A stretch of 64,000 nucleotides of DNA from Kibdelosporangium persicum (GTDB lineage: Bacteria; Actinomycetota; Actinomycetes; Mycobacteriales; Pseudonocardiaceae): contig NZ_JAAATY010000037.1 in NCBI RefSeq assembly GCF_013280595.1, positions 1-64,000 of the forward strand, written 5' to 3'. A program made the position numbers and the translations under genes. Shown piece by piece: positions 1 through 64,000 of the stretch. Within the stretch, counting starts at the first letter, position 1; every line of letters begins with the position of its first letter. Under the pieces are notes generated by a model. That model was given only the letters and a program-made list of their open reading frames with translations. It did not search any database and had not been told where the DNA came from.

Positions 1-3000
1 TCTGGTGATCCGTCGTTCGTGGATGTTGTCGGGCGGGTGCGGGAGCGGAGTCTTGGTGCGTTCGCGAATCAGGATGTGCCGTTCGAGCATTTGGTCGAGG
101 TGGTGAATCCGGAGCGGTCGGCTGCGTATCATCCGTTGTTCCAGGTGGGAATGGTGCTGCAGAACGCACCGGCGTCCGACGTCGGACTGCCCGGCCTCGA
201 CATCAGCCCCGTGACGGCCGAGACCGGCACGGCCCGGTTCGACCTCTTCTTCTCGTTGACCGAACGGTTTGACGCCGCGGGAAAGCCCGAGGGCCTAGAC
301 GCGTTCGTCGAGTACGCGACGGACCTGTTCGACGAGGCGACCATCGAGGCACTGACCGAGAGGTGGACCAGGCTGCTCACCGCCGTGCTGGCCGATCCCA
401 CTACACCCGTCGGAGCTGTCGCGCTGATCAGCACCCCGGAACGCGACCTGCTGACGACCGGCTGGAACCACCCGGCAGAGACCATTCCACCGGTCTCCTT
501 GCTCAGCTTGATCGAGCCACACGTACGTAGGAGCCCGGCTGCCGTGGCCATCGCGGCCGATGGTGCTCAGCTGACCTATGCGGAGTTGGATGTGCGGTCG
601 AATCGTCTGGCGTGGTGGTTGCGTGGGCGTGGTGTGGTGGCTGAGTCGGTGGTGGGGCTTCGGTTGTCGCGTTCGGTTGATGTGGTTGTGGCTGTGTTGG
701 GTGTGGTGAAGGCTGGTGGTGCGTTTTTGCCGTTGGATCCGGCGTATCCGGATGAGCGGCTGGCTTTCATGGTCGAGGACGCCCAGCCGGTGCTCGTACT
801 CGACAGGCTGCCGGCCGATCTCGCGCAGTGTCCGGCCGACACACTGGACGTGGTCATCCAGCCGGACCAGGCCGCGTACGTGATCTACACGTCCGGTTCT
901 TCGGGTGTGCCCAAGGGTGTTGTGGTGTCACACCGCGGTTTCGCCGGCCTGGCCGTGTCGCATCGGGACCGTTTGGAAGTGGGGCCTGACAGCCGGGTGC
1001 TCCAGTTCGCGTCGCCGAGTTTCGACGCTTCGGTGTGGGAACTGGTGATGGCATTGGCGTCCGGCGCCACACTCGTCGTGGCCGAGAACGAGCAGCTCAG
1101 TGGCGAACCGTTGTCCCGGACGCTTTCCACGAATGCGGTCTCCCACATGACGGTGCCACCGTCGGTACTGGCCACGCTGCCGGTCGGCGAACTGCCGGAT
1201 CTGTCGACCGTTGTGGTTGCTGGTGAAATGTTGCCGGTCGACCTGGCCAAGGTGTGGGCTGAGGGACGCCGGTTGATCAACGCTTACGGTCCGACGGAGA
1301 CGACGGTCTGCGCCACCATGAGCGGTCCGTTGACCGGAGACACGGCACCCATCGGTTCGCCCATCGCCAATAGTGCGGTGTACGTCCTGGACGACCGGAT
1401 GGGCCTTGTCCCACCAGGCACACCTGGTGAGCTCTACGTGGCCGGAAACTCACTGGCCCGTGGTTATTTGCGGCGTGCGGGTCTGACGGCGGGCCGGTTC
1501 GTGGCGAATCCGTTCGGTTCGGGGGGCTCGCGGTTGTATCGCACGGGTGATCTGGTGCGGTGGAACGCTGACGGGCAGTTGGAGTTCCTTGGCCGGGTGG
1601 ACGATCAGGTCAAGCTGCGAGGATTCCGGATCGAGCCGGGCGAGGTCGAGTCCGCGCTGCGTGCACACCCACTGGTCGAGCAGGCCTTCGTGATGGTCCG
1701 CGAGCACCGGCCCGGCGATCCGCGACTGGTCGGCTACGTGATCCCGGCGGACGACTCGGCGGGTGACACCGCCGAAGCCGTCGAGGACTGGCGCGATACC
1801 TACGACTCGGTCTACACACGGGAGGCCGAGCACGCTCTCGGCGAGGACTTCACCGGCTGGAACAGTACCTACACGGGGGACCCGATCCCGCTCGAGGAGA
1901 TGCGGGAGTGGAGGGCCGCCGCGGTGAACCTGATCCTGGCGCAGCGGCCCCGCAAGGTGCTGGAGATCGGCGTCGGTTCCGGGCTGCTGCTGGCCGAAGT
2001 CGCCGCGAAGTGCGAGCAGTACTGGGGAACGGACTTCTCCGCGCCGCTGATCGACCGGCTGTCCACCCAGGTACGTGCAGCAGGACTGGGCGACCGGGTC
2101 GTGCTGCGGCACCAAGCCGCCGACGACTTTGACGGGCTCCCGGCCGGTTTCTTCGACACCATCGTGCTGAACTCCGTGGTGCAGTACTTCCCCGACGAGA
2201 CCTACTTCACGCGAGTCGTGGACCAGGCACTGGAACTGCTCGTCCCGGGTGGCCGGATCGTGATCGGCGACGTGCGCAACGCCGACACGCTGCGTGCCCT
2301 GCGCGCGGCCGTCCACGTTCGACGGGCTGGGCAGTCCACGCCGGACCTTCCCGCCGCGGTCGAGCAGGCGGTGATGTTGGAGAAGGAACTGGTCATCCCG
2401 CCGGGATTCTTCACGGCCTATCGCGATCGAGCCGCGGTGGACATCAGGTTGAAGCGCGGTGGACACCACAACGAGCTCACCCGTCATCGCTACGAAGTGG
2501 TCCTGCACAAACAACCGGACGACCTCGTCGGACTCGCCGATGTGCCCGAGCTGATCTGGGGAGGTGACGTGTCGGCGTTCGCCGACCTGCCGTCCGAGGT
2601 GGACAGTCCGGTCCGCGTCTCTGGTCTGCTGAATGCGAGGTTGGCGGGGGAGCGGCGGCGGGTGCCGGACTCCGCGGTCGATCCCGAAGACGTCGTCACG
2701 TGGGGTGAATCGCGCGGCTTGACCGTCCTGACAACCTGGAACGCGAAGCAGGCTGACCTGTTCGACGTCGTTCTCATCCCACCGGGCGGCGTTGTGTTCG
2801 ACGGGGTGTACCGCGACGAGAGCGAGGCGCCGGTCCTCAACAATCCCGCGCGTGCCCGGAGGATCGCGCACGTCACCGGCACGCTGCGGGACTTCCTGGC
2901 CGACCGGCTTCCCGAACACCTGATCCCGGCCTCGATCCAGGCGATCGCGGCGTTCCCGTTGACTCCCAGCGGGAAGATCGACCGGAACGCCCTTCCGGCC

Positions 3001-3309
3001 GCCCGGGTCGCCGGTTCCGGCGGCGGCCGTGCCCCGCGCACCGAGGAGGAGAAGATCCTCCGCGGACTGATGGCCGAGGTGCTCGGCGTGCAGCAGGTCG
3101 GCGCCGACGACGACTTCTTCGTCCTGGGCGGCCACTCGCTGCTGGCCACCACGATGATCAGCCGGATCAGGACGGTGCTGGGCAAGGAACTGTCCATCCA
3201 GTCGCTGTTCGCCGCACCGACGGCCGCCGGGATGGCCGGCCGTCTCATCGGGCCTGCCCGGCAACGCCCGGCGCTTCGTCCACGCAAGAGGCCGGAGGAG
3301 GCCCGATGA
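1..3309 (+). CDS. Nonribosomal peptide synthetase, 3' part (C fragment-A-NMT-PCP)
   Basis: The 5' end lies outside the window; the frame is open from base 1. In order it encodes the end of a condensation domain ([11 protein letters not shown], about bases 64-100), an adenylation domain ([14 protein letters not shown] near 880, [13 protein letters not shown] near 1280, YRTGDLVRW near 1540), a methyltransferase inserted between A8 and A10 ([12 protein letters not shown] near 1960, the SAM-binding motif), then A10 ([11 protein letters not shown]) and a carrier domain ([12 protein letters not shown] near 3115-3145). A methyltransferase at this place is typical of N-methylation of the loaded residue. 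My hand-read specificity code is DAWTVAAVC(K), which matches phenylalanine codes, so N-methyl-Phe is the likely unit. There is no epimerase. Bases 1-150 and about 560-760 use many T-ending codons, unlike their surroundings. Confidence 0.95.
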
Positions 3310-6300
3310 TCCCGCTGTCGTTCGCCCAACGCAGGCTGTGGTTCCTGTACCGCCTCGAAGGCGCATCGGCCGGTTACAACATGCCGTTGGCGCTGCGGCT
3401 GTCCGGCCCGATCGACGAGGACGCGTTGCGCACGGCACTGACGGACGTCGTCGACCGGCACGAGTCACTTCGGACGGTGTTCCCCGAGGTGGATGGTGAG
3501 CCGCGCCAACACATCCTGCCGCCGGGCACCCAACCCGACTGGTCACTGATCACGGTGGACGAGGCTGGTCTTCAGCAGGCCACCGAGGCCGCCGCGAGGC
3601 ACGGATTCGAACTGACCGACGAGATCCCGGTCAGGGCGACGTTGTTCCGGACTGGTGCCGAGGACCACGTCCTGCTCCTGCTGCTGCACCACATCGCGGG
3701 GGACGGCTGGTCGCTCGGCCCGCTGTCGGCCGATCTCTTCACGGCCTACCAGGCACGGTGCGCGGGCAAGGCACCCGATTGGGCACCGTTGCCCGTTCAG
3801 TACGCCGACTACACGCTGTGGCAACGGGATCTGCTCGGTTCCGAGTCCGATCCGGACAGTCTGTACACCGAGCAGGTCCGTTACTGGACGAGCCAGCTCG
3901 CTGGTGTTCCCGCCATCCTGGACATTCCCACGGACCGGCCACGGCCCGCGGTGGCGTCACACCGGGGCGCCACCCTGTCCTTCGAGTTCGGCACCGACCT
4001 CCATGGCAGAATCGCCACGCTCGCCCGGGAACGCGGCGCGACGATGTTCATGGTCCTCCAAGCGGGTATGGCGGCCCTGCTCACCCGGCTCGGGGCGGGC
4101 ACGGACGTCGTCCTCGGCGCACCGGTCGCGGGCCGCACCGACGAGGCCCTGCACGATCTCGTCGGGTTCTTCGTCAACACGCTTGTCATCAGGACGGACA
4201 CGTCTGGTGATCCGTCTTTCCGTGAGCTGGTCGACCGCGTGCGGGGGACCAGCCTCGACGCCTTCCAGCACCAGGACGTGCCGTTCGAGCACCTCGTGGA
4301 GGTGCTGAACCCCGCCAGGTCGATGGCGCACCACCCGCTGTTCCAGATGACGCTGGCGATGCAGAACCTGCCGGCCAGGTCTGCCGAACTGCCCGGTGTG
4401 CGCGTCACGGCCGAATCACTGGCCACGGGTACCGCGCGGGTGGACCTCGCGATCAACCTGGCGGAGTCCCCTGGCGGCCTGACCGGGTCGGTCGAGTACG
4501 CGACCGATCTGTTCGACGAGACCGGAGTCCGCACCCTGATCGACCGGTGGCGGCGTCTGCTGGCCGCGGTCCTTGCCGACCCAGGCCGGCCGATCTCCGC
4601 CCCGGCCTTGCTCGACGAGCGGGAACTGCGTGCGCTGGCAGCGGTGAACAACACCGCGAGGGACTGCCGGAGCACACTGCCGGAGCTGTTCGCCGCCCAG
4701 GCCGAACCGGGCGCGGTCGCCTTGGCGCAAGGAGACTCGACCCTCACGTACGACGAGGTGAACCGCCGCGCCAACCAAATCGCTCACTGGTTGCGTGCCC
4801 AGGGCGTCGGACCTGACGACGTGGTGGGAATCCAGTTGGCCAGGTCGTTCGAATCGGTGATCGCGACTCTGGCGGTGCTGAAGGCGGGAGCTGCCTACCT
4901 CCCGCTCGACCCGGACCAGCCGGCTGAGCGCATCCGATACATGATCGCCGACGCACGCCCGAAGCTTGTGCTGTCCGATGAGGCACACGACTGGACGCGA
5001 TACCCGGACGTCGATCCGGCCGTCGAAGTCGACCCGTCGTCCGGCGCCTACGTGATCTACACGTCGGGTTCGACCGGTAGCCCGAAGGGCGTGGTGGTGA
5101 CCAACGCCGGGATCGCCAGCCTCGCCGTGACACAGGCCGAACGGTTCGGTGTGACGCGGGCAAGCCGGATTCTCCAGGCTGTCTCACCGAGCTTCGACGT
5201 TTCGTTCGCCGACCTGTGCACCGTGTTCGCGGCAGGCGCGACCTTGGTGCTACCCGGTCGCGAACAACTCGCCGGAGCCGAACTGGCCGCGGTCCTGACA
5301 GCGCAGCGGATCACGCACGTCCAGCTGCCTGTGTCCACACTGGACACTGTGCCGGTGGACGCGGTGCCGGAGGCGATGACCGTGGTGATGGGCGGCGAGA
5401 CCGCGTCCCAGGCCCTGGTCGACCGATGGACGCCCGGCAGGCGGCTGTTCAACGCCTACGGCCCGACCGAAACGACCGTGTGCGCGACGATCGGCGAGCC
5501 CGGCGGTGGCTGGCCCGTGCCCATCGGCACTCCGATCGCGAACGCCCGGGCACACGCCCTGGACGCGTGGTTGCGGCCGGCACCACCTGGTGCGAAAAGC
5601 GAGCTGTACCTGGCCGGGCCGGGAATCGCCCGGGGCTACCTCGGCAGGCCCGGGCTGACCGCTCAACGGTTCGTCGCGGACCCGTCCGGACCGCCCGGCT
5701 CGCGGATGTACCGCACCGGCGACCTGGTCCGCCGTCGTCCCGGTGGCGAACTGGAATTCGCCGGTCGTGCCGACGACCAGGTCAAGATCCGGGGCTTCCG
5801 CGTGGAGCCGGGCGAGGTCGAGGCAGTGCTCGCCTCGCTGCCCGGCGTGACACAGGCGGTCGTCGTCGTCCGCGAGGACCGCCCCGGCGATCGCCGTCTG
5901 GTCGCCTACGTCACCGGCCCGGTCGACCCGGCCGACCTACGGCGCCTGGCCAAGCAGCGCGTACCCGACCACCTCGTGCCCACCGACGTGGTCGTGCTCG
6001 ACGAGATTCCCCTGAACACCAACGGAAAACTGGACCGCGCGGCCCTGCCCGTTCCGGTCCGCACGGCGGGTACGGGCCGCGCGCCGGCCACGCCGCAAGA
6101 AGAAATCCTCTGCACGCTCTTCGGTGAGGTGCTCGGGGTCACCGGAGTCGGCGCCGACGACGACTTCTTCGCCCTGGGCGGCCATTCGCTGCTGGCGACC
6201 AGGCTGACCAGCCGGGTGCGGGCGGTGACCGGGGTGGAACTGCCGATCCGCGCGTTGTTCGAGGGCCCGACAGCGGCCGGGCTGGCCCGTCACCTGCACG

Positions 6301-9300
6301 CGGGCGGTGCCGGACGTACCCGGCTGGTGGCCTCACCGAGGCCTGAGATGATCCCGTTGTCGTTCGCCCAGCGGAGGCTGTGGTTCCTCACCAAGCTCGA
6401 AGGTCCGTCACCGACGTACAACAGCCCGCTCGCGCTCGAACTGTGCGGGTCGTTGGACCGGGACGCGCTGGCCGCCGCGCTCACCGACGTCGTCGGCAGG
6501 CACGAGAGCCTCCGGACGGTGTTCCCCGACCGGGACGGCGAGCCGTACCAGAGGATTCTGACCGTCGAAGAAGCCGCGTTCAGCCTCGACGAAGTCACGG
6601 TGGCGCGGACGGACCTGGCCGCCGCGGTGCAGGCAGTCCTCGACCACCGGTTCGACCTGATCAACGAGCCTCCGGTGCGGGCGTGGCTGTTCTCCACCGA
6701 CGAACCGGACTTGCACGTGCTCGTCGTACTGCTGCACCACATCGCGGGAGACGGTTCGTCTCTTGCGCCGCTGATGCGTGACCTCAGCACGGCGTACCGC
6801 GCGAGGCGTGCCAACGCCGAACCGGAACTGCAACCGCTGCCAGTGCAGTACGCCGACTACGCACTCTGGCAGCACGATCTTCTCGGCGAGGTCGACGACG
6901 CGGACAGTCTGGCGGCCCAGCAACTGGCGTACTGGAAAGCGGCTCTGGACAGCGTGCCCGCGCAGATCGACCTGCCGACCGACCGGCCACGTCCTTCGAC
7001 CGCGAGCTACCGTGGCGACTCCGTGGCGGTCCCGATCGACGCGGAGCTACACCAGGCACTCCGCGCGTTGGCCGCGGACCAGCACAGCACATTGTTCATG
7101 GTGCTGCAGGCGGCGTTCTCGGCACTGCTGACCAGGCTCGGCGCAGGCACCGACATCGCACTGGGCACGCCGATCGCCGGTCGTACCGACGAAGCGGTGC
7201 ACGACCTGGTCGGGTTCTTCGTCAACACCCTTGTGCTGCGCACCGACACCGCCGGTGACCCTGCCTTCACTGACCTGCTGCGCCGGGTCCGCACCGCTGA
7301 TCTCGACGCGTACGCCAACCAGGACCTGCCGTTCGAGTACCTCGTCGAGGCCATCAACCCGGCACGCACACTCAGCGGCAACGCCCTGTTCCAGGTGATG
7401 TTCGCGCTGCAGAACGTCGAACCACCGGCCATGCGGCTCGACGGACTCGACGTGTCGCTGTACCCGATGCAGGCTCGCACGGCGAAGTTCGACCTGTTCG
7501 TGACTGTGATGGACGAGTCCGTCACCGGACAGGACACCGGACACTCAGGCGGGCTGTTGGTGGTCCTCGAGTACGCCACGGATCTGTTCGACGCGGACAC
7601 CGTCCGGAACATCGGTGAGTGGTACCACCGCTTTCTGCGTCGCGTCGCGGATGCCCCAGAGATCGCGATCGGCTCGGTCAACTTCCTCGCCCCCGAGGAG
7701 CGGGCAGAGCTGATCACCGGGCGCAACAGCCGCACCCGCGCAGAAATCGGGCCGTGGCCGCATGAACAGTTCGAACAGCAGGCCGCCCGGACACCCGAGG
7801 CGCCCGCGGTGATTTTCGACCAGCGAACGACGACCTATCGCGAACTCAACGAACGCGCGAACCGGTTGGCGCGCTTGCTGCTGGCGCACGGCATCGGGGC
7901 CGACGACGTTGTCGCCCTGGCCGTTCCCCGGACACAGGACATGGCTGTGACCATGTTGGCGGTCATGAAGGCAGGTGCGACCTACCTGCCGATGGATCTG
8001 AGCCACCCCAGCGATCGGCTGGCGTTCCTGCTCAGCGATGCCGAACCAGCCGCGATCGTGACCACAGAGGACGGGCAGGCCAAGCTGCCGGAAACGTCCG
8101 CTGTCCAGATTGTCCTCGGCACGCGGGACACCGAACAGCGGCTGGACGGCCAGAATCCGGCGGACGTGACCGATGCGGACCGCAAGGCGCCGATCGATCC
8201 GCGGCACGCGGTGTACATCATCTACACGTCCGGGTCGACCGGCATGCCGAAGGGCGTGCTGATCACGTATGCCGGGTTCACCAACTTCCTGGCCGGCTTC
8301 GGTGAGCGGTTCCCGATGGGGCCGGAGGATCGGATCGCCGCCGCGGCCACCATCGCGTTCGACATCGTCGCGGTCGACGTCCACCTCCCGCTGCTGCATG
8401 GGGCGAGTGTCGTCGTTGTGCCGACCGAGACGGTGAAGAACCCCGTTGCCCTCTCGGAATTGCTGGCCGAGCATCGGGTCACGGTTTTCCAGGCGACGCC
8501 TTCGTTGTACCGCACCATGTTGGCCAACGCCCCGGATGGGCTGCGGGATGTGTGTCTGCTGGTCGGCGGCGAGGCACTGTCGGCCGACCTGGCCGGGCGG
8601 ATGCGGGATGTGGGCCGGGAAGTGGTCAACCTGTACGGCCCCACCGAAACCACTGTGTGGAGCACTCTCTGCCCGGTCGTCGCCGACGACCGGCCGCCGT
8701 CCGTCGGCACGCAGATTCCCGGAGTGCGGATGTACGTGGTGGACGAACGGCTGCGGCCAGTCCCGCCAGGTGTCACCGGTGAGCTGTACATCGGGGGAAC
8801 CGGCCTGGGACGCGGATACCTCAGACGTCCGGGCATGACCGCCGGCCGGTTCGTGGCCAGTCCCTTCGAGGCGCCGGGCGGCCGGATGTACCGGACGGGC
8901 GACCTGGTGCGGTGGCTGCCCGGCGGCGGGCTGGACTTCGTCGGCCGGGTGGACGACCAGGTCAAGGTCCGTGGTTTCCGGATCGAACTGGGCGAGATCG
9001 AGGCCGCGTTGTCGCGCCAGCCGGGCGTCCGGGAGGCGACCGCGCTGGTACGGGCCGATGGCGGCGACCGCAAGCTGGTCGGATATGTCGTGCCGGACCA
9101 GGAATGGGCCGCTGGCCGAGACGAACAGGAGGAGCACCGCCAAGTCGACTCGTGGCAGCAGCTCTACGACGCCCTCTACCGGGACCAGATCGCCGACGAC
9201 GCCTTCTGGGAAGGCTTCTCGGTCTGGCGCAGCAGCTATGACGGATCCTTCCTGCCGATCGAGGACATGCTCGCCTGGCGTGCGGCCGCGGTCGAGCGGA

Positions 9301-12300
9301 TCCGGTCACTGCGCCCGCGCCGGATCTTGGAGATCGGTGTCGGGAACGGCCTGCTGCTGTCCCGGCTCGCCGCTGGGTGCGAGAGCTACTGGGGAACGGA
9401 CTTCTCCTCGTCGGCGATCGCTGACCTGAGTGCCCGGGTGGCGGCCGATCCCACGCTCTCGGAAACGGTCCGGCTGCGCGTGCAGGAGGCGGACGACGAC
9501 ACGGGCCTGCCGCGCGGCTACTTCGACGTGATCGTGATCAACTCCGTGGTGCAGTACTTCCCACACGCCCACTACCTGGGTGAAGTGCTGACGAAGGCAC
9601 TCGGTCTGCTGGCGCCGGGCGGATCGGTGTACCTGGGCGACGTCAGGAATCTGCGGCTGCTGCGGGCACTCCAGGCCGGAGTGGTGTGTCACGGCGTCAC
9701 CGAGGGCATTACTGGAGGCGTCAGCGCGGGCGAGGTGCGCGCGACGATCGAGCAGAAGGTCGCCGCCGAGGAGGAACTGCTCGTCGACCCAGGGTTCTTC
9801 GGCGCCTTCGCGGACAAGACGGAACGGATCACCGGCGTCGACATCCGGCTCAAGCGCGGCCGGTTCGCCAACGAACTGTCCCGGTACCGCTATGAGGTCG
9901 TGCTGACGACAGGGCAGATCACGTCGGTGGCCGATCTGCCGCGGCTGGAGTGGCAGCCGGACTTGGATTTCGCCGTCGTCGTGGCGGCGCATCCGGACGG
10001 TGTCGTGGTCACGTGGGTGCCCAACCGGCGTGTGCTCGGCGAGATCGCGGCGCTGCGGGAGTTGCGCGCGGGCGCCGGCATCCGGCGGGTGGTGGAGTCG
10101 CTGGCCGCGGGTGATGCCGGTGTTGATCCCGAAGACCTGCACGACCTGGCCGGTGTCCACGGTGTGCGGGCTGTGACGACTTGGTCGGACACTCACGAGG
10201 ACTCGTTCGACGTCGCTTTCCTGCCGGACGACTCCGTGCCGGTCGCCTTGTACGAGCGGTCGGACGTGCGGCCTGTGGGCACATACGTCAACAGTCCCGC
10301 TCGGACACGCAGGCTCAAGGAGTTCAACGACGTCCTGCGTACCAGGCTCCGGTCGTGGCTGCCGGACTACATGGTGCCCGCCGCGTTTGTCGTACTCGAC
10401 CAGCTTCCGCTGACCACCAACGGAAAGCTCGACCGGAAGGCGTTGCCGCGACCGGACTTCGGGCTGCTGGCCACCGGCCGTGAGCCGACGACGGACACCG
10501 AACGGGTGCTGTGCGGGCTGTTCGCCGAGGTGCTCGGCATACCACGAGTCGGTGTCGACGACGACTTCTTCGCGTTGGGCGGGCATTCCCTGCTCGCCAC
10601 CAGACTGGTGAGCAGGATCCGTGCGGTGACGGGCATCGAGGTGCCGATCCGTCGTGTGTTCGAACGCGGCACCCCGGCGGCGATGGCCGAGCACATCAGC
10701 GACACGAAACCAGCGCGCCCGGCGCTCGTGGCAGGCGAACGCCCGGAGACCGTCCCGCTGTCGTTCGCCCAGCGCCGACTGTGGTTCCTGTACCGGCTCG
10801 AAGGCCCGTCACCCACGTACACGATGCCCATGGCGCTCCGGCTGGCCGGTGAGGTCGATCGCGACGCGTTGTGTGCGGCGTTGCAGGACGTCGCGGCGAG
10901 GCACGAATCACTCCGCACGGTGTTCCCTGAGGTCGACGGCGAAGCCCGGCAGCTTGTCCTGCCGGTCGGCCAGGCCCGTGTCGGCTGGGAGGTCGTTCAG
11001 GTCGGCGATGCCGAACTGGACGACAGGCTCGCTGACGCAGTCCGTGTTCCGTTCGACCTGGCCACAGAACCGCCGATGCGGGCGTCGCTGTTCGAATGTG
11101 AGTCCGGCGGCGCTGTGTTGTTGGTGCTGCTGCACCACATCGCCGGTGACGGCTGGTCGATGGGACCGATGGCCAACGACATCGTCACCGCGTACTCCGC
11201 ACGCCGCGAAGGGCACGCCCCGTCGTGGCGTCCTTTACCGGTGCAGTACGCGGACTACACCTTGTGGCAACAAAAGCTGCTCGGTGACGAGGACGATCCG
11301 GAGAGCCGGTTCGCCGAGCAGGTTGCCTACTGGACCGATCAGCTGGCCGGGATTCCGGAGCGGCTCGATCTGCCCTCCGACCGGCCGCGCCCGGCGATCG
11401 CGTCGTACCGTGGCGACCACCTCGCGTTCACGTTCGACGCCGACCTGCACCGGGGCCTCGCCGAGCTGGCCAGGAGAAGCGGTGCGACGGTCTTCATGAC
11501 GTTGCAGGCGGCGATGGCGGCGCTGTTGACCAGGCTCGGCGCGGGCACGGACATCCCGCTCGGCAGCGGAATCGCCGGGCGCACCGACGAGGCGCTCGAC
11601 GACCTGGTCGGCTTCTTCGTCAACACCTTGGTGCTGCGAGCCGACACCAGCGGCGACCCCGGATTCACCGAACTGCTCGGCCGGGTGCGGGAGGTCGCGT
11701 TGGCCGCGTACGCCAACCAGGACGTGCCATTCGAATACCTGGTCGAGGTGCTCAACCCACGCCGCTCGATGGCACACCACCCGCTGTTCCAGGTCGCGTT
11801 GACGTTGCAGAACGTTCCGGTGGCCCGGTTCGGCCTGCCTGGCCTGGACGTCCGGCCGTATCTGGTCGGTACGGGTACCTCCCGCTACGACCTGTTGTTC
11901 TCGCTCACCGAGGGGCACGATGATGCCGGCGCGCCACAAGGCTTCGGCGGCGTCGTCGAGTTCGCGACGGACCTGTTCGACCGGGCGACGATCCAGCGGT
12001 TCGTCGATCGTTGGCAACGCCTCCTCCGCGCCGTCGTCGCCGATCCGGATCTGCGAGTCGGTGACATCGACCTGCTGAGCGACGACGAACGACATGCCGA
12101 ACTCACCATTGGCAGTGGCGCGGCCTTGCCGGATCGGCCCGCGGACGTGCCGGCACTGTTCGCCGCGCAGGCCGTTCGAACGCCGGACGCGATCGCTGTG
12201 GCCGGCGATGGCGTCGAGCTGACCTACCGGGAGCTGGATGCCAGGTCGGCCCGGTTGAGCAGCGTGCTGACCGAACACGGTGTCGGACCGGATGACCTGG

Positions 12301-15300
12301 TTGCCGTTCTGCTGCCGCGTTCAGCGGATCTGCTCGTGGCCTTGCTGGCTGTGCTGCGCAGTGGCGCCGCGTACCTGCCGTTGAACCCCAACGAGCCCGT
12401 GGCACGGACCCGGTCCACACTGGAGGATGCGCGTCCGGTGCTGCTGGTGGGCCGTGAGTTGCCGGAAGCGTTGAGGCAGTGCGTTCCCGGAGTGGTCGAC
12501 GCGGATCAGGCCGGTCCGGGTGACGTGCCCAGTGTGTCCATCCGGGACGATCATGCCGCGTACGTCATCTACACATCCGGCTCTACCGGGAAACCGAAGG
12601 GTGTCGTCGTCCAGCACGGCAACGTCGCCGCGCAGATCGCTTGGCTCAGGCGCGCGCACCCAGTCGGTCCGGCGGACGTTGTCCTGTTCCGGACGGCGCC
12701 GTCGTTCGACGCCGCGACCTGGGAGATGTGGCACCCGCTGACGTCCGGCGCGGCGGTCTGTGTGGCCGGCGATGACGACGTGCGCGACCCGTACCGCCTC
12801 GTCGACCTGATGGTGCGTCACGGCGTCACTGTGGCCCAGTTCGTGCCGTCCTTACTGGCCTTGTTGCCCGAACCGCCTGTGGCACACAGCGTCAAACGGC
12901 TGTACTCAGGCGGCGAGCAGTTGAGTCCGGACGTGGTCGCCGCCGCCACGTCGGCATGGGGCTGCCCGGTCGTGAACCTCTACGGCCCAACGGAAACGAC
13001 CGTTCAGGTCGCTTCCGGCACCGCCGACGAGAACCGGTCCACGGTGCCGTTGGGCAGACCCGTCGACGGTACGACCCTGGTGGTGCTCGACGAGCGCCTG
13101 CGGCCGGTTCCCCGTGGCGTGCCGGGCGAGCTGTACGTCCTCGGGGCGCAAGTGGCCCGCGGATACCTTGACCGGCCAGGGCTGACGGCTCGCCGCTTCG
13201 TCGCGGGACAGGGCGGTGGCCGGATGTACCGCACTGGTGACTTGGTGCGGTGGAACCCGGCAGGCGAGCTGGAATTCCTCGGCCGGGCGGATGACCAGGT
13301 CAAGATCCGGGGTTTCCGCGTGGAGCCGGGCGAGGTCGAGGCAGTCCTACGGACGCACTCCGGTGTCGCCCGAGCTGTTGTGGTGGTACGAGAGGACCAG
13401 CCGGGGGACCGGCGGTTGGTCGGATACGTCGTTCCGGAGACGCGGTCGCTGACGGACACGGAAGCCGACCAGCTCGCGGAGTGGCGTGAAGTCCACGACT
13501 CGGTCGCATCGACATTCGCCTCGGACGCGTTCGGCGAGGATTTCTCCGGTTGGGACGACTCGTACACCGGTGAGCCGATCCCGTTGGCGCAGATGCGGGA
13601 GTGGCGTGCCGCGGCGGTGCGGCGCGTGCGCGAGTACTCCCCACGCCGTGTGCTTGAAGTCGGTGTCGGATCAGGTCTGCTGCTTTCCCAACTGGCCTAC
13701 GAGTGCGAAGCGTACTGGGGCACGGACATGTCTGAGGAAGTGATCACCGGGCTACGCCGTCATGTCGAAGAACGCGGTCTCGGTGACAAGGTGGTCCTGC
13801 GCTGTCAGCCCGCGGACGTGCTGGACGGCCTGCCGTCCGGGTATTTCGACACTGTGGTGCTGAACTCTGTCGTGCAGTACTTCCCCAGCGGGACGTATCT
13901 CACGCTGGTCATCGAGCGGCTGATGGACATGCTGGCAGCAGGAGGAAGACTGGTGCTCGGCGACGTTCGCAACGCCGACACCGTGCGGGAGTTGCGAGCC
14001 GCCGTCGTGCACAGCCGCACCGGCAAGCCGGCCACGGCGTCCGATGTGGACCGGGCACTGCTGCTCGAGAAGGAACTCGTGGTGGCGCCGGACTTCTTCA
14101 CCACGTTCACCGCCGCCGCAGTGGACATCCGGTTGAAGGAAGGCGGTTACCACAACGAGCTGACCCGCCACAGGTACGAGGTGGTGCTGCACAAACAGCC
14201 CCAGGACGTGCTTTCGGTGGACGACGTCACAGAACTGGTGTGGAACCGGGACATCGTGGACCTGGACGACATTCCGGCCACCCTCCCGGTCCGGGTGGCC
14301 CGGATACCCAATGCCAGACTCGCCGACGAGTTCGGTGCCGATCCCGGGGCAGCGGTGGACCCCGCCGCGATCACCCGGCCGGACGCGACGGTGCTGACCA
14401 CGTGGTCGGCCGACCGTCCCGACTTGTTCGACGCTGTCCTGCTGCCAGTCGGCACCACTGGCGTCATCACCGGGCTGTACCGATCCGGCCACACCACCCG
14501 GCCGTTGGTGAACAGTCCGGCGACGGCTCGACGGATTCCGGGCTTGCTGGCCTCAGCCAAGGCCATGCTCGACGAGCGCCTGCCGGCCTACAGCGTGCCC
14601 TCCGTGCTGGTGCCCGTGCGGGAGATCCCGCTGACCGCCAACGGAAAGCTCGACCGATCAGCGCTGCCCGCGCCGCCGGTCGCGGCGACCGGTGGCCGGT
14701 CCACGGCCGCCCGGACACCCGACCTTGAACTCCTCTGTGGACTGTTCGCTGAGGTGCTCGCCCTGCCCTCGGTGTCGGTCGACGACGACTTCTTCGCACT
14801 GGGCGGCCATTCGCTGCTGGCGACGAGGCTGATCAGCCGGGTGCGTACAGTGCTCGGTGCGGAGTTGCCGATTCGGTCGTTGTTCGAAGCACCGACTCCC
14901 GCCGGACTGGCTCGCGTGCTGCACGCCACCCAGGTCACCAGGCCACCGCTGGTGCCGCAGGTTCGGCCGGCGGTGCTTCCGCTGTCGTTCGCCCAGCAGC
15001 GCTTGTGGTTCCTGCACAAACTGGAAGGGGCGTCCGGCACCTACGCCGTGCCGATCGCGCTGCGCCTGCGTGGCCCGATCGATTCGGAGGCCATCCGTGC
15101 TGCCTTGACAGACGTCGTTGCCCGGCACGAGACGTTGCGAACGGTCTTCCCGGACACCGAGCAGGGCCCTCAGCAGCTCGTTCTCGCCCCTGCCGACGTC
15201 AAGATCGACTGGAGTCACAGCGAACTGGACGAGGCGACGCTGTCCGAGGCGATGGCCGAGGCCATTGGCCAGGGATTCGACCTGGACCACGAGATCCCGG

Positions 15301-18300
15301 TCCGGTCCCGGCTTTTCCAGATTGGCGCGGCCGAGCACGTCCTGCTCGTGGTGACCCACCACATCGCGTGTGACGGCTGGTCGATGGGCAGGCTGACCCA
15401 CGACCTAGCGGTCGCGTATGGCGCTCGCACGGCCGGTGAACCACCGCAGTGGCGTGCACTCCCGGTCCAGTACGCGGACTACACCGTGTGGCAACGGAAC
15501 CTGCTCGGCGAAGAGTCTGATCCGGACAGTGTCGTCAGTGCACAGCTGCGGTACTGGTCCGAGCGGCTGGCCGGGCTGCCCGAGCGGCTGGATCTGCCCA
15601 CAGACCGGCCTCGTCCGGCTGTGGCCTCCCATCGTGGTGGAATGGTCGAGGCGTCGTTCGACGCGGACGTGCACGCGGACCTGGCCGAGTTGGCGAGGCG
15701 GTCAGGCGCGACGGTCTTCATGGTGATGCAGGCCAGTCTTGCCGCGTTGCTGACCAAACTTGGCGCTGGTCACGACATCCCTGTCGGCGTGCCGGTCGCG
15801 GGCCGTACCGACGAGGCCCTCGACGAGCTGGTCGGGTTCTTCGTCAACACACTGGTGTTGCGGACCGACACGAGTGGCGACCCGACGTTCGCCGACCTGC
15901 TCAGCCAGGTGCGTGAACACAGTCTCGCCGCCTACGCCAACCAGGACGTGCCGTTCGAGTACCTGGTGGAAGCTCTCAACCCGACGCGATCGATGTCGCA
16001 TCACCCGTTGTTCCAGGTGATGTTGGCCGTACAGAACACCCCCGTCGCCGACGTCCAGCTGTCTGACGTGGACATCAGCGCGCAGCCGGTCGAGGCGGGC
16101 ACCGCACGGGTTGACTTGTCCGTGCACCTGTCCGAGTCCACGGACGCCTCGGGCGCGGCCCGGGGGATCGCGGTGTACGTCGAATACGCGAGCGACCTGT
16201 TCGATGCCGGGACAGTCCGGCAACTGATCGAGCAGTGGACCCGATTGCTGCGTGCCGTGCTGGCCGATCCGGACGCGCGGTTGAGCACCATGCAGATCCT
16301 GAGTCCGGCGGAACGGGACAGCCTGACGGTCACGTCATCGGCCCGCCCCGCAACTTCGGCCAGTCTGCTTGGTCGCTTCGCCGAGCAGGTCCAGCGCAGT
16401 CCTCGCGCCACCGCGGTCGACTGCGCGGGCAAGCGAATGACCTACGGCCAGCTCGACAGGGTGACGAACCAGCTCGCACGCTGGCTCGTCACGCAGGGCG
16501 CTCGGCCTGAGAGCGTGGTGGCGGTGTCCCTGCCACGTTCGGAAGACCTCGTCGTCGCATTGCTCGCGGTGCTGAAATCGGGTGCGGCGTACCTGCCGCT
16601 CGACCCCGGGCAGCCGGAACTGCGGCGGGCGCAGATCGTGGCGGACGTCAGGCCTGTGCTGACGCTCGACGAGAACCTCCTGCGGCGCTTGGACTTGACA
16701 GAGCTACCGGCCGGCGTGCCCGAGAGCGACGCGGGACCGGACAATCTGGCGTACGTGATCCACACTTCGGGCTCGACTGGACGGCCCAAGGGTGTGCAGA
16801 TCACGCGCCACAGCCTGGATGTCTTCCTCGGTGCGATGGACGGAATCGTCCGGCTGTCGCCCGCTGACCGGGTACTCGCCGTCACCACAGTCAGCTTCGA
16901 CATCGCCGCGCTGGAACTGTTCTTCCCGTTGGTGAACGGAGCGCGGGTGGTCATGGTACCGGGGCAGGCGGCAGGTGATCCCGCCGCTGTGCTGGAGGTG
17001 ATCAGGCAAGGCGGGGTTACGGTCGCGCAGGCGACACCGACGCTGTGGCGTGAACTGCTCGCGGATTGGGCTGCGGACTTCAGTGACCTCCGTGTGCTGG
17101 TCGGGGGAGAGGCGCTGCCCGGCTCAGTCGCCGCGGACCTGGTGGCGAGAGCCGCCTCGGTGACGAACGTCTACGGGCCCACGGAGACGACGGTCTGGGC
17201 CACGTCGTGCACCGTCGACGACTCCGTTGCCGAGCCGTCGATCGGCACTGCGCTGGCAGGCATGGGCATCAGGGTGCTCAACGATCGGCTGCAGCCCGTG
17301 CCGCCGAAGGTCACCGGCGAGTTGTATCTCGCCGGTCCGCAGGTCGCGCGGGGATACCGAGACCGTCCCGGGCTTACCGCCGGCCGCTTTCCCGCTGATC
17401 CTTTTGGGCCGCCCGGCAGCCGGATGTACCGCACAGGCGACGTCGTCCGCAGGACCGCCGACGGCCGGCTGGACTTCGTTGGCAGGGTGGATGAACAGGT
17501 CAAACTCCGAGGTTTCCGGATCGAGCCCGCGGAGGTGGAGACCACGCTGGTGAGCCATCCGGCCGTCGGGCAGGCGGTGGTCGTCGTACGCGAGGACCGG
17601 CCAGGTGACGCCCGCCTTGTGGCGTACGTCGTGCCGGGTAACGGCGGTGAGGTGCCTGACACGCTACGGATGTGGCTGGCCGAGCGGTTGCCGGACTACC
17701 TTGTGCCGTCGGTCGTCGTCGCGGTCGAGCAGATTCCGGTTACGCCGAACGGCAAAACCGACCGGGCCGCACTGCCCGCTCCGCCTACGGCCACGGTCAC
17801 CGGCAGAGCCCCGGTCACGCCCCACGAGGAAATGCTCGTGTCGTTGTTCGCCGAAGTCCTCGGCCTGCCGGGGGTCGCGGTCGATCAGGGCTTCTTCGAG
17901 CTGGGCGGGCATTCGCTGCTTGCCGCCCGGCTCGTGACCCGGATCAAGGCCGTGCTCGGACACGAATTGCCGGTACGAGCGGTGTTCGAGTCGCCGACCG
18001 TGGCTGAACTCGCGCAGCGGCTCGGCGTGGGCGACAAGCGCGAAGCGATGGACGCCCTGCTGCCGTTGCGGTCGACGGGCAATCGGCCACCGCTGTTCTG
18101 CATGCCCCCGGCGTCTGGCATGAGCTGGCCGTACGCGTCGTTGCTGCCGCACATCGACGCGGACATCCCTGTGTACGGCCTGCAGTCACCCGGTATGACC
18201 GGCGATCGGCCGGAATCGGTCGCTGTCCTGGCACGCGAATACGTCGACCGGATCGTCGAGATCCAGCCGCACGGCCCGTACTACCTGCTCGGCTGGTCCT

Positions 18301-18854
18301 TCGGTGGCCAACTGGCCCAGGCCATGGCTGGTGAGCTGGAGCGCCGAGGCGAGCGGATCGCATTGCTGGCCCTGCTGGACGCCTACCCGCCCGATCCGGG
18401 CGAGCGGCCCGAACTCGACCGCGAACTGTCCGATGAGGACATGAATTTGATGTACCAGGGCATGCTCGCGCTGTTCGACATCGAGCACACGGACGGGCCG
18501 TTGACGCACGAGACGGTCGTGGACCTGTTGCGGGAGCACAACACCGCACTCGCCGGTCTGACCGAGGACGAGGTGCGGGTTCTGGTCGCGAACACCTTGC
18601 ACAACAACTACATCGGCGCCTACGCCGAGCACGGGATGGTCACGTGCGACGCCGTGGTGATCACCGCCGCGGACGCGGCGGGCGGACCGGCCGCCGCCGG
18701 CCGCTGGAAGTCCTGTGTGGCCGGAGAGCTCCGGGTGTTCCCGGTTTCCGGCGCGCACACCGACCTGATGCGGACGGAGACCCTCGCCGAGATCGGTCCC
18801 ATCCTGTCCGCCGAGATCGACCGGGCGGCCGGTGCCGCACCGGCCGGGGAGTGA
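3306..18854 (+). CDS. Four-module nonribosomal peptide synthetase with terminal thioesterase
   Basis: The 5182 residues form C-A-PCP, C-A-NMT-PCP, C-A-NMT-PCP and C-A-PCP-TE. Condensation motifs HHIAGDG are at residues 128, 1144 and 2610, and HHIACDG at 4018. Carrier serines in GGHSLL are at 961, 2428, 3836 and 4870. SAM-binding motifs VGNGLLL and VGSGLLL lie near 2007 and 3447. The thioesterase has GWSFGG with Ser near 4998. Hand-read A-domain codes are: module 2 DVAQVGAVC (no confident match, faintly Trp-like), module 3 DIVQLGLVW (glycine-like; with N-methylation, sarcosine), module 4 DAWQYGLVQ (possibly Gln-like, weak) and module 5 DILQLGVVW (glycine-like). No epimerisation domain is present. 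ATG 3306 overlaps the upstream stop and follows a GGAGGAGG ribosome site. The TE implies that the chain is released here by hydrolysis or cyclisation. Confidence 0.97.
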
Positions 18855-18861
18855 GAGTCCA

Positions 18862-19281
18862 GTGCAGCTGGAGATGTTGCAGGCCAAGATCCACCGCGCC
18901 ACCGTGACCCGGGCGGACTTGCACTACGTCGGTTCGCTGACCCTCGACGCGGACCTGATCGCCGCGGCCGGGCTGCTGCCAGGGCAGAAGGTGGACGTCG
19001 TCGACATCGACAACGGCGCCCGCCTGTCGACGTATGTCATCGAAGGACCGGCCGGAACCGGGACAGTGGGCATCAACGGCGCGGCGGCACGCCTGATCAG
19101 TCCGGGTGACCTCGTGATCGTCATCGCCTACGCGCAGATGTCCGAGCAAGAGGCACGCGAGTTCGTGCCGTCCATTGTGTTCGTCGACAAACACAACCGT
19201 GTTGTCAAGCAAGGCAATGACCCGGGTGAACCATTGCCGGGCCTCGTGCACGGCTCGACTCCGGCTGCGGGTACCTCGTGA
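18862..19281 (+). CDS. panD: Aspartate 1-decarboxylase (pyruvoyl-dependent)
   Basis: The 139-residue protein converts L-aspartate to beta-alanine and CO2. It has the family start (LQAKIHRATVTRADLHYVGS), the Gly-Ser self-cleavage site in YVGSLTLD that generates the pyruvoyl group, and the NGAAARL core segment. GTG 18862 is chosen because it gives the usual PanD N-terminus just before LQAKIHRATV; earlier in-frame codons overlap the synthetase end. Its stop overlaps the next start (GTGA). PanD normally serves pantothenate synthesis. Here, 7 bases after an NRPS and coupled to amino-acid-tailoring genes, it more probably supplies beta-alanine to the peptide or raises phosphopantetheine supply. Which of these applies cannot be told from the sequence. 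Confidence 0.93.
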   Translation: MQLEMLQAKIHRATVTRADLHYVGSLTLDADLIAAAGLLPGQKVDVVDIDNGARLSTYVIEGPAGTGTVGINGAAARLISPGDLVIVIAYAQMSEQEAREFVPSIVFVDKHNRVVKQGNDPGEPLPGLVHGSTPAAGTS

Positions 19282-20318
19282 TCACCAGCGTGTACGACGA
19301 GATCACCGCAGCCCAGCAAATACCCCGGGTGGTCAGGCTCGGCAAGGACTTGTACGGCTGTGTGTTCACCCTGATGAAACTCGTGCCGGCTCGGTACATC
19401 CTGAGGAAGGCGCTGCGGAGCGGCGAACTGGGCCCCCGTACTGCGATCGTGGAAACCACCTCCGGCACGTTCGGGCTGGCGCTGGCGATGCAGGCCGCAC
19501 TGCTCGACCGCAGGCTCATTCTGGTCAGCGACCCGGTCGCGGACCGCAGGCTTGTGGGCAGGCTGACCGATCTGGGCGCCCAGGTGGAGATCTGCCCGCG
19601 GCCCGATCCGGTCGGCGGCTTCCAGGCGGCACGGCTGCGCAGGGTGGCGGAGATCCGGGCCGGAATGACCGACACCTTCTGCCCGGAGCAGTACACGAAT
19701 CCGGACAATCCAGCGTCATACGGGGTAGTCGCCGAGCATCTCGACCGGGTGCTCGGGCAGATCGACTGCGTGGTCGGCCCCGTCGGTTCAGGCGGGTCGA
19801 TGTGCGGGACGACCAGTGCGTTGCGGGCGATGCGACCACAGATCACAGCGGTCGGTGTGGACACCCACAGCAGCGTGCTGTTCGGCCAGCCGGACGGCCA
19901 GCGGCTGATCCGTGGCCTGGGAAACAGCCTCATGCCGGGCAATCTCGACCACCGGGTGTTCGACGAGGTGCACTGGTGCGGCGCGACCGAGGTGTACGCG
20001 GCCACGCGGCAACTGCACCGGGCACGTGCGTTGTTCCAGGGACCGACCAGCGGCGCGGCCTACCACGTGGGCAAGTGGTGGAGCGCTCGGAATCCCGGAC
20101 GGTTGACCGTGGTCATGCTGCCCGATGAGGGATACCGGTACCAGGAAACGGTGTATGACGATCGTTGGTTGGCCGGCCAGGGGGTCGACCTGTCCGCGGC
20201 GGGCAGCGAACCGGTCGAGATCACCGACCCGACCGTGCCGACCGGCCAGTGGAGCCGGTTCCTGTGGGCGCGGCGGTCCTATGCGGACGTCATGGCGCTG
20301 ACCGGGGTTGGCTCGTGA
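19278..20318 (+). CDS. Cysteine-synthase-like PLP enzyme, proposed 2,3-diaminobutyrate pathway
   Basis: This 346-residue protein is a fold-type II PLP enzyme of the cysteine synthase family. TTSGTFGLAL (about residues 56-65) stands where the substrate-binding TSGNTG loop is expected, and GPVGSGGSMCG (about 168-178) is the phosphate-binding glycine loop. In the proposed route from friulimicin and pacidamycin clusters, such an enzyme replaces the phosphate of O-phosphothreonine with the amino group of aspartate, and the lyase encoded next then removes fumarate. The usual NPxGSxKDR lysine segment reads LVPARYILRKAL, so the PLP lysine is not at the canonical position; the K of RKAL is the nearest candidate. 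GTG 19278 overlaps the panD stop, and the 3' end overlaps the next start (GTGA). Confidence 0.82.
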   Translation: MITSVYDEITAAQQIPRVVRLGKDLYGCVFTLMKLVPARYILRKALRSGELGPRTAIVETTSGTFGLALAMQAALLDRRLILVSDPVADRRLVGRLTDLGAQVEICPRPDPVGGFQAARLRRVAEIRAGMTDTFCPEQYTNPDNPASYGVVAEHLDRVLGQIDCVVGPVGSGGSMCGTTSALRAMRPQITAVGVDTHSSVLFGQPDGQRLIRGLGNSLMPGNLDHRVFDEVHWCGATEVYAATRQLHRARALFQGPTSGAAYHVGKWWSARNPGRLTVVMLPDEGYRYQETVYDDRWLAGQGVDLSAAGSEPVEITDPTVPTGQWSRFLWARRSYADVMALTGVGS

Positions 20319-21730
20319 CCGAGACAGGGCGGCTGGTGTCCGGGCTATGGCCGCGAACCAGGCAGCTCGTCTTCGGTGACGCCGACGCGGACACGATCAA
20401 GGCCGAACTCCGTCTCAACACGACGGTCGACCTCGCCCACGTGACGATGCTCGCCGAAAGTGGGTTGCTGGACAGGGAGACGGCGTCGGCGTTGCTGCGC
20501 GACATCACTGCCCTGCGGGCCGAGGATTTCGCTTCACTCGTCGGCCGACCGATGCCGCGTGGCCTGTATCTGATGTACGAGAACACATTGATCGACCGGC
20601 TCGGGGAGAAGATCGGCGGCGCACTGCACACGGCCCGTTCGCGTAACGACCTGAAGGCGACGACGACCGCGTTGCGGCTACGCACCGAACTGCTCGACGT
20701 GCTCGGCGAACTGGTGCGGTTACGTGCCGTGCTGCTGGCTCGTGCGCGTGCGAACGAGCACGTCGTGATGCCGGTGTACACGCACTTCCAGGCCGCCATG
20801 CCGATCACCTATGGGTATTACCTGCTCGGCGTCGCGCTGGCACTCGGTCGTGAATGCGCGGCGGTTCTCCATGCGATGGACGGCCTGCGCCGATGCCCGT
20901 TGGGAGCGGGCTCGGTCGCCGGGACGGACCTGCGGATCAACCCGGCTCGGACTGCGGCGTTGCTTGGCTTCGACCACCCGCCGCTGCACGCGCTGGACAG
21001 CGTCGCCAGCCGAGACGTGCCGTTGCGCGCGTTGTCCGCGGTCAGCGGCGTCGTGCTTGTGCTCAGTCGCATGGCGACTGACCTGCAGTTGTGGAGCACC
21101 AGCGAATTCGGCTTCCTGTGGTTTCCCGACCGCCTTGTGGGCGGTAGCTCGGCGATGCCGCAGAAACGCAACGCGTTCTTGCTGGAACATGTGAAAGCCA
21201 AGGCCGGGGCAGTCACCGGGGCGTGGACGGCCGCCGCGGCGATGACCAAATCCACACCCTTCACCAACACGATCGAAGTGAGTACCGAAGCGATGAACGT
21301 TGTCTGGCCGGCGCTGGCCGCGGTCCGGGAGGCAATACTGCTGACTCAAGTGCTGGTCAGCGGCGCACGTCCGCAGACAACCACAATGAACTGTCGTGCC
21401 GTGGATGGTTACGTGACCGCCACCGCTGCTGCCAACCGCCTGGTTCTGGCAGGTGTGCCGTTCCGGTCTGCGCACCGCTCGATCGGCGAAGCGGTGCGGC
21501 TCGCGGTCGAGACCGGTGCGCGATTCCCGGCCCCGGCCGACAGCGTCGCCGAGCACCGCTTCGGCGGGGGAGCAGGTGCGTTCGCGGAGGCTTTCGCCGA
21601 GGCACACCGTGAGCTGGCAGACCACAACAGAACACGAGTTGACTGGCACGACCGCATCGGTGTGGCCGACACAGCCCTGACCACCGCGGCACGGGCGATC
21701 ATCGGGGATGTGACGGCTCGTGCGCGGTGA
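20315..21730 (+). CDS. Argininosuccinate-lyase-like enzyme, proposed 2,3-diaminobutyrate pathway
   Basis: The 471-residue protein belongs to the fumarase/aspartase superfamily. It carries HTARSRND (about residue 110), typical of argininosuccinate lyase, and the superfamily signature GGSSAMPQKRNAFLLEH (about 276-292). The length fits the family. There is no arginine operon around it. Its place between a PLP beta-replacement enzyme and a threonine kinase suggests it cleaves an N-(aspartyl) adduct to fumarate and a diamino acid, the role proposed for Pac17-type enzymes in pacidamycin synthesis and for a friulimicin dab gene. GTG 20315 is chosen for its GTGA overlap with the upstream stop; longer versions of the frame run through the upstream gene. 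The stop lies within the first codons of the ATP-grasp gene. Confidence 0.85.
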   Translation: MTETGRLVSGLWPRTRQLVFGDADADTIKAELRLNTTVDLAHVTMLAESGLLDRETASALLRDITALRAEDFASLVGRPMPRGLYLMYENTLIDRLGEKIGGALHTARSRNDLKATTTALRLRTELLDVLGELVRLRAVLLARARANEHVVMPVYTHFQAAMPITYGYYLLGVALALGRECAAVLHAMDGLRRCPLGAGSVAGTDLRINPARTAALLGFDHPPLHALDSVASRDVPLRALSAVSGVVLVLSRMATDLQLWSTSEFGFLWFPDRLVGGSSAMPQKRNAFLLEHVKAKAGAVTGAWTAAAAMTKSTPFTNTIEVSTEAMNVVWPALAAVREAILLTQVLVSGARPQTTTMNCRAVDGYVTATAAANRLVLAGVPFRSAHRSIGEAVRLAVETGARFPAPADSVAEHRFGGGAGAFAEAFAEAHRELADHNRTRVDWHDRIGVADTALTTAARAIIGDVTARAR

Positions 21731-22934
21731 CGGCCAGGCCTTTGCTTTGGTGGAGAGCAACACCACCGGTTCCGGTCGGTTGTTCGCCGCCGCGGCGCGC
21801 GAACGTGGCATGCGACCCGTTGTCCTGACCGCTGATCCGTCGCGTTACCCGTACCTGAAGCACGACTCCATCGATGTGCGGGTGGTCAGTACCAGCGAGC
21901 ACGACGAGGTGCTCGCCGCTTGCGAACTGCTGTCGGAATCGGACGGACTGGCCGGAGTGACCTCCAGTTCCGAATACTTCATCGGGACGGCGACCGCGGT
22001 TGCGTCGGCCATGGGACTGCCTGCGGGCGACGCTGCCGCGATCACCCGTTGCCGCAGCAAACACCACCAGCGGATGGTGCTCAGCGCGAGCGGTGTGCCC
22101 GTTCCGAGGTTCCGGATCGTCTCCGATGTGGTCCAGGCCGTGTCGGCCGCGGCCGACCTCGGACTGCCCGTCGTGGTGAAACCGAGCACCGGCACGGGAT
22201 CCGCGGGTGTCCGACTGTGTCACAAGTTGTCCGAAGTGGACGTGTTCACACGTGTCCTGTTCGACTCGGCGGCCGCGACACCGGTTCTCGTCGAGGAGTA
22301 CGTGAACGGTGCCGAGTTCTCCGTGGAGGTGTTCGACGACGAGGTCATCGGCGTGGTGGCCAAACATCTGGGACCACACCCGTATTTCGTCGAACTCGGC
22401 CACGACTTCCCCGCACCGCTGTCCGGGGACGTGGCCGCGGCGCTGGGCGAGTGCGCTTTGGCCGCGCTGTCGGCTCTCGGGGTGCACTGGTCGGCGACGC
22501 ACACCGAACTGAGGATGTCGGCGGCCGGGCCGATGGTGATCGAGGTCAATCCCAGGCTGGCGGGTGGCATGATCCCGGCACTGGTCCAGCGGGCGCGTGG
22601 GATCGATCTGGTCGACTGGGTGATCGCGAAGGCGGCCGGTCATCCGGTGTCTCGTCGGCACTCGCAGGAGTCGTCCGCCGCGATCCGGTTCGTGCAGGTA
22701 CAGCAGGAGGGCGTGGTGCGATCAGTGTCCGGACTGGCCGAAGCGGCACGCAGTCCTGGCGTGGACCAAGCAGTGATCACGGCGGCACCCGGTGACCAGA
22801 TCCGTGTCACGCACTCGTTCAGGGACCGCGTGGGATACGTCATCGCGACAGCCGAAGACGCCGTGCGTGCCGGTGCGTGCGCTGAGGAGGCACTGGCCCA
22901 CCTGCGTGTCGAGGTCGGCGGAGCCGGCCGATGA
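21720..22934 (+). CDS. ATP-grasp carboxylate-amine ligase
   Basis: This 404-residue ATP-grasp protein has LPVVVKPSTGTGSAGV (about residues 149-164; the lysine and glycine-rich loop that bind ATP), VLVEEYVNGAEFSVEVF (about 190-206), and the metal-binding end MVIEVNPRLAGG (about 271-282). Enzymes of this kind activate a carboxylate as acyl phosphate and join it to an amine or similar nucleophile. A homologous gene accompanies the PLP/lyase pair in the friulimicin dab set, as I recall it, but its step is not settled. It could protect or condense an intermediate or couple beta-alanine from PanD; both are guesses. The gene overlaps the lyase end by 11 bases and the kinase start by ATGA. Confidence 0.85.
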   Translation: MRGDGQAFALVESNTTGSGRLFAAAARERGMRPVVLTADPSRYPYLKHDSIDVRVVSTSEHDEVLAACELLSESDGLAGVTSSSEYFIGTATAVASAMGLPAGDAAAITRCRSKHHQRMVLSASGVPVPRFRIVSDVVQAVSAAADLGLPVVVKPSTGTGSAGVRLCHKLSEVDVFTRVLFDSAAATPVLVEEYVNGAEFSVEVFDDEVIGVVAKHLGPHPYFVELGHDFPAPLSGDVAAALGECALAALSALGVHWSATHTELRMSAAGPMVIEVNPRLAGGMIPALVQRARGIDLVDWVIAKAAGHPVSRRHSQESSAAIRFVQVQQEGVVRSVSGLAEAARSPGVDQAVITAAPGDQIRVTHSFRDRVGYVIATAEDAVRAGACAEEALAHLRVEVGGAGR

Positions 22935-23809
22935 CGACCGAACACCCGACGATGGCCCGGACAGGCGTGGGTTCGGCGTTCGGCACCTTCGGTGAGCTTC
23001 TACAGGGTGTACTGCCCGAACCCGACGGCGACTTCTTGGTCACCCTGCCGATCACGCTCGGTTCCACGGCGACGTTCGAGCCCGGCCGGGGTGATCTGCG
23101 AGTGCGTCCGGCCGGGAAACAGAAGTCCGCCACGCTGGCCCGGCTGATCCTGGACTGGGCCGGCCTTCCGGCCGGCGGCCGGTTGACCATCGACAGTGAG
23201 CTGCCGGAAGGCAAAGGGCTGGCCAGCTCGTCCGCCGACCTGGTGGCCAGCGCCAGGGCGATCAGCGACGCGCTGGGGATCGAGCTCTCCACCGCGCGGA
23301 TCGAGGCGTTCCTGCGGATCATCGAGCCGACGGACGGTGTGTTGTACCCAGAGGCCGTGGCATATCACCATCGCACCGCGCGCCTGCGTGCCCGACTTGG
23401 CGACCTGCCGCCGGTCACCATCATGGCGGTTGACGAGGGTGGTCAGGTCGACACGATTGCGTTCAATCGCCTGCCGAAGCCGTTCTCGCCTGGCGACAGG
23501 GCCGAGTACGCCACACTGCTCGACCGGCTCGGCACGGCTGTGCGAAACGGGGATCTGCGGACCATTGGACTGGTCGCCACCCGGAGCGCGGAGATGAACC
23601 AGCGAATTCGTCCAAAATCGACATTCGACGACATGGTCAAGACGTGCTCCGATATCGGCGGAGTCGGAATAGTCGTAGCGCACAGCGGCACGATGATCGG
23701 TGTCATGCTTGACGAATCCGAGCCCGGCTTCTGTGAGAAACACGGGGCGCTGCTGGAGTCGGCCGTAATGTGCGGAACCGCCCGGTTACGTTACCAGTCG
23801 CGCCGTTGA
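22931..23809 (+). CDS. GHMP-family L-threonine kinase (PduX-like)
   Basis: The 292-residue GHMP kinase has GTFGELLQG near residue 18, characteristic of the PduX threonine kinase branch, and the ATP-binding motif LPEGKGLASSSADLVAS near residues 95-111. PduX makes O-phospho-L-threonine for cobalamin synthesis, but no cobalamin gene is nearby. Here the kinase closes a coupled operon with a PLP beta-replacement enzyme and an argininosuccinate-lyase-like enzyme, so phosphothreonine as the activated precursor of 2,3-diaminobutyrate is the best reading. ATG 22931 overlaps the ATP-grasp stop. The 3' end faces a small ORF on the opposite strand. Confidence 0.85.
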   Translation: MTTEHPTMARTGVGSAFGTFGELLQGVLPEPDGDFLVTLPITLGSTATFEPGRGDLRVRPAGKQKSATLARLILDWAGLPAGGRLTIDSELPEGKGLASSSADLVASARAISDALGIELSTARIEAFLRIIEPTDGVLYPEAVAYHHRTARLRARLGDLPPVTIMAVDEGGQVDTIAFNRLPKPFSPGDRAEYATLLDRLGTAVRNGDLRTIGLVATRSAEMNQRIRPKSTFDDMVKTCSDIGGVGIVVAHSGTMIGVMLDESEPGFCEKHGALLESAVMCGTARLRYQSRR

Positions 23810-23953
23810 CTCATTGCGGTGCCGGGCAGTCACCACCGTGGCAGTGGTACGAGTCGAGCGGCTGCCGAGCTGAACCCGCGGAACCATCGCCAGCGCTAGC
23901 CCGGCCGTGAGCACCACGGCCAGAACCGCACGACAAGCTCGCTGTGGATGCAT
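23786..23953 (-). CDS. Possible 55-residue signal-anchored peptide
   Basis: This small minus-strand ORF has a very good ribosome site (GAGGAGGTGACGC before ATG 23953). The product begins MHPQRACRAVLAVVLTAG and continues hydrophobic to about residue 27, then becomes Ser/Thr/Arg-rich, like a signal anchor with a short polar tail. It overlaps the end of the kinase gene on the other strand by 24 bases. I do not recognise it. The strong SD and the hydrophobic N-terminus are the only support; it could be a chance ORF. Confidence 0.3.
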   Translation of the reverse strand: MHPQRACRAVLAVVLTAGLALAMVPRVQLGSRSTRTTATVVTARHRNESTARLVT

Positions 23954-24148
23954 GCGTCACCTCCTCGGTTCCGGCACCGTGGCGTCGCGGCTGGGGGGAT
24001 CAGTCTCCTGATTCCTGTAATCACACAGGCAGATTGTGGTGTGTCGCCGATCTGACATCGCTGGGGACCGGTCCCCTGTGCGGCTTCCTACCCTGTCGGT
24101 CGCGTCGTCCGAATCGGAGCAATTGCTCGTGGAGGGGAAGCGTCAACG

Positions 24149-24335
24149 GTGAAACGAATCGTGATGACCTTGCTCGGTACGGCGGCGGTGCCCAGGCGGA
24201 GTGGTCAAGGCGAAAGACGTCGTCGTTCTCGGCTGCGCCGCGGCCATCGACGGCTTCACCCTGGTCGGTGACGAACCGGACGATCCGTCGACGGGATCCA
24301 AGTTTCCGGTCCGGGTCGCCACATTCACGAAATGA
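24149..24335 (+). pseudogene. Degenerate or frameshifted small ORF
   Basis: GTG 24149 follows GGAGGGGAAG and opens as VKRIVMTLLGTAAV, like the start of a signal sequence, but this frame soon turns arginine-rich. From about 24201 the next frame over reads VVKAKDVVVLGC and ends FPVRVATFTK at 24335, with high GC3 codons. One indel near 24190-24200 would join the two into a roughly 60-residue secreted peptide with a single Cys. I do not recognise it. It may be a decayed gene or a sequencing error. Confidence 0.25.
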
Positions 24336-24423
24336 ACGTCGGCTGTCGGCGCTTGCGTCCGGCTGTTCGATGGTTCCGGGTTCGTCGAACGGGTTTCTCG
24401 TCCCCTTACACAAGGAATGGGTT

Positions 24424-26259
24424 ATGCTCGTGAGATCGACTACCGCGTTGAGTTTTGACGTGCTCGGGCCGGTGCGGGGCCACTACCGAGGACGGGCGAT
24501 CGAACTGGGGCCGGCCAGGCAGAGTGCTCTGCTTGGCGTGATGTTGACTCGTCCCAATATGGCACTCTCGTCCGACGAGTTGTTGCACTGGGTGTGGGGC
24601 GACCAGGTGCCGAAAAGCACGCACAAGGTGATTCCGACCTACATCTACCGGCTACGTCAGGCGCTTCAGATGGCTGGTGACGAGGCGGTGATCGAGCGGG
24701 TCCGCAACGGCTATGCGCTGCGGATCGAGGCGGATGCCGTGGACGCCGCGCGTTTTGCCCGGGCCACCGAGTCGATGAATGCGACCAGGATGATGTCGTC
24801 CGATGACCAGTACGGTCACGTGGCGAGTGTGCTGGAGATGTGGCGTGGCGAACCGTTCGAAGGGCTGCCAGGTCCGGCGTTGGCCAGTGAACGCGCGAAG
24901 CTGCACGAAATGCGGCTGACACTACTGATGCGTCGAGCTGGTCTCGACATAGTCAGCGGCAACCACGCAGCGGCTGTGCTCGACCTGTTGGACCTGCAGG
25001 AACGAAACCCGATGCACGAACAAGTCGCTTGCTTGTTGATGACCGCCCTGTACCAAAGCGGCAGGCAGGCCGAGTCACTCGCCGTCTACTCGAAGATCCG
25101 GCTCCGGCTGCTGCACGAACTGGGCAGCGAACCAGGTAGGGCACTGGTCACGACGCATCGGGCTGTGCTGACCGGCGACCAGGATGCCCTCGACAGGATT
25201 TGTGGGTGTCCGATGACCGCGGCGCCTGGGAAGACCGTGACGGAGGTACCGGTCCACACACCTCGTTGTGATCTGCCGGGTGAGGCCGGGCTGCTGCTGG
25301 GCAGGGATTTCGAACTGGCCGCGCTTGCCGGTGCGATCCGGGCGGGCCGGGGAAGTCGTCAGGTGATCGCCGTGGACGGCATGCCCGGGATCGGAAAAAC
25401 CGCGTTCGCGCTGCGGCTGGCGCGTATGGTCGCCACCGACTATCCGGACGGGCAGCTTTACGTGGATCTTCGCGGTCACAGCACACAGCAGCCACCGTTG
25501 TCCACTTCAGACGCTTTGTGGTCGTTGCTCGCAAGCGTGGGAGTGCCTCCTGCCCGACCCATTGGCGACGTCGAACAGGCGGCGGCGTTGCTGCGGGCGA
25601 CGATCGCGGACCGTCGGCTGCTCATCCTGCTCGACGATGTGATCGGAACGGACCAGATTCTGCCCTTGCTGCCAGGCGGAGCCGCATCGGCTGTGTTGGC
25701 CGTGAGCCGGAACAAGCTACTGGCCCTGCCGGCGACCCGCACTCTGTCGCTGTATCCCCTGGAACAGCAGGATTCACGAGCTTTGCTCGGCAGCCATATC
25801 GGACCGGAGAGGCTCGCCGCCGACGAAGAGGGGGTCACCCAGCTGGTCCAGGCGTGTGCGGGTCACCCGTTGGCGTTGGCCCTCGTTGGGGCGAGACTGC
25901 GGCACAGGCCGATGATCAGCGCGAGCACGTTGGCGCGACACCTGGTGAGCGCGCCCGATGGATTCCTCGGCTTACGAGCGGAATCGGCGAGCCTGCTCGC
26001 GAATCTCGAGCCGTCGCTGTCCCGGCTCGACGCGGAAGCGCACAAGGTACTGGGCGCATGCGCGGTGGCCGATCGGCTGAGCGCGACCCGGAACGTGCTC
26101 GCCTCCCGGCTGGACATGGGCGTCGGCGCAGTCGAGGCCTCTCTGGACCAGCTTGTCGACCGCAACTTGCTGATGCAGGTGGGCACAGACCAGTTTCGGC
26201 TCCATCCGGTCGTCGCCGGGTGCGTGCGCGCGTTGCTTCCATCAGCGAACTCGCCCTGA
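24424..26259 (+). CDS. SARP-family transcriptional activator with NB-ARC ATPase domain
   Basis: The 611-residue regulator has an OmpR-type winged helix at residues 1-100 (FDVLGPVRG, SSDELLHWVWGDQVP, VIPTYIYRLRQAL), a bacterial transcriptional activation domain to about 255, then an NB-ARC ATPase (Walker A GMPGIGKTAFALRLAR near 319, Walker B RRLLILLDDV near 399) and a C-terminal winged-helix-like region. The same frame is open 480 bases further upstream, but ATG 24424 gives a proper SARP N-terminus and follows ACAAGGA, so it is preferred. It lies 615 bases after the biosynthetic operon on the same strand and is the likely pathway activator of the NRPS genes. Confidence 0.92.
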   Translation: MLVRSTTALSFDVLGPVRGHYRGRAIELGPARQSALLGVMLTRPNMALSSDELLHWVWGDQVPKSTHKVIPTYIYRLRQALQMAGDEAVIERVRNGYALRIEADAVDAARFARATESMNATRMMSSDDQYGHVASVLEMWRGEPFEGLPGPALASERAKLHEMRLTLLMRRAGLDIVSGNHAAAVLDLLDLQERNPMHEQVACLLMTALYQSGRQAESLAVYSKIRLRLLHELGSEPGRALVTTHRAVLTGDQDALDRICGCPMTAAPGKTVTEVPVHTPRCDLPGEAGLLLGRDFELAALAGAIRAGRGSRQVIAVDGMPGIGKTAFALRLARMVATDYPDGQLYVDLRGHSTQQPPLSTSDALWSLLASVGVPPARPIGDVEQAAALLRATIADRRLLILLDDVIGTDQILPLLPGGAASAVLAVSRNKLLALPATRTLSLYPLEQQDSRALLGSHIGPERLAADEEGVTQLVQACAGHPLALALVGARLRHRPMISASTLARHLVSAPDGFLGLRAESASLLANLEPSLSRLDAEAHKVLGACAVADRLSATRNVLASRLDMGVGAVEASLDQLVDRNLLMQVGTDQFRLHPVVAGCVRALLPSANSP

Positions 26260-26494
26260 CAGTGGCCGTCGAAAAGTGCATGCGCCACCACGTCGTGATG
26301 CCATGTGAAACCAGAGCAGACGCGGCGCTTGGCCTGACCGCTCGCCGCCGATGGTCACGGCGGCATTGTGGGGCTTCGGGACAACCATTGCGTCAACTCT
26401 GGCCGTGACTCGTGCTCGCCGGCCCGGCTTTCGTGCCGGGCAGTGAAATTCCGCTCGGTGTGGTGGTCGGAGTTCCGGCGTCGGAGGATTGTGA

Positions 26495-28285
26495 ATGACA
26501 GATGTGTTCATCGGGGTCCTTGGCGAGCTGCACGTGCGCGTCGGCGGCCGTGAAATGCGAATTGCCGGCAGGAAGCAGCAACTTCTGCTGACCGCGCTGG
26601 CGCTGAGCAGCGGTGCGGTCGTCACCGTCGAGGAGCTGATCGACCGGCTCTGGGACGACAACCCACCGCCGTCGGCACGGTCAACGCTACGGGGACACGT
26701 GAAGCGGCTAAGGCGGCTACTGCGCGTACCGGGCGGCCAGCCCGTTGTCGAAACCGCGAACGGCGGTTACCGGCTGCGGGTCGATCCTGAAGCCATTGAC
26801 CTGTATCGCTTCCGCCGGCTCATCGGTCAAACCGATGCGCCGAAAGCCGTGCTGGCCGAGGCAATCGACCTGTGGCGCGGCCCCGCGCTGCACGGTCTCG
26901 GCCCGAGCCGGTGGGCCGAGCAGACAGCGTTGGGGCTCGAGGAAGAGTGGTTGCAGGCTATCGAACGGCTCAGTGACCTCGACATCGACACCGGGGCACC
27001 GGAACCGGCGACCGCGCGCCTTGGCCACCTGCTGGGTGATCACCCTTTTCGGGAGAGCTTGTGGTACCGGTTCATCCTTGCCCTGCACAGGGCTGGACGT
27101 GGCGCCGAGGCGCTGAACCGGTTCGACGAGATCCGGCGCCACTTGGCCGACCGTCTCGGCGTCGAACCGTCCGCTCCGCTGCGAGATCTGCACCAGGAGA
27201 TTCTGGCCTCCACACAGGACAGGCAGACCTCGGTGAAACCCAGGCCCGGTCCCACCGAGTTCGTCGGCAGGAAGAAGGAGATCGCTCGCCTTGACGAGCT
27301 GTCCGAGCGCGCACGGATCATCGTTGTCGACGGGGGAGCAGGGGTGGGCAAGTCGGAGTTGGTGTCGCGTTGGGCAGACGTCGCGTCGGCACGTTTCGGC
27401 GACAAGGTCGTGCGGATCAATCTCCGTGGATTTCATCCCGAGCCTCCACTGTCCACGAACGAGGCGCTCGTCGAACTACTGTGCGGACTCGGGGTGGCCG
27501 CTGACGATGTGCCAGCCGACGTCCCGGCCAGAACAGCGCTCCTGCGTGCCGAGCTGTCGCGGACCCGTACACTGGTCATATTGGACAACGCTTTGAACGG
27601 CCACCAGGTACGGCCACTGCTGGGCGGTTCTGAGAGCCTGACCATCATCACCAGCCGCGGGCAACTACGCGGCCTCGTGGCCAGAGAAGGCGCCTGTCGG
27701 CTGACGGTATGCCCGCTTGATCTGAGCGAGAGCAGGCAACTCGTCACAGCCCTCGTTGGCCGTCCAATGCGGACCGAAGAACTGGCCCTGGTTGATGAGC
27801 TCGCCGAGCTCTGCGCAGGGATGCCCCTGGCATTGCGGATCGCCATCGAGAAGTTGACACGGATACCTGAGATGAGCCTGGTCAGGCTGGTCGGCGAACT
27901 GTGTGACGTGAACGGCCGGCTGGATCTGCTGGAGACGGGGGACGACTGTACAACGAGTGTCCGTGCCGTGCTGAGCCGGTCACAGCGCCTGCTCTGCGCG
28001 AGCGAAGTGAACCTGCTGCACCGGCTTTCCTGCCTACGGAAGTCCGTTTTCGATGTCAACGATGTGATGTTGCTGGCCGATGTCCCGCCAAGAGAAGCGC
28101 GCGCGACGCTGAACAAGTTGGTATCGCTTGGTTTTCTCGAACAGCGAGGGTTGCAGACCTATCGGATGCATGCGCTGCAGCGTGCGGTGGCGCAGGAAAC
28201 TCCCGGAACAGTGTCTGTCGACGGAGTGCAGCAACCCAGTCCCGCGACTCGTCGTCCGCTCGCCTCAGTCCAGCTGGACCGCTGA
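26495..28285 (+). CDS. SARP-family transcriptional activator with NB-ARC ATPase domain
   Basis: This second SARP regulator has 596 residues: an N-terminal winged helix (IGVLGELHVRVGG, VTVEELIDRLWDDNPP, LRGHVKRLRRLL), a BTAD region to about 240, and an NB-ARC domain (Walker A DGGAGVGKSELVSRW near residue 279, Walker B TLVILDNAL near 360). ATG 26495 follows TCGGAGG. The upstream SARP is 235 bases away; that gap holds no convincing gene. Its 3' end overlaps by 21 bases the end of the convergent lasso ABC transporter. It could serve the NRPS cluster or the neighbouring lasso operon; position does not decide. Confidence 0.92.
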   Translation: MTDVFIGVLGELHVRVGGREMRIAGRKQQLLLTALALSSGAVVTVEELIDRLWDDNPPPSARSTLRGHVKRLRRLLRVPGGQPVVETANGGYRLRVDPEAIDLYRFRRLIGQTDAPKAVLAEAIDLWRGPALHGLGPSRWAEQTALGLEEEWLQAIERLSDLDIDTGAPEPATARLGHLLGDHPFRESLWYRFILALHRAGRGAEALNRFDEIRRHLADRLGVEPSAPLRDLHQEILASTQDRQTSVKPRPGPTEFVGRKKEIARLDELSERARIIVVDGGAGVGKSELVSRWADVASARFGDKVVRINLRGFHPEPPLSTNEALVELLCGLGVAADDVPADVPARTALLRAELSRTRTLVILDNALNGHQVRPLLGGSESLTIITSRGQLRGLVAREGACRLTVCPLDLSESRQLVTALVGRPMRTEELALVDELAELCAGMPLALRIAIEKLTRIPEMSLVRLVGELCDVNGRLDLLETGDDCTTSVRAVLSRSQRLLCASEVNLLHRLSCLRKSVFDVNDVMLLADVPPREARATLNKLVSLGFLEQRGLQTYRMHALQRAVAQETPGTVSVDGVQQPSPATRRPLASVQLDR

Positions 28286-30010
28286 GTTGTCGACGGCTTG
28301 CCAATGGCCAACCAGATTTGTGTATGTGGCAGAGCTCGTGCACAGCTGTGCGTGGGTGCCGACTTGCGGGCGAGCTCCGTCCAGTACGAGCACACGATCG
28401 GCGCGCAACGCGGACGTGATGCGGTGGGCGATCACGATCAGAGTGCCTTCACGGTCCGCCAACGCACTTTCGGCGATGGCCTCCACGCTGGGATCGAGGT
28501 GGCATGTGGCTTCGTCCAGGATGACAATCCGGGCGGGCGAAACGAACACCCGGGCCAGCACCAGCAGCTGTCGTTCTCCTGGCGAAAGCGCCCCGGGTCG
28601 CTCGATCCTCGCACCGAGCCCACCCAGGCGATCAACGAGTTCCTTCGCCCCCACAGCGGTCACGGCTGTCCACAAAGTGGCGTCGTCAACCGCGGTGTTC
28701 AGATACGCCAGGTTCTCGCGGACCGTGCCGGCACACACATAAGCTTCCTGTGGGACCAGCGCGACGTTTTCACGCAGCACCGATTCCGCGAGATCACCGA
28801 GTGGCCGTCCACCGATCCGGACGACGCCCGTCTCCGGTTCGCACAGCCCGGTCAGCAGGCCGGCCATCGTGGACTTGCCGATCCCGCTCGGACCGACGAT
28901 CGCCAGGTGCTCACCTGCCGGGATCCTCAGGGTGAACCGGTCGAGAATCGGACGGGAATGCTCGCCGTAGCGGAAGCTGATCCCCTCCATGTCCACGTCG
29001 GCACTGAGCCGCTCGACTGGTCCGCGGTTGTCTTCAGATGCCCGTGGAGGGCGCGTGTGGGCCGCCAGCCTGCCGAGCAACACCGACATCTCCAAGCCCA
29101 AGTTGCCGACAGCCTCGACGAGTGTGCGCACCGCCGGCTCGAGTCCGACGACCAGGTAGGTGGCGGCACCCAGCAGTGCCCCCGCGGACATCAGACCGGA
29201 CGAGACCAGCCACGGTGCGAGAATCAGCAGTGCCAGTAGCGGGATGCGCGCCGCCACGGCGAACGCGGCGATTCGGGCGGTTCCGGCGGTCGCCACTCGA
29301 GCGTCAGCTTCAGCGTTGGCGACGAACACCTGATCGAGCTCAGCGACCGCACGATCACCGGCTGCGCAACTCAGCGCGTCGCGCAACCCTTCAACCGTGC
29401 GCCCAGCACGCCGGGCAAGGCGTTCCTCCACTACCAACGTGTATTCGTACCGCCTTCGCCACAGTCGGGACATGGGCACCAGCACGGCGGCGCCCAGCAC
29501 CATACAAAGCACCGATAAGACGACGATCGCGGGCGCGAGCGAAGCCAGGCCGATCACGCACGCACCAACGCTGAACACGACGAGGCGAGCCACCATCAGC
29601 AGGCTCGCGCCGAGCTGGCGGACGGACTCTGCCTGCAGGACGAGCCGCGCGACTGTACTGGAGTCAGCCCGGTGAGGTCGTTCAACCGCCTCCTGTAGGG
29701 CGCTGCCAACCACCGCGCGCACTATGTCGTCCCGCAGGGATTCCACCACGTGCCCGGTCGACGTGACGGCCTGCCTTCCCGCGAAAGCACCAACGACCAA
29801 CGAAACCCCATAGCAGCCCAGCAACATCAGGCCGGTTCCTGGCGCGGAAACCATGAATCCACGGTCAAGCGCGGACGCGACCAGCCAGCCCGACAGCGAG
29901 ATCGGCAGGACCTCAACGACCGACCACCCGGCCAGCACCAAGAGCTGCCGTCGATGTCTGCCGAGCACCGGCAGGACGAAAAGCCGCCAGCCACCTTTCG
30001 GGCTCAGCAT
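28265..30010 (-). CDS. ABC exporter half-transporter (permease-ATPase), lasso peptide export
   Basis: The 581-residue type I exporter subunit has an N-terminal membrane domain (about residues 10-300) fused to an ATPase: Walker A GPSGIGKSTMAG, signature LSPGERQLLVLAR, Walker B IVILDEATCHLD with the catalytic Glu, and H-loop VIAHRI. Its start overlaps the end of the upstream half-transporter by 7 bases, so the two are translationally coupled and probably form a heterodimer. As last gene of the lasso operon it should export the mature peptides and give self-protection. The 3' end overlaps the convergent SARP gene. Confidence 0.92.
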   Translation of the reverse strand: MLSPKGGWRLFVLPVLGRHRRQLLVLAGWSVVEVLPISLSGWLVASALDRGFMVSAPGTGLMLLGCYGVSLVVGAFAGRQAVTSTGHVVESLRDDIVRAVVGSALQEAVERPHRADSSTVARLVLQAESVRQLGASLLMVARLVVFSVGACVIGLASLAPAIVVLSVLCMVLGAAVLVPMSRLWRRRYEYTLVVEERLARRAGRTVEGLRDALSCAAGDRAVAELDQVFVANAEADARVATAGTARIAAFAVAARIPLLALLILAPWLVSSGLMSAGALLGAATYLVVGLEPAVRTLVEAVGNLGLEMSVLLGRLAAHTRPPRASEDNRGPVERLSADVDMEGISFRYGEHSRPILDRFTLRIPAGEHLAIVGPSGIGKSTMAGLLTGLCEPETGVVRIGGRPLGDLAESVLRENVALVPQEAYVCAGTVRENLAYLNTAVDDATLWTAVTAVGAKELVDRLGGLGARIERPGALSPGERQLLVLARVFVSPARIVILDEATCHLDPSVEAIAESALADREGTLIVIAHRITSALRADRVLVLDGARPQVGTHAQLCTSSATYTNLVGHWQAVDNSAVQLD

Positions 30011-31698
30011 GTGCTCTCCGCTGGCTCAGCACGGAACAACGCGCGGTAGTTCGGATCGGCGAGCAATTGGTGATGTGGTGCCACGGCGCGGGCCCGTCCG
30101 GCTTCCATCCAACACACGACGTCAGCTCGCGCGGCGACAGACATGCGATGTGCGATCAGGATGCGGGTCGTATGACTCTTGCCGTGCGCCAGAGCGGCGG
30201 TGATCTCGGCCTCAGTAGCGGTGTCCACACTGGACATAGCATCGTCGAGGACGAGCACACGCACGTCACGGCAGAGTGCTCGGGCCAAGCCGAGCCGTTG
30301 CGTTTCGCCACCCGACAACCGCAGTGCCTCGACCTCGGTGTGTGCGCCTTCCGGTAAACGAGCCACGAACTCCGCCGCGGCCCCGGCCCGCAGCGCCGCG
30401 TCCACACGGCCCTCATCGGCCGGTCTGTCCGCGTATCCGACCGCCTCGGCGATGGTGGCCCCAAGCAGGACGGGGCGTTCGAAGCCGTATCCGAAGGCCG
30501 CGCGCAGGGACTTCGGCTTCACCTCGCACAAAGGAACTCCGTCCAGCAAGATCGTACCTTCGTCGGGCGGAATCAATCCACCCACGACGGCCGCCAGGGT
30601 GGACTTTCCCGATCCGGAGGAGCCTACGATCGCGATCGACGTTCCGGCGGCCACGTCGAGGTCAAGCCCGTTGACGATGTCCCGGTCGCCGGCCCGGACC
30701 CGGATTCCGCGCAACCGGAGCTCACCACGGCCTGGCGGCAGGTCAAGCCGGCCCGGAGGTGGCACGGGCAATGCCAGCAGTTCCGCGATCCGATCGGCGG
30801 AGCCCTTCGCGCGGGCGAGCCGTCCGATCGCCGCGACCTGGCGCAACAAGCCCATCGCATAACCGAGATAGCCCACCACGGACAGCATCTCGCCGGGCGT
30901 GATGCGCTGACTCGTGACACCGAGCCCGGCTACTGCCAACGCGAGCACTTGCGCGATCGGACCGAACAGTCCCAACTGCCAGCACGCGCGGCGTTGCATC
31001 GCCCAGAAGCCGGCACCCGCCGCTCGCAACCTGTCGAGCGGCTTCAGCACTCGGCCGAGTTCCCAGTCGAAGGTACCGGCGGCGCGGATGGTGCGTGCGC
31101 CACCCACCGCGTTCGTCAGACCGGCGACGAGTTCCTCGTGTGCTTGTTGGTAGTTCTTCGTGGTACCGGCCATTCGCGTGACCAGCCAGCGCATCAGCAG
31201 CCAGACCACCAACGCGGCTGCGACAGCCAACAGACCGATCGGGATGTCGATCAGGAACAACGCCACCACGGCGCCGATGGAGACGAGCAAGGAGGTCACC
31301 AGGGTGACCGCGACCGACGTAACCGTTGCGGCTTCCGTACTCGACTCCAAAAGCCGTGTCAACGCTCCCGCGTCGCCGATCCTGGATCTGGCCGAGATCC
31401 CGACGTCGAAGAGGTGCCGGAGCATCCTGCGCCGCAACGAAAGTGCGCCAGCGGCCTTGGCGCGGACGTCAGCGGCCTCACGCAGCATTTCCGCTGCCGT
31501 GGCGAGCAGTACAAGGGCACACACAGCGAGCACGGGCGCCGTTGACGTAGTCCCGCCCAGGGCGGCGTCGACGGCGAGTCCTATGGTCATCGGCAAGGCC
31601 AGCCGTACGGCAGCATCCACAAGGGCGACCGCGAACAACGACACAGCCCAGCGACCCGCCGCCCGGACCGCGCCGGCCAGCAGACGAATGCTTGACAC
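30004..31698 (-). CDS. ABC exporter half-transporter (permease-ATPase), lasso peptide export
   Basis: This 564-residue exporter subunit has a membrane domain followed by an ATPase: Walker A GSSGSGKSTLAAVVG, signature LSGGETQRLGLARAL, Walker B VLVLDDAMSSVD and H-loop LIAHRM. The usual catalytic Glu after Walker B is Asp, whereas the partner half has DE, so one nucleotide site is probably degenerate, as in asymmetric heterodimeric exporters. GTG 31698 (product MSSIRLLAGAVRAAG) is preferred over the ATG at 31755 because GGGAG precedes it and the longer version would begin within the hairpin at 31721-31753. It lies 98 bases after lasso precursor A2. Confidence 0.9.
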   Translation of the reverse strand: MSSIRLLAGAVRAAGRWAVSLFAVALVDAAVRLALPMTIGLAVDAALGGTTSTAPVLAVCALVLLATAAEMLREAADVRAKAAGALSLRRRMLRHLFDVGISARSRIGDAGALTRLLESSTEAATVTSVAVTLVTSLLVSIGAVVALFLIDIPIGLLAVAAALVVWLLMRWLVTRMAGTTKNYQQAHEELVAGLTNAVGGARTIRAAGTFDWELGRVLKPLDRLRAAGAGFWAMQRRACWQLGLFGPIAQVLALAVAGLGVTSQRITPGEMLSVVGYLGYAMGLLRQVAAIGRLARAKGSADRIAELLALPVPPPGRLDLPPGRGELRLRGIRVRAGDRDIVNGLDLDVAAGTSIAIVGSSGSGKSTLAAVVGGLIPPDEGTILLDGVPLCEVKPKSLRAAFGYGFERPVLLGATIAEAVGYADRPADEGRVDAALRAGAAAEFVARLPEGAHTEVEALRLSGGETQRLGLARALCRDVRVLVLDDAMSSVDTATEAEITAALAHGKSHTTRILIAHRMSVAARADVVCWMEAGRARAVAPHHQLLADPNYRALFRAEPAESTC

Positions 31699-31720
31699 CG
31701 CGACTCCCTGCGCACGATTG

Positions 31721-31753
31721 GTGTGGCCGGTGGCCACAGGCCACCGGCCACAC
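31721..31753 (-). terminator. Perfect 15-bp hairpin between lasso precursors and transporter genes
   Basis: GTGTGGCCGGTGGCC at 31721-31735 and GGCCACCGGCCACAC at 31739-31753 are exact reverse complements with a 3-base loop. On the minus-strand transcript this very stable stem lies 43 bases after the stop of precursor A2 and 22 bases before the transporter start. No U-tract follows, so a processing or mRNA-protecting element, or a partial terminator that makes more precursor than transporter mRNA, fits better than a full intrinsic terminator. Confidence 0.7.
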
Positions 31754-31796
31754 AAGACAAGAGCGATGACGTCGTGCGGTCACACGACGACTGGGA

Positions 31797-31919
31797 TCAC
31801 TCCCACGTGTCGTACAGCCACACGATCTCGTCGCCGTTGCGAACGCCGACCCTGCCGGTCTCTTCGGCGAAACCGCCCAGCTCGAACACGGCCGGAGGCT
31901 CGTAGTTCTCCTTGTTCAC
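31797..31919 (-). CDS. Lasso peptide precursor A2
   Basis: The 40-residue precursor begins at GTG 31919, with AGGAG five bases upstream. The leader is MNKENYEPPAVFELGG followed by FAEETG. It has the YxxP element (YEPP) bound by the RRE protein and Thr at the second-last position of the leader. The predicted core is RVGVRNGDEIVWLYDTWE: Arg1 would close an isopeptide ring on Asp8 or Glu9, leaving a 9-10-residue tail rich in bulky residues (Trp12, Tyr14, Trp17) able to act as plugs. The cut after TG follows the pattern of fusilassin (leader end EATG). My calculated monoisotopic mass of the cyclised core is about 2188.07 Da. The gene is too short for ordinary gene calling. It duplicates A1, lying 355 bases away. 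Confidence 0.88.
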   Translation of the reverse strand: MNKENYEPPAVFELGGFAEETGRVGVRNGDEIVWLYDTWE

Positions 31920-31939
31920 CACATCTCCTTTCTCAAGGG

Positions 31940-31961
31940 GCGACCGGCGGACGCCGGTCGC
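31940..31961 (-). promoter_or_regulatory. 5' UTR hairpin before lasso precursor A2
   Basis: On the minus strand GCGACCGGCG, two bases, then CGCCGGTCGC form a perfect 10-bp stem about 20 bases upstream of the precursor start, just before the AAAGGAG ribosome site. The equivalent stem before A1 is kept through G-U pairs, which argues that it matters in RNA. Confidence 0.5.
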
Positions 31962-32151
31962 GCTCACCACTGCACATGGCTTTGGTGCCCACGTTCTTCC
32001 CCGGACATCGAGTGCCAGGGGCCGTTGTGAATCGGGGAATGAACTCGATCGCCAACCGCTAGGTGGCGACGAATTCGGCGTGGCGTGGCCAGCGGCGCAT
32101 CAGCCACAGTGGACGAACGTGGCGCGTCGTGCGGTCATACGACGATGGGGA

Positions 32152-32274
32152 TCACTCCCACGTGTCGAACATCCACACGTTCTCATCCCAGTTGCGAATG
32201 CCGTACCTGCCGGTTTCCTCGGCGAAACCGCCCAGCTCGAACACGGCCGGAGGTTCGTAGATCTCCTTGTTCAC
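32152..32274 (-). CDS. Lasso peptide precursor A1
   Basis: This 40-residue precursor begins at GTG 32274, with AGGAG five bases upstream; a second GTG directly before is badly spaced. The leader MNKEIYEPPAVFELGG then FAEETG differs from A2 at one residue and has the YEPP element and Thr at position -2. The predicted core RYGIRNWDENVWMFDTWE has Asp8 and Glu9 as ring acceptors and Trp12, Phe14, Trp17 in the tail. Calculated monoisotopic mass of the cyclised core is about 2398.06 Da. It follows B2 by 243 bases. If the leader ended one residue earlier, the core would begin with Gly and be 57.02 Da heavier, but Thr would then be the last leader residue, against the family rule. Confidence 0.9.
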   Translation of the reverse strand: MNKEIYEPPAVFELGGFAEETGRYGIRNWDENVWMFDTWE

Positions 32275-32293
32275 CACATCTCCTTTCTCAAGG

Positions 32294-32315
32294 GCAACCG
32301 ACGGACGCCGGTCGC
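32294..32315 (-). promoter_or_regulatory. 5' UTR hairpin before lasso precursor A1
   Basis: The minus-strand sequence GCGACCGGCG, two bases, CGTCGGTTGC folds into the same 10-bp stem as before A2, with two G-U pairs replacing G-C pairs. Position relative to the ribosome site is the same within one base. Confidence 0.45.
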
Positions 32316-32397
32316 GCTCACCACGGCATGTGGTTTCGATGCCGCGTGCCTTCGCCGGTCCGATGCGAACCGGAAATGAGGCCGGTCGCCGACCACG

Positions 32398-32519
32398 AGG
32401 TCGTGTTTCGAATGTCCCGGTCGATGAGAGTCTGCCCCGGCCGGAGGCCGGAGTCGGCTCGGTGGCGCCAGGGGCCGCATCCGGCCCGGCTATCGCGATC
32501 GGGCATTAGAACACGACCT
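32398..32519. repeat. Inverted repeat pair between B2 and precursor A1
   Basis: AGGTCGTGTTTCGAATG at 32398-32414 and CATTAGAACACGACCT at 32504-32519 are near-perfect inverted repeats 89 bases apart; one arm includes part of the B2 stop codon. They could form a long-range RNA stem at the end of B2 or be the ends of a tiny MITE-like insertion. No target-site duplication is evident. Confidence 0.4.
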
Positions 32520-32928
32520 AAGCGGCGACTTCAGTCAGTTTGATGTAGACGGTTTGGTCGGCGAACTCGCCGACCATCATTCCGTCAGCCTCCACCCAGG
32601 CGTGGGCCGTGAACGGGGGAGCAGCAAGAACTCCGACGCACCAAGCAGCCCAACTGCCACGCAGCCTGCACAGCAGCACAGTCGCCAGCGACCGCGGCAG
32701 GCATGCGTTGCCTCCGCAGCACCGTGTGCTGACGACAAGCACCGAGTTGCGGGCCGCTCTGGCCTCCTCGAACGTAGCCGGGCGGCAGTTCGCGCTCAGC
32801 TTCCTGAGCACATGCGCGATCTTCTTGGGACTCCGCTTCGCGAGCAGTCTCGCGACCCCCACGACGGCACGGACCAGCACTTGGTCGGCGACGGAGACTT
32901 TCGCGTCAGCATCCGGAAGAATCGGCAT
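32518..32928 (-). CDS. Lasso peptide leader peptidase (B2, transglutaminase-like)
   Basis: The 136-residue protein is the B2 type of lasso maturation enzyme, a transglutaminase-fold cysteine protease that removes the leader. The catalytic Cys76 lies in GGNACLPRSLA and His109 in TAHAWVE, with acidic residues E113/D115 just after. Length and motif order fit the family. Its start overlaps the B1 stop (TGATG), so the two are translationally coupled, as expected for a split B protein whose parts work together with the precursor. Confidence 0.93.
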   Translation of the reverse strand: MPILPDADAKVSVADQVLVRAVVGVARLLAKRSPKKIAHVLRKLSANCRPATFEEARAARNSVLVVSTRCCGGNACLPRSLATVLLCRLRGSWAAWCVGVLAAPPFTAHAWVEADGMMVGEFADQTVYIKLTEVAA

Positions 32929-33182
32929 CAGCCCACCACGACGCCGTTTGCCCGCAACTGCGTCAGCAACCGTGACACATCCCGGCGAGCGACCTCGGGC
33001 GTCACGTCGAACCGCGCGGCGAGGGCAGTGGCCGCCCCGGCCACGTCCTGCCCTTCGCTCAGCGAGGCCAGTATCACCTCGGCGGTCTTGTTGAGCTGCC
33101 AGTACTTTCCGGTCACTTGGTGTAACAGGACGACGCCGTACTCCGTCTTCGCCATCGAAACGTCCTCGTGCAAGCGGGTCAT
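32928..33182 (-). CDS. Lasso peptide RRE protein (B1, PqqD-like)
   Basis: This 84-residue protein is a stand-alone RiPP recognition element of the PqqD fold. It binds the precursor leader and presents it to B2 and the cyclase. Recognisable features are the beta-strand segment YGVVLLHQVTGKYWQLNKTAEVIL and the helical C-terminus with ARRDVSRLLTQLRANGVV. ATG 33182 is chosen because it overlaps the cyclase stop (ATGA); a second ATG at 33155 (MAKTEYG) is possible. It should recognise the YEPP element in both precursors. Confidence 0.9.
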   Translation of the reverse strand: MTRLHEDVSMAKTEYGVVLLHQVTGKYWQLNKTAEVILASLSEGQDVAGAATALAARFDVTPEVARRDVSRLLTQLRANGVVVG

Positions 33183-34993
33183 GGTGTGATCCGTTCCCTC
33201 ACTCCCGACTGGTTGCGTGCGAACACCGCGCCGTTCAGGGTGGTGTCCAGATCGCGGTTGATCGCCCCGGGTCCTTGTGGAAAGGCGTGTTCGGCCAGCA
33301 GCCGCAGGTCGATGATGCCGAGACCGGCCAACGGGGACTGCCCGCACAAAGCCAGGAGATCCTCCTTGTACCGTTCGATGCCGCGGGTGGCCTGCGTGGT
33401 GCCCGAGTTCTTTCTGCTGCGCGTGAGGAACTCGTCCGGCAGCCGGCCACGCATCGCCTCGCGCATCAATGGCTTGAACGCCTTGGGCTCGGCCCGTTCC
33501 TCACGTCGAACCGACAGCACCGCCTCTGCCACGCGGTCGTCGGAGATCGGTGCCTGGAAAGCCAGCCCGAGCTCGGCGCCGAGCTGTTCGCCGCCGCGCG
33601 TACTGCGTGCACCGTGGCGGATCATGCTGATTTCTCCGTGCGAAGCCAGGTCCGGGCCCAGCGGCTCGACGTCCTCGCACACCTTCCTTATCCGCTCGAC
33701 GATCGCCGCGCGGATATCGGCCGTGTACCAGCGGGGCCACGACAAGGGGGCATCCCAGTCGAGGCTCAACGTGGGTTTGGTCTTCTCGTCACGTTCGCCG
33801 ATTCGTTCGAGGTTGTCCACAAGCCACTGCCGGTACCCGCGCCGGTCGAACAGCTTGACGAAGGTCGCTCGGGCCGGCAGGCGTTCAAGTAGTTGGTACG
33901 CGCGCAGTCTGCGTAACGCCAAAAGCGGTCGACGTCGGAACAACGTGTGCTCGGCACGTGGGTGGCCGAACAGCAGCTCATCACCACCCAGCCCAGTGAG
34001 GTACACCCTCGCACCGAGTTCCTTGGCTTGCTGCATCATGTACCGCATGCGAGGCCCGGCACGGAACGTATCCGACGGATCGTCCAGCTGGGCGTCCATC
34101 TCGAGCAATCCGTCGTAGAACTGCGGCATCTCGTCAGTGGAGAAAACACTGTGGTGCGCCACGTCAATCGTCCTGAGCGCGCGCCGTGCCCAGATCAGGT
34201 CCTCGCCACCACCTGGATCGTTGTTGTATGCCGTGCCGACGAGTAGCCGCGCCGGACCGCGCGCCGCGAAGTACGCCTGGGGCGTGGAATCGAAACCACC
34301 GGAAAGATCGGCGTACACGACATCGCTGCTCCGCGTCCGGGTCGACACTGCCTCCTCAAGGGCACGGCACAACCTTGCTGCGCCCTCGGTACGAGACAGC
34401 ACAGGCTCGGGAGGGCGCCACCAACGTGCGACCCTCACCCGGGAACCGTCCAGGATGGCGTAATGATCGGCGGGAACCGGCCGAACGCCCTGCCAGACAG
34501 GCAGTTCGCCCAAAGGATGGGGGATCTGGCGCAGCATCCTGATGGCGAGCGCAGTCTCGTCTATCGCGAACCCACCCAGATGTGCGAGCACATCTGCCCG
34601 ATCACAAGTTACTTCGCAGCCGTCGACGATGGCCGTGAACACTCGTCGCACGCCGCTGGCCGTGCCCTGCACCCGTACATGGCCACCGACTGAACCCACG
34701 AGAATGTGGCTTCCTGCCAGCGTGCCGGCCAGCGTGTCGAGGTCGGATACCTGTGTGCAGTTGTCCGCGGCACGCTGAAGGGCTTCCGTGGTGGCGGACG
34801 AGAACCCTATCACCGCCACTCGGTTCGGACCGGCGGTGTTGACCAAGACCTGCTCTGTGGGATAGGTGTGGATCACCCAGGGCCGCCCGGACGCGTGGCT
34901 CAGCACTGTACCCACTGACAGCCGCTCAGCGACTAGGCGGCCGCGGTCGCTGTCCGGCAGTGCCAATACGTACCATCCCCGATGAGCCCGCAC
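33179..34993 (-). CDS. Lasso cyclase (C protein, asparagine synthetase-like)
   Basis: The 604-residue protein adenylates the ring Asp/Glu side chain of the cleaved core and closes the isopeptide bond with the N-terminal amine. It resembles asparagine synthetase B: an N-terminal glutaminase-like domain that does not begin with the nucleophilic Cys (MRAHRGWYVLAL), and a synthetase domain with the pyrophosphate loop YADLSGGFDSTPQAY near residue 250. GTG 34993 is preferred because GAGGAGAAC precedes it; the frame is open further upstream without a good start. It is the first gene of the lasso operon, so the operon promoter probably lies at about 35000-35200. Confidence 0.92.
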   Translation of the reverse strand: MRAHRGWYVLALPDSDRGRLVAERLSVGTVLSHASGRPWVIHTYPTEQVLVNTAGPNRVAVIGFSSATTEALQRAADNCTQVSDLDTLAGTLAGSHILVGSVGGHVRVQGTASGVRRVFTAIVDGCEVTCDRADVLAHLGGFAIDETALAIRMLRQIPHPLGELPVWQGVRPVPADHYAILDGSRVRVARWWRPPEPVLSRTEGAARLCRALEEAVSTRTRSSDVVYADLSGGFDSTPQAYFAARGPARLLVGTAYNNDPGGGEDLIWARRALRTIDVAHHSVFSTDEMPQFYDGLLEMDAQLDDPSDTFRAGPRMRYMMQQAKELGARVYLTGLGGDELLFGHPRAEHTLFRRRPLLALRRLRAYQLLERLPARATFVKLFDRRGYRQWLVDNLERIGERDEKTKPTLSLDWDAPLSWPRWYTADIRAAIVERIRKVCEDVEPLGPDLASHGEISMIRHGARSTRGGEQLGAELGLAFQAPISDDRVAEAVLSVRREERAEPKAFKPLMREAMRGRLPDEFLTRSRKNSGTTQATRGIERYKEDLLALCGQSPLAGLGIIDLRLLAEHAFPQGPGAINRDLDTTLNGAVFARNQSGVRERITP

Positions 34994-35220
34994 GACGTTC
35001 TCCTCATGAGTTCCCGATCCAGGGGCGCCACTTGTTCTGCGGCGGCACAGCCAACGATGCCAACGATCCGTGGCACCTGAGTTGTCCCAATGTGGCGCTG
35101 TTGTGGCGTCGCCGTGGTACGCCGCCGGGGCCTCGATGCATCGCACGAGCCGCTACCACCGGATCCGTCGAAGCACGCGATGAGCTGCGACCGAGGGGGC
35201 CCGGGCATCATCACCCGCAG

Positions 35221-35310
35221 GCCATCCGCCGCGGCACGTTCACGTCGGTCAAAGTCCTCATCGGACAGATTCGCGACCACGTCGACCACTGGGACGCCAA
35301 CGCCAAGCCC
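35221..35310 (+). pseudogene. Remnant of an IS630-family transposase
   Basis: Thirty codons read AIRRGTFTSVKVLIGQIRD then HVDHWDANAKP, closely resembling the C-terminal part of IS630-type DDE transposases from actinomycetes as I remember them. Nothing before or after in frame belongs to a transposase. It is a short relic in the 382-base gap between the lasso cyclase and the dehydratase gene; I see no other gene in that gap. Confidence 0.55.
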
Positions 35311-35375
35311 TCAGTCCGCACGGCCCTCACGGGATTGATCATTCGCGCCGGTCTGGGCGGCACTAGCGTCAGCCG

Positions 35376-36290
35376 CTACGAGTTGGCGCCGCTGATGAGC
35401 ACGGTGATGCGCTCTCCCGGCAGGTCCCGGGCGTGGTGGAGGGCGGCGGCGAACGCGGTGGCGCCGCCGGGTTCGGCGGCGATCCGCAGGTTGTCCCACA
35501 GTTGCCGCTGCGCCCGGCGGATCGCCTGATCGGGAGCGAGCAGGACCTGGGAGCGCTGGTCCAGCGCGACGGCGGTGGCGATGGCACCGGCCCGGCGGGC
35601 GCCGAGGCTGTCGACGGCGACTCCGGTCCGGTCGACATCGATGTCGACCGGCCGGCCCGCGGCGATCGCCGAAGCCAGCGAGGGGGCGGTTTCGGGTTCC
35701 GCCGCGATGACCTTGTTGCGGCCGCGCAGGGCGAGGCTGACACCGGCGAACAGGCCCCCTCCGCCGCAACCCACGATGACGACGTCGCCGACCGGGATCT
35801 GCTCGGCCAGCTCGCTGCCGACGGTGGACTGCCCCGCCACGGTGGCGACCTCGTCGTAAGCGTCGACGTGCACCACTTCGTGGTCGGCCGCGTACTGCCG
35901 GCTGGCCTGCAGGGCGTCGGCGTAGAAACCGTCGACGAGGTGCAGGTCCGCGCCGTACCGGCGGATGGCGTCCTGTTTGACCTGAGGGGAGAAGGAGGGG
36001 ACGAAGATCGTGGCGTGGACGCCGGCCTGGTGGGCGGCCCAGGCCACCGCCGCTCCGTGGTTTCCGCCGGAGGCGGCGGTGACGGAGGTCGCCCCGGCAG
36101 GGATGGTCAGCACGGCGTTCAACGCGCCTCGGGCTTTGAACGAGCCGGTGTGCTGCAACTGCTCCAGCTTCAGCGTCAGCGCGCCGGGGAAACCCACGTC
36201 CCGGCCGTCGATGTGCAGAATCGGGGTGCGGCGGACGCGGTCGCGCAGGCGGACGCGGGCCTGGGCCAGGTCTTCGTCGGTGGGGATCAC
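35376..36290 (-). CDS. Serine/threonine dehydratase-like PLP enzyme
   Basis: This 304-residue fold-type II PLP enzyme has TGSFKARGA (about residues 47-55) with the PLP lysine, ASGGNHGAAVAWAA (about 74-87) binding the substrate carboxylate, and VGCGGGGLFAG (about 171-181) binding the PLP phosphate. Family members deaminate serine or threonine to the 2-oxo acid; some are racemases, which the sequence cannot exclude. There is no C-terminal ACT domain, so it is probably the catabolic, non-allosteric type. GTG 36290 is chosen; the longer frame runs into the truncated nitrilase. The two overlap by 4 bases (GTGA). Confidence 0.85.
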   Translation of the reverse strand: MIPTDEDLAQARVRLRDRVRRTPILHIDGRDVGFPGALTLKLEQLQHTGSFKARGALNAVLTIPAGATSVTAASGGNHGAAVAWAAHQAGVHATIFVPSFSPQVKQDAIRRYGADLHLVDGFYADALQASRQYAADHEVVHVDAYDEVATVAGQSTVGSELAEQIPVGDVVIVGCGGGGLFAGVSLALRGRNKVIAAEPETAPSLASAIAAGRPVDIDVDRTGVAVDSLGARRAGAIATAVALDQRSQVLLAPDQAIRRAQRQLWDNLRIAAEPGGATAFAAALHHARDLPGERITVLISGANS

Positions 36291-36649
36291 GCCGCGGCCC
36301 CGGGCGTCGGTGCCGGCTGCCAGTCGCAGGTCGTCGTCGTGACGGCCGACTTCGGGCTTTCGCCATTCTGCCGGGCGATGCGGCCCAGGCGCAGGCACTC
36401 GTCTCCGGGAACGGTGATGGCCGCCTCCAGGTAGCGGCGGAACTGCTCACGTCCCGCCACGGTGCGGTCACCGACGACGGCGCCGAAGGTGCTGCCCTTG
36501 GGATAGCCACCGATGAAAGCCTCCGGGAACACGAGCAGTTCGGCGCCGGCTTCGGCTGCACGTGCCGACCAGTCGGCCACCACGTCCAGCGTGGCTGCCG
36601 GGTCGAAGAGGACGGGTGTGGCCTGGGCGACCGCGGCGCGTGTGGTCAT
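36287..36649 (-). pseudogene. Truncated nitrilase (N-terminal third only)
   Basis: The 120-codon frame begins like a nitrilase (MTTRAAVAQATPVLFD) and includes the catalytic Glu in LLVFPEAFIGGYPKGS, but leaves the family after RIARQNG, where the next conserved strand should start. The Lys and Cys of the Glu-Lys-Cys triad are missing, and full nitrilases have about 300-350 residues. The last 20 or so residues are unrelated and end over the start of the dehydratase gene. A good ribosome site (GGAGGATCG) and shared regulator promoter suggest it was once the first gene of this pair; a deletion probably removed the rest. Confidence 0.75.
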
Positions 36650-36661
36650 CGATCCTCCGAC

Positions 36662-36700
36662 TGTCTATTTCAGTGAACGATGCGTTCGCTATAGTAGACA
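36662..36700. promoter_or_regulatory. 39-bp interrupted palindrome, probable operator of the XRE-cupin regulator
   Basis: Bases 36662-36700 are symmetric about 36681: TGTCTA pairs with TAGACA at the ends and GAACG with CGTTC at the core, with 14 of 19 positions paired. It lies between the divergent nitrilase remnant and regulator genes. A -10-like TATAGT at 36690-36695 ends six bases before the regulator ATG, so that mRNA would be nearly leaderless and bound regulator would block its own promoter. Confidence 0.65.
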
Positions 36701-36701
36701 C

Positions 36702-37268
36702 ATGGATGGTTCGAACCTGCAAGCGGCTCTGGGGGAGCGGCTGCGCCGGCTCCGCGAGGAACGCGCGATGAGCGCCGCCGACCTCGCCCGCGCGTCCGGG
36801 GTGGCGCGAGCGACCCTGTCCAAGCTCGAAGCCGGTCAGGGCAACCCCACCCTGGACACGATCGGGGCGCTGGCGGCAGCGCTGAGCCTGCCGCTCGTCG
36901 ACCTCGTCGCGGAGCTGACCCCGCCCGCCGTACGGCTCGACCGCAGCCCCTCCGACTCTGATCCGACACCCAGTCAGCAACTGCTCACCCGCGTCGGCGG
37001 CAGCGGCATGACCGAGTTCTGGCGCCTGCGGCTCGGTCCGGGGCAACGCCTCGACCGGCAACCGCACGCCACCGGCACCACCGAGCACATCACCGTGATC
37101 ACCGGAAGCCTGCGGACGGGTCCGACCGACAACCTGCACGACGTGGCCGCCGGGGACTTCATCAGCTACCGTGCCGACATCCCACACTCCTACGTCGCCG
37201 GAGCCGAGGCCGTTCAGGCCGCCGTGGTCATGACCTACCTCCTGGCGCTGCCGGACCTCACCGCATGA
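36702..37268 (+). CDS. XRE-family transcriptional regulator with C-terminal cupin
   Basis: The 188-residue protein has an N-terminal helix-turn-helix (LREERAMSAADLARASGVAR then ATLSKLEAGQGNPT, about residues 17-50) and a cupin domain (about 95-180, with GQRLDRQPHATGTTEHITVI) that probably senses a small ligand. Such regulators often control a divergent amino-acid or amine utilisation gene. Here the divergent unit is the dehydratase behind a broken nitrilase. ATG 36702 is chosen; there is no ribosome site, but a -10-like element six bases upstream suggests a leaderless start. Confidence 0.9.
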   Translation: MDGSNLQAALGERLRRLREERAMSAADLARASGVARATLSKLEAGQGNPTLDTIGALAAALSLPLVDLVAELTPPAVRLDRSPSDSDPTPSQQLLTRVGGSGMTEFWRLRLGPGQRLDRQPHATGTTEHITVITGSLRTGPTDNLHDVAAGDFISYRADIPHSYVAGAEAVQAAVVMTYLLALPDLTA

Positions 37269-37464
37269 CGAGGCCGGCCCCTGTGATCGTTGGCGGAGCC
37301 CGCGGCGACCTGCCTGGCTTCATGTCGCTCCTTCCGGCAAGCACAACGACACCAAGATCGATCAACCGGCATGCTTCGAGGTCAGGCCGCCGGCGGCAAT
37401 CAGGTCGCGCTGATCCGTGATGCCGCGAGCAAGGTCCGGCAGGATGTCCCTACGCTTGCGGACC

Positions 37465-38874
37465 ATGAGCATCGGTACAGCGGCTCCCGAGTCACAGCCG
37501 AGTTCAGGACAGGCAGCCCCGCCTGGGGTCGGTGCTCGCCTCACGTCGTTCGGTTTGATCGTGCTCGTCGTGTTGTGCGGGATCACCCTTGTGTTCGGAT
37601 ACCTCAACAAGGACCGCTGCACCGGGCCGACGTTCGACCAGTGGGGCCGCAGCCAGCCCGACTTCGAGAAACGCCGGTACGAGGACATCTGCTACTCCGA
37701 CATCCAGACCCTGTGGATCGGCCGCGACATCGACCGCCACGTCTTCCCCTACGTCCACGGCAAACTGGCCGGTGACGGCCAGCCGATCGGCGGCGTCGTC
37801 GAGTACCCCGTGCTGACCGGTGTGTTCATCTGGGCGTCGGCGATCTTCGCCCACACCGACGCTGACTTCTTGTTGTACTCGGCCCTGCTGCTGGCTCCAT
37901 TCGGCCTGGCCACAGCGTGGCTGCTCGGCCGCATGTCGGGCTGGCGGGCACTGCTGTGGGCGATTGGTCCACCGCTGGTGATGTACGCGTTCCTCAACTG
38001 GGAGTTGCCGGTCGTGCTGTGCGCGACCGCGGCGTTCTACGTGATGCACCGATGGCCGGGCCGCCCTCTGCTGACACGCGCGACAGTGGCAGCCGTGTTG
38101 CTGGGCCTCGGCTTCGCATTCAAGCTATATCCGGCGATCTTCGTGCTGCCGTTGATGCTCTATGTCCTGACAGGCGGTCGCGACGGTGCGGAGTTCTCGG
38201 GTCGTCGCGGCCCAGACTGGAAAGGCGCGCTGCGAGTCGCGGGAGTGTCACTGGGCACCGCGGTGGCCGTGAACGTGCCTTTCATGCTGGCCGGCTTCGA
38301 AGGCTGGCTCGCGTCGTTCGAATTCCAGTTGCGACGCAAGGCCGACATCACCACGAACTCGATCTGGTTCTGGGGAGCCCGGCCCGACTCCGACCCGGAC
38401 AACGTGCCTGTCCAGGACCTGATCGGCACGCTCTCGCCACTCATGATGTTGATCTCGTTCGTAGTGGCGTGCGGCATCGGCTGGCTGCGGTACAAACGCG
38501 AAGGCACATATCCGTGGATCCCGGTATCTGCGGCAATGCTGTGCGGATTCCTGCTACTGCACAAGGTTCACTCACCGCAGTACATGCTCTGGCTGATCCC
38601 GATGTTCGTCCTGCTCAGAATCCGCTGGGGCTGGATCGTGGCCTACTACGTGGCGGACCTCGCGATGGGCATCGGCATCTTCCGCTGGTACTCCCAAATC
38701 TTCTACGGCCAAGCCGGCAACGTCTACGAAGGCTTCGCCGCGCAGGCCGTGATGGTCGGCGTTTGGGGCAGAGCTGTCCTGCTCGTCGGCCTGTTCTTCG
38801 TCTTCCTGGCAGCAAAGGAAACCTTCCAGCCCGAACGAGAACGCCACCCCCGTTTCCTCACCCCACACCAATAA
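37465..38874 (+). CDS. Polytopic membrane protein, GT87-type mannosyltransferase-like
   Basis: This protein of about 469 residues has many hydrophobic segments (for example LTSFGLIVLVVLCGITLVFG, FLLYSALLLAPFGLATAWLL, LLGLGFAFKLYPAIFVLPLM). The first extracellular loop carries acidic pairs (QTLWIGRDIDRHVFPYV), and the FKLYP element is typical of the GT87/DUF2029 family of polyprenol-phosphate-mannose-dependent mannosyltransferases in Actinobacteria, which add sugars to envelope glycolipids. The start is uncertain: ATG 37417, 37444 and 37465 are in frame, none with a good ribosome site. Neighbours give no pathway context. It could be another polyprenol-phosphate-sugar transferase. Confidence 0.75.
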   Translation: MSIGTAAPESQPSSGQAAPPGVGARLTSFGLIVLVVLCGITLVFGYLNKDRCTGPTFDQWGRSQPDFEKRRYEDICYSDIQTLWIGRDIDRHVFPYVHGKLAGDGQPIGGVVEYPVLTGVFIWASAIFAHTDADFLLYSALLLAPFGLATAWLLGRMSGWRALLWAIGPPLVMYAFLNWELPVVLCATAAFYVMHRWPGRPLLTRATVAAVLLGLGFAFKLYPAIFVLPLMLYVLTGGRDGAEFSGRRGPDWKGALRVAGVSLGTAVAVNVPFMLAGFEGWLASFEFQLRRKADITTNSIWFWGARPDSDPDNVPVQDLIGTLSPLMMLISFVVACGIGWLRYKREGTYPWIPVSAAMLCGFLLLHKVHSPQYMLWLIPMFVLLRIRWGWIVAYYVADLAMGIGIFRWYSQIFYGQAGNVYEGFAAQAVMVGVWGRAVLLVGLFFVFLAAKETFQPERERHPRFLTPHQ

Positions 38875-39113
38875 GACAGCTCCGCCGGCAAAGTTCGTGT
38901 ACCAGGCAAGCGGTGTCGATAGAGGTTGACCTTGTCAGCAGAAAGGGTTGGCGCCCCGAGCAAACCCAGCGCGGGCGGCGGCTGAAGGAAAGCGCCGACG
39001 ACTGACCCGCAACGGATGTCCGTGGGCCGAGCAGGTGATTGCCACCTGTTGCCCGGCTTGCTGAGCGATGCCCGTCGCTCGGCATCGAAGCCAGCACCGT
39101 GGCTCTACAGTGA

Positions 39114-39350
39114 ATGGTCGTGACGGCATCCGAGGACCTCACAGCGCCGGGACGCTGGAGCCCGCCCGCACCGCGCGAGCTGCCTGCGGTGCGGGAGACC
39201 CTAGCGGACTCGTTGCGCATCCCGAACCTGCGGGCCGAGGCCGCACGGAGCCGTCGTTCTCGGAGACGATGACCTCGGCGCCGGTGCCGGTCTGGCCCAG
39301 TACGTCCGGCGAGCGGTTGACGTCGCAGACACCGTGCTCGACTCGCGTTC
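39114..39350 (+). pseudogene. Frame-disrupted 5' part of the following membrane-protein gene
   Basis: From ATG 39114 one frame reads MVVTASEDLTAPGRWSPPAP onward with strongly GC3-biased codons to about 39248. The next frame over then continues as AVVLGDDDLGAGAGLAQYVR to VLDSR at about 39345, and the original frame resumes at VYNSSVD (39351). Two compensating single-base shifts would make this one 540-residue protein with the downstream ORF. A -10-like TACAGT lies three bases before the ATG, fitting a leaderless start. Sequencing error or real decay are both possible. Bases 38875-39113 hold nothing I can name. Confidence 0.45.
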
Positions 39351-40733
39351 GTGTACAACTCTTCCGTGGACTCTGCGGATCCGGATCCCGTACCTGACGA
39401 CGCGCTCCTCCCACTGCCTCCGTTACCGGCCAAAATGGTCCGGAAGTTCGAGAAGGCTGCCAGGAAGCACCACGCACGGCTCACGGGCTTCTACTCCCAA
39501 GTGCGGGGACCAGCGACCTACTTTCACAACCAAGCGGTGACAGCACTCGAACGAATGGACGTACCTGACTCCCGCCGGTCACTGCTTCACCAGCGGTTGT
39601 CGCGCGCCGCCGTGGTGACTGCCGGTTGGCAGGTGATCCAGCGACGCTGGCGTGATGCCGTCTCGGGGTTCGCTCTGCTGGTCGCCGGACTCACCGCTCC
39701 CGCCGTGGCGATGCTCGTCGCCTGGCCGTTCGCGGCAATCGCCGACTGGCTACTTGTTTATGGCCTAGCTTTGTTGTCGCTGCTTGCCTTGTTGGTGTTC
39801 GAGCGTTGGAACTGGGGGCGGGGGGTAGCGTGGTGGGATCTCACCCCTGCGATCAACGACCGGTGGCCCGCGCAACGCGCGGTTCTCATGGTGCTGGCCC
39901 TCGTCGTCGTCCGGCTGCTCGGGTGGCGGAGCGGGTGGATCCCTCCCATCACCGTTGCGGTGGCCGCGTACACCTTCCTCCCCTGGATCCAGATGATCGT
40001 GCGCCGATTCACGCTGCCGCTGTCCGCTCATCTCCACCGGGTACGGGCACCGGCCTCGTGGCCCAACCTTCCAGCGGATTTGTTGCTGTGGCAACTGTTC
40101 CTCCTCGAGGTGCACGCCGAGCTGGTCAGCCGACCCGGCCGCCACAGCCTCGACACCGCCCGTTACCTTGCTTCCGTGGTGCGACCCTCAAGAGGGTTGT
40201 TCTTCGATCCCCCTGCCCTTACCCCGCTCGGGGCACGGCGGTGTCTGGCCCGGCAGTTGGAGGTCACGGCCCGGTGGTGTGAGACGGAATGGGTGGCCAG
40301 CGGCCGGCACCTCGTTCCCGACACGGCCTGCCTGGCGCCGTTGGCGGAACTGGGGCGGCGGGTGGCGGGAAGCCTCCGGTCCGTGCGCGACATGACTGTG
40401 CTCGACGACGGAGAGGCCATCGCGGGCGAGGCGACGACGAGGCTGCGAACACTCCTTATTGCCTGCGCCACAGGGAATCTCCAGACGGTCACCGCCAACG
40501 CTGAGTCGACCACGGCACCGCAGCGGGCACGACAGTTGATCGCCCGGTTCACGCCGTCGGCGCTTCTGCTTGCCGCGGCGGTGCTCGTGCCGGTGCTGCT
40601 CAAACTGACCGACACGCAGGCCACTCCGGTGCGGGTCGCGCTCATCCTCGCCGCGGTGCTGAGCCTTGTCCGTGCCGATCGGAGCACAACCGACCTCATC
40701 CTCCAGCAAACGCGACCGCGCGAGAAGAGCTGA
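39351..40733 (+). CDS. Membrane protein of unknown function
   Basis: The 460-residue open frame has an Asp/Pro-rich start, two adjacent hydrophobic helices near residues 105-145 (GFALLVAGLTAPAVAMLVAW, LLVYGLALLSLLALLVF), another pair near 180-215, a long soluble region (about 230-400) and a final hydrophobic pair (LLLAAAVLVPVLLKL, VRVALILAAVLSLV). I do not recognise the family. GTG 39351 has no ribosome site, and coding bias continues upstream in shifted frames, so the true N-terminus is probably near 39114. ATG 39435 is another possible start. It has no evident operon partner. Confidence 0.65.
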   Translation: MYNSSVDSADPDPVPDDALLPLPPLPAKMVRKFEKAARKHHARLTGFYSQVRGPATYFHNQAVTALERMDVPDSRRSLLHQRLSRAAVVTAGWQVIQRRWRDAVSGFALLVAGLTAPAVAMLVAWPFAAIADWLLVYGLALLSLLALLVFERWNWGRGVAWWDLTPAINDRWPAQRAVLMVLALVVVRLLGWRSGWIPPITVAVAAYTFLPWIQMIVRRFTLPLSAHLHRVRAPASWPNLPADLLLWQLFLLEVHAELVSRPGRHSLDTARYLASVVRPSRGLFFDPPALTPLGARRCLARQLEVTARWCETEWVASGRHLVPDTACLAPLAELGRRVAGSLRSVRDMTVLDDGEAIAGEATTRLRTLLIACATGNLQTVTANAESTTAPQRARQLIARFTPSALLLAAAVLVPVLLKLTDTQATPVRVALILAAVLSLVRADRSTTDLILQQTRPREKS

Positions 40734-40885
40734 TGACCCATGTGGGCCCTGCGCCGTCCGACGAAACGGCTCACTCGTCCGAGTGGTCCTGAGTGCGAGG
40801 AGCGGTGATTCGGCAGGGCCACCATGGTGATCTGCGTCCTTCCGTTCGATAACCCTCGTGAGCGCAATCGTTGAGAGGGGTCGAA

Positions 40886-42610
40886 ATGACGCGACCGAGG
40901 CGGTTCCTGGTCCTGCTGGCCGCGGCCTGGATCACCGTGTTCAGCACGAGTCTCCTGTCGCCCGTGGCCGTGGCCGCCGACCAGGCACAGCGACCCCAGC
41001 AGCGCGGGAAGGGGCCGCTGCGGCTGGAACTGGACGGCAACTCGCTGTCCTGGGACCAGTTGGCGGGCGTTCTCGACGCCGATGCCGTCGAGGTCAGGCT
41101 GGGTCTCAAGGCGCGCCAGGCCATGACCGACTCGCGCAACGGCGCGGTGGCCGCGGTGGAGGCCGGGCAACGGGTGTACGGCTGGAACCAGGCACTGGGA
41201 CCGTTGAAGGACGAGCCGCTCCAGGAGAAAGACCGGGTGGAGTTCCAGCGCCGTGTGTTGCGCTCGCACGCCGCCGGCGTCGGGCCCGCCCTTTCCGATC
41301 GGGTGGCCCGGCTGGCGTTGATCTTGCGGGCCAACACCATGGCTCGCGGGGCCATGGGGGTGCGGCCGGAGTTCGTAGACCGGATCACGGCGCTGGTCAA
41401 CGCGGGGGTGACGCCGGTGATGCCCGAGATCGGGTCGCTGGGCACCGGCGACCTGCAGCCGATGGCCGCGGCGGGCCTGGTGCTCACCGGTGAACCCGCG
41501 CCCGCCCGCTTCGAGGGCCGGGAGGCGCCGGCACCGGAGATTCTGGCCGCGGCGGGGCTGCCGCGGTCGTTCCAGCTCGAACAGGGCGAGGCGTTGCCCC
41601 TGATCAGCGGCGGCAGCGTGCTCACCGCGCGTTACGTCGACGCGGTCGTTCGGGGCGAGCGGCTGGTCGACGCCTATGACGCGGCCTTCGCCCTGTTCCT
41701 GGAGGCCACCAGGGCTGAACAGGGTGCGTTCGACCCCCGCACCCACGAAGAGCGGCGCATCCCGGCCGAGGTGGACGCCGCCCGGCGGACCAGGGCGCTG
41801 ATCTGCGGCACCGGCTGGATGACACCGGAGGGACGACGGCGACTGGGCGAGGAGAGCGCGCGCATCCAGGACGCGGTGTCCGTCCGGGCCAACCCGCACA
41901 TCGTGGGGGCGCTGCGGCAGACCTTGGCGGACGCGCGCGGCCACATCGAGCGGGAGGCCAACGCCTCCACGTCCAACCCGTTGGTCTTCCCCAAGGCCGG
42001 TGGCGGGTACGAGTTCGTCATGGGCGGCAACTGGGACGCGGCGCTGCTCGGGCACGAGATCGACGCGCTCAACGCCCAGGTGGCGGACCTCGGGGTGTTG
42101 TCGCAGGAGCTGTCGGGGCGGCTGCTGGCCGACAAGTGGAGCTACCACCTGCCCGCGAACCTCGCCGGCGGCCAGGTCGGCCTGAACTCCGGCATGGTGC
42201 AGGTGCAGACCGTCGCTGTCGCCCTGGTGCCCGAGATGCAGGTGCGGGCACTGCCCGCCGGGACGCTCTCCCGCCCGGCCAAGTTCGGCCAGGAGGACCA
42301 CAACACCATGGCCATGGCGTCGGTGCGGGGATTGCACGACAACCTGGACCGCCTGGAGACCGTGCTGGCCGTGCACGTGATGATGGCGGCCCAGGGCATC
42401 GACCTGATCAAGGACAAGATGACGGGCCTGCCGCTCGGTACGGGCACCTCCAGGGTGCACGCCGCGGTCCGGCGGCACGTCCCCGCGCTGGGTGACGACC
42501 GGTACATGACCCCGGACGTCGAGAAGTCGATCGCACTGGTCCGCAGCAGCGAACTCAGCCGGGTGGTGCACGCGGCGACCGCACCGGCCGACAACAAGTG
42601 CGCCGCCTGA
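40886..42610 (+). CDS. Secreted aromatic ammonia-lyase (HAL/PAL) homologue with altered MIO motif
   Basis: The 574-residue protein begins with a Sec signal (RRFLVLLAAAWITVFS to AVAADQA) and then follows the histidine/phenylalanine ammonia-lyase fold: VYGWNQALG at the usual active-site loop, LQEKDRVEFQRRVLRSHAAG, NASTSNPLVF, and GQEDHNTMA near the C-terminus. Active members build the MIO cofactor from Ala-Ser-Gly inside GSVGASGDL. Here residues 183-190 read GSLGTGDL, one residue short and without the Ser, and the active-site TGFG is QALG. Export is also unusual for this normally cytoplasmic family. It may be inactive as an ammonia lyase or act differently. ATG 40886 follows GAGAGGGG; an in-frame TTG at 40871 is less likely. 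Confidence 0.85.
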   Translation: MTRPRRFLVLLAAAWITVFSTSLLSPVAVAADQAQRPQQRGKGPLRLELDGNSLSWDQLAGVLDADAVEVRLGLKARQAMTDSRNGAVAAVEAGQRVYGWNQALGPLKDEPLQEKDRVEFQRRVLRSHAAGVGPALSDRVARLALILRANTMARGAMGVRPEFVDRITALVNAGVTPVMPEIGSLGTGDLQPMAAAGLVLTGEPAPARFEGREAPAPEILAAAGLPRSFQLEQGEALPLISGGSVLTARYVDAVVRGERLVDAYDAAFALFLEATRAEQGAFDPRTHEERRIPAEVDAARRTRALICGTGWMTPEGRRRLGEESARIQDAVSVRANPHIVGALRQTLADARGHIEREANASTSNPLVFPKAGGGYEFVMGGNWDAALLGHEIDALNAQVADLGVLSQELSGRLLADKWSYHLPANLAGGQVGLNSGMVQVQTVAVALVPEMQVRALPAGTLSRPAKFGQEDHNTMAMASVRGLHDNLDRLETVLAVHVMMAAQGIDLIKDKMTGLPLGTGTSRVHAAVRRHVPALGDDRYMTPDVEKSIALVRSSELSRVVHAATAPADNKCAA

Positions 42611-42733
42611 TCTCGTTGGGGTTCAATAACCTTGTCGTCGACATTGGACTAGACCATGGCCGCCGATCGGCGGTGTGGCGAAGTGCGGCCGGCGGGTCAC
42701 GATGTCCTCCAGTCTTCACCGTGGAGGGTGTCC

Positions 42734-42943
42734 ATGCGCCTTATCACCGCCGGTCTCATCGCCGGTGCCGTCATCGCGACCGCCGCCCCCGTGGCCCAGG
42801 CGACGAACTGGATCATTGTGGGGCCGTATCCGAGCAAGGAAACCTGCCAGCCCGACAAGGAGCGCACCAGCCAGGCTTTCCCGGCGTGGGGCTGCTATCA
42901 GGGCGAAGGAGGCGGCTGGTACTACCAGTACAACAGAGTCTGA
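42734..42943 (+). CDS. Small secreted protein, unknown function
   Basis: The 69-residue product has a clear signal peptide (MRLITAGLIAGAVIATAAPV then AQA) and a mature part of about 45 residues with two Cys (ETCQPDK, WGCYQGEG) that could form one disulfide, and an aromatic end (GGWYYQYNRV). ATG 42734 follows GGAGGG. It lies 123 bases after the secreted ammonia-lyase homologue on the same strand and may share its transcript. I do not recognise a named family. Confidence 0.7.
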   Translation: MRLITAGLIAGAVIATAAPVAQATNWIIVGPYPSKETCQPDKERTSQAFPAWGCYQGEGGGWYYQYNRV

Positions 42944-43112
42944 CCCGGTCGCGGATGCCCATCTCCAGGGCCGTGGTGCCCACGCTGTGCCGCCCGGCGA
43001 GCGGCACCGCGGCCTGCTCTCTCTCGAATGTTTCGCCGCGGATCGCCCGTATGACACGGTTTGTGGTGGCCGGTCCTATGTGGAGCACGGACGCTCCGCG
43101 CGCACAGCGGAT

Positions 43113-44126
43113 CTAGTACTCGATCACCAGCCGGGCACGGACGCGGTTGGCCAAGACGTCGGCGAAAGCCTCGTTGATCTGCTCCAGCTTCCGGGGCTCG
43201 GCCGTCACTGTCGTCCTTCCGGCAGCGTGCAGGGCGAACACCTCCGCGAGGTCCTGGCGGGTGCCGACGATCGAGCCGATCACCGAGATGCCCCGGGTCA
43301 CCGCGTCGAAGATCGGTACCGGAAGAACCCCGCCCGCCGGGATGCCGACGCAGACCAGCCGGCCACCGCGCCGGAGGGAACGGAGGGCATGTTCGTACGC
43401 GCTCGGCGCTGTGGCTAGCACGATCGCCACGTCGGCACCACCCTGTGCCTGGATGACCGCGGCCGGGTCGCCGGCGCTCGCGTCGACCAGTTGCTCCGCG
43501 CCCAGTTTCAGGGCGAGGTCCAGCTTGTCCGCTTCGATGTCGACGGCGGTGACGAATCCTCCCGCGTGCAGGGCGTACTGGATCGCCAGGTGGCCGAGGC
43601 CGCCGACGCCGAACACGGCGACGCGGTCGGCCGGACCGACCCGGCCGGCGCGCACGGCCTTGTAGCTGGTGACCCCGGCGCACGTCAGCGGCGCCGCTTC
43701 GATGGGCGGGACACCGTCGGGCACTGCGACGGCGTAGCGCGCGTCCACGACCGCGTATTCGGCGTAGCCGCCGTCGATCGAGTAACCGGTGTTCCGCTGT
43801 GACTCGCACAGCGTTTCCCAGCCGGAGACGCAGAATCCGCACTGCCCGCAGGCGGAGCCGAGCCACGGCAGCGCCACCCGCTGCCCGATCCGGCTCGTGG
43901 TCACGCCCGCGCCCACCCGTTCGACGATGCCGACGCCTTCGTGGCCCGGGATCCGCGGCAGCTCCGGCCGGATCGGCCAGTCGCCGTACGTGATGTGGAT
44001 GTCGGTGTGGCAGATCCCGCAGGCCTCCATGCGGACCAGGACCTGCTGTGAACCGGGCTCCGGGGTTGGCACCTCCCGCAGTTCGAGCGGGGTCGAGAAA
44101 TCGGTGATGACGGCGGCACGCATCAT
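43113..44126 (-). CDS. Zinc-dependent alcohol dehydrogenase (AdhP-like)
   Basis: This 337-residue medium-chain dehydrogenase has the catalytic-zinc site (ACGICHTDIH with Cys36, and GHEGVGIVERVG), four Cys of the structural zinc site (ACGQCGFCVSGWETLC) and the NAD-binding VFGVGGLGHLAIQYA. The GACGQCxxCxxGxExLC pattern and length are those of bacterial AdhP-type enzymes oxidising or reducing small alcohols and aldehydes with NAD(H). ATG ATG at 44126/44123 follows TGAGGAG; the second is better spaced. It stands alone, divergent from the MFS gene. Confidence 0.93.
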   Translation of the reverse strand: MMRAAVITDFSTPLELREVPTPEPGSQQVLVRMEACGICHTDIHITYGDWPIRPELPRIPGHEGVGIVERVGAGVTTSRIGQRVALPWLGSACGQCGFCVSGWETLCESQRNTGYSIDGGYAEYAVVDARYAVAVPDGVPPIEAAPLTCAGVTSYKAVRAGRVGPADRVAVFGVGGLGHLAIQYALHAGGFVTAVDIEADKLDLALKLGAEQLVDASAGDPAAVIQAQGGADVAIVLATAPSAYEHALRSLRRGGRLVCVGIPAGGVLPVPIFDAVTRGISVIGSIVGTRQDLAEVFALHAAGRTTVTAEPRKLEQINEAFADVLANRVRARLVIEY

Positions 44127-44671
44127 TGCTCCTCAGCAGACAGCCCAAATCACGATGGGACGACGATTGCCGATCCACGCCAACGCGGGCATAACGCCTC
44201 CCGGTCACAGCTCGGCGGGACTTGGTGCAAAGGTAAACCGTTCACGGCCGTGGCAATTCTCGTTCCCGCCGCCCGAGCGCGCGTCGGCCCGCGTCCGTCC
44301 TGCGGCGCGACCACGGAATTCGCCCGGGCGCACCTCGAAAACGCCGTTCCGCACGGCTCCACACTCTGCCCGGAAGACTGCGCTTCTCGGCACTTGAGGG
44401 CGAACCGTACTCGGGGGTAAATAGCCAGGTGGACTGAGCCGTCCAGGAAAACGGTGATCTGGAACTTCCCGTCGAAAGTGTCGGCACCTCGGAAAGCTCG
44501 ATCGTCAGATCGGTGCCGCCTGTCGGAAATTGTGATGCCAGTGGCCTATTTCGCGTTGTACACTGGCTTTCGCGAGTTACCGGCGACCTTGCGATCGTGA
44601 ACGGTAACGTCGGGTTCGGCGTTTGATCGGCTTGGTCGGAAATGTCCTGCTGAATCTTCACGAGGTGCGCG
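44127..44671. other. Gene-free region between divergent alcohol dehydrogenase and MFS genes
   Basis: I see no supportable gene in these 545 bases. The frames present lack coding bias and ribosome sites. The region should carry both promoters, but no pair of -35/-10 boxes stands out enough to call. Confidence 0.5.
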
Positions 44672-45898
44672 ATGCGTCCTTTTTCCGTGTCCCATGAGGA
44701 ACTCGGTGCTCGGCAGCGGCCAGGCCGTCGCGTGGCCGGTTGGCCCGCTGTCGCGCTCATCGGCGCGGCTTTCACCGTGGTGATGCTCGGCGCCACGCTG
44801 CCCACGCCACTGTATCCGCTTTACCAGGAGGCTTTCGCGTTCGGCGAACTGGGCACGACGCTGGTTTTCGCCGTGTACGCGGCTGGTGTCATCGCCGCAC
44901 TGGTGCTGGTCGGCGGCTGGTCGGACCAGGTCGGCAGACGGCCGATGCTGCGGGCGGGACTGGCGCTGTCCGGTCTTTCCGCCGTGTTTTTCCTTCTTGC
45001 CGACGCACCCGGCTGGCTGTTCGCCGGGCGGGTGCTGTCCGGGCTGTCGACGGGAATCTTCACCGGGACGGCGACGTCGGCGATCATGGACTTCGCCCCC
45101 GCGCACGGCAGGGGCCGGGCGAGCCTGGTCGCGGCCGCGGTGAACGCGGGCGGCCTCGGTGCCGGGCCGGTGCTGGCAGGGGTGCTCGCACAGTACGCGC
45201 CACTCCCGCTGTCCCTGTGTTTCATCGTCGACCTGGTGCTCGTCGCCCTGGCGGCGATCTGTGTCGAAGCTGTGCGAGAACCCGTGCGGCGCACCGGAAA
45301 ACCGAGTCTGCGCCCGCAGCGGATCGTCGTGCCGATCGAGGTCCGGCGGGTGTTCCTCCGCGCGGTGGTGGCCGGGTTCGCCGGGTTCGCGGTGCTGGGG
45401 TTGTTCACCGCGGTTTCGCCCGCGTTTCTCGGCACCGTGCTGCACAACACCGATCACGCGGTCACGGGTGTGGTGGTGTTGTCCGTGTTCGTCGCCTCGA
45501 TATTCGGCCAGGCCTGGTCTTCGGTCATCGGTACGCAGCGCGCCCTGACGATGGGATGCGCCGCTTTGGCCGTCGGCGCGATCCTCGTCGGAACGGGCTT
45601 GCTGGTCGCTTCGCTCGCGGTCCTCGTCCTGGGTGCGCTTGTCGCGGGAGCCGGGCAGGGCCTGAGTTTCCGGGCAGGGCTGGGGTCGGTGACCGAAATC
45701 TGCCCGCCTGACAAGCGCGGTGCGGTCACTTCCAGCTATTTCGTGGCTTTCTTCACCGGTATTTCGATTCCCGTGATCGGGGTCGGAGCCGCCGCGGAGG
45801 CTTTTGGTCTTGTTGTCGCCGGTACGGTGTTCGCGGCGGTTCTCGCGCTGTTCGCCGCTGTCGCATTACTGCTGACGGCTCGCGCCGGGCGACAGTAA
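44672..45898 (+). CDS. MFS transporter (drug/metabolite exporter type)
   Basis: The 408-residue protein has about 12 hydrophobic segments. The first is followed by the major facilitator motif A in GGWSDQVGRRPML (about residues 88-100); a long positively charged loop divides the two halves (near REPVRRTGKPSLRPQR). ATG 44672 follows GAGGTG. It converges on the AMP-ligase gene of the halogenation operon with only 9 bases between stops, so it might export that product, but it is not in the same transcript. The substrate is unknown. Confidence 0.9.
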   Translation: MRPFSVSHEELGARQRPGRRVAGWPAVALIGAAFTVVMLGATLPTPLYPLYQEAFAFGELGTTLVFAVYAAGVIAALVLVGGWSDQVGRRPMLRAGLALSGLSAVFFLLADAPGWLFAGRVLSGLSTGIFTGTATSAIMDFAPAHGRGRASLVAAAVNAGGLGAGPVLAGVLAQYAPLPLSLCFIVDLVLVALAAICVEAVREPVRRTGKPSLRPQRIVVPIEVRRVFLRAVVAGFAGFAVLGLFTAVSPAFLGTVLHNTDHAVTGVVVLSVFVASIFGQAWSSVIGTQRALTMGCAALAVGAILVGTGLLVASLAVLVLGALVAGAGQGLSFRAGLGSVTEICPPDKRGAVTSSYFVAFFTGISIPVIGVGAAAEAFGLVVAGTVFAAVLALFAAVALLLTARAGRQ

Positions 45899-45907
45899 GG
45901 CGGAACG

Positions 45908-47641
45908 TCAGCCGCTTGGCGTGTCCATTCGCCCGAGTCCCGGCGCGGCAGGCTCCGAACCAACCGAGCCCACCAGTTCGTCGAGAAGATATTCACGCGA
46001 GGTGTCGCCGGTCCGTTCCTCGGAGGCACGCAGTTCCGCCCGGCGGATCTTGCCGGAGGTCGTCTTCGGCAGCGCACCGAACTCCAGCCGACGGATCCAC
46101 TGGTGCGGCGCCAGGTGGTCCTGCGCGTGCCGCAGGATCGACCGCGCCGCCTCGGCAGAGGGCGGACATCCCGCCGCCAGCGTGACGAATGCCTTCGGGA
46201 TCACCAGGCCGATCGGATCGGGTGCGGGAACCACCGCCGCCTCCGCCACGTCAGCGTGCCGCAGCAGCACGCTTTCCAGCTCGAACGGGGAGATCCGGTA
46301 GTCGTAGGACTTGAACACGTCGTCGGAACGACCGACGTAGGTGAGGTAGCCGTCGTCATCCCGGCGGCCGATGTCCCCCGTGTGGTAGAGGCCGCCCGAG
46401 AACGTCCGTTCGTTCTTTTCCGGGTCGCCGAGGTAACCGGGCATCACCCCGACCGGCCGGTCGGTGAGGTCCACGCAGATCTCACCCTCGTCACCGGGCT
46501 CGCCGGTGAGTGGGTCCAGCAGCACGATCCGGTACCCGGGCAACGGTTTGCCCATCGAACCGGGCCGGACGGGGAGCCCCGGTGTGTTCCCGATCTGCGC
46601 GGTCGTCTCGCTCTGGCCGTAGCCGTCCCGGACGGTGAGTCCCCATGCGCGGCGGATCTGGTCGATCACCTCGGGGTTGAGCGGTTCGCCGACGCTGCCT
46701 GCTTCACGCAGCGCGACCGGGCGGCGCCGGAGATCCTGCTGTACCAGCATCCGCCACACGGTCGGTGGAGCGCAGAACGTGGTTGCCCGCTGGGTGATGA
46801 GTGCGTCGAGCACGTCTGACGCGCCCTTGACCCCGGCCTTGACCGTCAACAAGGTCGCCTCCGCGTTGAACGGTGCGAAGAAGCTGCTCCATGCGTGTTT
46901 GGCCCAGCCGGGCGCGGAGATGTTCAGGTGCAGGTCACCGGGCCGTACGCCGTTCCAGTACATGCTGGACAGATGTCCGACCGGGTAGCTGGTGTGCGTG
47001 TGCAGGGCCAGCTTCGGCCGCGACGTGGTCCCTGAGGTGAAGTACAGGAAGAGCGGATCGTCCGTGTGGGTGGTGCCGTCCGGAGTGAAGTCGGCCGGCT
47101 CGGCACAGGCGTCGACGTAAGGAGCCCACCCGGCGACCGGACCGCCGACACTGATCCGGGTCAGGTGGTCCGCGATCCCCGCGAAGCGGTCGGCCAGCAC
47201 GTCGACGGTGATGACGTGCGTGACACCGCCACGCTTGATGCGGTCGGCCAGATCGGCGGCGGAGATCGTCGTGTAGGTGGGGATGACGACCGCGCCGAGC
47301 TTCATCGCCGCCAGCAGGATCTCCCACGTCGCGAGTTGGTTGTCCAGCATGACCAGGACGCGGTTCCCGCGCGCCACCCCGCGGCCACGCAACCAGTTGG
47401 CCACCTGGCTGGACCGGTCGGACAGCTCCGCGTACGTCAACGACGCCACCGTGTGGCCGTGCACGATCCGCAGTGCTGGCCGGGAGTTGTGCTGCGCGAT
47501 GGGGTCGAACCAGTCGAGAGCCCAGTTGAACGTCTCGAACCGTGGCCACCGAAAACGGGTGTAGGCCTCGTCGTGGTCCTCGCGCAGCTCCAGCAACAGG
47601 TCCCGTGCCGCACGGAACCGCTCGGTGTTACCGGTGGCCAT
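45908..47641 (-). CDS. AMP-forming acyl-CoA synthetase / acid ligase
   Basis: This 577-residue adenylate-forming enzyme has the P-loop-like FLYFTSGTTSRPKLALH (about residues 180-196), VRDGYGQSETTAQIG (about 340-354), YHTGDIGRRDDDGYLTYVGR (about 420-439) and the C-terminal catalytic Lys segment ALPKTTSGKIRRAEL (about 530). It looks like the acetyl-CoA or benzoate-CoA ligase group and should activate a carboxylic acid as adenylate, then usually CoA thioester. It is the last gene of the halogenation operon; ATG 47641 follows CAGGAGG and lies inside the end of the upstream gene. With no PKS or NRPS nearby, the acid it activates may be the scaffold that is halogenated. Confidence 0.9.
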   Translation of the reverse strand: MATGNTERFRAARDLLLELREDHDEAYTRFRWPRFETFNWALDWFDPIAQHNSRPALRIVHGHTVASLTYAELSDRSSQVANWLRGRGVARGNRVLVMLDNQLATWEILLAAMKLGAVVIPTYTTISAADLADRIKRGGVTHVITVDVLADRFAGIADHLTRISVGGPVAGWAPYVDACAEPADFTPDGTTHTDDPLFLYFTSGTTSRPKLALHTHTSYPVGHLSSMYWNGVRPGDLHLNISAPGWAKHAWSSFFAPFNAEATLLTVKAGVKGASDVLDALITQRATTFCAPPTVWRMLVQQDLRRRPVALREAGSVGEPLNPEVIDQIRRAWGLTVRDGYGQSETTAQIGNTPGLPVRPGSMGKPLPGYRIVLLDPLTGEPGDEGEICVDLTDRPVGVMPGYLGDPEKNERTFSGGLYHTGDIGRRDDDGYLTYVGRSDDVFKSYDYRISPFELESVLLRHADVAEAAVVPAPDPIGLVIPKAFVTLAAGCPPSAEAARSILRHAQDHLAPHQWIRRLEFGALPKTTSGKIRRAELRASEERTGDTSREYLLDELVGSVGSEPAAPGLGRMDTPSG

Positions 47642-49622
47642 GATCGCCTCCTGGTCTGGCTGGTTGCCGGTCGAAGCGGAACTTCCAGTCGTCGGTGAAC
47701 CGGTCCGCCGCGGGCACCGCGACCGCCGTGCGCAGGCGGGCGAGGACGTCACCCGCAATGGCGTCCGCGTCGGTGTGGAACGCGCTCAGCGGTCCCGGCC
47801 GGCCGTTGCCGATCTGCGTGAACCACCGCAGGTTCTCGGTGGGGATGCCGAGTACGTACAGGTTCGGGTTCGCTCTCCCGTCGGAGCCGATGGCGTGGAA
47901 CGGCGCCCGGGTGACGGACACCGCTCCGGTGGCGAAACCGTCGTCGGAGCGCGGAGTGGCGTTGATGTACTCGCAGATCAGGCCGTCGGAGAGGAGTTGC
48001 CGGGTCAGCGGCGAGGAGTCCTGCCGCACCGAGGACCGGGGAATGCGAGCGTCGATCAACGTGGTGACCACCTGGCCGGCTCCGTCGACCGCGGTGGAGT
48101 CCAGCAGGAAACCGCCCTGGTCGGGCCGCACCCGCAGGCCCGGCCCGACCAGGTGCACCACGCCGGCCTCGATCAGCGCGCGGACCTGCGCGAGCCGCAG
48201 CGCCGGTGGCCCGGCCGAGACCATCGTGTTGATCGGGGTGAACCAGCCGAGGAAGTCCTCGCGGTGCGACCGCGGACGCAGGCCGCCGAAGTCCACCGCC
48301 GCGCGAACGGCGCCACGCAGGTCACGAAGGATGTCCAGGGCGGCCTTGACCGGCCCGTGCACGTTGCCCCGCAAGGCTTCCACCGTGTCCTGCCGGAGCA
48401 GGCCGAGGACGTGCCGGTGGAACTCGGCCGGGTCCGCGTACCGCTGACCGGAGAACGGCCGGGCCGTCCGCTCCAGGTCGAGGGGGACGGCGTGCGCGAT
48501 CCCGAACTCGGCCAGCGTCTTCTCGACGACGTCGGGCTGTTTCTGCCCGGCGCAGGCCAGATGGGCGCGGGCGAAGCGGTCGGCGGCCACCTCGCCGGCG
48601 CGGTCGCGGACCATGGCGGTGTAGTAGACGTGGTCGACTTCCAGTTGCAGCAGCGGCAGCACGTCCCGACGGAAGTCGAGCTGGGCGGACCCGGTTTCCC
48701 GCCGTGCCCGGCGCCGTGCCTCCGCGAGCGCGCCAGGGGTCAGGAACTTGGCCTCATACCGGTATTTCGGGGCCTTCTGGTTCAGCCCGCGGGCGAGCAT
48801 CGGCAGGCCACTGCGAGATCCGGCGTAGACGCGCGGCTCCCGGCCGCTCGGCCGGTAGCGCACCTCGCCGGACGGTCCGGCCTCGAACACACCACCACGG
48901 CCGACGGTCAGCGCCATGACGACGTCAAGGAAGGTCAGGCCCAGCCCCAGGATTCCGACCCGTTCACCGGCACCCACGGACGCGAGATCCAGATCCGCGG
49001 CCGAATCGCCACGAATGTAACGCAGGCCGCCGCGACCGTCGGCATGGTCGAGCATTTTCCGCTCCCACGGGCTGGGGGTGTTTCTCGGGTGCCCGGTGGT
49101 GAGCACGAGCTTGTCGGCGAAGACGATCCGGCCCGAACGGGTGACCAGGCGCATCCGGTCCTCGTGCCGCTGAACGTGCTCGACGCTTGACCGTACGGAG
49201 TGGATGGTCACGTTGTCCGGCTTGTGCGCGACGAGATTGTGGAACACGTCGCGCAAGTACTTGCCGTAGCACGATCTCGGCGCGTAACCATTCGCGCCAA
49301 GGGTGGACCATTGTGGACCGGCGTGGCCTGCCGACAGCCATTCGTGAAGAGACGGTCCGGCACCCGCCCTCGGTGGCCCCTCGTCAGGGTCACCGGAGTA
49401 CATGCTCACCTCACCGGCGGGGGTGTTCATCAGGAACCAGTCGGGCTGGTCCGTGCGCCAGATTCGGCCGGCACCGTGCTCGCCGGGATCGAACACCCAG
49501 ATCGACACCGCCGGTCCCGCCGCTCGCTCCGCGAGCCGCACCAGCAGGCGTTCAAGAACCGACAGCCCGCGAGGCCCCATGCCGACGATCGCGACAACGA
49601 GGTCTGACTGGATCTCCGACAC
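47628..49622 (-). CDS. FAD/NAD(P)-binding protein, putative flavin monooxygenase-like
   Basis: The 664-residue protein opens with a dinucleotide-binding fold, VVAIVGMGPRGLSVLERLL (about residues 9-27), and has a second nucleotide motif, VGILGLGLTFLDVVMAL (about 218-234), preceded by LVLTTGHPRNTP. This arrangement is that of the NAD_binding_9/HI0933-like FAD/NAD(P)-binding proteins often found in natural-product clusters, whose exact reactions are mostly unknown. GTG 49622 follows GGGGAGAGCC. It overlaps the downstream ligase gene by 14 bases and follows the antiporter by 31, so it belongs to the halogenation operon. It could oxidise the product or recycle reduced cofactor. Confidence 0.85.
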   Translation of the reverse strand: MSEIQSDLVVAIVGMGPRGLSVLERLLVRLAERAAGPAVSIWVFDPGEHGAGRIWRTDQPDWFLMNTPAGEVSMYSGDPDEGPPRAGAGPSLHEWLSAGHAGPQWSTLGANGYAPRSCYGKYLRDVFHNLVAHKPDNVTIHSVRSSVEHVQRHEDRMRLVTRSGRIVFADKLVLTTGHPRNTPSPWERKMLDHADGRGGLRYIRGDSAADLDLASVGAGERVGILGLGLTFLDVVMALTVGRGGVFEAGPSGEVRYRPSGREPRVYAGSRSGLPMLARGLNQKAPKYRYEAKFLTPGALAEARRRARRETGSAQLDFRRDVLPLLQLEVDHVYYTAMVRDRAGEVAADRFARAHLACAGQKQPDVVEKTLAEFGIAHAVPLDLERTARPFSGQRYADPAEFHRHVLGLLRQDTVEALRGNVHGPVKAALDILRDLRGAVRAAVDFGGLRPRSHREDFLGWFTPINTMVSAGPPALRLAQVRALIEAGVVHLVGPGLRVRPDQGGFLLDSTAVDGAGQVVTTLIDARIPRSSVRQDSSPLTRQLLSDGLICEYINATPRSDDGFATGAVSVTRAPFHAIGSDGRANPNLYVLGIPTENLRWFTQIGNGRPGPLSAFHTDADAIAGDVLARLRTAVAVPAADRFTDDWKFRFDRQPARPGGDHGHR

Positions 49623-49653
49623 GGCTCTCCCCGTTCCCCTGGTGAATACCGGC

Positions 49654-51075
49654 TCAGACGAAGCTGGCGACCGGCTGTGTGCCCGCCTTGGTCTCGCCGA
49701 GCTTGAGCCAGCCGAGCAACGGGCCGGTCATGATCGTCGTCACGAGTGTCATCGCCACGAACATGACGAACAGGTCCGGTCCGATGATGCCGAGCGACAG
49801 CCCCGCGGCGACCACCACGAGTTCGGTCAGGCCACGGCAGTTGACCATGACGCCGAGTCCGGCCGACTCCCGCCATGTCAGCTTGGTCAGCCTGCCGACG
49901 AGCGTCGTCGTACCCACCTTGCTCGTGATGGCGACCACGATCATCAGCCCGCACACCAGCAGGTCCTGTGTGGTGCGCAGGAATCCGATCTGCATGCTGA
50001 ACCCGATCACCGCGAAGAACAGGGGCAGGATGACGTTGACCCCGCGGCCGACCGTGCGGCCGAGGTCGCGCACCACGCTGTTCTCCCGCGGCACGACCAC
50101 GCCGACGAGCAAGGCCCCGAAGATCGCGTGGATGCCGATCCAGTCGGTGATGGCCGCTCCGGAAAGCGCGCAGAGCACCAGCACCGCGGTCGAGACGCGT
50201 CGCAGTCCGGCGTTGCTCTCCGCGGCGGCCAGGAGCCGGCGCAGCGCGGGGCGAAGGGCGGTCAGCGTCACCGTGGTGAAGAGGATGAGCCACGCCGCGG
50301 TCGGGATGACCGCGGCCGCTGAGTCGCCCTGTGCCATCGCGACGACCACGATCAGCATGCACCACGAGATGACGTCCCCCACGCCCGCGGTGGCCAGGCC
50401 GAGCGCGCCGATCCGAGTCCGGATCAGGTTGTGCCCGGCCAGAATCCGGACCAGTACGGGGAACGCGGTGATGCTCATCGACGTACCGAAGAACAGGAGG
50501 AACGGCACCAGCCCCACACTGTCCGGCCGGTACGTCGCGGCCATGCCCACCGCGAGCAGGAGCCCGCAGGCGAACGGTACGGCCACCATGCCTACTCCCA
50601 GTGCGGCCACCCGGCGGCCCGACCCGCGCAGCAGTTCCAGCGGGAGATCGGCGCCGAGCAGGAACACGAAGTAGATGATCGCCAGCTGTGCGATCAGGCC
50701 GAGGTGGGGAATCAGTTCCGCGGGGAACAGCGCGTGCTGGATCTCCGGCGCGAACTGGCCGAGCAGGGACGGCCCCAGCGCGATGCCCGCCGCCATTTCG
50801 CCGATGACCCTGGGCTGACGGCACCGGGTCGCGACCCAGCCGCCGAGACGGCCGACCGCGATGATCAACGCGACCGCGGGGAGGAACCGCAGGACAAGCG
50901 GCCAGCCCATGGTTCCCAGCTGTCCGAAGGTGGGCACGGCGTGGATCATGCCTGCCGAGACAACCGCCACTATCACGACAACCGCCGCGGCGTTGCGTAC
51001 CCCATCCGCCGGTTTCCGCCGCGGCGGCGTCACCGCGTTCTGATCGGGATTTTCCTGGCAGTCTGCAGCCATCAT
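49654..51075 (-). CDS. Cation/proton antiporter (CPA2, KefB/NapA-like membrane part)
   Basis: This 473-residue membrane protein has about 12-13 hydrophobic segments with family features RQPRVIGEMAAGIALGPSLL (about residues 85-104), IYFVFLLGADLPLELL (about 134-149) and a mid-membrane ATAGVGDVISWCM (about 228-240) with the acidic residue of the ion path. It lacks the C-terminal KTN/RCK domain of Kef channels. CPA2 proteins exchange K+ or Na+ for H+. In the halogenation operon it might handle ion or pH balance or product-linked stress; a role in export of an ionophore-like product is only a guess. ATG ATG at 51075/51072 follows CAGGAG. Confidence 0.9.
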   Translation of the reverse strand: MMAADCQENPDQNAVTPPRRKPADGVRNAAAVVVIVAVVSAGMIHAVPTFGQLGTMGWPLVLRFLPAVALIIAVGRLGGWVATRCRQPRVIGEMAAGIALGPSLLGQFAPEIQHALFPAELIPHLGLIAQLAIIYFVFLLGADLPLELLRGSGRRVAALGVGMVAVPFACGLLLAVGMAATYRPDSVGLVPFLLFFGTSMSITAFPVLVRILAGHNLIRTRIGALGLATAGVGDVISWCMLIVVVAMAQGDSAAAVIPTAAWLILFTTVTLTALRPALRRLLAAAESNAGLRRVSTAVLVLCALSGAAITDWIGIHAIFGALLVGVVVPRENSVVRDLGRTVGRGVNVILPLFFAVIGFSMQIGFLRTTQDLLVCGLMIVVAITSKVGTTTLVGRLTKLTWRESAGLGVMVNCRGLTELVVVAAGLSLGIIGPDLFVMFVAMTLVTTIMTGPLLGWLKLGETKAGTQPVASFV

Positions 51076-51150
51076 GGTTTTCGGCTCCTGGAACAGGGAT
51101 CGGCTGCGCGCGGTCGAGGTTCTCCGTCCAGGACCCGCCGCGAACCGGTG

Positions 51151-51678
51151 TCACGAAATGAAGTCGTAGTTCAGGAAATTGCTGTCGTCGTCATCGGTCC
51201 AGACCCCGTACCGACGCATGCCGTACAGAAGTGGCGCAGGCGTACGGAGGCTGGTGATCATGACGATCTCGGCCATGACGACGACGTGATCACCGACCGT
51301 GTGCGCTGTGCTGACGGCACAGTCCGCGATGGTGTGCGCGGCGTCGATCAGGTGCGGGCCGCCGTGCGGCGCGGCGACCCACGGGATCCGGTTGAACCGG
51401 TCCGGGTCTCCCGAGCTGAACAGTTCCGCGGCCGGCCGCGCGGTCCGGTGCAGCAGGTTCACCGCAAGGGACGAGCTGTCCAGGACGGCGTCCAGAGTAG
51501 GGCTGCCGCGCCGCAGGCAAACGAGGATCGACGGCGGGTCAGGGGCGACGCTGCACAGCGACGTGCACGTCATCCCCCACGGGTTGCCGTCCCGGGTCAT
51601 CGCCGTGACAACCGAGACACCCGTGGGGAATCCGACCATCAGGCGCCGCACGTCGACGTCGTATCCGGTGTGTGACAT
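51151..51678 (-). CDS. Flavin reductase (HpaC/NADH:flavin oxidoreductase type)
   Basis: The 175-residue protein is of the two-component flavin reductase family: FPTGVSVVTAMTRDGNPWGMT (about residues 15-35), SVAPDPPSILVCL (about 43-55) and LAVNLLHRT (about 71-79). These enzymes use NAD(P)H to make free reduced flavin for a partner oxygenase. Lying directly downstream of the flavin-dependent halogenase, it is the obvious source of FADH2 for that enzyme. ATG 51678 follows GGAGGG at good spacing. Confidence 0.92.
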   Translation of the reverse strand: MSHTGYDVDVRRLMVGFPTGVSVVTAMTRDGNPWGMTCTSLCSVAPDPPSILVCLRRGSPTLDAVLDSSSLAVNLLHRTARPAAELFSSGDPDRFNRIPWVAAPHGGPHLIDAAHTIADCAVSTAHTVGDHVVVMAEIVMITSLRTPAPLLYGMRRYGVWTDDDDSNFLNYDFIS

Positions 51679-51724
51679 GGATTTCCCTCCTACCGGCCGG
51701 ACCGCGCCGAGCCGGGCCGGTGGA

Positions 51725-53389
51725 TCAGAGACCTTCCTCTGCCTTGGCGATGGCCATGTTCTCCAGCGCGTTCAGCATTCGCGGCCCGATGTCCGCGGGC
51801 GCGTCCACACGGGCCCACAGCTTGGCCGCCTCGATCCGGTCCCTGGTCATGTGGTAGCAGCCGTTCTCCGGCCGGCCGAACTGCTCCGCGTAGGGGAAGA
51901 AGTCCACTTTCCTGACGGAGTCGAGGATCTCCGAGGCCGCGGCCGACGGCGCCAGTGTTCCGCCTTCGACCGCCTGGCACAGCTCACGGGTCCGGGTGCC
52001 CATCCGGACGAAACTCTCGCTGATCGGCAACGGCGACCCCGGGTGGCCGTACCGCTCGGCCTCGATGAAGACGTTGTCGTCGCCGGTCCGGCGGAACCGG
52101 TGGTGCGCGTCTTCGAGCATCATGTTGCCGCTCATCGTGCCGAGCATCCAGGTCCGGTTGACCGCGTTCCACAGCTCGTAGTCGCCGAACCCGACGAACG
52201 AGCTGTAGACCAGGTCGTCGTGGAAGTCGAACAAGCCCTGCTGCAGGTCCTCCACGTAAGCGAACCGCTCGGTGGACCAGTCACCGTCCCTGGACGCCGC
52301 GATCAGCCGCCAGCCGAGGGCGTTGACCACCGCGAGCGTGTTCGCCAGCCCGCGCGAGTAGAGCGCGTCGATGAATCCCGAGGCGTGTGACGTGAGGCAG
52401 TACCGATCGCCGACGACCTTCGTGGTCGAGTACTGCAGCCTGCCGGTGGACACCCAGGGCCGTACCGCCGTCGCGTCCTTGAACTGCCACGCGATCTCCG
52501 GGAAACGGCCGAGGAAGTCGGCGAACTCGCGCTCGGGCGGCAGTGTCCCTTTGGGATACTTGCGCGGGTCCAGGGTCAGGCCGACGCTGCACAGGGGATT
52601 GAGCGCGCCGGGGTGGTTGTTGAACGGGATCACCCAGAGCCACCCACCGTCGAAGACGTGGTGCAGCGTGCCGTGGTCCCACGGGTTGGGCTGCTCGTGC
52701 CGCTCGGCGGTGGGTGAGTCGTCGAACGGGCGCACGCCGACCATGTGCGTGAACAGGCAGCGCGAATGCGTCCTCGCCCGCGTTGGCGTCTCACGCAGTT
52801 CGAACCGCTCGGCCAACGGCGATCGGTATCCGCTGCCGTCCACCACGTAGTCGGCGCGGAACTCCTCGCCCCGGTCCGAGCGCAACACGACACCATCGGC
52901 CGGATCGATCTCGACGTCGGTGATCCGGGTCGCCAGGCGTGGTTCGGCGCCGTACCGGACCGCGACGTGGAACAGGTAGGCGTCGACGTCCTGGCGGAAC
53001 AGGTGCGACTCGGTGCGGAAGGCCACCGGGACCACCAACTGGTTGACCTGCAGAGGGTTCTGCGGCTCACCCTCCCTGTGGTAGACGAAGCCGAAGTTCT
53101 GCTTCTGTCCACAATGGGGTGCGATCTTGATGGTCTCGGTGTGGTTCGACAGCGCCTTCAGTTCGGGCACCTGGTAGCGGTCGGCGATCAACCGCATCAT
53201 CCCCGAGGTGTAGGGGATGGTCGACTCGCCGACCGCGAACCGCGGATGGGTGCCGGCGTCGAGAATCAGCACCTTCACCCCGTTGCGGGCCAGCACCGCG
53301 CCCAGCATCCCGCCGGCCATGCCACTTCCGAGGATGGCCACGTCATACCGGTCCGCCGAGGCGGAGTTGATACCCGGCACCGAACTCAC
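51725..53389 (-). CDS. Flavin-dependent halogenase
   Basis: The 554-residue protein has the FAD-binding VAILGSGMAGGMLGAVL (about residues 18-34) and the halogenase motif WxWxIP as GGWLWVIP (near residue 250), which together identify flavin-dependent halogenases. The segment HPRFAVGESTIPYT (about 48-61) is more like the phenol/pyrrole-type enzymes than tryptophan halogenases. It would turn FADH2, O2 and chloride or bromide into HOX and direct it to an electron-rich substrate. The substrate is unknown, and whether it must be carrier-bound cannot be read; no carrier protein is encoded nearby. GTG 53389 follows AAAGGA. Flavin reductase is the next gene. Confidence 0.92.
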   Translation of the reverse strand: MSSVPGINSASADRYDVAILGSGMAGGMLGAVLARNGVKVLILDAGTHPRFAVGESTIPYTSGMMRLIADRYQVPELKALSNHTETIKIAPHCGQKQNFGFVYHREGEPQNPLQVNQLVVPVAFRTESHLFRQDVDAYLFHVAVRYGAEPRLATRITDVEIDPADGVVLRSDRGEEFRADYVVDGSGYRSPLAERFELRETPTRARTHSRCLFTHMVGVRPFDDSPTAERHEQPNPWDHGTLHHVFDGGWLWVIPFNNHPGALNPLCSVGLTLDPRKYPKGTLPPEREFADFLGRFPEIAWQFKDATAVRPWVSTGRLQYSTTKVVGDRYCLTSHASGFIDALYSRGLANTLAVVNALGWRLIAASRDGDWSTERFAYVEDLQQGLFDFHDDLVYSSFVGFGDYELWNAVNRTWMLGTMSGNMMLEDAHHRFRRTGDDNVFIEAERYGHPGSPLPISESFVRMGTRTRELCQAVEGGTLAPSAAASEILDSVRKVDFFPYAEQFGRPENGCYHMTRDRIEAAKLWARVDAPADIGPRMLNALENMAIAKAEEGL

Positions 53390-53502
53390 CGTTCCTTTCG
53401 TGTGTCCTTTTTGTCAAAACTCGTTCGGCCCCCGCCCGCGTACGGGTGGACGAGGTTGGTTGATGCCGGTGCGGCGCCGACGAGGTGTTGCGGGGTGACT
53501 GC

Positions 53503-53988
53503 TCAGTAGCCGTTGCCCGTGAGCCACTCGACGACGCCGAGCGGGTCGTTGATGGTCACGAACGGGTCGATGACCGGCCAGATGTAGAGCAGTCCCTCAT
53601 CGTCGAGCCGGAAGAAGTTGTGCACTGTGTACTGGGCGCCCTTCGTGGTCGTGATCTGCCACAGACCGCTCGCGGTCGGGAAGTCCACGTTGACGTTGAG
53701 CACCTGCACGGCCAGCACACGGCTCGAAACGGGCTCGACGAAGCTCTCGATCTCCTCCCGCCCCTTCAGGGCGAGCCTGCTGATCGGCGGGAGGAACTCG
53801 ACGTTCTGCGAGAACTGGACCTTCGAGAAGTCGTGGGTCTCGAAAGCCTTGAAGTAGGCCTCGATGATCCGGCGATACGTTTCCTTGTCCAGTTGTCCGG
53901 AGTTCGCAGCCGGGCCCGTGCGGTTCGCCGGGTGGGACTCGACCAGCGGGCGACTGCCCTGACCCGCCGGTGTCTGTGTCGTGGTCAT
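53503..53988 (-). CDS. SnoaL-like (NTF2-fold) protein
   Basis: This 161-residue protein has a disordered Thr/Gly/Pro-rich N-terminus of about 35 residues, then one NTF2-like domain: YRRIIEAYFKAFETHDF (helix), VEFLPPISRLALKGREEIES, and the strand region VHNFFRLDDEGLLYIWPVID. SnoaL-like proteins act as cyclases, hydroxylases, isomerases or ligand binders in polyketide and other pathways, and many have no catalysis proved. It sits between the two halogenating enzymes. ATG 53988 follows CTGGAG. It may bind or cyclise the halogenation substrate. Confidence 0.85.
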   Translation of the reverse strand: MTTTQTPAGQGSRPLVESHPANRTGPAANSGQLDKETYRRIIEAYFKAFETHDFSKVQFSQNVEFLPPISRLALKGREEIESFVEPVSSRVLAVQVLNVNVDFPTASGLWQITTTKGAQYTVHNFFRLDDEGLLYIWPVIDPFVTINDPLGVVEWLTGNGY

Positions 53989-54049
53989 GACTGCTCCAGC
54001 TTGTGATTCCGTGAACGAGTGAGACGGTTTCCGCCGCTTTCCGCGCGGA

Positions 54050-55480
54050 TCACTCCACCGGGCCGGCCGCGGCGGATGCCTTGAGCCCGTTGGCGGCCAG
54101 GTCGTCGGCGATGTCCATGCCGAGCTTGACGCCGCCGATGTTGCGGGAGAGGTCCACGTCGCCGTTCTCGTCGACGGCGAAGGCGTCGAACACCCAGTGC
54201 ACCCCGAGGAAGACCCGGCTGAAGCCCTGTTCGATCATCATCTGCCAGCACCCGCCGGGGAACGTGCGAACCACGCGCGTCCGGACGTTTCCGGTGACGT
54301 CGGTGCTGATTCCGTCGAGCTCGTCGGAGACGAACTCCAGGTTGTCCGCCAGGTTGTCCGGCCCGCACTGGGTCTGGCCGTAGAAATGCCGGACCATCTG
54401 GAAGGCCGCACCGCCCTCCGACGCGTGGCCCGACGGGTACGCCGGGAAGGACGGCGTGAAGTTACGCCCGCCGGTCACGTTGGTCGCCTGCGCGCCGAGG
54501 GGGAGCCAGCCCGGGTCAGAGTCCGCGTCCAGTTCGTTGCCGCCGACGCCGGCCGGGCCCAGGGAAGCGTCGTGCTCGCGGATTCCGAGCACCGGCCGCC
54601 ACAGGTCGTACTCGTACTTGTCGGCCCACGCGAGGATGGTCGAGTCGGCGATGGCCGCGTTGACCAATGCGAACAACCGGGCGTTCTGTGCCTCGTCGTT
54701 GCCCTGCGCGACCGCGATCTTGCGGATGATCTGGTTGTACAGCCGCGTCGGCGTGCCAATGCCGTTGGCCGCTTCGTAACCCCACCACAGTCCGATGCCC
54801 GTCTCGGTGGGCGTGCGCCGCATGGACTGCAGCTCGGCCGGGAGGGTGCCCATGAGGTGCGGGGCGATGCCCTTGGCGCGGACCTCCTTGATCGCCTGTT
54901 CGTACTCGGCACTCCCCGGCTGCGGGGGCGCGTCGAGGTGGTGGCGGGTGGTGGCCGCGAAGCAGGCCGACCGGGCACCGTAGAACGGCCCGTAGAAACC
55001 CTGGCCGGGGTTGTCCGGGTCCTGCCGGTGGCGCCCGGGGGCGACCGAGAAGCTATGCCCGTTGTCGCCGAAGCCGGGGTCGTTCTTGCGGAGCGCGATG
55101 ATCTTGCTGGCGACCTTCCGGCCGAAGTCGTGACCGTCCACGTCCGCCTTGCTGGCGATCAGGCCGGCCGCGGCGTGCCGCGCGTCGAAGAACGCCTTCT
55201 GGGTCGGGTAGAGCGCGCTCAGCACGGCGTGGGCGGCACTGGCGACCGCCGCGGCGGAGTCAGCGCCGGGAGGAGCCTCAGGCAGGTCGTCCCCCAGGTA
55301 GGGCTCGTAGTGCCCGGTGTTGATGCCGAAGTAGGCGTCGTGCATCGCCAGGTGCACGATCGCGTTGGCCCGTGCCCCTCCCGGACCACCGCGGACGCCG
55401 AGTTCGCTCGACGGGAGCGTGGTGTGCGTGGTCCGGTCGGCCTCCGCGGCGACTTCGTTCCAGTACAGGATGGGATCCAT
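54050..55480 (-). CDS. Vanadium-dependent haloperoxidase
   Basis: The 476-residue protein has all vanadate-site motifs in canonical spacing: K-x6-RP in DKYEYDLWRPV (near residue 290), PSGH in AYPSGHASEGG (near 348) and SR-x5-H in FSRVFLGVHW (near 423). Such enzymes use H2O2 to oxidise halide to a hypohalous species without a redox cofactor. No export signal is visible. It is the first gene of the operon, divergent from the LAL regulator; ATG 55480 follows GGAGG about ten bases upstream. Phosphatases of the same fold share part of the motif, but the length and helical N-terminal half fit a haloperoxidase. Bacterial homologues can be chloroperoxidases or cyclases. Confidence 0.92.
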   Translation of the reverse strand: MDPILYWNEVAAEADRTTHTTLPSSELGVRGGPGGARANAIVHLAMHDAYFGINTGHYEPYLGDDLPEAPPGADSAAAVASAAHAVLSALYPTQKAFFDARHAAAGLIASKADVDGHDFGRKVASKIIALRKNDPGFGDNGHSFSVAPGRHRQDPDNPGQGFYGPFYGARSACFAATTRHHLDAPPQPGSAEYEQAIKEVRAKGIAPHLMGTLPAELQSMRRTPTETGIGLWWGYEAANGIGTPTRLYNQIIRKIAVAQGNDEAQNARLFALVNAAIADSTILAWADKYEYDLWRPVLGIREHDASLGPAGVGGNELDADSDPGWLPLGAQATNVTGGRNFTPSFPAYPSGHASEGGAAFQMVRHFYGQTQCGPDNLADNLEFVSDELDGISTDVTGNVRTRVVRTFPGGCWQMMIEQGFSRVFLGVHWVFDAFAVDENGDVDLSRNIGGVKLGMDIADDLAANGLKASAAAGPVE

Positions 55481-55573
55481 CGGTTGTCTACCTCCGTCAA
55501 CGGGTGGCCGTGTGGCATTGCTGTTCGGCTTGGTGGTGCTCTCCCAATGTCGCTGGGCCGGGATGTGCGGGGA

Positions 55574-55591
55574 TGAGTAGTCGGCTACTCA
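55574..55591. promoter_or_regulatory. Palindrome in the divergent haloperoxidase/LAL-regulator promoter
   Basis: TGAGTAG and CTACTCA are perfect inverted repeats with a 4-base spacer, placed 94 bases before the haloperoxidase start and 103 bases before the regulator start. Size and symmetry fit a dimeric HTH regulator, plausibly the adjacent LuxR-type protein. Confidence 0.55.
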
Positions 55592-55693
55592 ACTCCGGGC
55601 GTAAGTACCCTCAAAGGGGGGAGCGGCCACGGGTATCTGCACTCTGCCCTGGTGCTCTTTTGTCGATGACCTCATTGGTGGGGGGAGCATCGA

Positions 55694-58351
55694 ATGGAAG
55701 GCATGACACTGGTGCGCGACGACTCGCCGTCGTCGGCCGCGACCGGGGTCTGGTCCCTGGCCGGGCGGTCCGAGGAGCTGGAGCGGATCGCCGCGTCGGC
55801 CCGTGGCCGGGCCGGGCCCGCTGGAGCGGTGCTGATCGGCCCGGCGGGGGTGGGGAAGACCCGGGTGGCGCGGGAGGCTTTGCGAGCGGCCGAACAGCGG
55901 GGCGCGCTGGTCCGGTGGGTGGCGGGCACGGCTTCGGCACGGGAGTTGCCGCTGGGGGCCTTTGCGGCGACCGTGAAACTCACCGACCTGGACCCGGCCA
56001 GGTTGGTGCCCCAGGCCACGGAGGCATTGCTGGCGGGTGCGGGTCCGGCGGGTGCGGTCGTCGTGGTGGACGACGCGCACCAGTTGGACGAGCTGTCCGC
56101 GGTGCTCGTACACCAGCTGGTGCTGCGCAAGGCGGCGAATGTGGTGCTCACGCTGCGCACCGGGGAGACAGCGCCGGACGCGGTGACGGCGTTGTGGAAG
56201 GACGGGCACCTACTGCGGCTGGAACTCGAACCGCTGTCCCCGCAGGAGACCGCGACCCTGGTGGAGACGAGGCTGGGTGGCCTGGTGGACGACGTCGCCG
56301 TGCGGCGGTTGTGGTCCATCACCCGGGGCAATCCGTTGTACCTGCGGCAGTTGGTCGACGACGAGCTGGCATCGGGCCGGCTGCGCCAGGTCGTCGGGGT
56401 GTGGCGGTGGTCGGGGCGGTTCACGTTGTCGCCGGCGTTGGTGGAGCTGGTCGCTCCCCGGATCGGGAAGCTGCCGCAGAACCAGCGCGACGTTCTCGAT
56501 GTGCTCACCTTCGGCGGCCCCTTGGAGGTGCCGCTGCTGGCGGAGCTGACCGGTGCCCGCGTGATGGAGGAGATGGAGGACAAGGGGCTGATCGAGGTAT
56601 GCCAGCAGGGGCGGCGGTGGCAGGTCCGGCTGGCCGACCCGATGTTGGGTGAGGTGCAGCGGATGCGGACAGGCGCGCTGTACGCCCGGCGGCTGCGCCG
56701 TCGGATCGCGTCCGCGCTGAGCGCGAGGGGTGGGCGGCGAGCCGACGACGCGCTGCGTCATGCGGTGCTGCTGCTGGATTCCGATGTCCAGCCCGATGCC
56801 GTGTTGCTCACCAAAGCCGCTCGCCGGGCCACCGAACTGGGAGACCTCGCGTTGGCCGCCCGGCTGGCCAGGACCGCGGTGTACGTCGGAGGCGGTTTCG
56901 AGTCACGGTTGCTGCTTGGCACCGCGCTTGGCTGGACCGGCCGGGTGGCCGAGGCCGGCAGCGAGTGGGCCGCGCTGCGCACCCTGGCCCAGACCGACGT
57001 CCAGCAAGCACAGGCCGCGATGGCACGGGCGAAGGTGCTGGCGTGGTCCGGCCGTCCGGCGGAAGCCGAGGCCGAGCTGGCCGCCGCGGCCTACGCCACC
57101 AACGACGAGGCCGCCGCCCTTGAGCTGGCCGGGGTGCGTTCGGTGCTGGACGCCTACCTCGGCCGGACTGTTCAGGCTGCCGAAACAGGCGCCGAGGTGC
57201 TGGCCCACCCGCGATGCCCGTCGGCCGCGGTGCCGTGGGTGAGTTGGGGGCTGGCGATGGCGTGCGGGGGACTCGGGCGTCTCGACGGCATCGAGAAGGC
57301 GTTGCGACGGATCGAGTCCGAGGCGTCGGGAGCCGGGTTGCACCAACTGGCCCTCGTGGTGATGTCCTCAATGCGCGGACTGCTCCTGGCCGGTCTGCCC
57401 GATCAGGCGGACCGGATCGCACGATGGTTCCGCGAACAATGCCCCGATTCCCCCGGGCGTCGTTCCGTTGACATCTTCACCGGCTTCATGTCGGCGGAGT
57501 CGGCGAGCTTCCGCGGCCAGGTCGAGACCGCGGCGCGCGGGTACCGTCAGGCTGTCGCGGCGCACCACGGCGCGGATCCCAACGGCTGGATATTCACCGG
57601 GTTGGTGGGCCTCACCACCGCGCTGGGGATGCGCGGTGACCCGGCTTCCGCACGCCAGGCACTGCAGGCGATGACAGCCGAGCACCATCCCACGTACGTC
57701 TACCTGGCACCGAACGTGCTGATAGCGCGGGCATGGGTGGTCGCCGCCGAAGGTGAGGTGAGCGAAGCCGCCGCGTTGGCCCGCAAGGCGGCGGGCGTGG
57801 CCGCGTCGCAGGGCCAGTCGGCGGTGGAGGTCTTCGCGTTGCACACCGCGGTCCGTTTCGGCGACGGCACGGTGGCCGACAGGCTCACTCGGCTGGCCAC
57901 GGAGGTCAACGGGCCCCGGGCCCAGATCGCGGCCGCGCACGCCGTCGCACTGGCGGCCGACGATGGTCCCGGGTTGCAGGCCGTCTCGGTGAGACTCGAA
58001 CAGATCGGCGCCCTGCTCCTGGCCGTGGACGCCGCTGCCCAAGCAGCGGCAGCGTTCTTCCGCCACAACCGGCGGGGCTCCGCCCAGACGGCAACGGCTC
58101 GCGCCCGCAGGCTCGCGCAAGCCTGCGAAGGCGCACGGACTCCCGCGCTGGCCGCGCTCACCGCACCGCCGGAGATCACCCGCCGGCAACGCGAGATCAT
58201 CGCCCTTGCCGCCAGTGGCCTGTCCAACGGCGAAATCGCGCAGCGGCTGGTCGTGTCCATCCGGACAGTCGAGAACCACCTTTACCGTGCCAGCACGAAA
58301 CTCGGTGTCTCCAACCGCGCGGAACTGGCCGCCCTGATCGACGAAGCCTAG
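55694..58351 (+). CDS. LuxR-family LAL regulator (AAA ATPase, C-terminal HTH)
   Basis: The 885-residue protein has an N-terminal ATPase with Walker A IGPAGVGKTRVARE (near residue 50) and Walker B AVVVVDDAHQLDEL (near 118), a long helical middle (about 300-800), and a C-terminal LuxR HTH: ITRRQREIIALAASGLSNGE and RTVENHLYRASTKLGVSNRA (about 823-880). Large ATP-binding LuxR regulators are common pathway activators in actinomycete clusters. It is divergent from the halogenation operon with a palindrome between, so it most likely controls that operon. ATG 55694 follows GGGGGAG; MEGMTL leaves a second ATG as alternative. Confidence 0.93.
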   Translation: MEGMTLVRDDSPSSAATGVWSLAGRSEELERIAASARGRAGPAGAVLIGPAGVGKTRVAREALRAAEQRGALVRWVAGTASARELPLGAFAATVKLTDLDPARLVPQATEALLAGAGPAGAVVVVDDAHQLDELSAVLVHQLVLRKAANVVLTLRTGETAPDAVTALWKDGHLLRLELEPLSPQETATLVETRLGGLVDDVAVRRLWSITRGNPLYLRQLVDDELASGRLRQVVGVWRWSGRFTLSPALVELVAPRIGKLPQNQRDVLDVLTFGGPLEVPLLAELTGARVMEEMEDKGLIEVCQQGRRWQVRLADPMLGEVQRMRTGALYARRLRRRIASALSARGGRRADDALRHAVLLLDSDVQPDAVLLTKAARRATELGDLALAARLARTAVYVGGGFESRLLLGTALGWTGRVAEAGSEWAALRTLAQTDVQQAQAAMARAKVLAWSGRPAEAEAELAAAAYATNDEAAALELAGVRSVLDAYLGRTVQAAETGAEVLAHPRCPSAAVPWVSWGLAMACGGLGRLDGIEKALRRIESEASGAGLHQLALVVMSSMRGLLLAGLPDQADRIARWFREQCPDSPGRRSVDIFTGFMSAESASFRGQVETAARGYRQAVAAHHGADPNGWIFTGLVGLTTALGMRGDPASARQALQAMTAEHHPTYVYLAPNVLIARAWVVAAEGEVSEAAALARKAAGVAASQGQSAVEVFALHTAVRFGDGTVADRLTRLATEVNGPRAQIAAAHAVALAADDGPGLQAVSVRLEQIGALLLAVDAAAQAAAAFFRHNRRGSAQTATARARRLAQACEGARTPALAALTAPPEITRRQREIIALAASGLSNGEIAQRLVVSIRTVENHLYRASTKLGVSNRAELAALIDEA

Positions 58352-58369
58352 TACCTTCTCCGACGCTGT

Positions 58370-58571
58370 GCCGCTCGAAACTCGTCGCCGCAGTTCGGAC
58401 GGCTTGGTGGTACTCGTTGATGATGCTTGTCCTGGCCGGGACTGAGGTGCCGTCGACCTCTTGCTCCTAGTGGAGGCCGCGTTTTCCCGGGGTCCAGAAG
58501 GGTTTCACGGTGATCGATCCGCGGGGCCAGCCGCGTTGGCGGACGAGGTGGTCGCGGATTTCTGACCAACA
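58370..58571 (-). pseudogene. Degenerate ORF in the 454-base gap after the LAL regulator
   Basis: One minus-strand frame reads EIRDHLVRQRGWPRGSITVK and then PFWTPGKRGLH with coding-like codons, meets TAG at 58467-58469, and continues in the same frame as EVDGTSVPARTSIINEYHQA. No start or complete domain is visible. It resembles a decayed fragment of a larger gene, perhaps of a mobile element, but I cannot name the family. The rest of 58352-58805 holds no supportable gene. Confidence 0.3.
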
Positions 58572-58805
58572 CCTACCCAACCGACTGATCACACCCCCAG
58601 CATTGACGCCCAGCACTGACGACGATCTCGGCGACCGGCGGTTCGCAGCTCGCCGGTTGCGGGGCAGTGGCGTCCGAGGTGTCGCAGTTGGGTCGGGCGC
58701 CGCACTGTCGGGTGTTCGCCGGACATCGGAAACGAAGTCGTACTCCTACCTTATGGATAGCCGCGGCGACGCGGCCATCGAGAGCGAACTGAGGGTGGAG
58801 TGCAG

Positions 58806-59240
58806 ATGGGGAAGACGACGCGCCGCGCCACGAGTATGGGGCTCATGGCAATGGCGACGGTGGTGGCCGGCTTGCTGACCGCGCCGGCCGCGAACGCGGC
58901 CAGCTGGTACAGCAGCGTGCCCACCAACGCCACGAACGTGGAGACCGTGATGGAGGCGGAGCTGGGTTCCGGCGGTTACCTCCAGATCCGACGCGGCAAG
59001 TACGACGGCAGGACGTACCTCTGGGGCCGGGTCGCCTCGCCCGGGTCGACGTACAACAGCGACCACACCCTGCGATTCCAGATCGGCCTGGGTTGCGCTT
59101 CCGCCACGACGTCCAAGGACATCGACCGGACGACCTATACCTCCGCCACGACGCGGGACACCGACTGCACGTACTTCGCGAACATCATCAAGAGAAGCAC
59201 CGGCAAGGTGGTCAAGGGTCTCCAGCTCAACAATCCCTGA
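58806..59240 (+). CDS. Small secreted protein, unknown function
   Basis: The 144-residue product has a signal peptide (MGKTTRRATSMGLMAMATVV then AGLLTAPAANA with an ANA-A cleavage site) and a mature part of about 115 residues with two Cys (GLGCASAT, DTDCTYF) probably in one disulfide, and many Thr, Ser and Tyr. The size and pattern fit a compact beta-rich extracellular protein. ATG 58806 has GGTGGAG upstream and is preferred to GTG 58800. I do not recognise a named family. It faces the large SARP gene across a terminator. Confidence 0.75.
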   Translation: MGKTTRRATSMGLMAMATVVAGLLTAPAANAASWYSSVPTNATNVETVMEAELGSGGYLQIRRGKYDGRTYLWGRVASPGSTYNSDHTLRFQIGLGCASATTSKDIDRTTYTSATTRDTDCTYFANIIKRSTGKVVKGLQLNNP

Positions 59241-59252
59241 CCCGGTGGACCG

Positions 59253-59281
59253 GGGCCCTGCCGCGCACCGTGGCAGGGCCC
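59253..59281. terminator. Bidirectional hairpin between convergent genes
   Basis: GGGCCCTGCC at 59253-59262 and GGCAGGGCCC at 59272-59281 are exact inverted repeats around a 9-base loop, 12 bases after the secreted-protein stop and 62 bases from the SARP stop on the other strand. No T-run follows on either side, as is common in high-GC actinomycetes. Confidence 0.65.
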
Positions 59282-59343
59282 GTCCGCGACACACCCTGTC
59301 CTGACACAGCGGCTGACAGGCCTCGCGACGGGCTCCGCCGGCC

Positions 59344-62070
59344 TCAGGAGGCCTGGGTGGCGGGTGTCTCGCCGAGCCGGAGGATGGCCGGCAGCCTGAG
59401 CTCGTTCCCCAGCCGCTCGGCCTGCGCCCAGTGCGGCCGGGCCGCCTGCTCACCGCTGAGATGGGCCATGACGTTGCCGATCTCGCGGTGGTACAGCGCA
59501 TCGAGGTACCGGTCGCCGATGTCGTTGATGATGGCCTGGCCTTGGTGGAACAGCATGAGCGCGCTGTGCGGACGGCCCAACGCGTACATCGCCCGGCCGG
59601 CTGTGTGCAGTGCCAAGGCGTGCACGTTGGACACCTTGTGCACCGCGCACAGGTCGGTCGCCTGCCGAGCCAGTCGCAGCGCGTCACGGAAGAGGCCGAG
59701 TTCCAGCAACACATTGGCGTTGCCGGTCAGGGCGTACGTTTCCAGGACGACGTCGCCGGTCTCCCTGGCGATGTCCACTGCGGACCGAAGGGCGGCGGCC
59801 GCCTCGTCCAGCCTGCCGAGTGACAGGTAGCAGGAACCGAGCGAAGCGAGCACGACGCCCTCAGTGTGCCGGTCGTGGCGGCTCAGCCGCGCGGCTGCCG
59901 TGCAGTACGCCAAGGCGTCCGCGGCCTGGCCTGCCTTGACCAGGACGGTGCCCAGCGTCATCAGGAAGAGGGCCTGGGCTTTGTCGTGGCCGACGGCCTG
60001 GGCGGCGGCCAGCCCTTTGGCGCACACCGCGGCTTGCTGGTTGAGGTCGCTGCGGCGGTAGTAGTAGCGGGCCAGGCACAGCGCCAGGCGCCACGTGCGT
60101 TCCCGGTACCCCTGTGCCTCGGCGAGATTGAGCACGCTGTGCAGGTTGGCCAGTTCGGTGGTGAACCAGTGGACGGCGTCCTGCGGCACCGGTGTCTCCG
60201 CGGCCGGGTACTCCACGGCGAGGTGCGGCGACCAGAGATGGCCGGCGAACAGGGCGCAGGCTTGTTCGGCGGTCTGCAGGTAGTAGTCGACGAGCCGGAC
60301 GGTGGCGGCCTCGCGTTGCTCGTCAGGTTCCTGCCCGGCGACCCGGGCCATGAACAGCCGGGTGAGGGCGCGGCTGCTGTAACGCCCGGGTTTGGTCTCC
60401 TGCAACAGGTGCACGGCCGCCAGCATGTCCAGGTTGGACCACGCCTCGTCCGTGCCGGTGCCCATCAGCGCCGCGGCGCAGTACTTGTCGATGTCCGGCC
60501 CGCCGTGCCCGTCGAGCAGCCGGAACAGCCGCGCGGCCGACGGGGACAGCCTGCGGTAGGTCAACCGCAGGGCCGCGTCCACTCCCGATCCCGCGGACGG
60601 CGGCGAGAGCGCACGGAGCCTGCGGCGTTCGTCGGACAGTTCCGCGACGAGGTCCCGTACCGTCCACTGGGGACTTGCCGCGAGCCGGCCGCCCACGATC
60701 CGCAGCGCCAGTGGCAGCCGGTCGCAGAGTTCGGCGAGCCGCTTCGCCGCCTGCTTGTCGGCCCACACCCGCGTGCGGCCGGCCAGCAGGCCGAGCGCGG
60801 TGACCGAGTCGTCAAGGGACAGCACGTCGACCGGGAACGGTACGGCTCCCTCAGTGATGATCAGGTCGTCCAGCCGGTGCCGGCTCGTCACCATCACGGC
60901 GCACGAGGACGAACCGGGCAGCAGCTGCCGGACCTGCTCGGCGGAGTGGGCGTTGTCCAGCACGACCAGCATCCTCTTGCCTGCCACCATGGAGCGGTAC
61001 AGGGCCGCGCGCTCCGCCGGCTCGGCCGGGATGCGCACGTCGGGGACACCCAGTGCACGCAGGAAACCTGCCAGCGCCGAACCGGGCTCGACCGGGTCGC
61101 CCTCGTCGAACCCCTTGAGGTCGACGAAAAGCTGGCCGTCCGGCATGTCGGCGGCGAGTCTATGTCCGCAGTGGAGCGCCAGCGCGGTCTTGCCCACGCC
61201 CGGCGGTCCGGTCAGCACACGGATCGGCGCGTCGTGCGGATGCAGGCTGGCGGTGAGTTCGGCCAGCTGCTTGTCCCGGCCGACCAGGCCCTGGCTCCTG
61301 CGGGGCAGCTGCGCGGGCACCACACCGGGCTGGACCGCGTCCGGCACGGTCGTGCCCGCCAGGAGCAGCTGGTACGTGTGCCGCAGGCCGCTGCTCGGGT
61401 CCACGCCGAGCTCGTCGGCCAGCGCGGCCTTGGTGCGGTGGAACAACCGCAGGGCCTCCGTTTGCCGCCCGGTCTCGAACAGGCCCCGCATCAGCAGTTC
61501 GACCAGGGGCTCCCGGATCGGCCAGCGGTCCACCGCGTCCTGAAGGTCCTCGACCGCCTCGCCGACCCGGCCGAGCTGTGACAGCGACTCGCCGAGCTCC
61601 TGCAGGGCCACCAGCCTGGTCTCGTCCAGCCGGGCCATGACCTGCTCGCGCAGCGGTGCCGCCGGGACGTCGGCCAGCACCGGGCCGCGCCACAGCGCCA
61701 ACGCCGACCGCAGCACCTCCACCCGCTCGGCCGCGGGCATGGTCCTGGCGGCGGCGACCAGGTCGTCGAACCGGCTGACGTCCACAGTGGAACGGTCGGC
61801 CACCAGTTGGTAGCCGGGCGCCCTGGTGACCAGCCGCACACCGTTGCCGAGCACCTTGCGCAGCTGGGCGATGTGGCCCTGAAGGGCGGCGCGGGCACTC
61901 GGCGGTGGGTGGCCGTCCCACGCGATGTCCATCAGCCGGTCGGCGGACACGACCTTGTTCACCTCGAGGGCGAGCACGGCCAGCACGGTCCGTCGTTTGG
62001 CCGCGCTCAGCGCCACGACCTGCCCGCCTGGGCCGATCAGCTCGACCGGGCCGAACAGCCGGATCCGCAT
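59344..62070 (-). CDS. SARP-family regulator with NB-ARC and TPR domains (AfsR-like)
   Basis: The 908-residue regulator has an OmpR-type winged helix (MRIRLFGPVELIGPGG, SADRLMDIAWDGHPP, LQGHIAQLRKVLG) to about residue 90, a BTAD domain to about 250, an NB-ARC ATPase (Walker A TGPPGVGKTALALHCG near 293, Walker B KRMLVVLDNAHSAEQ near 366) and a C-terminal TPR-like half (about 600-900, repeats such as ALFLMTLGTVLVKAGQAADA). ATG 62070 is chosen: GGGGAG precedes it, and the 229 codons that remain open upstream are antisense to the ESX genes. The domain order is that of AfsR. No biosynthetic operon adjoins it, so it may be a global rather than pathway regulator. Confidence 0.92.
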   Translation of the reverse strand: MRIRLFGPVELIGPGGQVVALSAAKRRTVLAVLALEVNKVVSADRLMDIAWDGHPPPSARAALQGHIAQLRKVLGNGVRLVTRAPGYQLVADRSTVDVSRFDDLVAAARTMPAAERVEVLRSALALWRGPVLADVPAAPLREQVMARLDETRLVALQELGESLSQLGRVGEAVEDLQDAVDRWPIREPLVELLMRGLFETGRQTEALRLFHRTKAALADELGVDPSSGLRHTYQLLLAGTTVPDAVQPGVVPAQLPRRSQGLVGRDKQLAELTASLHPHDAPIRVLTGPPGVGKTALALHCGHRLAADMPDGQLFVDLKGFDEGDPVEPGSALAGFLRALGVPDVRIPAEPAERAALYRSMVAGKRMLVVLDNAHSAEQVRQLLPGSSSCAVMVTSRHRLDDLIITEGAVPFPVDVLSLDDSVTALGLLAGRTRVWADKQAAKRLAELCDRLPLALRIVGGRLAASPQWTVRDLVAELSDERRRLRALSPPSAGSGVDAALRLTYRRLSPSAARLFRLLDGHGGPDIDKYCAAALMGTGTDEAWSNLDMLAAVHLLQETKPGRYSSRALTRLFMARVAGQEPDEQREAATVRLVDYYLQTAEQACALFAGHLWSPHLAVEYPAAETPVPQDAVHWFTTELANLHSVLNLAEAQGYRERTWRLALCLARYYYRRSDLNQQAAVCAKGLAAAQAVGHDKAQALFLMTLGTVLVKAGQAADALAYCTAAARLSRHDRHTEGVVLASLGSCYLSLGRLDEAAAALRSAVDIARETGDVVLETYALTGNANVLLELGLFRDALRLARQATDLCAVHKVSNVHALALHTAGRAMYALGRPHSALMLFHQGQAIINDIGDRYLDALYHREIGNVMAHLSGEQAARPHWAQAERLGNELRLPAILRLGETPATQAS

Positions 62071-62238
62071 GTGGTGCTCCCCAACAACGGTGGTTCGGAG
62101 GCCGGGGTGGTGGCGCTTCCACGCCGCGAGCCTCAAGGTGCCCGCCCGGAGTTGGGCTGGCGTTGGCCGAACATTAGCCGGTCCTGGCAGCGTGCCGGAG
62201 ATCCAGTTCACGCCGCGCGCGCACTGTTTCGGGGAGAC

Positions 62239-62649
62239 ATGTACGACGATCAGCCGGTGCAGGCCGGAATGCGGGAGCGGTTGGCGGTGCTCGCCGCCGA
62301 CATGGCAACTTTGCGCCACGATGTGGAAAGCGGCCAACTGCGGCTCGACCCTGAGGCGGGCCAGCAGATCCGCGACATGCTCGCCAGGCAGATGGAGCAG
62401 GTGGACGGCTGGCTGGCCCAGGCCCGCGGCTTGGCCCGGCGGGCCCCGCTCGGTCAGAACCCGGTCGGTGACGCGATGGCGGCGAAGTTCGAGGAACGCG
62501 CGGGCGGCGGCGGCACGTCCTTCACGGCGGTGTTCACCAGCTACCGGCAGGTCCTGCAGGACACCGACGACACCGTCGAAGAGGCGATGCGGCGCTACCG
62601 GGACGTGGAGGAACGGACGAGCGAGACGTTCAAGAGGCTCGCCCAGTGA
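62239..62649 (+). CDS. ESX-locus helical protein (YbaB/EspC-like), unknown function
   Basis: The 136-residue product is mainly helical and charged: RERLAVLAADMATLRHDVES, QIRDMLARQMEQVDGWLAQA and a C-terminal DTVEEAMRRYRDVEERTSE, with NPVGDAMAAKFEERAGGGG between. Proteins like this precede PPE/WXG-type genes in Pseudonocardiaceae type VII secretion loci and may be chaperone or substrate. ATG 62239 follows GGGGAGAC. Its stop overlaps the next start (GTGA). Confidence 0.7.
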   Translation: MYDDQPVQAGMRERLAVLAADMATLRHDVESGQLRLDPEAGQQIRDMLARQMEQVDGWLAQARGLARRAPLGQNPVGDAMAAKFEERAGGGGTSFTAVFTSYRQVLQDTDDTVEEAMRRYRDVEERTSETFKRLAQ

Positions 62650-62715
62650 CATCAGCCGCAGTGACGTCAGTCCCAGTGACATCAGCCCCAATGACATCAG
62701 TCCCAGTGACATCGG
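62646..62715. repeat. Minisatellite of about 15-18 bp units
   Basis: Imperfect tandem copies of GTGACATCAGCCCCA occur with variations such as GTGACGTCAGTCCCA and ATGACATCAGTCCCA, decaying towards 62760. They lie inside the 60-codon ORF and keep its frame. Confidence 0.6.
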
Positions 62716-62828
62716 CGGCGGTGATATCAACTGCGGTGAAACCCGGACTGGTGACATCCGAACCGGGGTCCGAACGGGACGGTGCGGGCCCGGGGCCGGC
62801 CGTGGCAGGGGGAAGGGCAGTTCGATGA
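62646..62828 (+). CDS. 60-residue low-complexity protein coupled to ESX genes
   Basis: This short ORF is coupled at both ends: GTG 62646 overlaps the previous stop and its own stop overlaps the next ATG. The product is a run of near-repeats (MTSAAVTSVPVTSAPMTSVP then VTSAAV) followed by a Gly/Pro-rich tail. It could be a real small protein, or mainly a ribosome pathway that links the two larger genes after repeat expansion. No known family. Confidence 0.45.
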   Translation: MTSAAVTSVPVTSAPMTSVPVTSAAVISTAVKPGLVTSEPGSERDGAGPGPAVAGGRAVR

Positions 62829-64000
62829 CGTACGAGGAGCCGAACCGGCCTGCGATCCAGGAGGTCGAGAACTGGGGCTCACGCAGCCACCGCGCTCTCT
62901 ACGAGGCGGTCCACGCCAACAACGACCCAGGGCAGGCCACGGCGCTGGCCAACGAGTGGGCGACCATTGGCAGCGACATCGGCGAGGCGGCCCAGGAGGT
63001 CGCCCGTGGGCTGCGGGCCAGTGAGGCCGGGTGGCAGGGCGCGTCGGCCACCAAGGCCCGCAACGCCATGATGCGGCTGTCCGCTTGGGGCGAGAGCGCC
63101 GCGCAGACCGCCACCGGCATCGGCGGGCGGGTGGCCGAACAGGCCTACATCGCGCAGAAGGCCCGCGACACCATGCCCGAACCGGTGGAGTTCGACATGG
63201 GCGCGATGCTGATGCGCGGCTTCGCCATGGGCGGGCTGATCGGCCTGGCCATCGCGGCGGCCGACGTCAAGGCGGCCAGCGACCGGGCCAACGCGGCGCA
63301 CCAGCAGGCTGTCGCGGTGATGACCACCATGGAGAACGAGTCGCGCGCGGTGGACAACAACGTCCCGGTGTTCGCGATGCCGCCGAACCCCGTCCGCGGT
63401 GACGACTCCGACCAGCTGATGGCGTTCCGTTCCGCACGCCCGGACCGCAGCGTCGAGCAGGAAGAGTTCCGGCAGGGCGAGCTGCGGGAACCCACGATCC
63501 CCGACTCGGCCATCCGCAGCGGCCCGGCCGGTGGCGAGATCGACCCGGCGACCCTCGACGGGCGGATGACCGGCACCAGGATGGACGTCGGCGCGCCGGG
63601 CTCCCCGGCGGGCGGGGCGGCCGGAATGCCGGGCTTCCCCGGCGGGAACGGGCCGGCCGGTGGCGCCGCGTTCGCCGGTGGCGGTGGTCCGGCTGGTGGG
63701 GCGGCGTTCGCCGGTGGCGGTGGTCCGGCTGGTGGGGCGGCGTTCGCCGGTGGCGGTGGTCCGGCTGGTGGGGCGGCGTTCGCCGGTGGCGGTGGCCCAG
63801 GCGGTGCCGGAGGCGCGGGCATGCCCCCGCCGATCCCCGATGTGACCGGAGCCGCCGGCGAACCAGCCGGTTTCGCCAGCTCGGCGGACCGGTTCCTGGC
63901 CTCGACGGCCGGCGGCGCGCCCGGCATCCCCGACGGCGGCGGTTTCGGCAGCGCGATGGGCGGCGGGAACGTGCCCGGCGGGCCGGGGAGCACCACGGGC
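62825..64000 (+). CDS. PPE/WXG-type ESX secretion substrate-like protein, 3' end outside window
   Basis: The frame is open from ATG 62825 to the window end (392 codons visible). An N-terminal helical domain (about residues 1-180) has WGSRSHRALYEAVHANNDPG and a WQG turn (ASEAGWQGASATKAR), the WXG-like feature of type VII secretion substrates, then a linker and a Gly/Ala/Pro-rich C-terminus with repeated GGGPAGGAAFAG units. The layout is typical of PPE-domain proteins of Pseudonocardiaceae, whose later genes usually include an ESX chaperone and secreted partner. The start is coupled to the upstream small ORF (ATGA). Confidence 0.8.
   Translation, partial: MTYEEPNRPAIQEVENWGSRSHRALYEAVHANNDPGQATALANEWATIGSDIGEAAQEVARGLRASEAGWQGASATKARNAMMRLSAWGESAAQTATGIGGRVAEQAYIAQKARDTMPEPVEFDMGAMLMRGFAMGGLIGLAIAAADVKAASDRANAAHQQAVAVMTTMENESRAVDNNVPVFAMPPNPVRGDDSDQLMAFRSARPDRSVEQEEFRQGELREPTIPDSAIRSGPAGGEIDPATLDGRMTGTRMDVGAPGSPAGGAAGMPGFPGGNGPAGGAAFAGGGGPAGGAAFAGGGGPAGGAAFAGGGGPAGGAAFAGGGGPGGAGGAGMPPPIPDVTGAAGEPAGFASSADRFLASTAGGAPGIPDGGGFGSAMGGGNVPGGPGSTTG
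63668..63796. repeat. 36-bp in-frame tandem repeat, three identical copies plus a partial fourth
   Basis: Units begin at 63668, 63704, 63740 and 63776 (the last partial) with GCGTTCGCCGGTGGCGGTGG and encode GGGPAGGAAFAG-type repeats. The three full units are identical, so the array is probably recent and copy number may vary between strains. Confidence 0.85.

What the first reader, a model, noticed from the sequence alone, without database searches (positions are those of the whole stretch)
31797..32274. Two hidden lasso peptide precursors with 18-residue cores
Two 40-codon genes on the minus strand, both starting with GTG, encode near-identical leaders with YEPP and a Thr at -2 and cores RYGIRNWDENVWMFDTWE and RVGVRNGDEIVWLYDTWE. 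Both begin with Arg instead of the usual Gly, offer Asp8/Glu9 as ring acceptors, and share the tail end DTWE. All maturation genes are next to them. I do not recall a described lasso peptide with these cores.
Basis: partly seen in the sequence, partly recalled or inferred. Interest (0 to 1): 0.85.

Follow-up and report, generated by a model that had tools for sequence, protein, structure and literature searches.

The report
Twin Arg-first lasso peptide precursors
An actinobacterium carries a complete set of genes for making two closely related knotted ("lasso") peptides predicted to start with arginine instead of the usual glycine; it looks like an undescribed member of a known class of natural product, with relatives in other actinobacteria.

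Summary
Two 40-residue precursors (32152-32274 and 31797-31919, minus strand) both pass the curated cut-off for a lasso leader. They lie in a row: cyclase, RRE protein, leader peptidase, A1, A2, two ABC transporter halves. Leaders fit the Y(-17), P(-14), T(-2) ruler, so Arg1 is the predicted first residue. The cyclases of ten different clusters, the window included, form a fully supported clade next to a fusilassin-like one; 8 of the 10 share the whole gene order. None of the 17 distinct cores of that clade starts with Gly, so "Arg instead of Gly" is ordinary there; Tyr1, Leu1 and Asn1 lasso peptides are published. The ring acceptor stays open: tail register in paralogues favours Glu9 (about 0.6), plain position counts and the ungapped match to Snou-LP favour Asp8. 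Stem-loops stand in front of the first precursor in 9 of 10 clusters; their use in control is inference. Verdict: real, uncharacterised, new member of a known kind.

The parts
33179..35146 (-). Lasso cyclase C (asparagine-synthetase-like); true start codon uncertain, the part conserved in relatives begins near residue 57
   Evidence: Pfam Asn_synthase 113.3 bits over cut-off 21; NCBIfam albusnodin/ikarugamycin-type macrolactam cyclase 206.9 bits, below its cut-off 300; S282 G283 G284 D286 S287 invariant in 9 aligned clade cyclases
32928..33182 (-). B1, leader-binding RRE (PqqD-like) protein; overlaps the end of C by 4 nt if it starts at the ATG at 33182 (start inferred)
   Evidence: NCBIfam lasso_PqqD_Strm 95.4 bits over cut-off 70; Pfam PqqD 62.7 over 23.4, both scored on the longer frame 32928-33347; the shorter frame reads open
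32518..32928 (-). B2, leader peptidase (transglutaminase-like cysteine protease)
   Evidence: NCBIfam lasso_biosyn_B2 100.1 bits over cut-off 33; Cys76 and His109 invariant in 12 aligned B2 proteins
32294..32315 (-). Stem-loop upstream of A1 (9 pairs incl. G-U, 4-nt loop), 19 nt before the GTG at 32274
   Evidence: coordinates read
32152..32274 (-). Precursor A1: leader MNKEIYEPPAVFELGGFAEETG, core RYGIRNWDENVWMFDTWE
   Evidence: NCBIfam lasso_leader_L3 22.8 bits over cut-off 19; leader ruler met
31940..31961 (-). Stem-loop upstream of A2 (9 pairs, 4-nt loop), second copy of the same element
31797..31919 (-). Precursor A2: leader MNKENYEPPAVFELGGFAEETG, core RVGVRNGDEIVWLYDTWE
   Evidence: NCBIfam lasso_leader_L3 22.6 bits over cut-off 19; leader ruler met
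31770..32358 (.). Tandem duplication that made A1 and A2: two copies about 355 nt apart, each with stem-loop, ribosome-binding site and precursor
   Evidence: 170-nt repeat at 91% and 67-nt repeat at 78%; gapped 236 nt at 87%
31721..31753 (-). Long perfect hairpin (15 pairs, loop TGT) between A2 and the first transporter gene, without a T-run; read by eye
   Evidence: Sequence; not listed by the terminator scan; not compared with relatives
30004..31698 (-). ABC transporter half 1, membrane and ATPase domains (listed ORF reaches 31755; GTG at 31698 is the likelier start, inferred)
   Evidence: Pfam ABC_tran and ABC_membrane over cut-off (on the longer frame); homologue at the same place in 7 of 9 other clade clusters; GTG seen
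28265..30010 (-). ABC transporter half 2, overlapping half 1 by a few bases
   Evidence: Pfam ABC_tran over cut-off, ABC_membrane below cut-off; homologue in the same 7 of 9 clusters

Best explanation
This is a class II (no cysteine) lasso peptide gene cluster with two precursor genes made by tandem duplication. B1 binds each leader through the YxxP region, B2 cuts after Thr-Gly to free an 18-residue core that starts with Arg1, and C activates an acidic side chain and joins it to the amino group of Arg1 around the threaded tail. The acceptor is more likely Glu9 (about 0.6) than Asp8 (about 0.4). Bulky tail residues (Trp12 to Phe/Tyr14, Trp17) would hold the thread. The paired ABC transporter exports the products and probably protects the producer. 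A stem-loop in front of each precursor probably raises or separates precursor output from enzyme output. Shown here: genes, families, leader ruler, homologues, duplication, stem-loops as sequence. Inferred: cleavage, cyclisation, threading, export, immunity, the use of the stem-loops. Target and role are not known; a narrow-spectrum antibacterial or a signal is the guess.
For: Leader of both precursors, B1 and B2 pass NCBIfam cut-offs, and the synthetase domain of C passes Pfam's. Y(-17), P(-14), T(-2) in 18 of 18 clade precursors and in 5 of 5 outside leaders checked (clade boundaries had been set by the Thr, so Tyr and Pro are the independent marks). The same boundary in citrulassin: one locus (L059, fetched again as L093) holds the core LLQSSGNDRLILSKN behind ...KKTG, and that core has a Leu1-Asp8 ring by MS/MS in PMC12971885 (passages). 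Cyclase clade of 11 rows, 10 different, support 100/100. Order C-B1-B2-A-ABC-ABC in the window and 7 of the other 9 clade clusters. Selection on a relative's core: L006 against L007, leader 5 residue-changing and 2 silent codons of 20, core 0 changing and 2 silent of 18. For Glu9: it aligns with the single Glu8 of seven paralogous or related cores when the tails are put in register (mean BLOSUM62 -0.08 against -1.07; 19 of 2000 tail shuffles reach that difference, 0 of 2000 that score; within one cluster 1.5 against -0.44 and 0.75 against -1.31).
Against: No product has been seen and there are no expression data. The cyclase falls below both NCBIfam cyclase cut-offs. Against Glu9: position 8 is acidic in 16 of 17 distinct cores, position 9 in only 10 of 17; two L073 cores have Glu8 only; and Snou-LP, of the same length, matches the group best without a shift (0.275 against -0.1), its ring ending at residue 8 as I infer from a Y1-N9 digestion product (PMC5974421, passages). 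The register test was made after I had seen the pattern, and its cores are related, so its shuffle counts are not probabilities. No sigma-70-like promoter was found in 28000-35500 (0, with 0.5 expected), so operon structure is inferred.
Confidence: 0.87

Rival explanations
1. Same lasso system, but B2 cuts one residue earlier, so the core starts with the usual Gly (a 19-mer GRYGIRNWDE...) and the ring closes at position 9 or 10.
For: Gly stands at -1 in both window leaders and in 17 of 18 clade leaders; the first residue of lasso peptides is given as Gly or Cys, rarely Ser or Ala, in PMC5974421 (passages).
Against: It would put Tyr at -16 and Thr at -1, against the ruler met by 23 of 23 leaders checked, among them those of Tyr1 Snou-LP and of a citrulassin-like precursor, which also end in Thr-Gly; citrulassin N starts with Leu1 by MS/MS.
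Confidence: 0.06
2. Same system with an Arg1-Asp8 ring of eight residues and a ten-residue tail, rather than Arg1-Glu9.
For: Position 8 acidic in 16 of 17 distinct cores; Glu8 without an acid at 9 in seven cores of three clusters (L073, L075, L102); Snou-LP matches without a shift; citrulassin N closes at Asp8.
Against: Tails fall in register only if the last Glu is equated; in that register Glu is present in 17 of 17 and the column of Asp8 is acidic in only 1 of the 7 shifted cores; L075c has Gln8 and Glu9.
Confidence: 0.37
3. A decayed or silent cluster: only one precursor, or none, is matured.
For: A2 core has diverged from A1 at 6 of 18 residues; the cluster is not found at this similarity in the 7 other genomes held of the genus (precursor: no match at E 0.01; next best cyclase 541 bits against 996).
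Against: All frames open; both leaders, ribosome-binding sites and stem-loops kept; Glu9, Val11, Trp12, Asp15 and Trp17 kept in both cores.
Confidence: 0.07
4. Not a lasso system at all (chance small frames near a PqqD-like gene).
For: Precursors are short and miss the Pfam cut-off.
Against: NCBIfam leader, B1 and B2 over cut-off; nine homologous clusters with related cores.
Confidence: 0.01

Closest known systems
Snou-LP (Streptomyces noursei lasso peptide, PMC5974421)
   Same: Leader ends Thr-Gly with the same ruler; 18-residue core; bulky first residue (Tyr1); Gly3, an aliphatic residue at 4, an acid at 8 and Asp15 in common with A1 and A2; no cysteine (sequence from section 5).
   Different: Gene order A-C-E-B and no transporter genes by the paper; here the precursors follow B2 and precede an ABC pair. 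First residue Tyr, not Arg. I did not look for its cluster record, so its cyclase was not compared.
Fusilassin/fuscanodin
   Same: 18-residue core with Trp1 and Glu9 (recalled, not read here; the review PMC13352647 gives a native ring of nine, passages). A cluster whose core I take as fusilassin-like (L078) is the sister of the clade in the cyclase tree.
   Different: Cores differ outside the acceptor. In L078 (core YNAINKLEIIFIWPRLFN) the precursor precedes the cyclase and no ABC homologue shows at the threshold used. Fusilassin's own proteins were not compared.
Citrulassins
   Same: Leader type and Thr-Gly boundary; non-Gly start (Leu1).
   Different: 15-residue cores closing at Asp8; the citrulassin-like cyclase L011 is 38% identical and outside the clade.
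Metanodin (PMC12670498)
   Same: Non-canonical first residue (Asn1), supported by MS/MS (section 9).
   Different: Soil metagenome, different precursor; expressed and characterised by mass spectrometry, which this one is not.

Membership tests
Lasso peptides (RiPP class) | Precursor with lasso leader: YxxP motif and Thr at -2 | tested here: met
   both precursors
Lasso peptides (RiPP class) | RRE (B1) and transglutaminase-like peptidase (B2) genes | tested here: met
   Over NCBIfam cut-offs; Cys and His invariant in 12 B2 proteins (their catalytic role is recalled)
Lasso peptides (RiPP class) | Asparagine-synthetase-like cyclase | tested here: met
   Pfam Asn_synthase over cut-off; lasso-type NCBIfam models below cut-off; tree groups it with cyclases of other lasso clusters
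Lasso peptides (RiPP class) | Asp or Glu at core position 7, 8 or 9 | tested here: met
   Asp8 and Glu9 in both cores
Lasso peptides (RiPP class) | Isopeptide ring with threaded tail | not testable with these tools
   Needs MS/MS, carboxypeptidase or NMR
Class II lasso peptides | No disulfide (no cysteine in core) | tested here: met
   No Cys in either core
Citrulassin family | 15-residue core of the LLxxxGNDRLxxSKN type | tested here: not met
   Cores unlike
Fusilassin family | Cyclase in the same clade and a related core | tested here: inconclusive
   A fusilassin-like cluster (L078, so called from a recalled core) is sister, not member, of the clade; fusilassin's own proteins were not compared
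Snou-LP type | Cyclase relationship and gene order | not tested
   Cyclase not compared, record not sought; gene order differs by the paper

The most novel reading that the evidence does not exclude
A lasso clade whose synthetases do not ask for a particular first residue (Arg, Phe, Leu, Met, Val, Glu, Thr, Tyr, Ala, never Gly among 17 distinct cores) and natively close rings of eight and of nine residues on paralogous precursors in one cluster, keeping the tail in fixed register to the acceptor Glu, with precursor supply set by a stem-loop between the peptidase gene and the precursor.
Probability: 0.35. Interest if true: 0.5.

Novelty: new member of a known kind. Interest (0 to 1): 0.4.

Why it matters
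Lasso peptides are compact, protease-resistant scaffolds, and engineering them depends on how much freedom the enzymes allow at the first residue and in ring size. A natural clade with no Gly1 among 17 distinct cores, in which one cyclase faces cores offering an acid at 8 only, at 9 only or at both, is a good source of permissive enzymes and gives a direct test of what sets ring size. The two window cores, which differ at six positions, are a ready natural pair for such a test. It does not by itself overturn anything known.

Tried and rejected
Rejected: Gly-first cleavage, because the leader ruler is met in 23 of 23 leaders with Arg1. Rejected: chance frames. Rejected: an ordinary terminator reading of the stem-loops, because the scan (7 terminator-like sites in 28000-35500, 3.7 expected) lists none at those places. 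Rejected: an Rfam family for 31600-32600; the five matches with E up to 1 are all below their gathering scores. Led nowhere: solved-structure search of the cyclase (0 sequences at E 1e-5); plasmid search (15 records, all under 60% identity, best 36%); precursor search in 35 genomes of one other family (0 of 35); literature searches on the first residue showed no Arg1 lasso peptide. The 'Arg1' hits in the lariocidin preprint that were shown are Arg17, and lariocidin starts with Ser1 (PMC11451635, passages). Not done: structure prediction, which cannot show an isopeptide-closed lasso here.

Limits: L103 dropped out of the tree because the frame extraction gave only 35 residues. L006 and L104 have identical cyclases and equal contig lengths and are probably one genome. 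L102 shows no transporter match and L008 a weak one. The register test was designed after seeing the pattern. In one search, 6 of 10 upstream stretches fold better than all but 10 of 200 shuffles; L007, L008, L074 (as L019) and the second L072 precursor do not. The eight hairpins given to one search were picked because they fold, so its pair counts lean towards the structure. The 15 control precursors were picked by hand from those. Regex hits that were plainly not precursors were set aside by eye, and for three precursors the boundary printed there was moved to the Thr-Gly by hand.

Full report
What is there. On the minus strand between 35146 and 28265 lies a row of seven genes: cyclase C (33179-35146), RRE protein B1 (32928-33182 by the likely start), peptidase B2 (32518-32928), precursors A1 (32152-32274) and A2 (31797-31919), and two ABC transporter halves (30004 to about 31698; 28265-30010). 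B1, B2 and both leaders pass NCBIfam's curated cut-offs for lasso families, and C passes Pfam's for asparagine synthase. C falls below the two NCBIfam macrolactam-cyclase models it matches, which fits a divergent clade. The own genome (10.35 Mb in 89 contigs) holds two further B2 matches over cut-off, on contigs C35 and C51.

Duplication. A1 and A2 lie in a tandem repeat: 236 nt at 87% identity with gaps, or 170 nt at 91% plus 67 nt at 78% ungapped, about 355 nt apart. Between the copies the leaders differ by 3 silent and 1 changing codon of 22, the cores by 1 silent and 6 changing of 18. The counts are small, but the change sits in the core. Between two Streptomyces relatives (L006, L007) the reverse holds: leader 2 silent and 5 changing of 20, core 2 silent and 0 changing of 18, which suggests selection to keep that core.

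Where the core begins. PMC10368454 (passages) gives Tyr(-17), Pro(-14), Leu(-12) and Thr(-2) as leader marks. With cleavage before Arg, Tyr, Pro and Thr are at those places in both window precursors, in all 18 clade precursors and in 5 outside leaders, 23 of 23; position -12 is Val in the window and varies. The clade boundaries had been set by the Thr, so Tyr and Pro are the independent part of this test. One locus (L059, fetched again as L093) holds the core of citrulassin N behind a leader ending Lys-Lys-Thr-Gly, and that product starts with Leu1 and closes at Asp8 by MS/MS (PMC12971885, passages). So Thr-Gly followed by a non-Gly residue 1 has an experimental precedent in this leader type. 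Snou-LP (Tyr1) is another (PMC5974421, section 5 and passages).

Relatives. One scan with the cyclase gave 7 loci from 34 candidate stretches. The first precursor alignment gave matches at E 0.01 or better in 46 of 390 genomes of the family, 13 of 397 of the order sample and 18 of 394 of the class sample, the own genome counted each time and the samples overlapping. Many of these cover the leader alone and belong to other lasso precursors. A wider alignment at E 1e-4 gave 19 of 297, 0 of 35 and 1 of 240 genomes of three further families, mostly citrulassin-like. Of 8 genomes of the genus only the own one has a precursor match at E 0.01; five of the 8 have cyclase matches at E 1e-60, the best outside the own genome at 541 bits against 996. 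The cyclase tree (16 rows, 15 different, L103 left out) joins the window with ten rows, 11 in all and 10 different, at support 100/100. Its nearest row is Actinokineospora pegani (97/96). L078, which I call fusilassin-like from a recalled core, is the sister of the clade and the citrulassin-like L011 lies further out; the root is a midpoint only.

Anatomy of the clade. In the window and 7 of the 9 other clusters (L005, L006, L007, L072-L075) the order is C-B1-B2-precursor(s)-ABC-ABC. L008 shows only weak transporter similarity and L102 none at the threshold used. Clusters hold one to three precursors. The 17 distinct cores begin with Arg 3, Phe 3, Leu 2, Met 2, Val 2, Glu 2, Thr 1, Tyr 1, Ala 1, and none with Gly. 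Among the six precursors first aligned, core Glu9, Val11, Asp15 and Trp17 are invariant; with twelve, of these only Glu9 stays, by an alignment that sets gaps in two cores.

Which acid closes the ring. Counting positions, 8 is acidic in 16 of 17 and 9 in 10 of 17, which favours 8. But the seven cores that lack an acid at 9 match the tails of the other ten better when shifted by one, so that their Glu8 meets Glu9: mean BLOSUM62 over core columns 10-17 is -0.08 with the shift and -1.07 without. Of 2000 tail shuffles 19 reach that difference and none reaches the shifted score. It holds when any one of the three clusters is left out and is strongest within one cluster (1.5 against -0.44 in L073; 0.75 against -1.31 in L075). 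In that register Glu is present in 17 of 17. The test was made after the pattern was seen and the cores are related, so I do not read the counts as probabilities. Against it, Snou-LP matches the group best without a shift (0.275 against -0.1), and its carboxypeptidase product Y1-N9 implies a ring of eight (my inference). Native synthetases that make rings of both eight and nine exist (caulosegnins, PMC13352647, passage). I put Glu9 at about 0.6. Mass does not distinguish the two.

Stem-loops. Folding the 61 nt upstream of ten clade precursors showed a stem of 7 to 10 pairs with a 4-nt loop in 8 of 10; 6 of the 10 stretches fold better than all but 10 of 200 shuffles. With a simple stem score in the 100 nt upstream, 13 of 18 clade precursors are reached by at most 10 of 200 shuffles, against 4 of 15 other lasso precursors picked as controls; for the first precursor behind B2 it is 9 of 10 clusters, L102 being the miss. 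Eight hairpins from seven clusters, chosen for their fold, share a core near GRCCGG/CCGGYC, of which CCG/CGG is invariant, and four of ten pairs show changes on both sides with pairing kept in at least one sequence. The stems found in L008, L075 and L102 have other sequences. The exact element GACCGG..CCGGTC occurs twice in the window (0.32 expected): once as the A2 stem and once inside the NRPS region, while the A1 stem does not fit it exactly, so this count says little. There is no T-run behind the stems. A further hairpin of 15 perfect pairs lies between A2 and the first transporter gene (31721-31753, read by eye), so the precursor stretch is framed by hairpins. I read them as RNA stabilising, processing or attenuating signals that let the precursors outnumber the other products; an inverted-repeat operator is the alternative. 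This is inference.

Transport and role. The two ABC halves are conserved in place and suggest a heterodimer that exports the products. McjD exports microcin J25 and gives self-immunity (PMC5641919, abstract start in the listing). The target here is unknown.

Novelty. Fragments of the window cores and of relatives' cores occur in no relevant open-access paper (two papers with a chance hit to one short fragment; none). Supplementary lists and subscription papers were not searched, so the cores may already stand in predicted-core tables. The word searches showed me no described Arg1 lasso peptide; they are no proof that none exists.

Noticed in passing
L003 1471-1605, L004 1432-1614 and L076 (own genome, contig C35): Second lasso cluster in the same genome with two precursors, cores WVCVGWVPDFFCTFGG (Trp1, two cysteines, Asp9: a possible one-disulfide lasso) and WVGGGRIPDLILTYIIDA.
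   Followed up: partly
L077 (own genome, contig C51, about 1000-3000): Third lasso-type B2/B1/C set in the same genome; its precursor was not looked for.
   Followed up: no
L026 1501-1614; L113 about 8877: In another genome of the family, a precursor whose core by the leader ruler would be RRGRWGRDRRWRRRWW, nine Arg and four Trp in 16 residues, with C, B1 and B2 before it and an ABC gene after it: an extremely cationic Arg1 lasso candidate.
   Followed up: partly
window 31940-31961 and 32294-32315: Stem-loops in front of both precursors; stems also stand in front of the first precursor in 9 of 10 clade clusters, with a shared GRCCGG/CCGGYC-like core in seven of the ten.
   Followed up: yes
window 31721-31753: Perfect 15-pair hairpin between A2 and the first ABC gene, no T-run.
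   Followed up: no
window 19-18854 and on to 23809: Large non-ribosomal peptide synthetase frames with methyltransferase-like parts, followed at 19278-23809 by cysteine-synthase-like, argininosuccinate-lyase-like, ATP-grasp-like and kinase-like frames (by eye).
   Followed up: no
window 23944-28285: Two SARP/AfsR-like regulator frames on the plus strand (by eye), the second ending just inside the end of the second ABC gene.
   Followed up: no
L061, L063, L067: Lasso-like leaders followed by very long Gly/Trp-rich cores (FIGFFGGWGWGGWGGHRHH...), about 40 residues, in another actinobacterial family.
   Followed up: no
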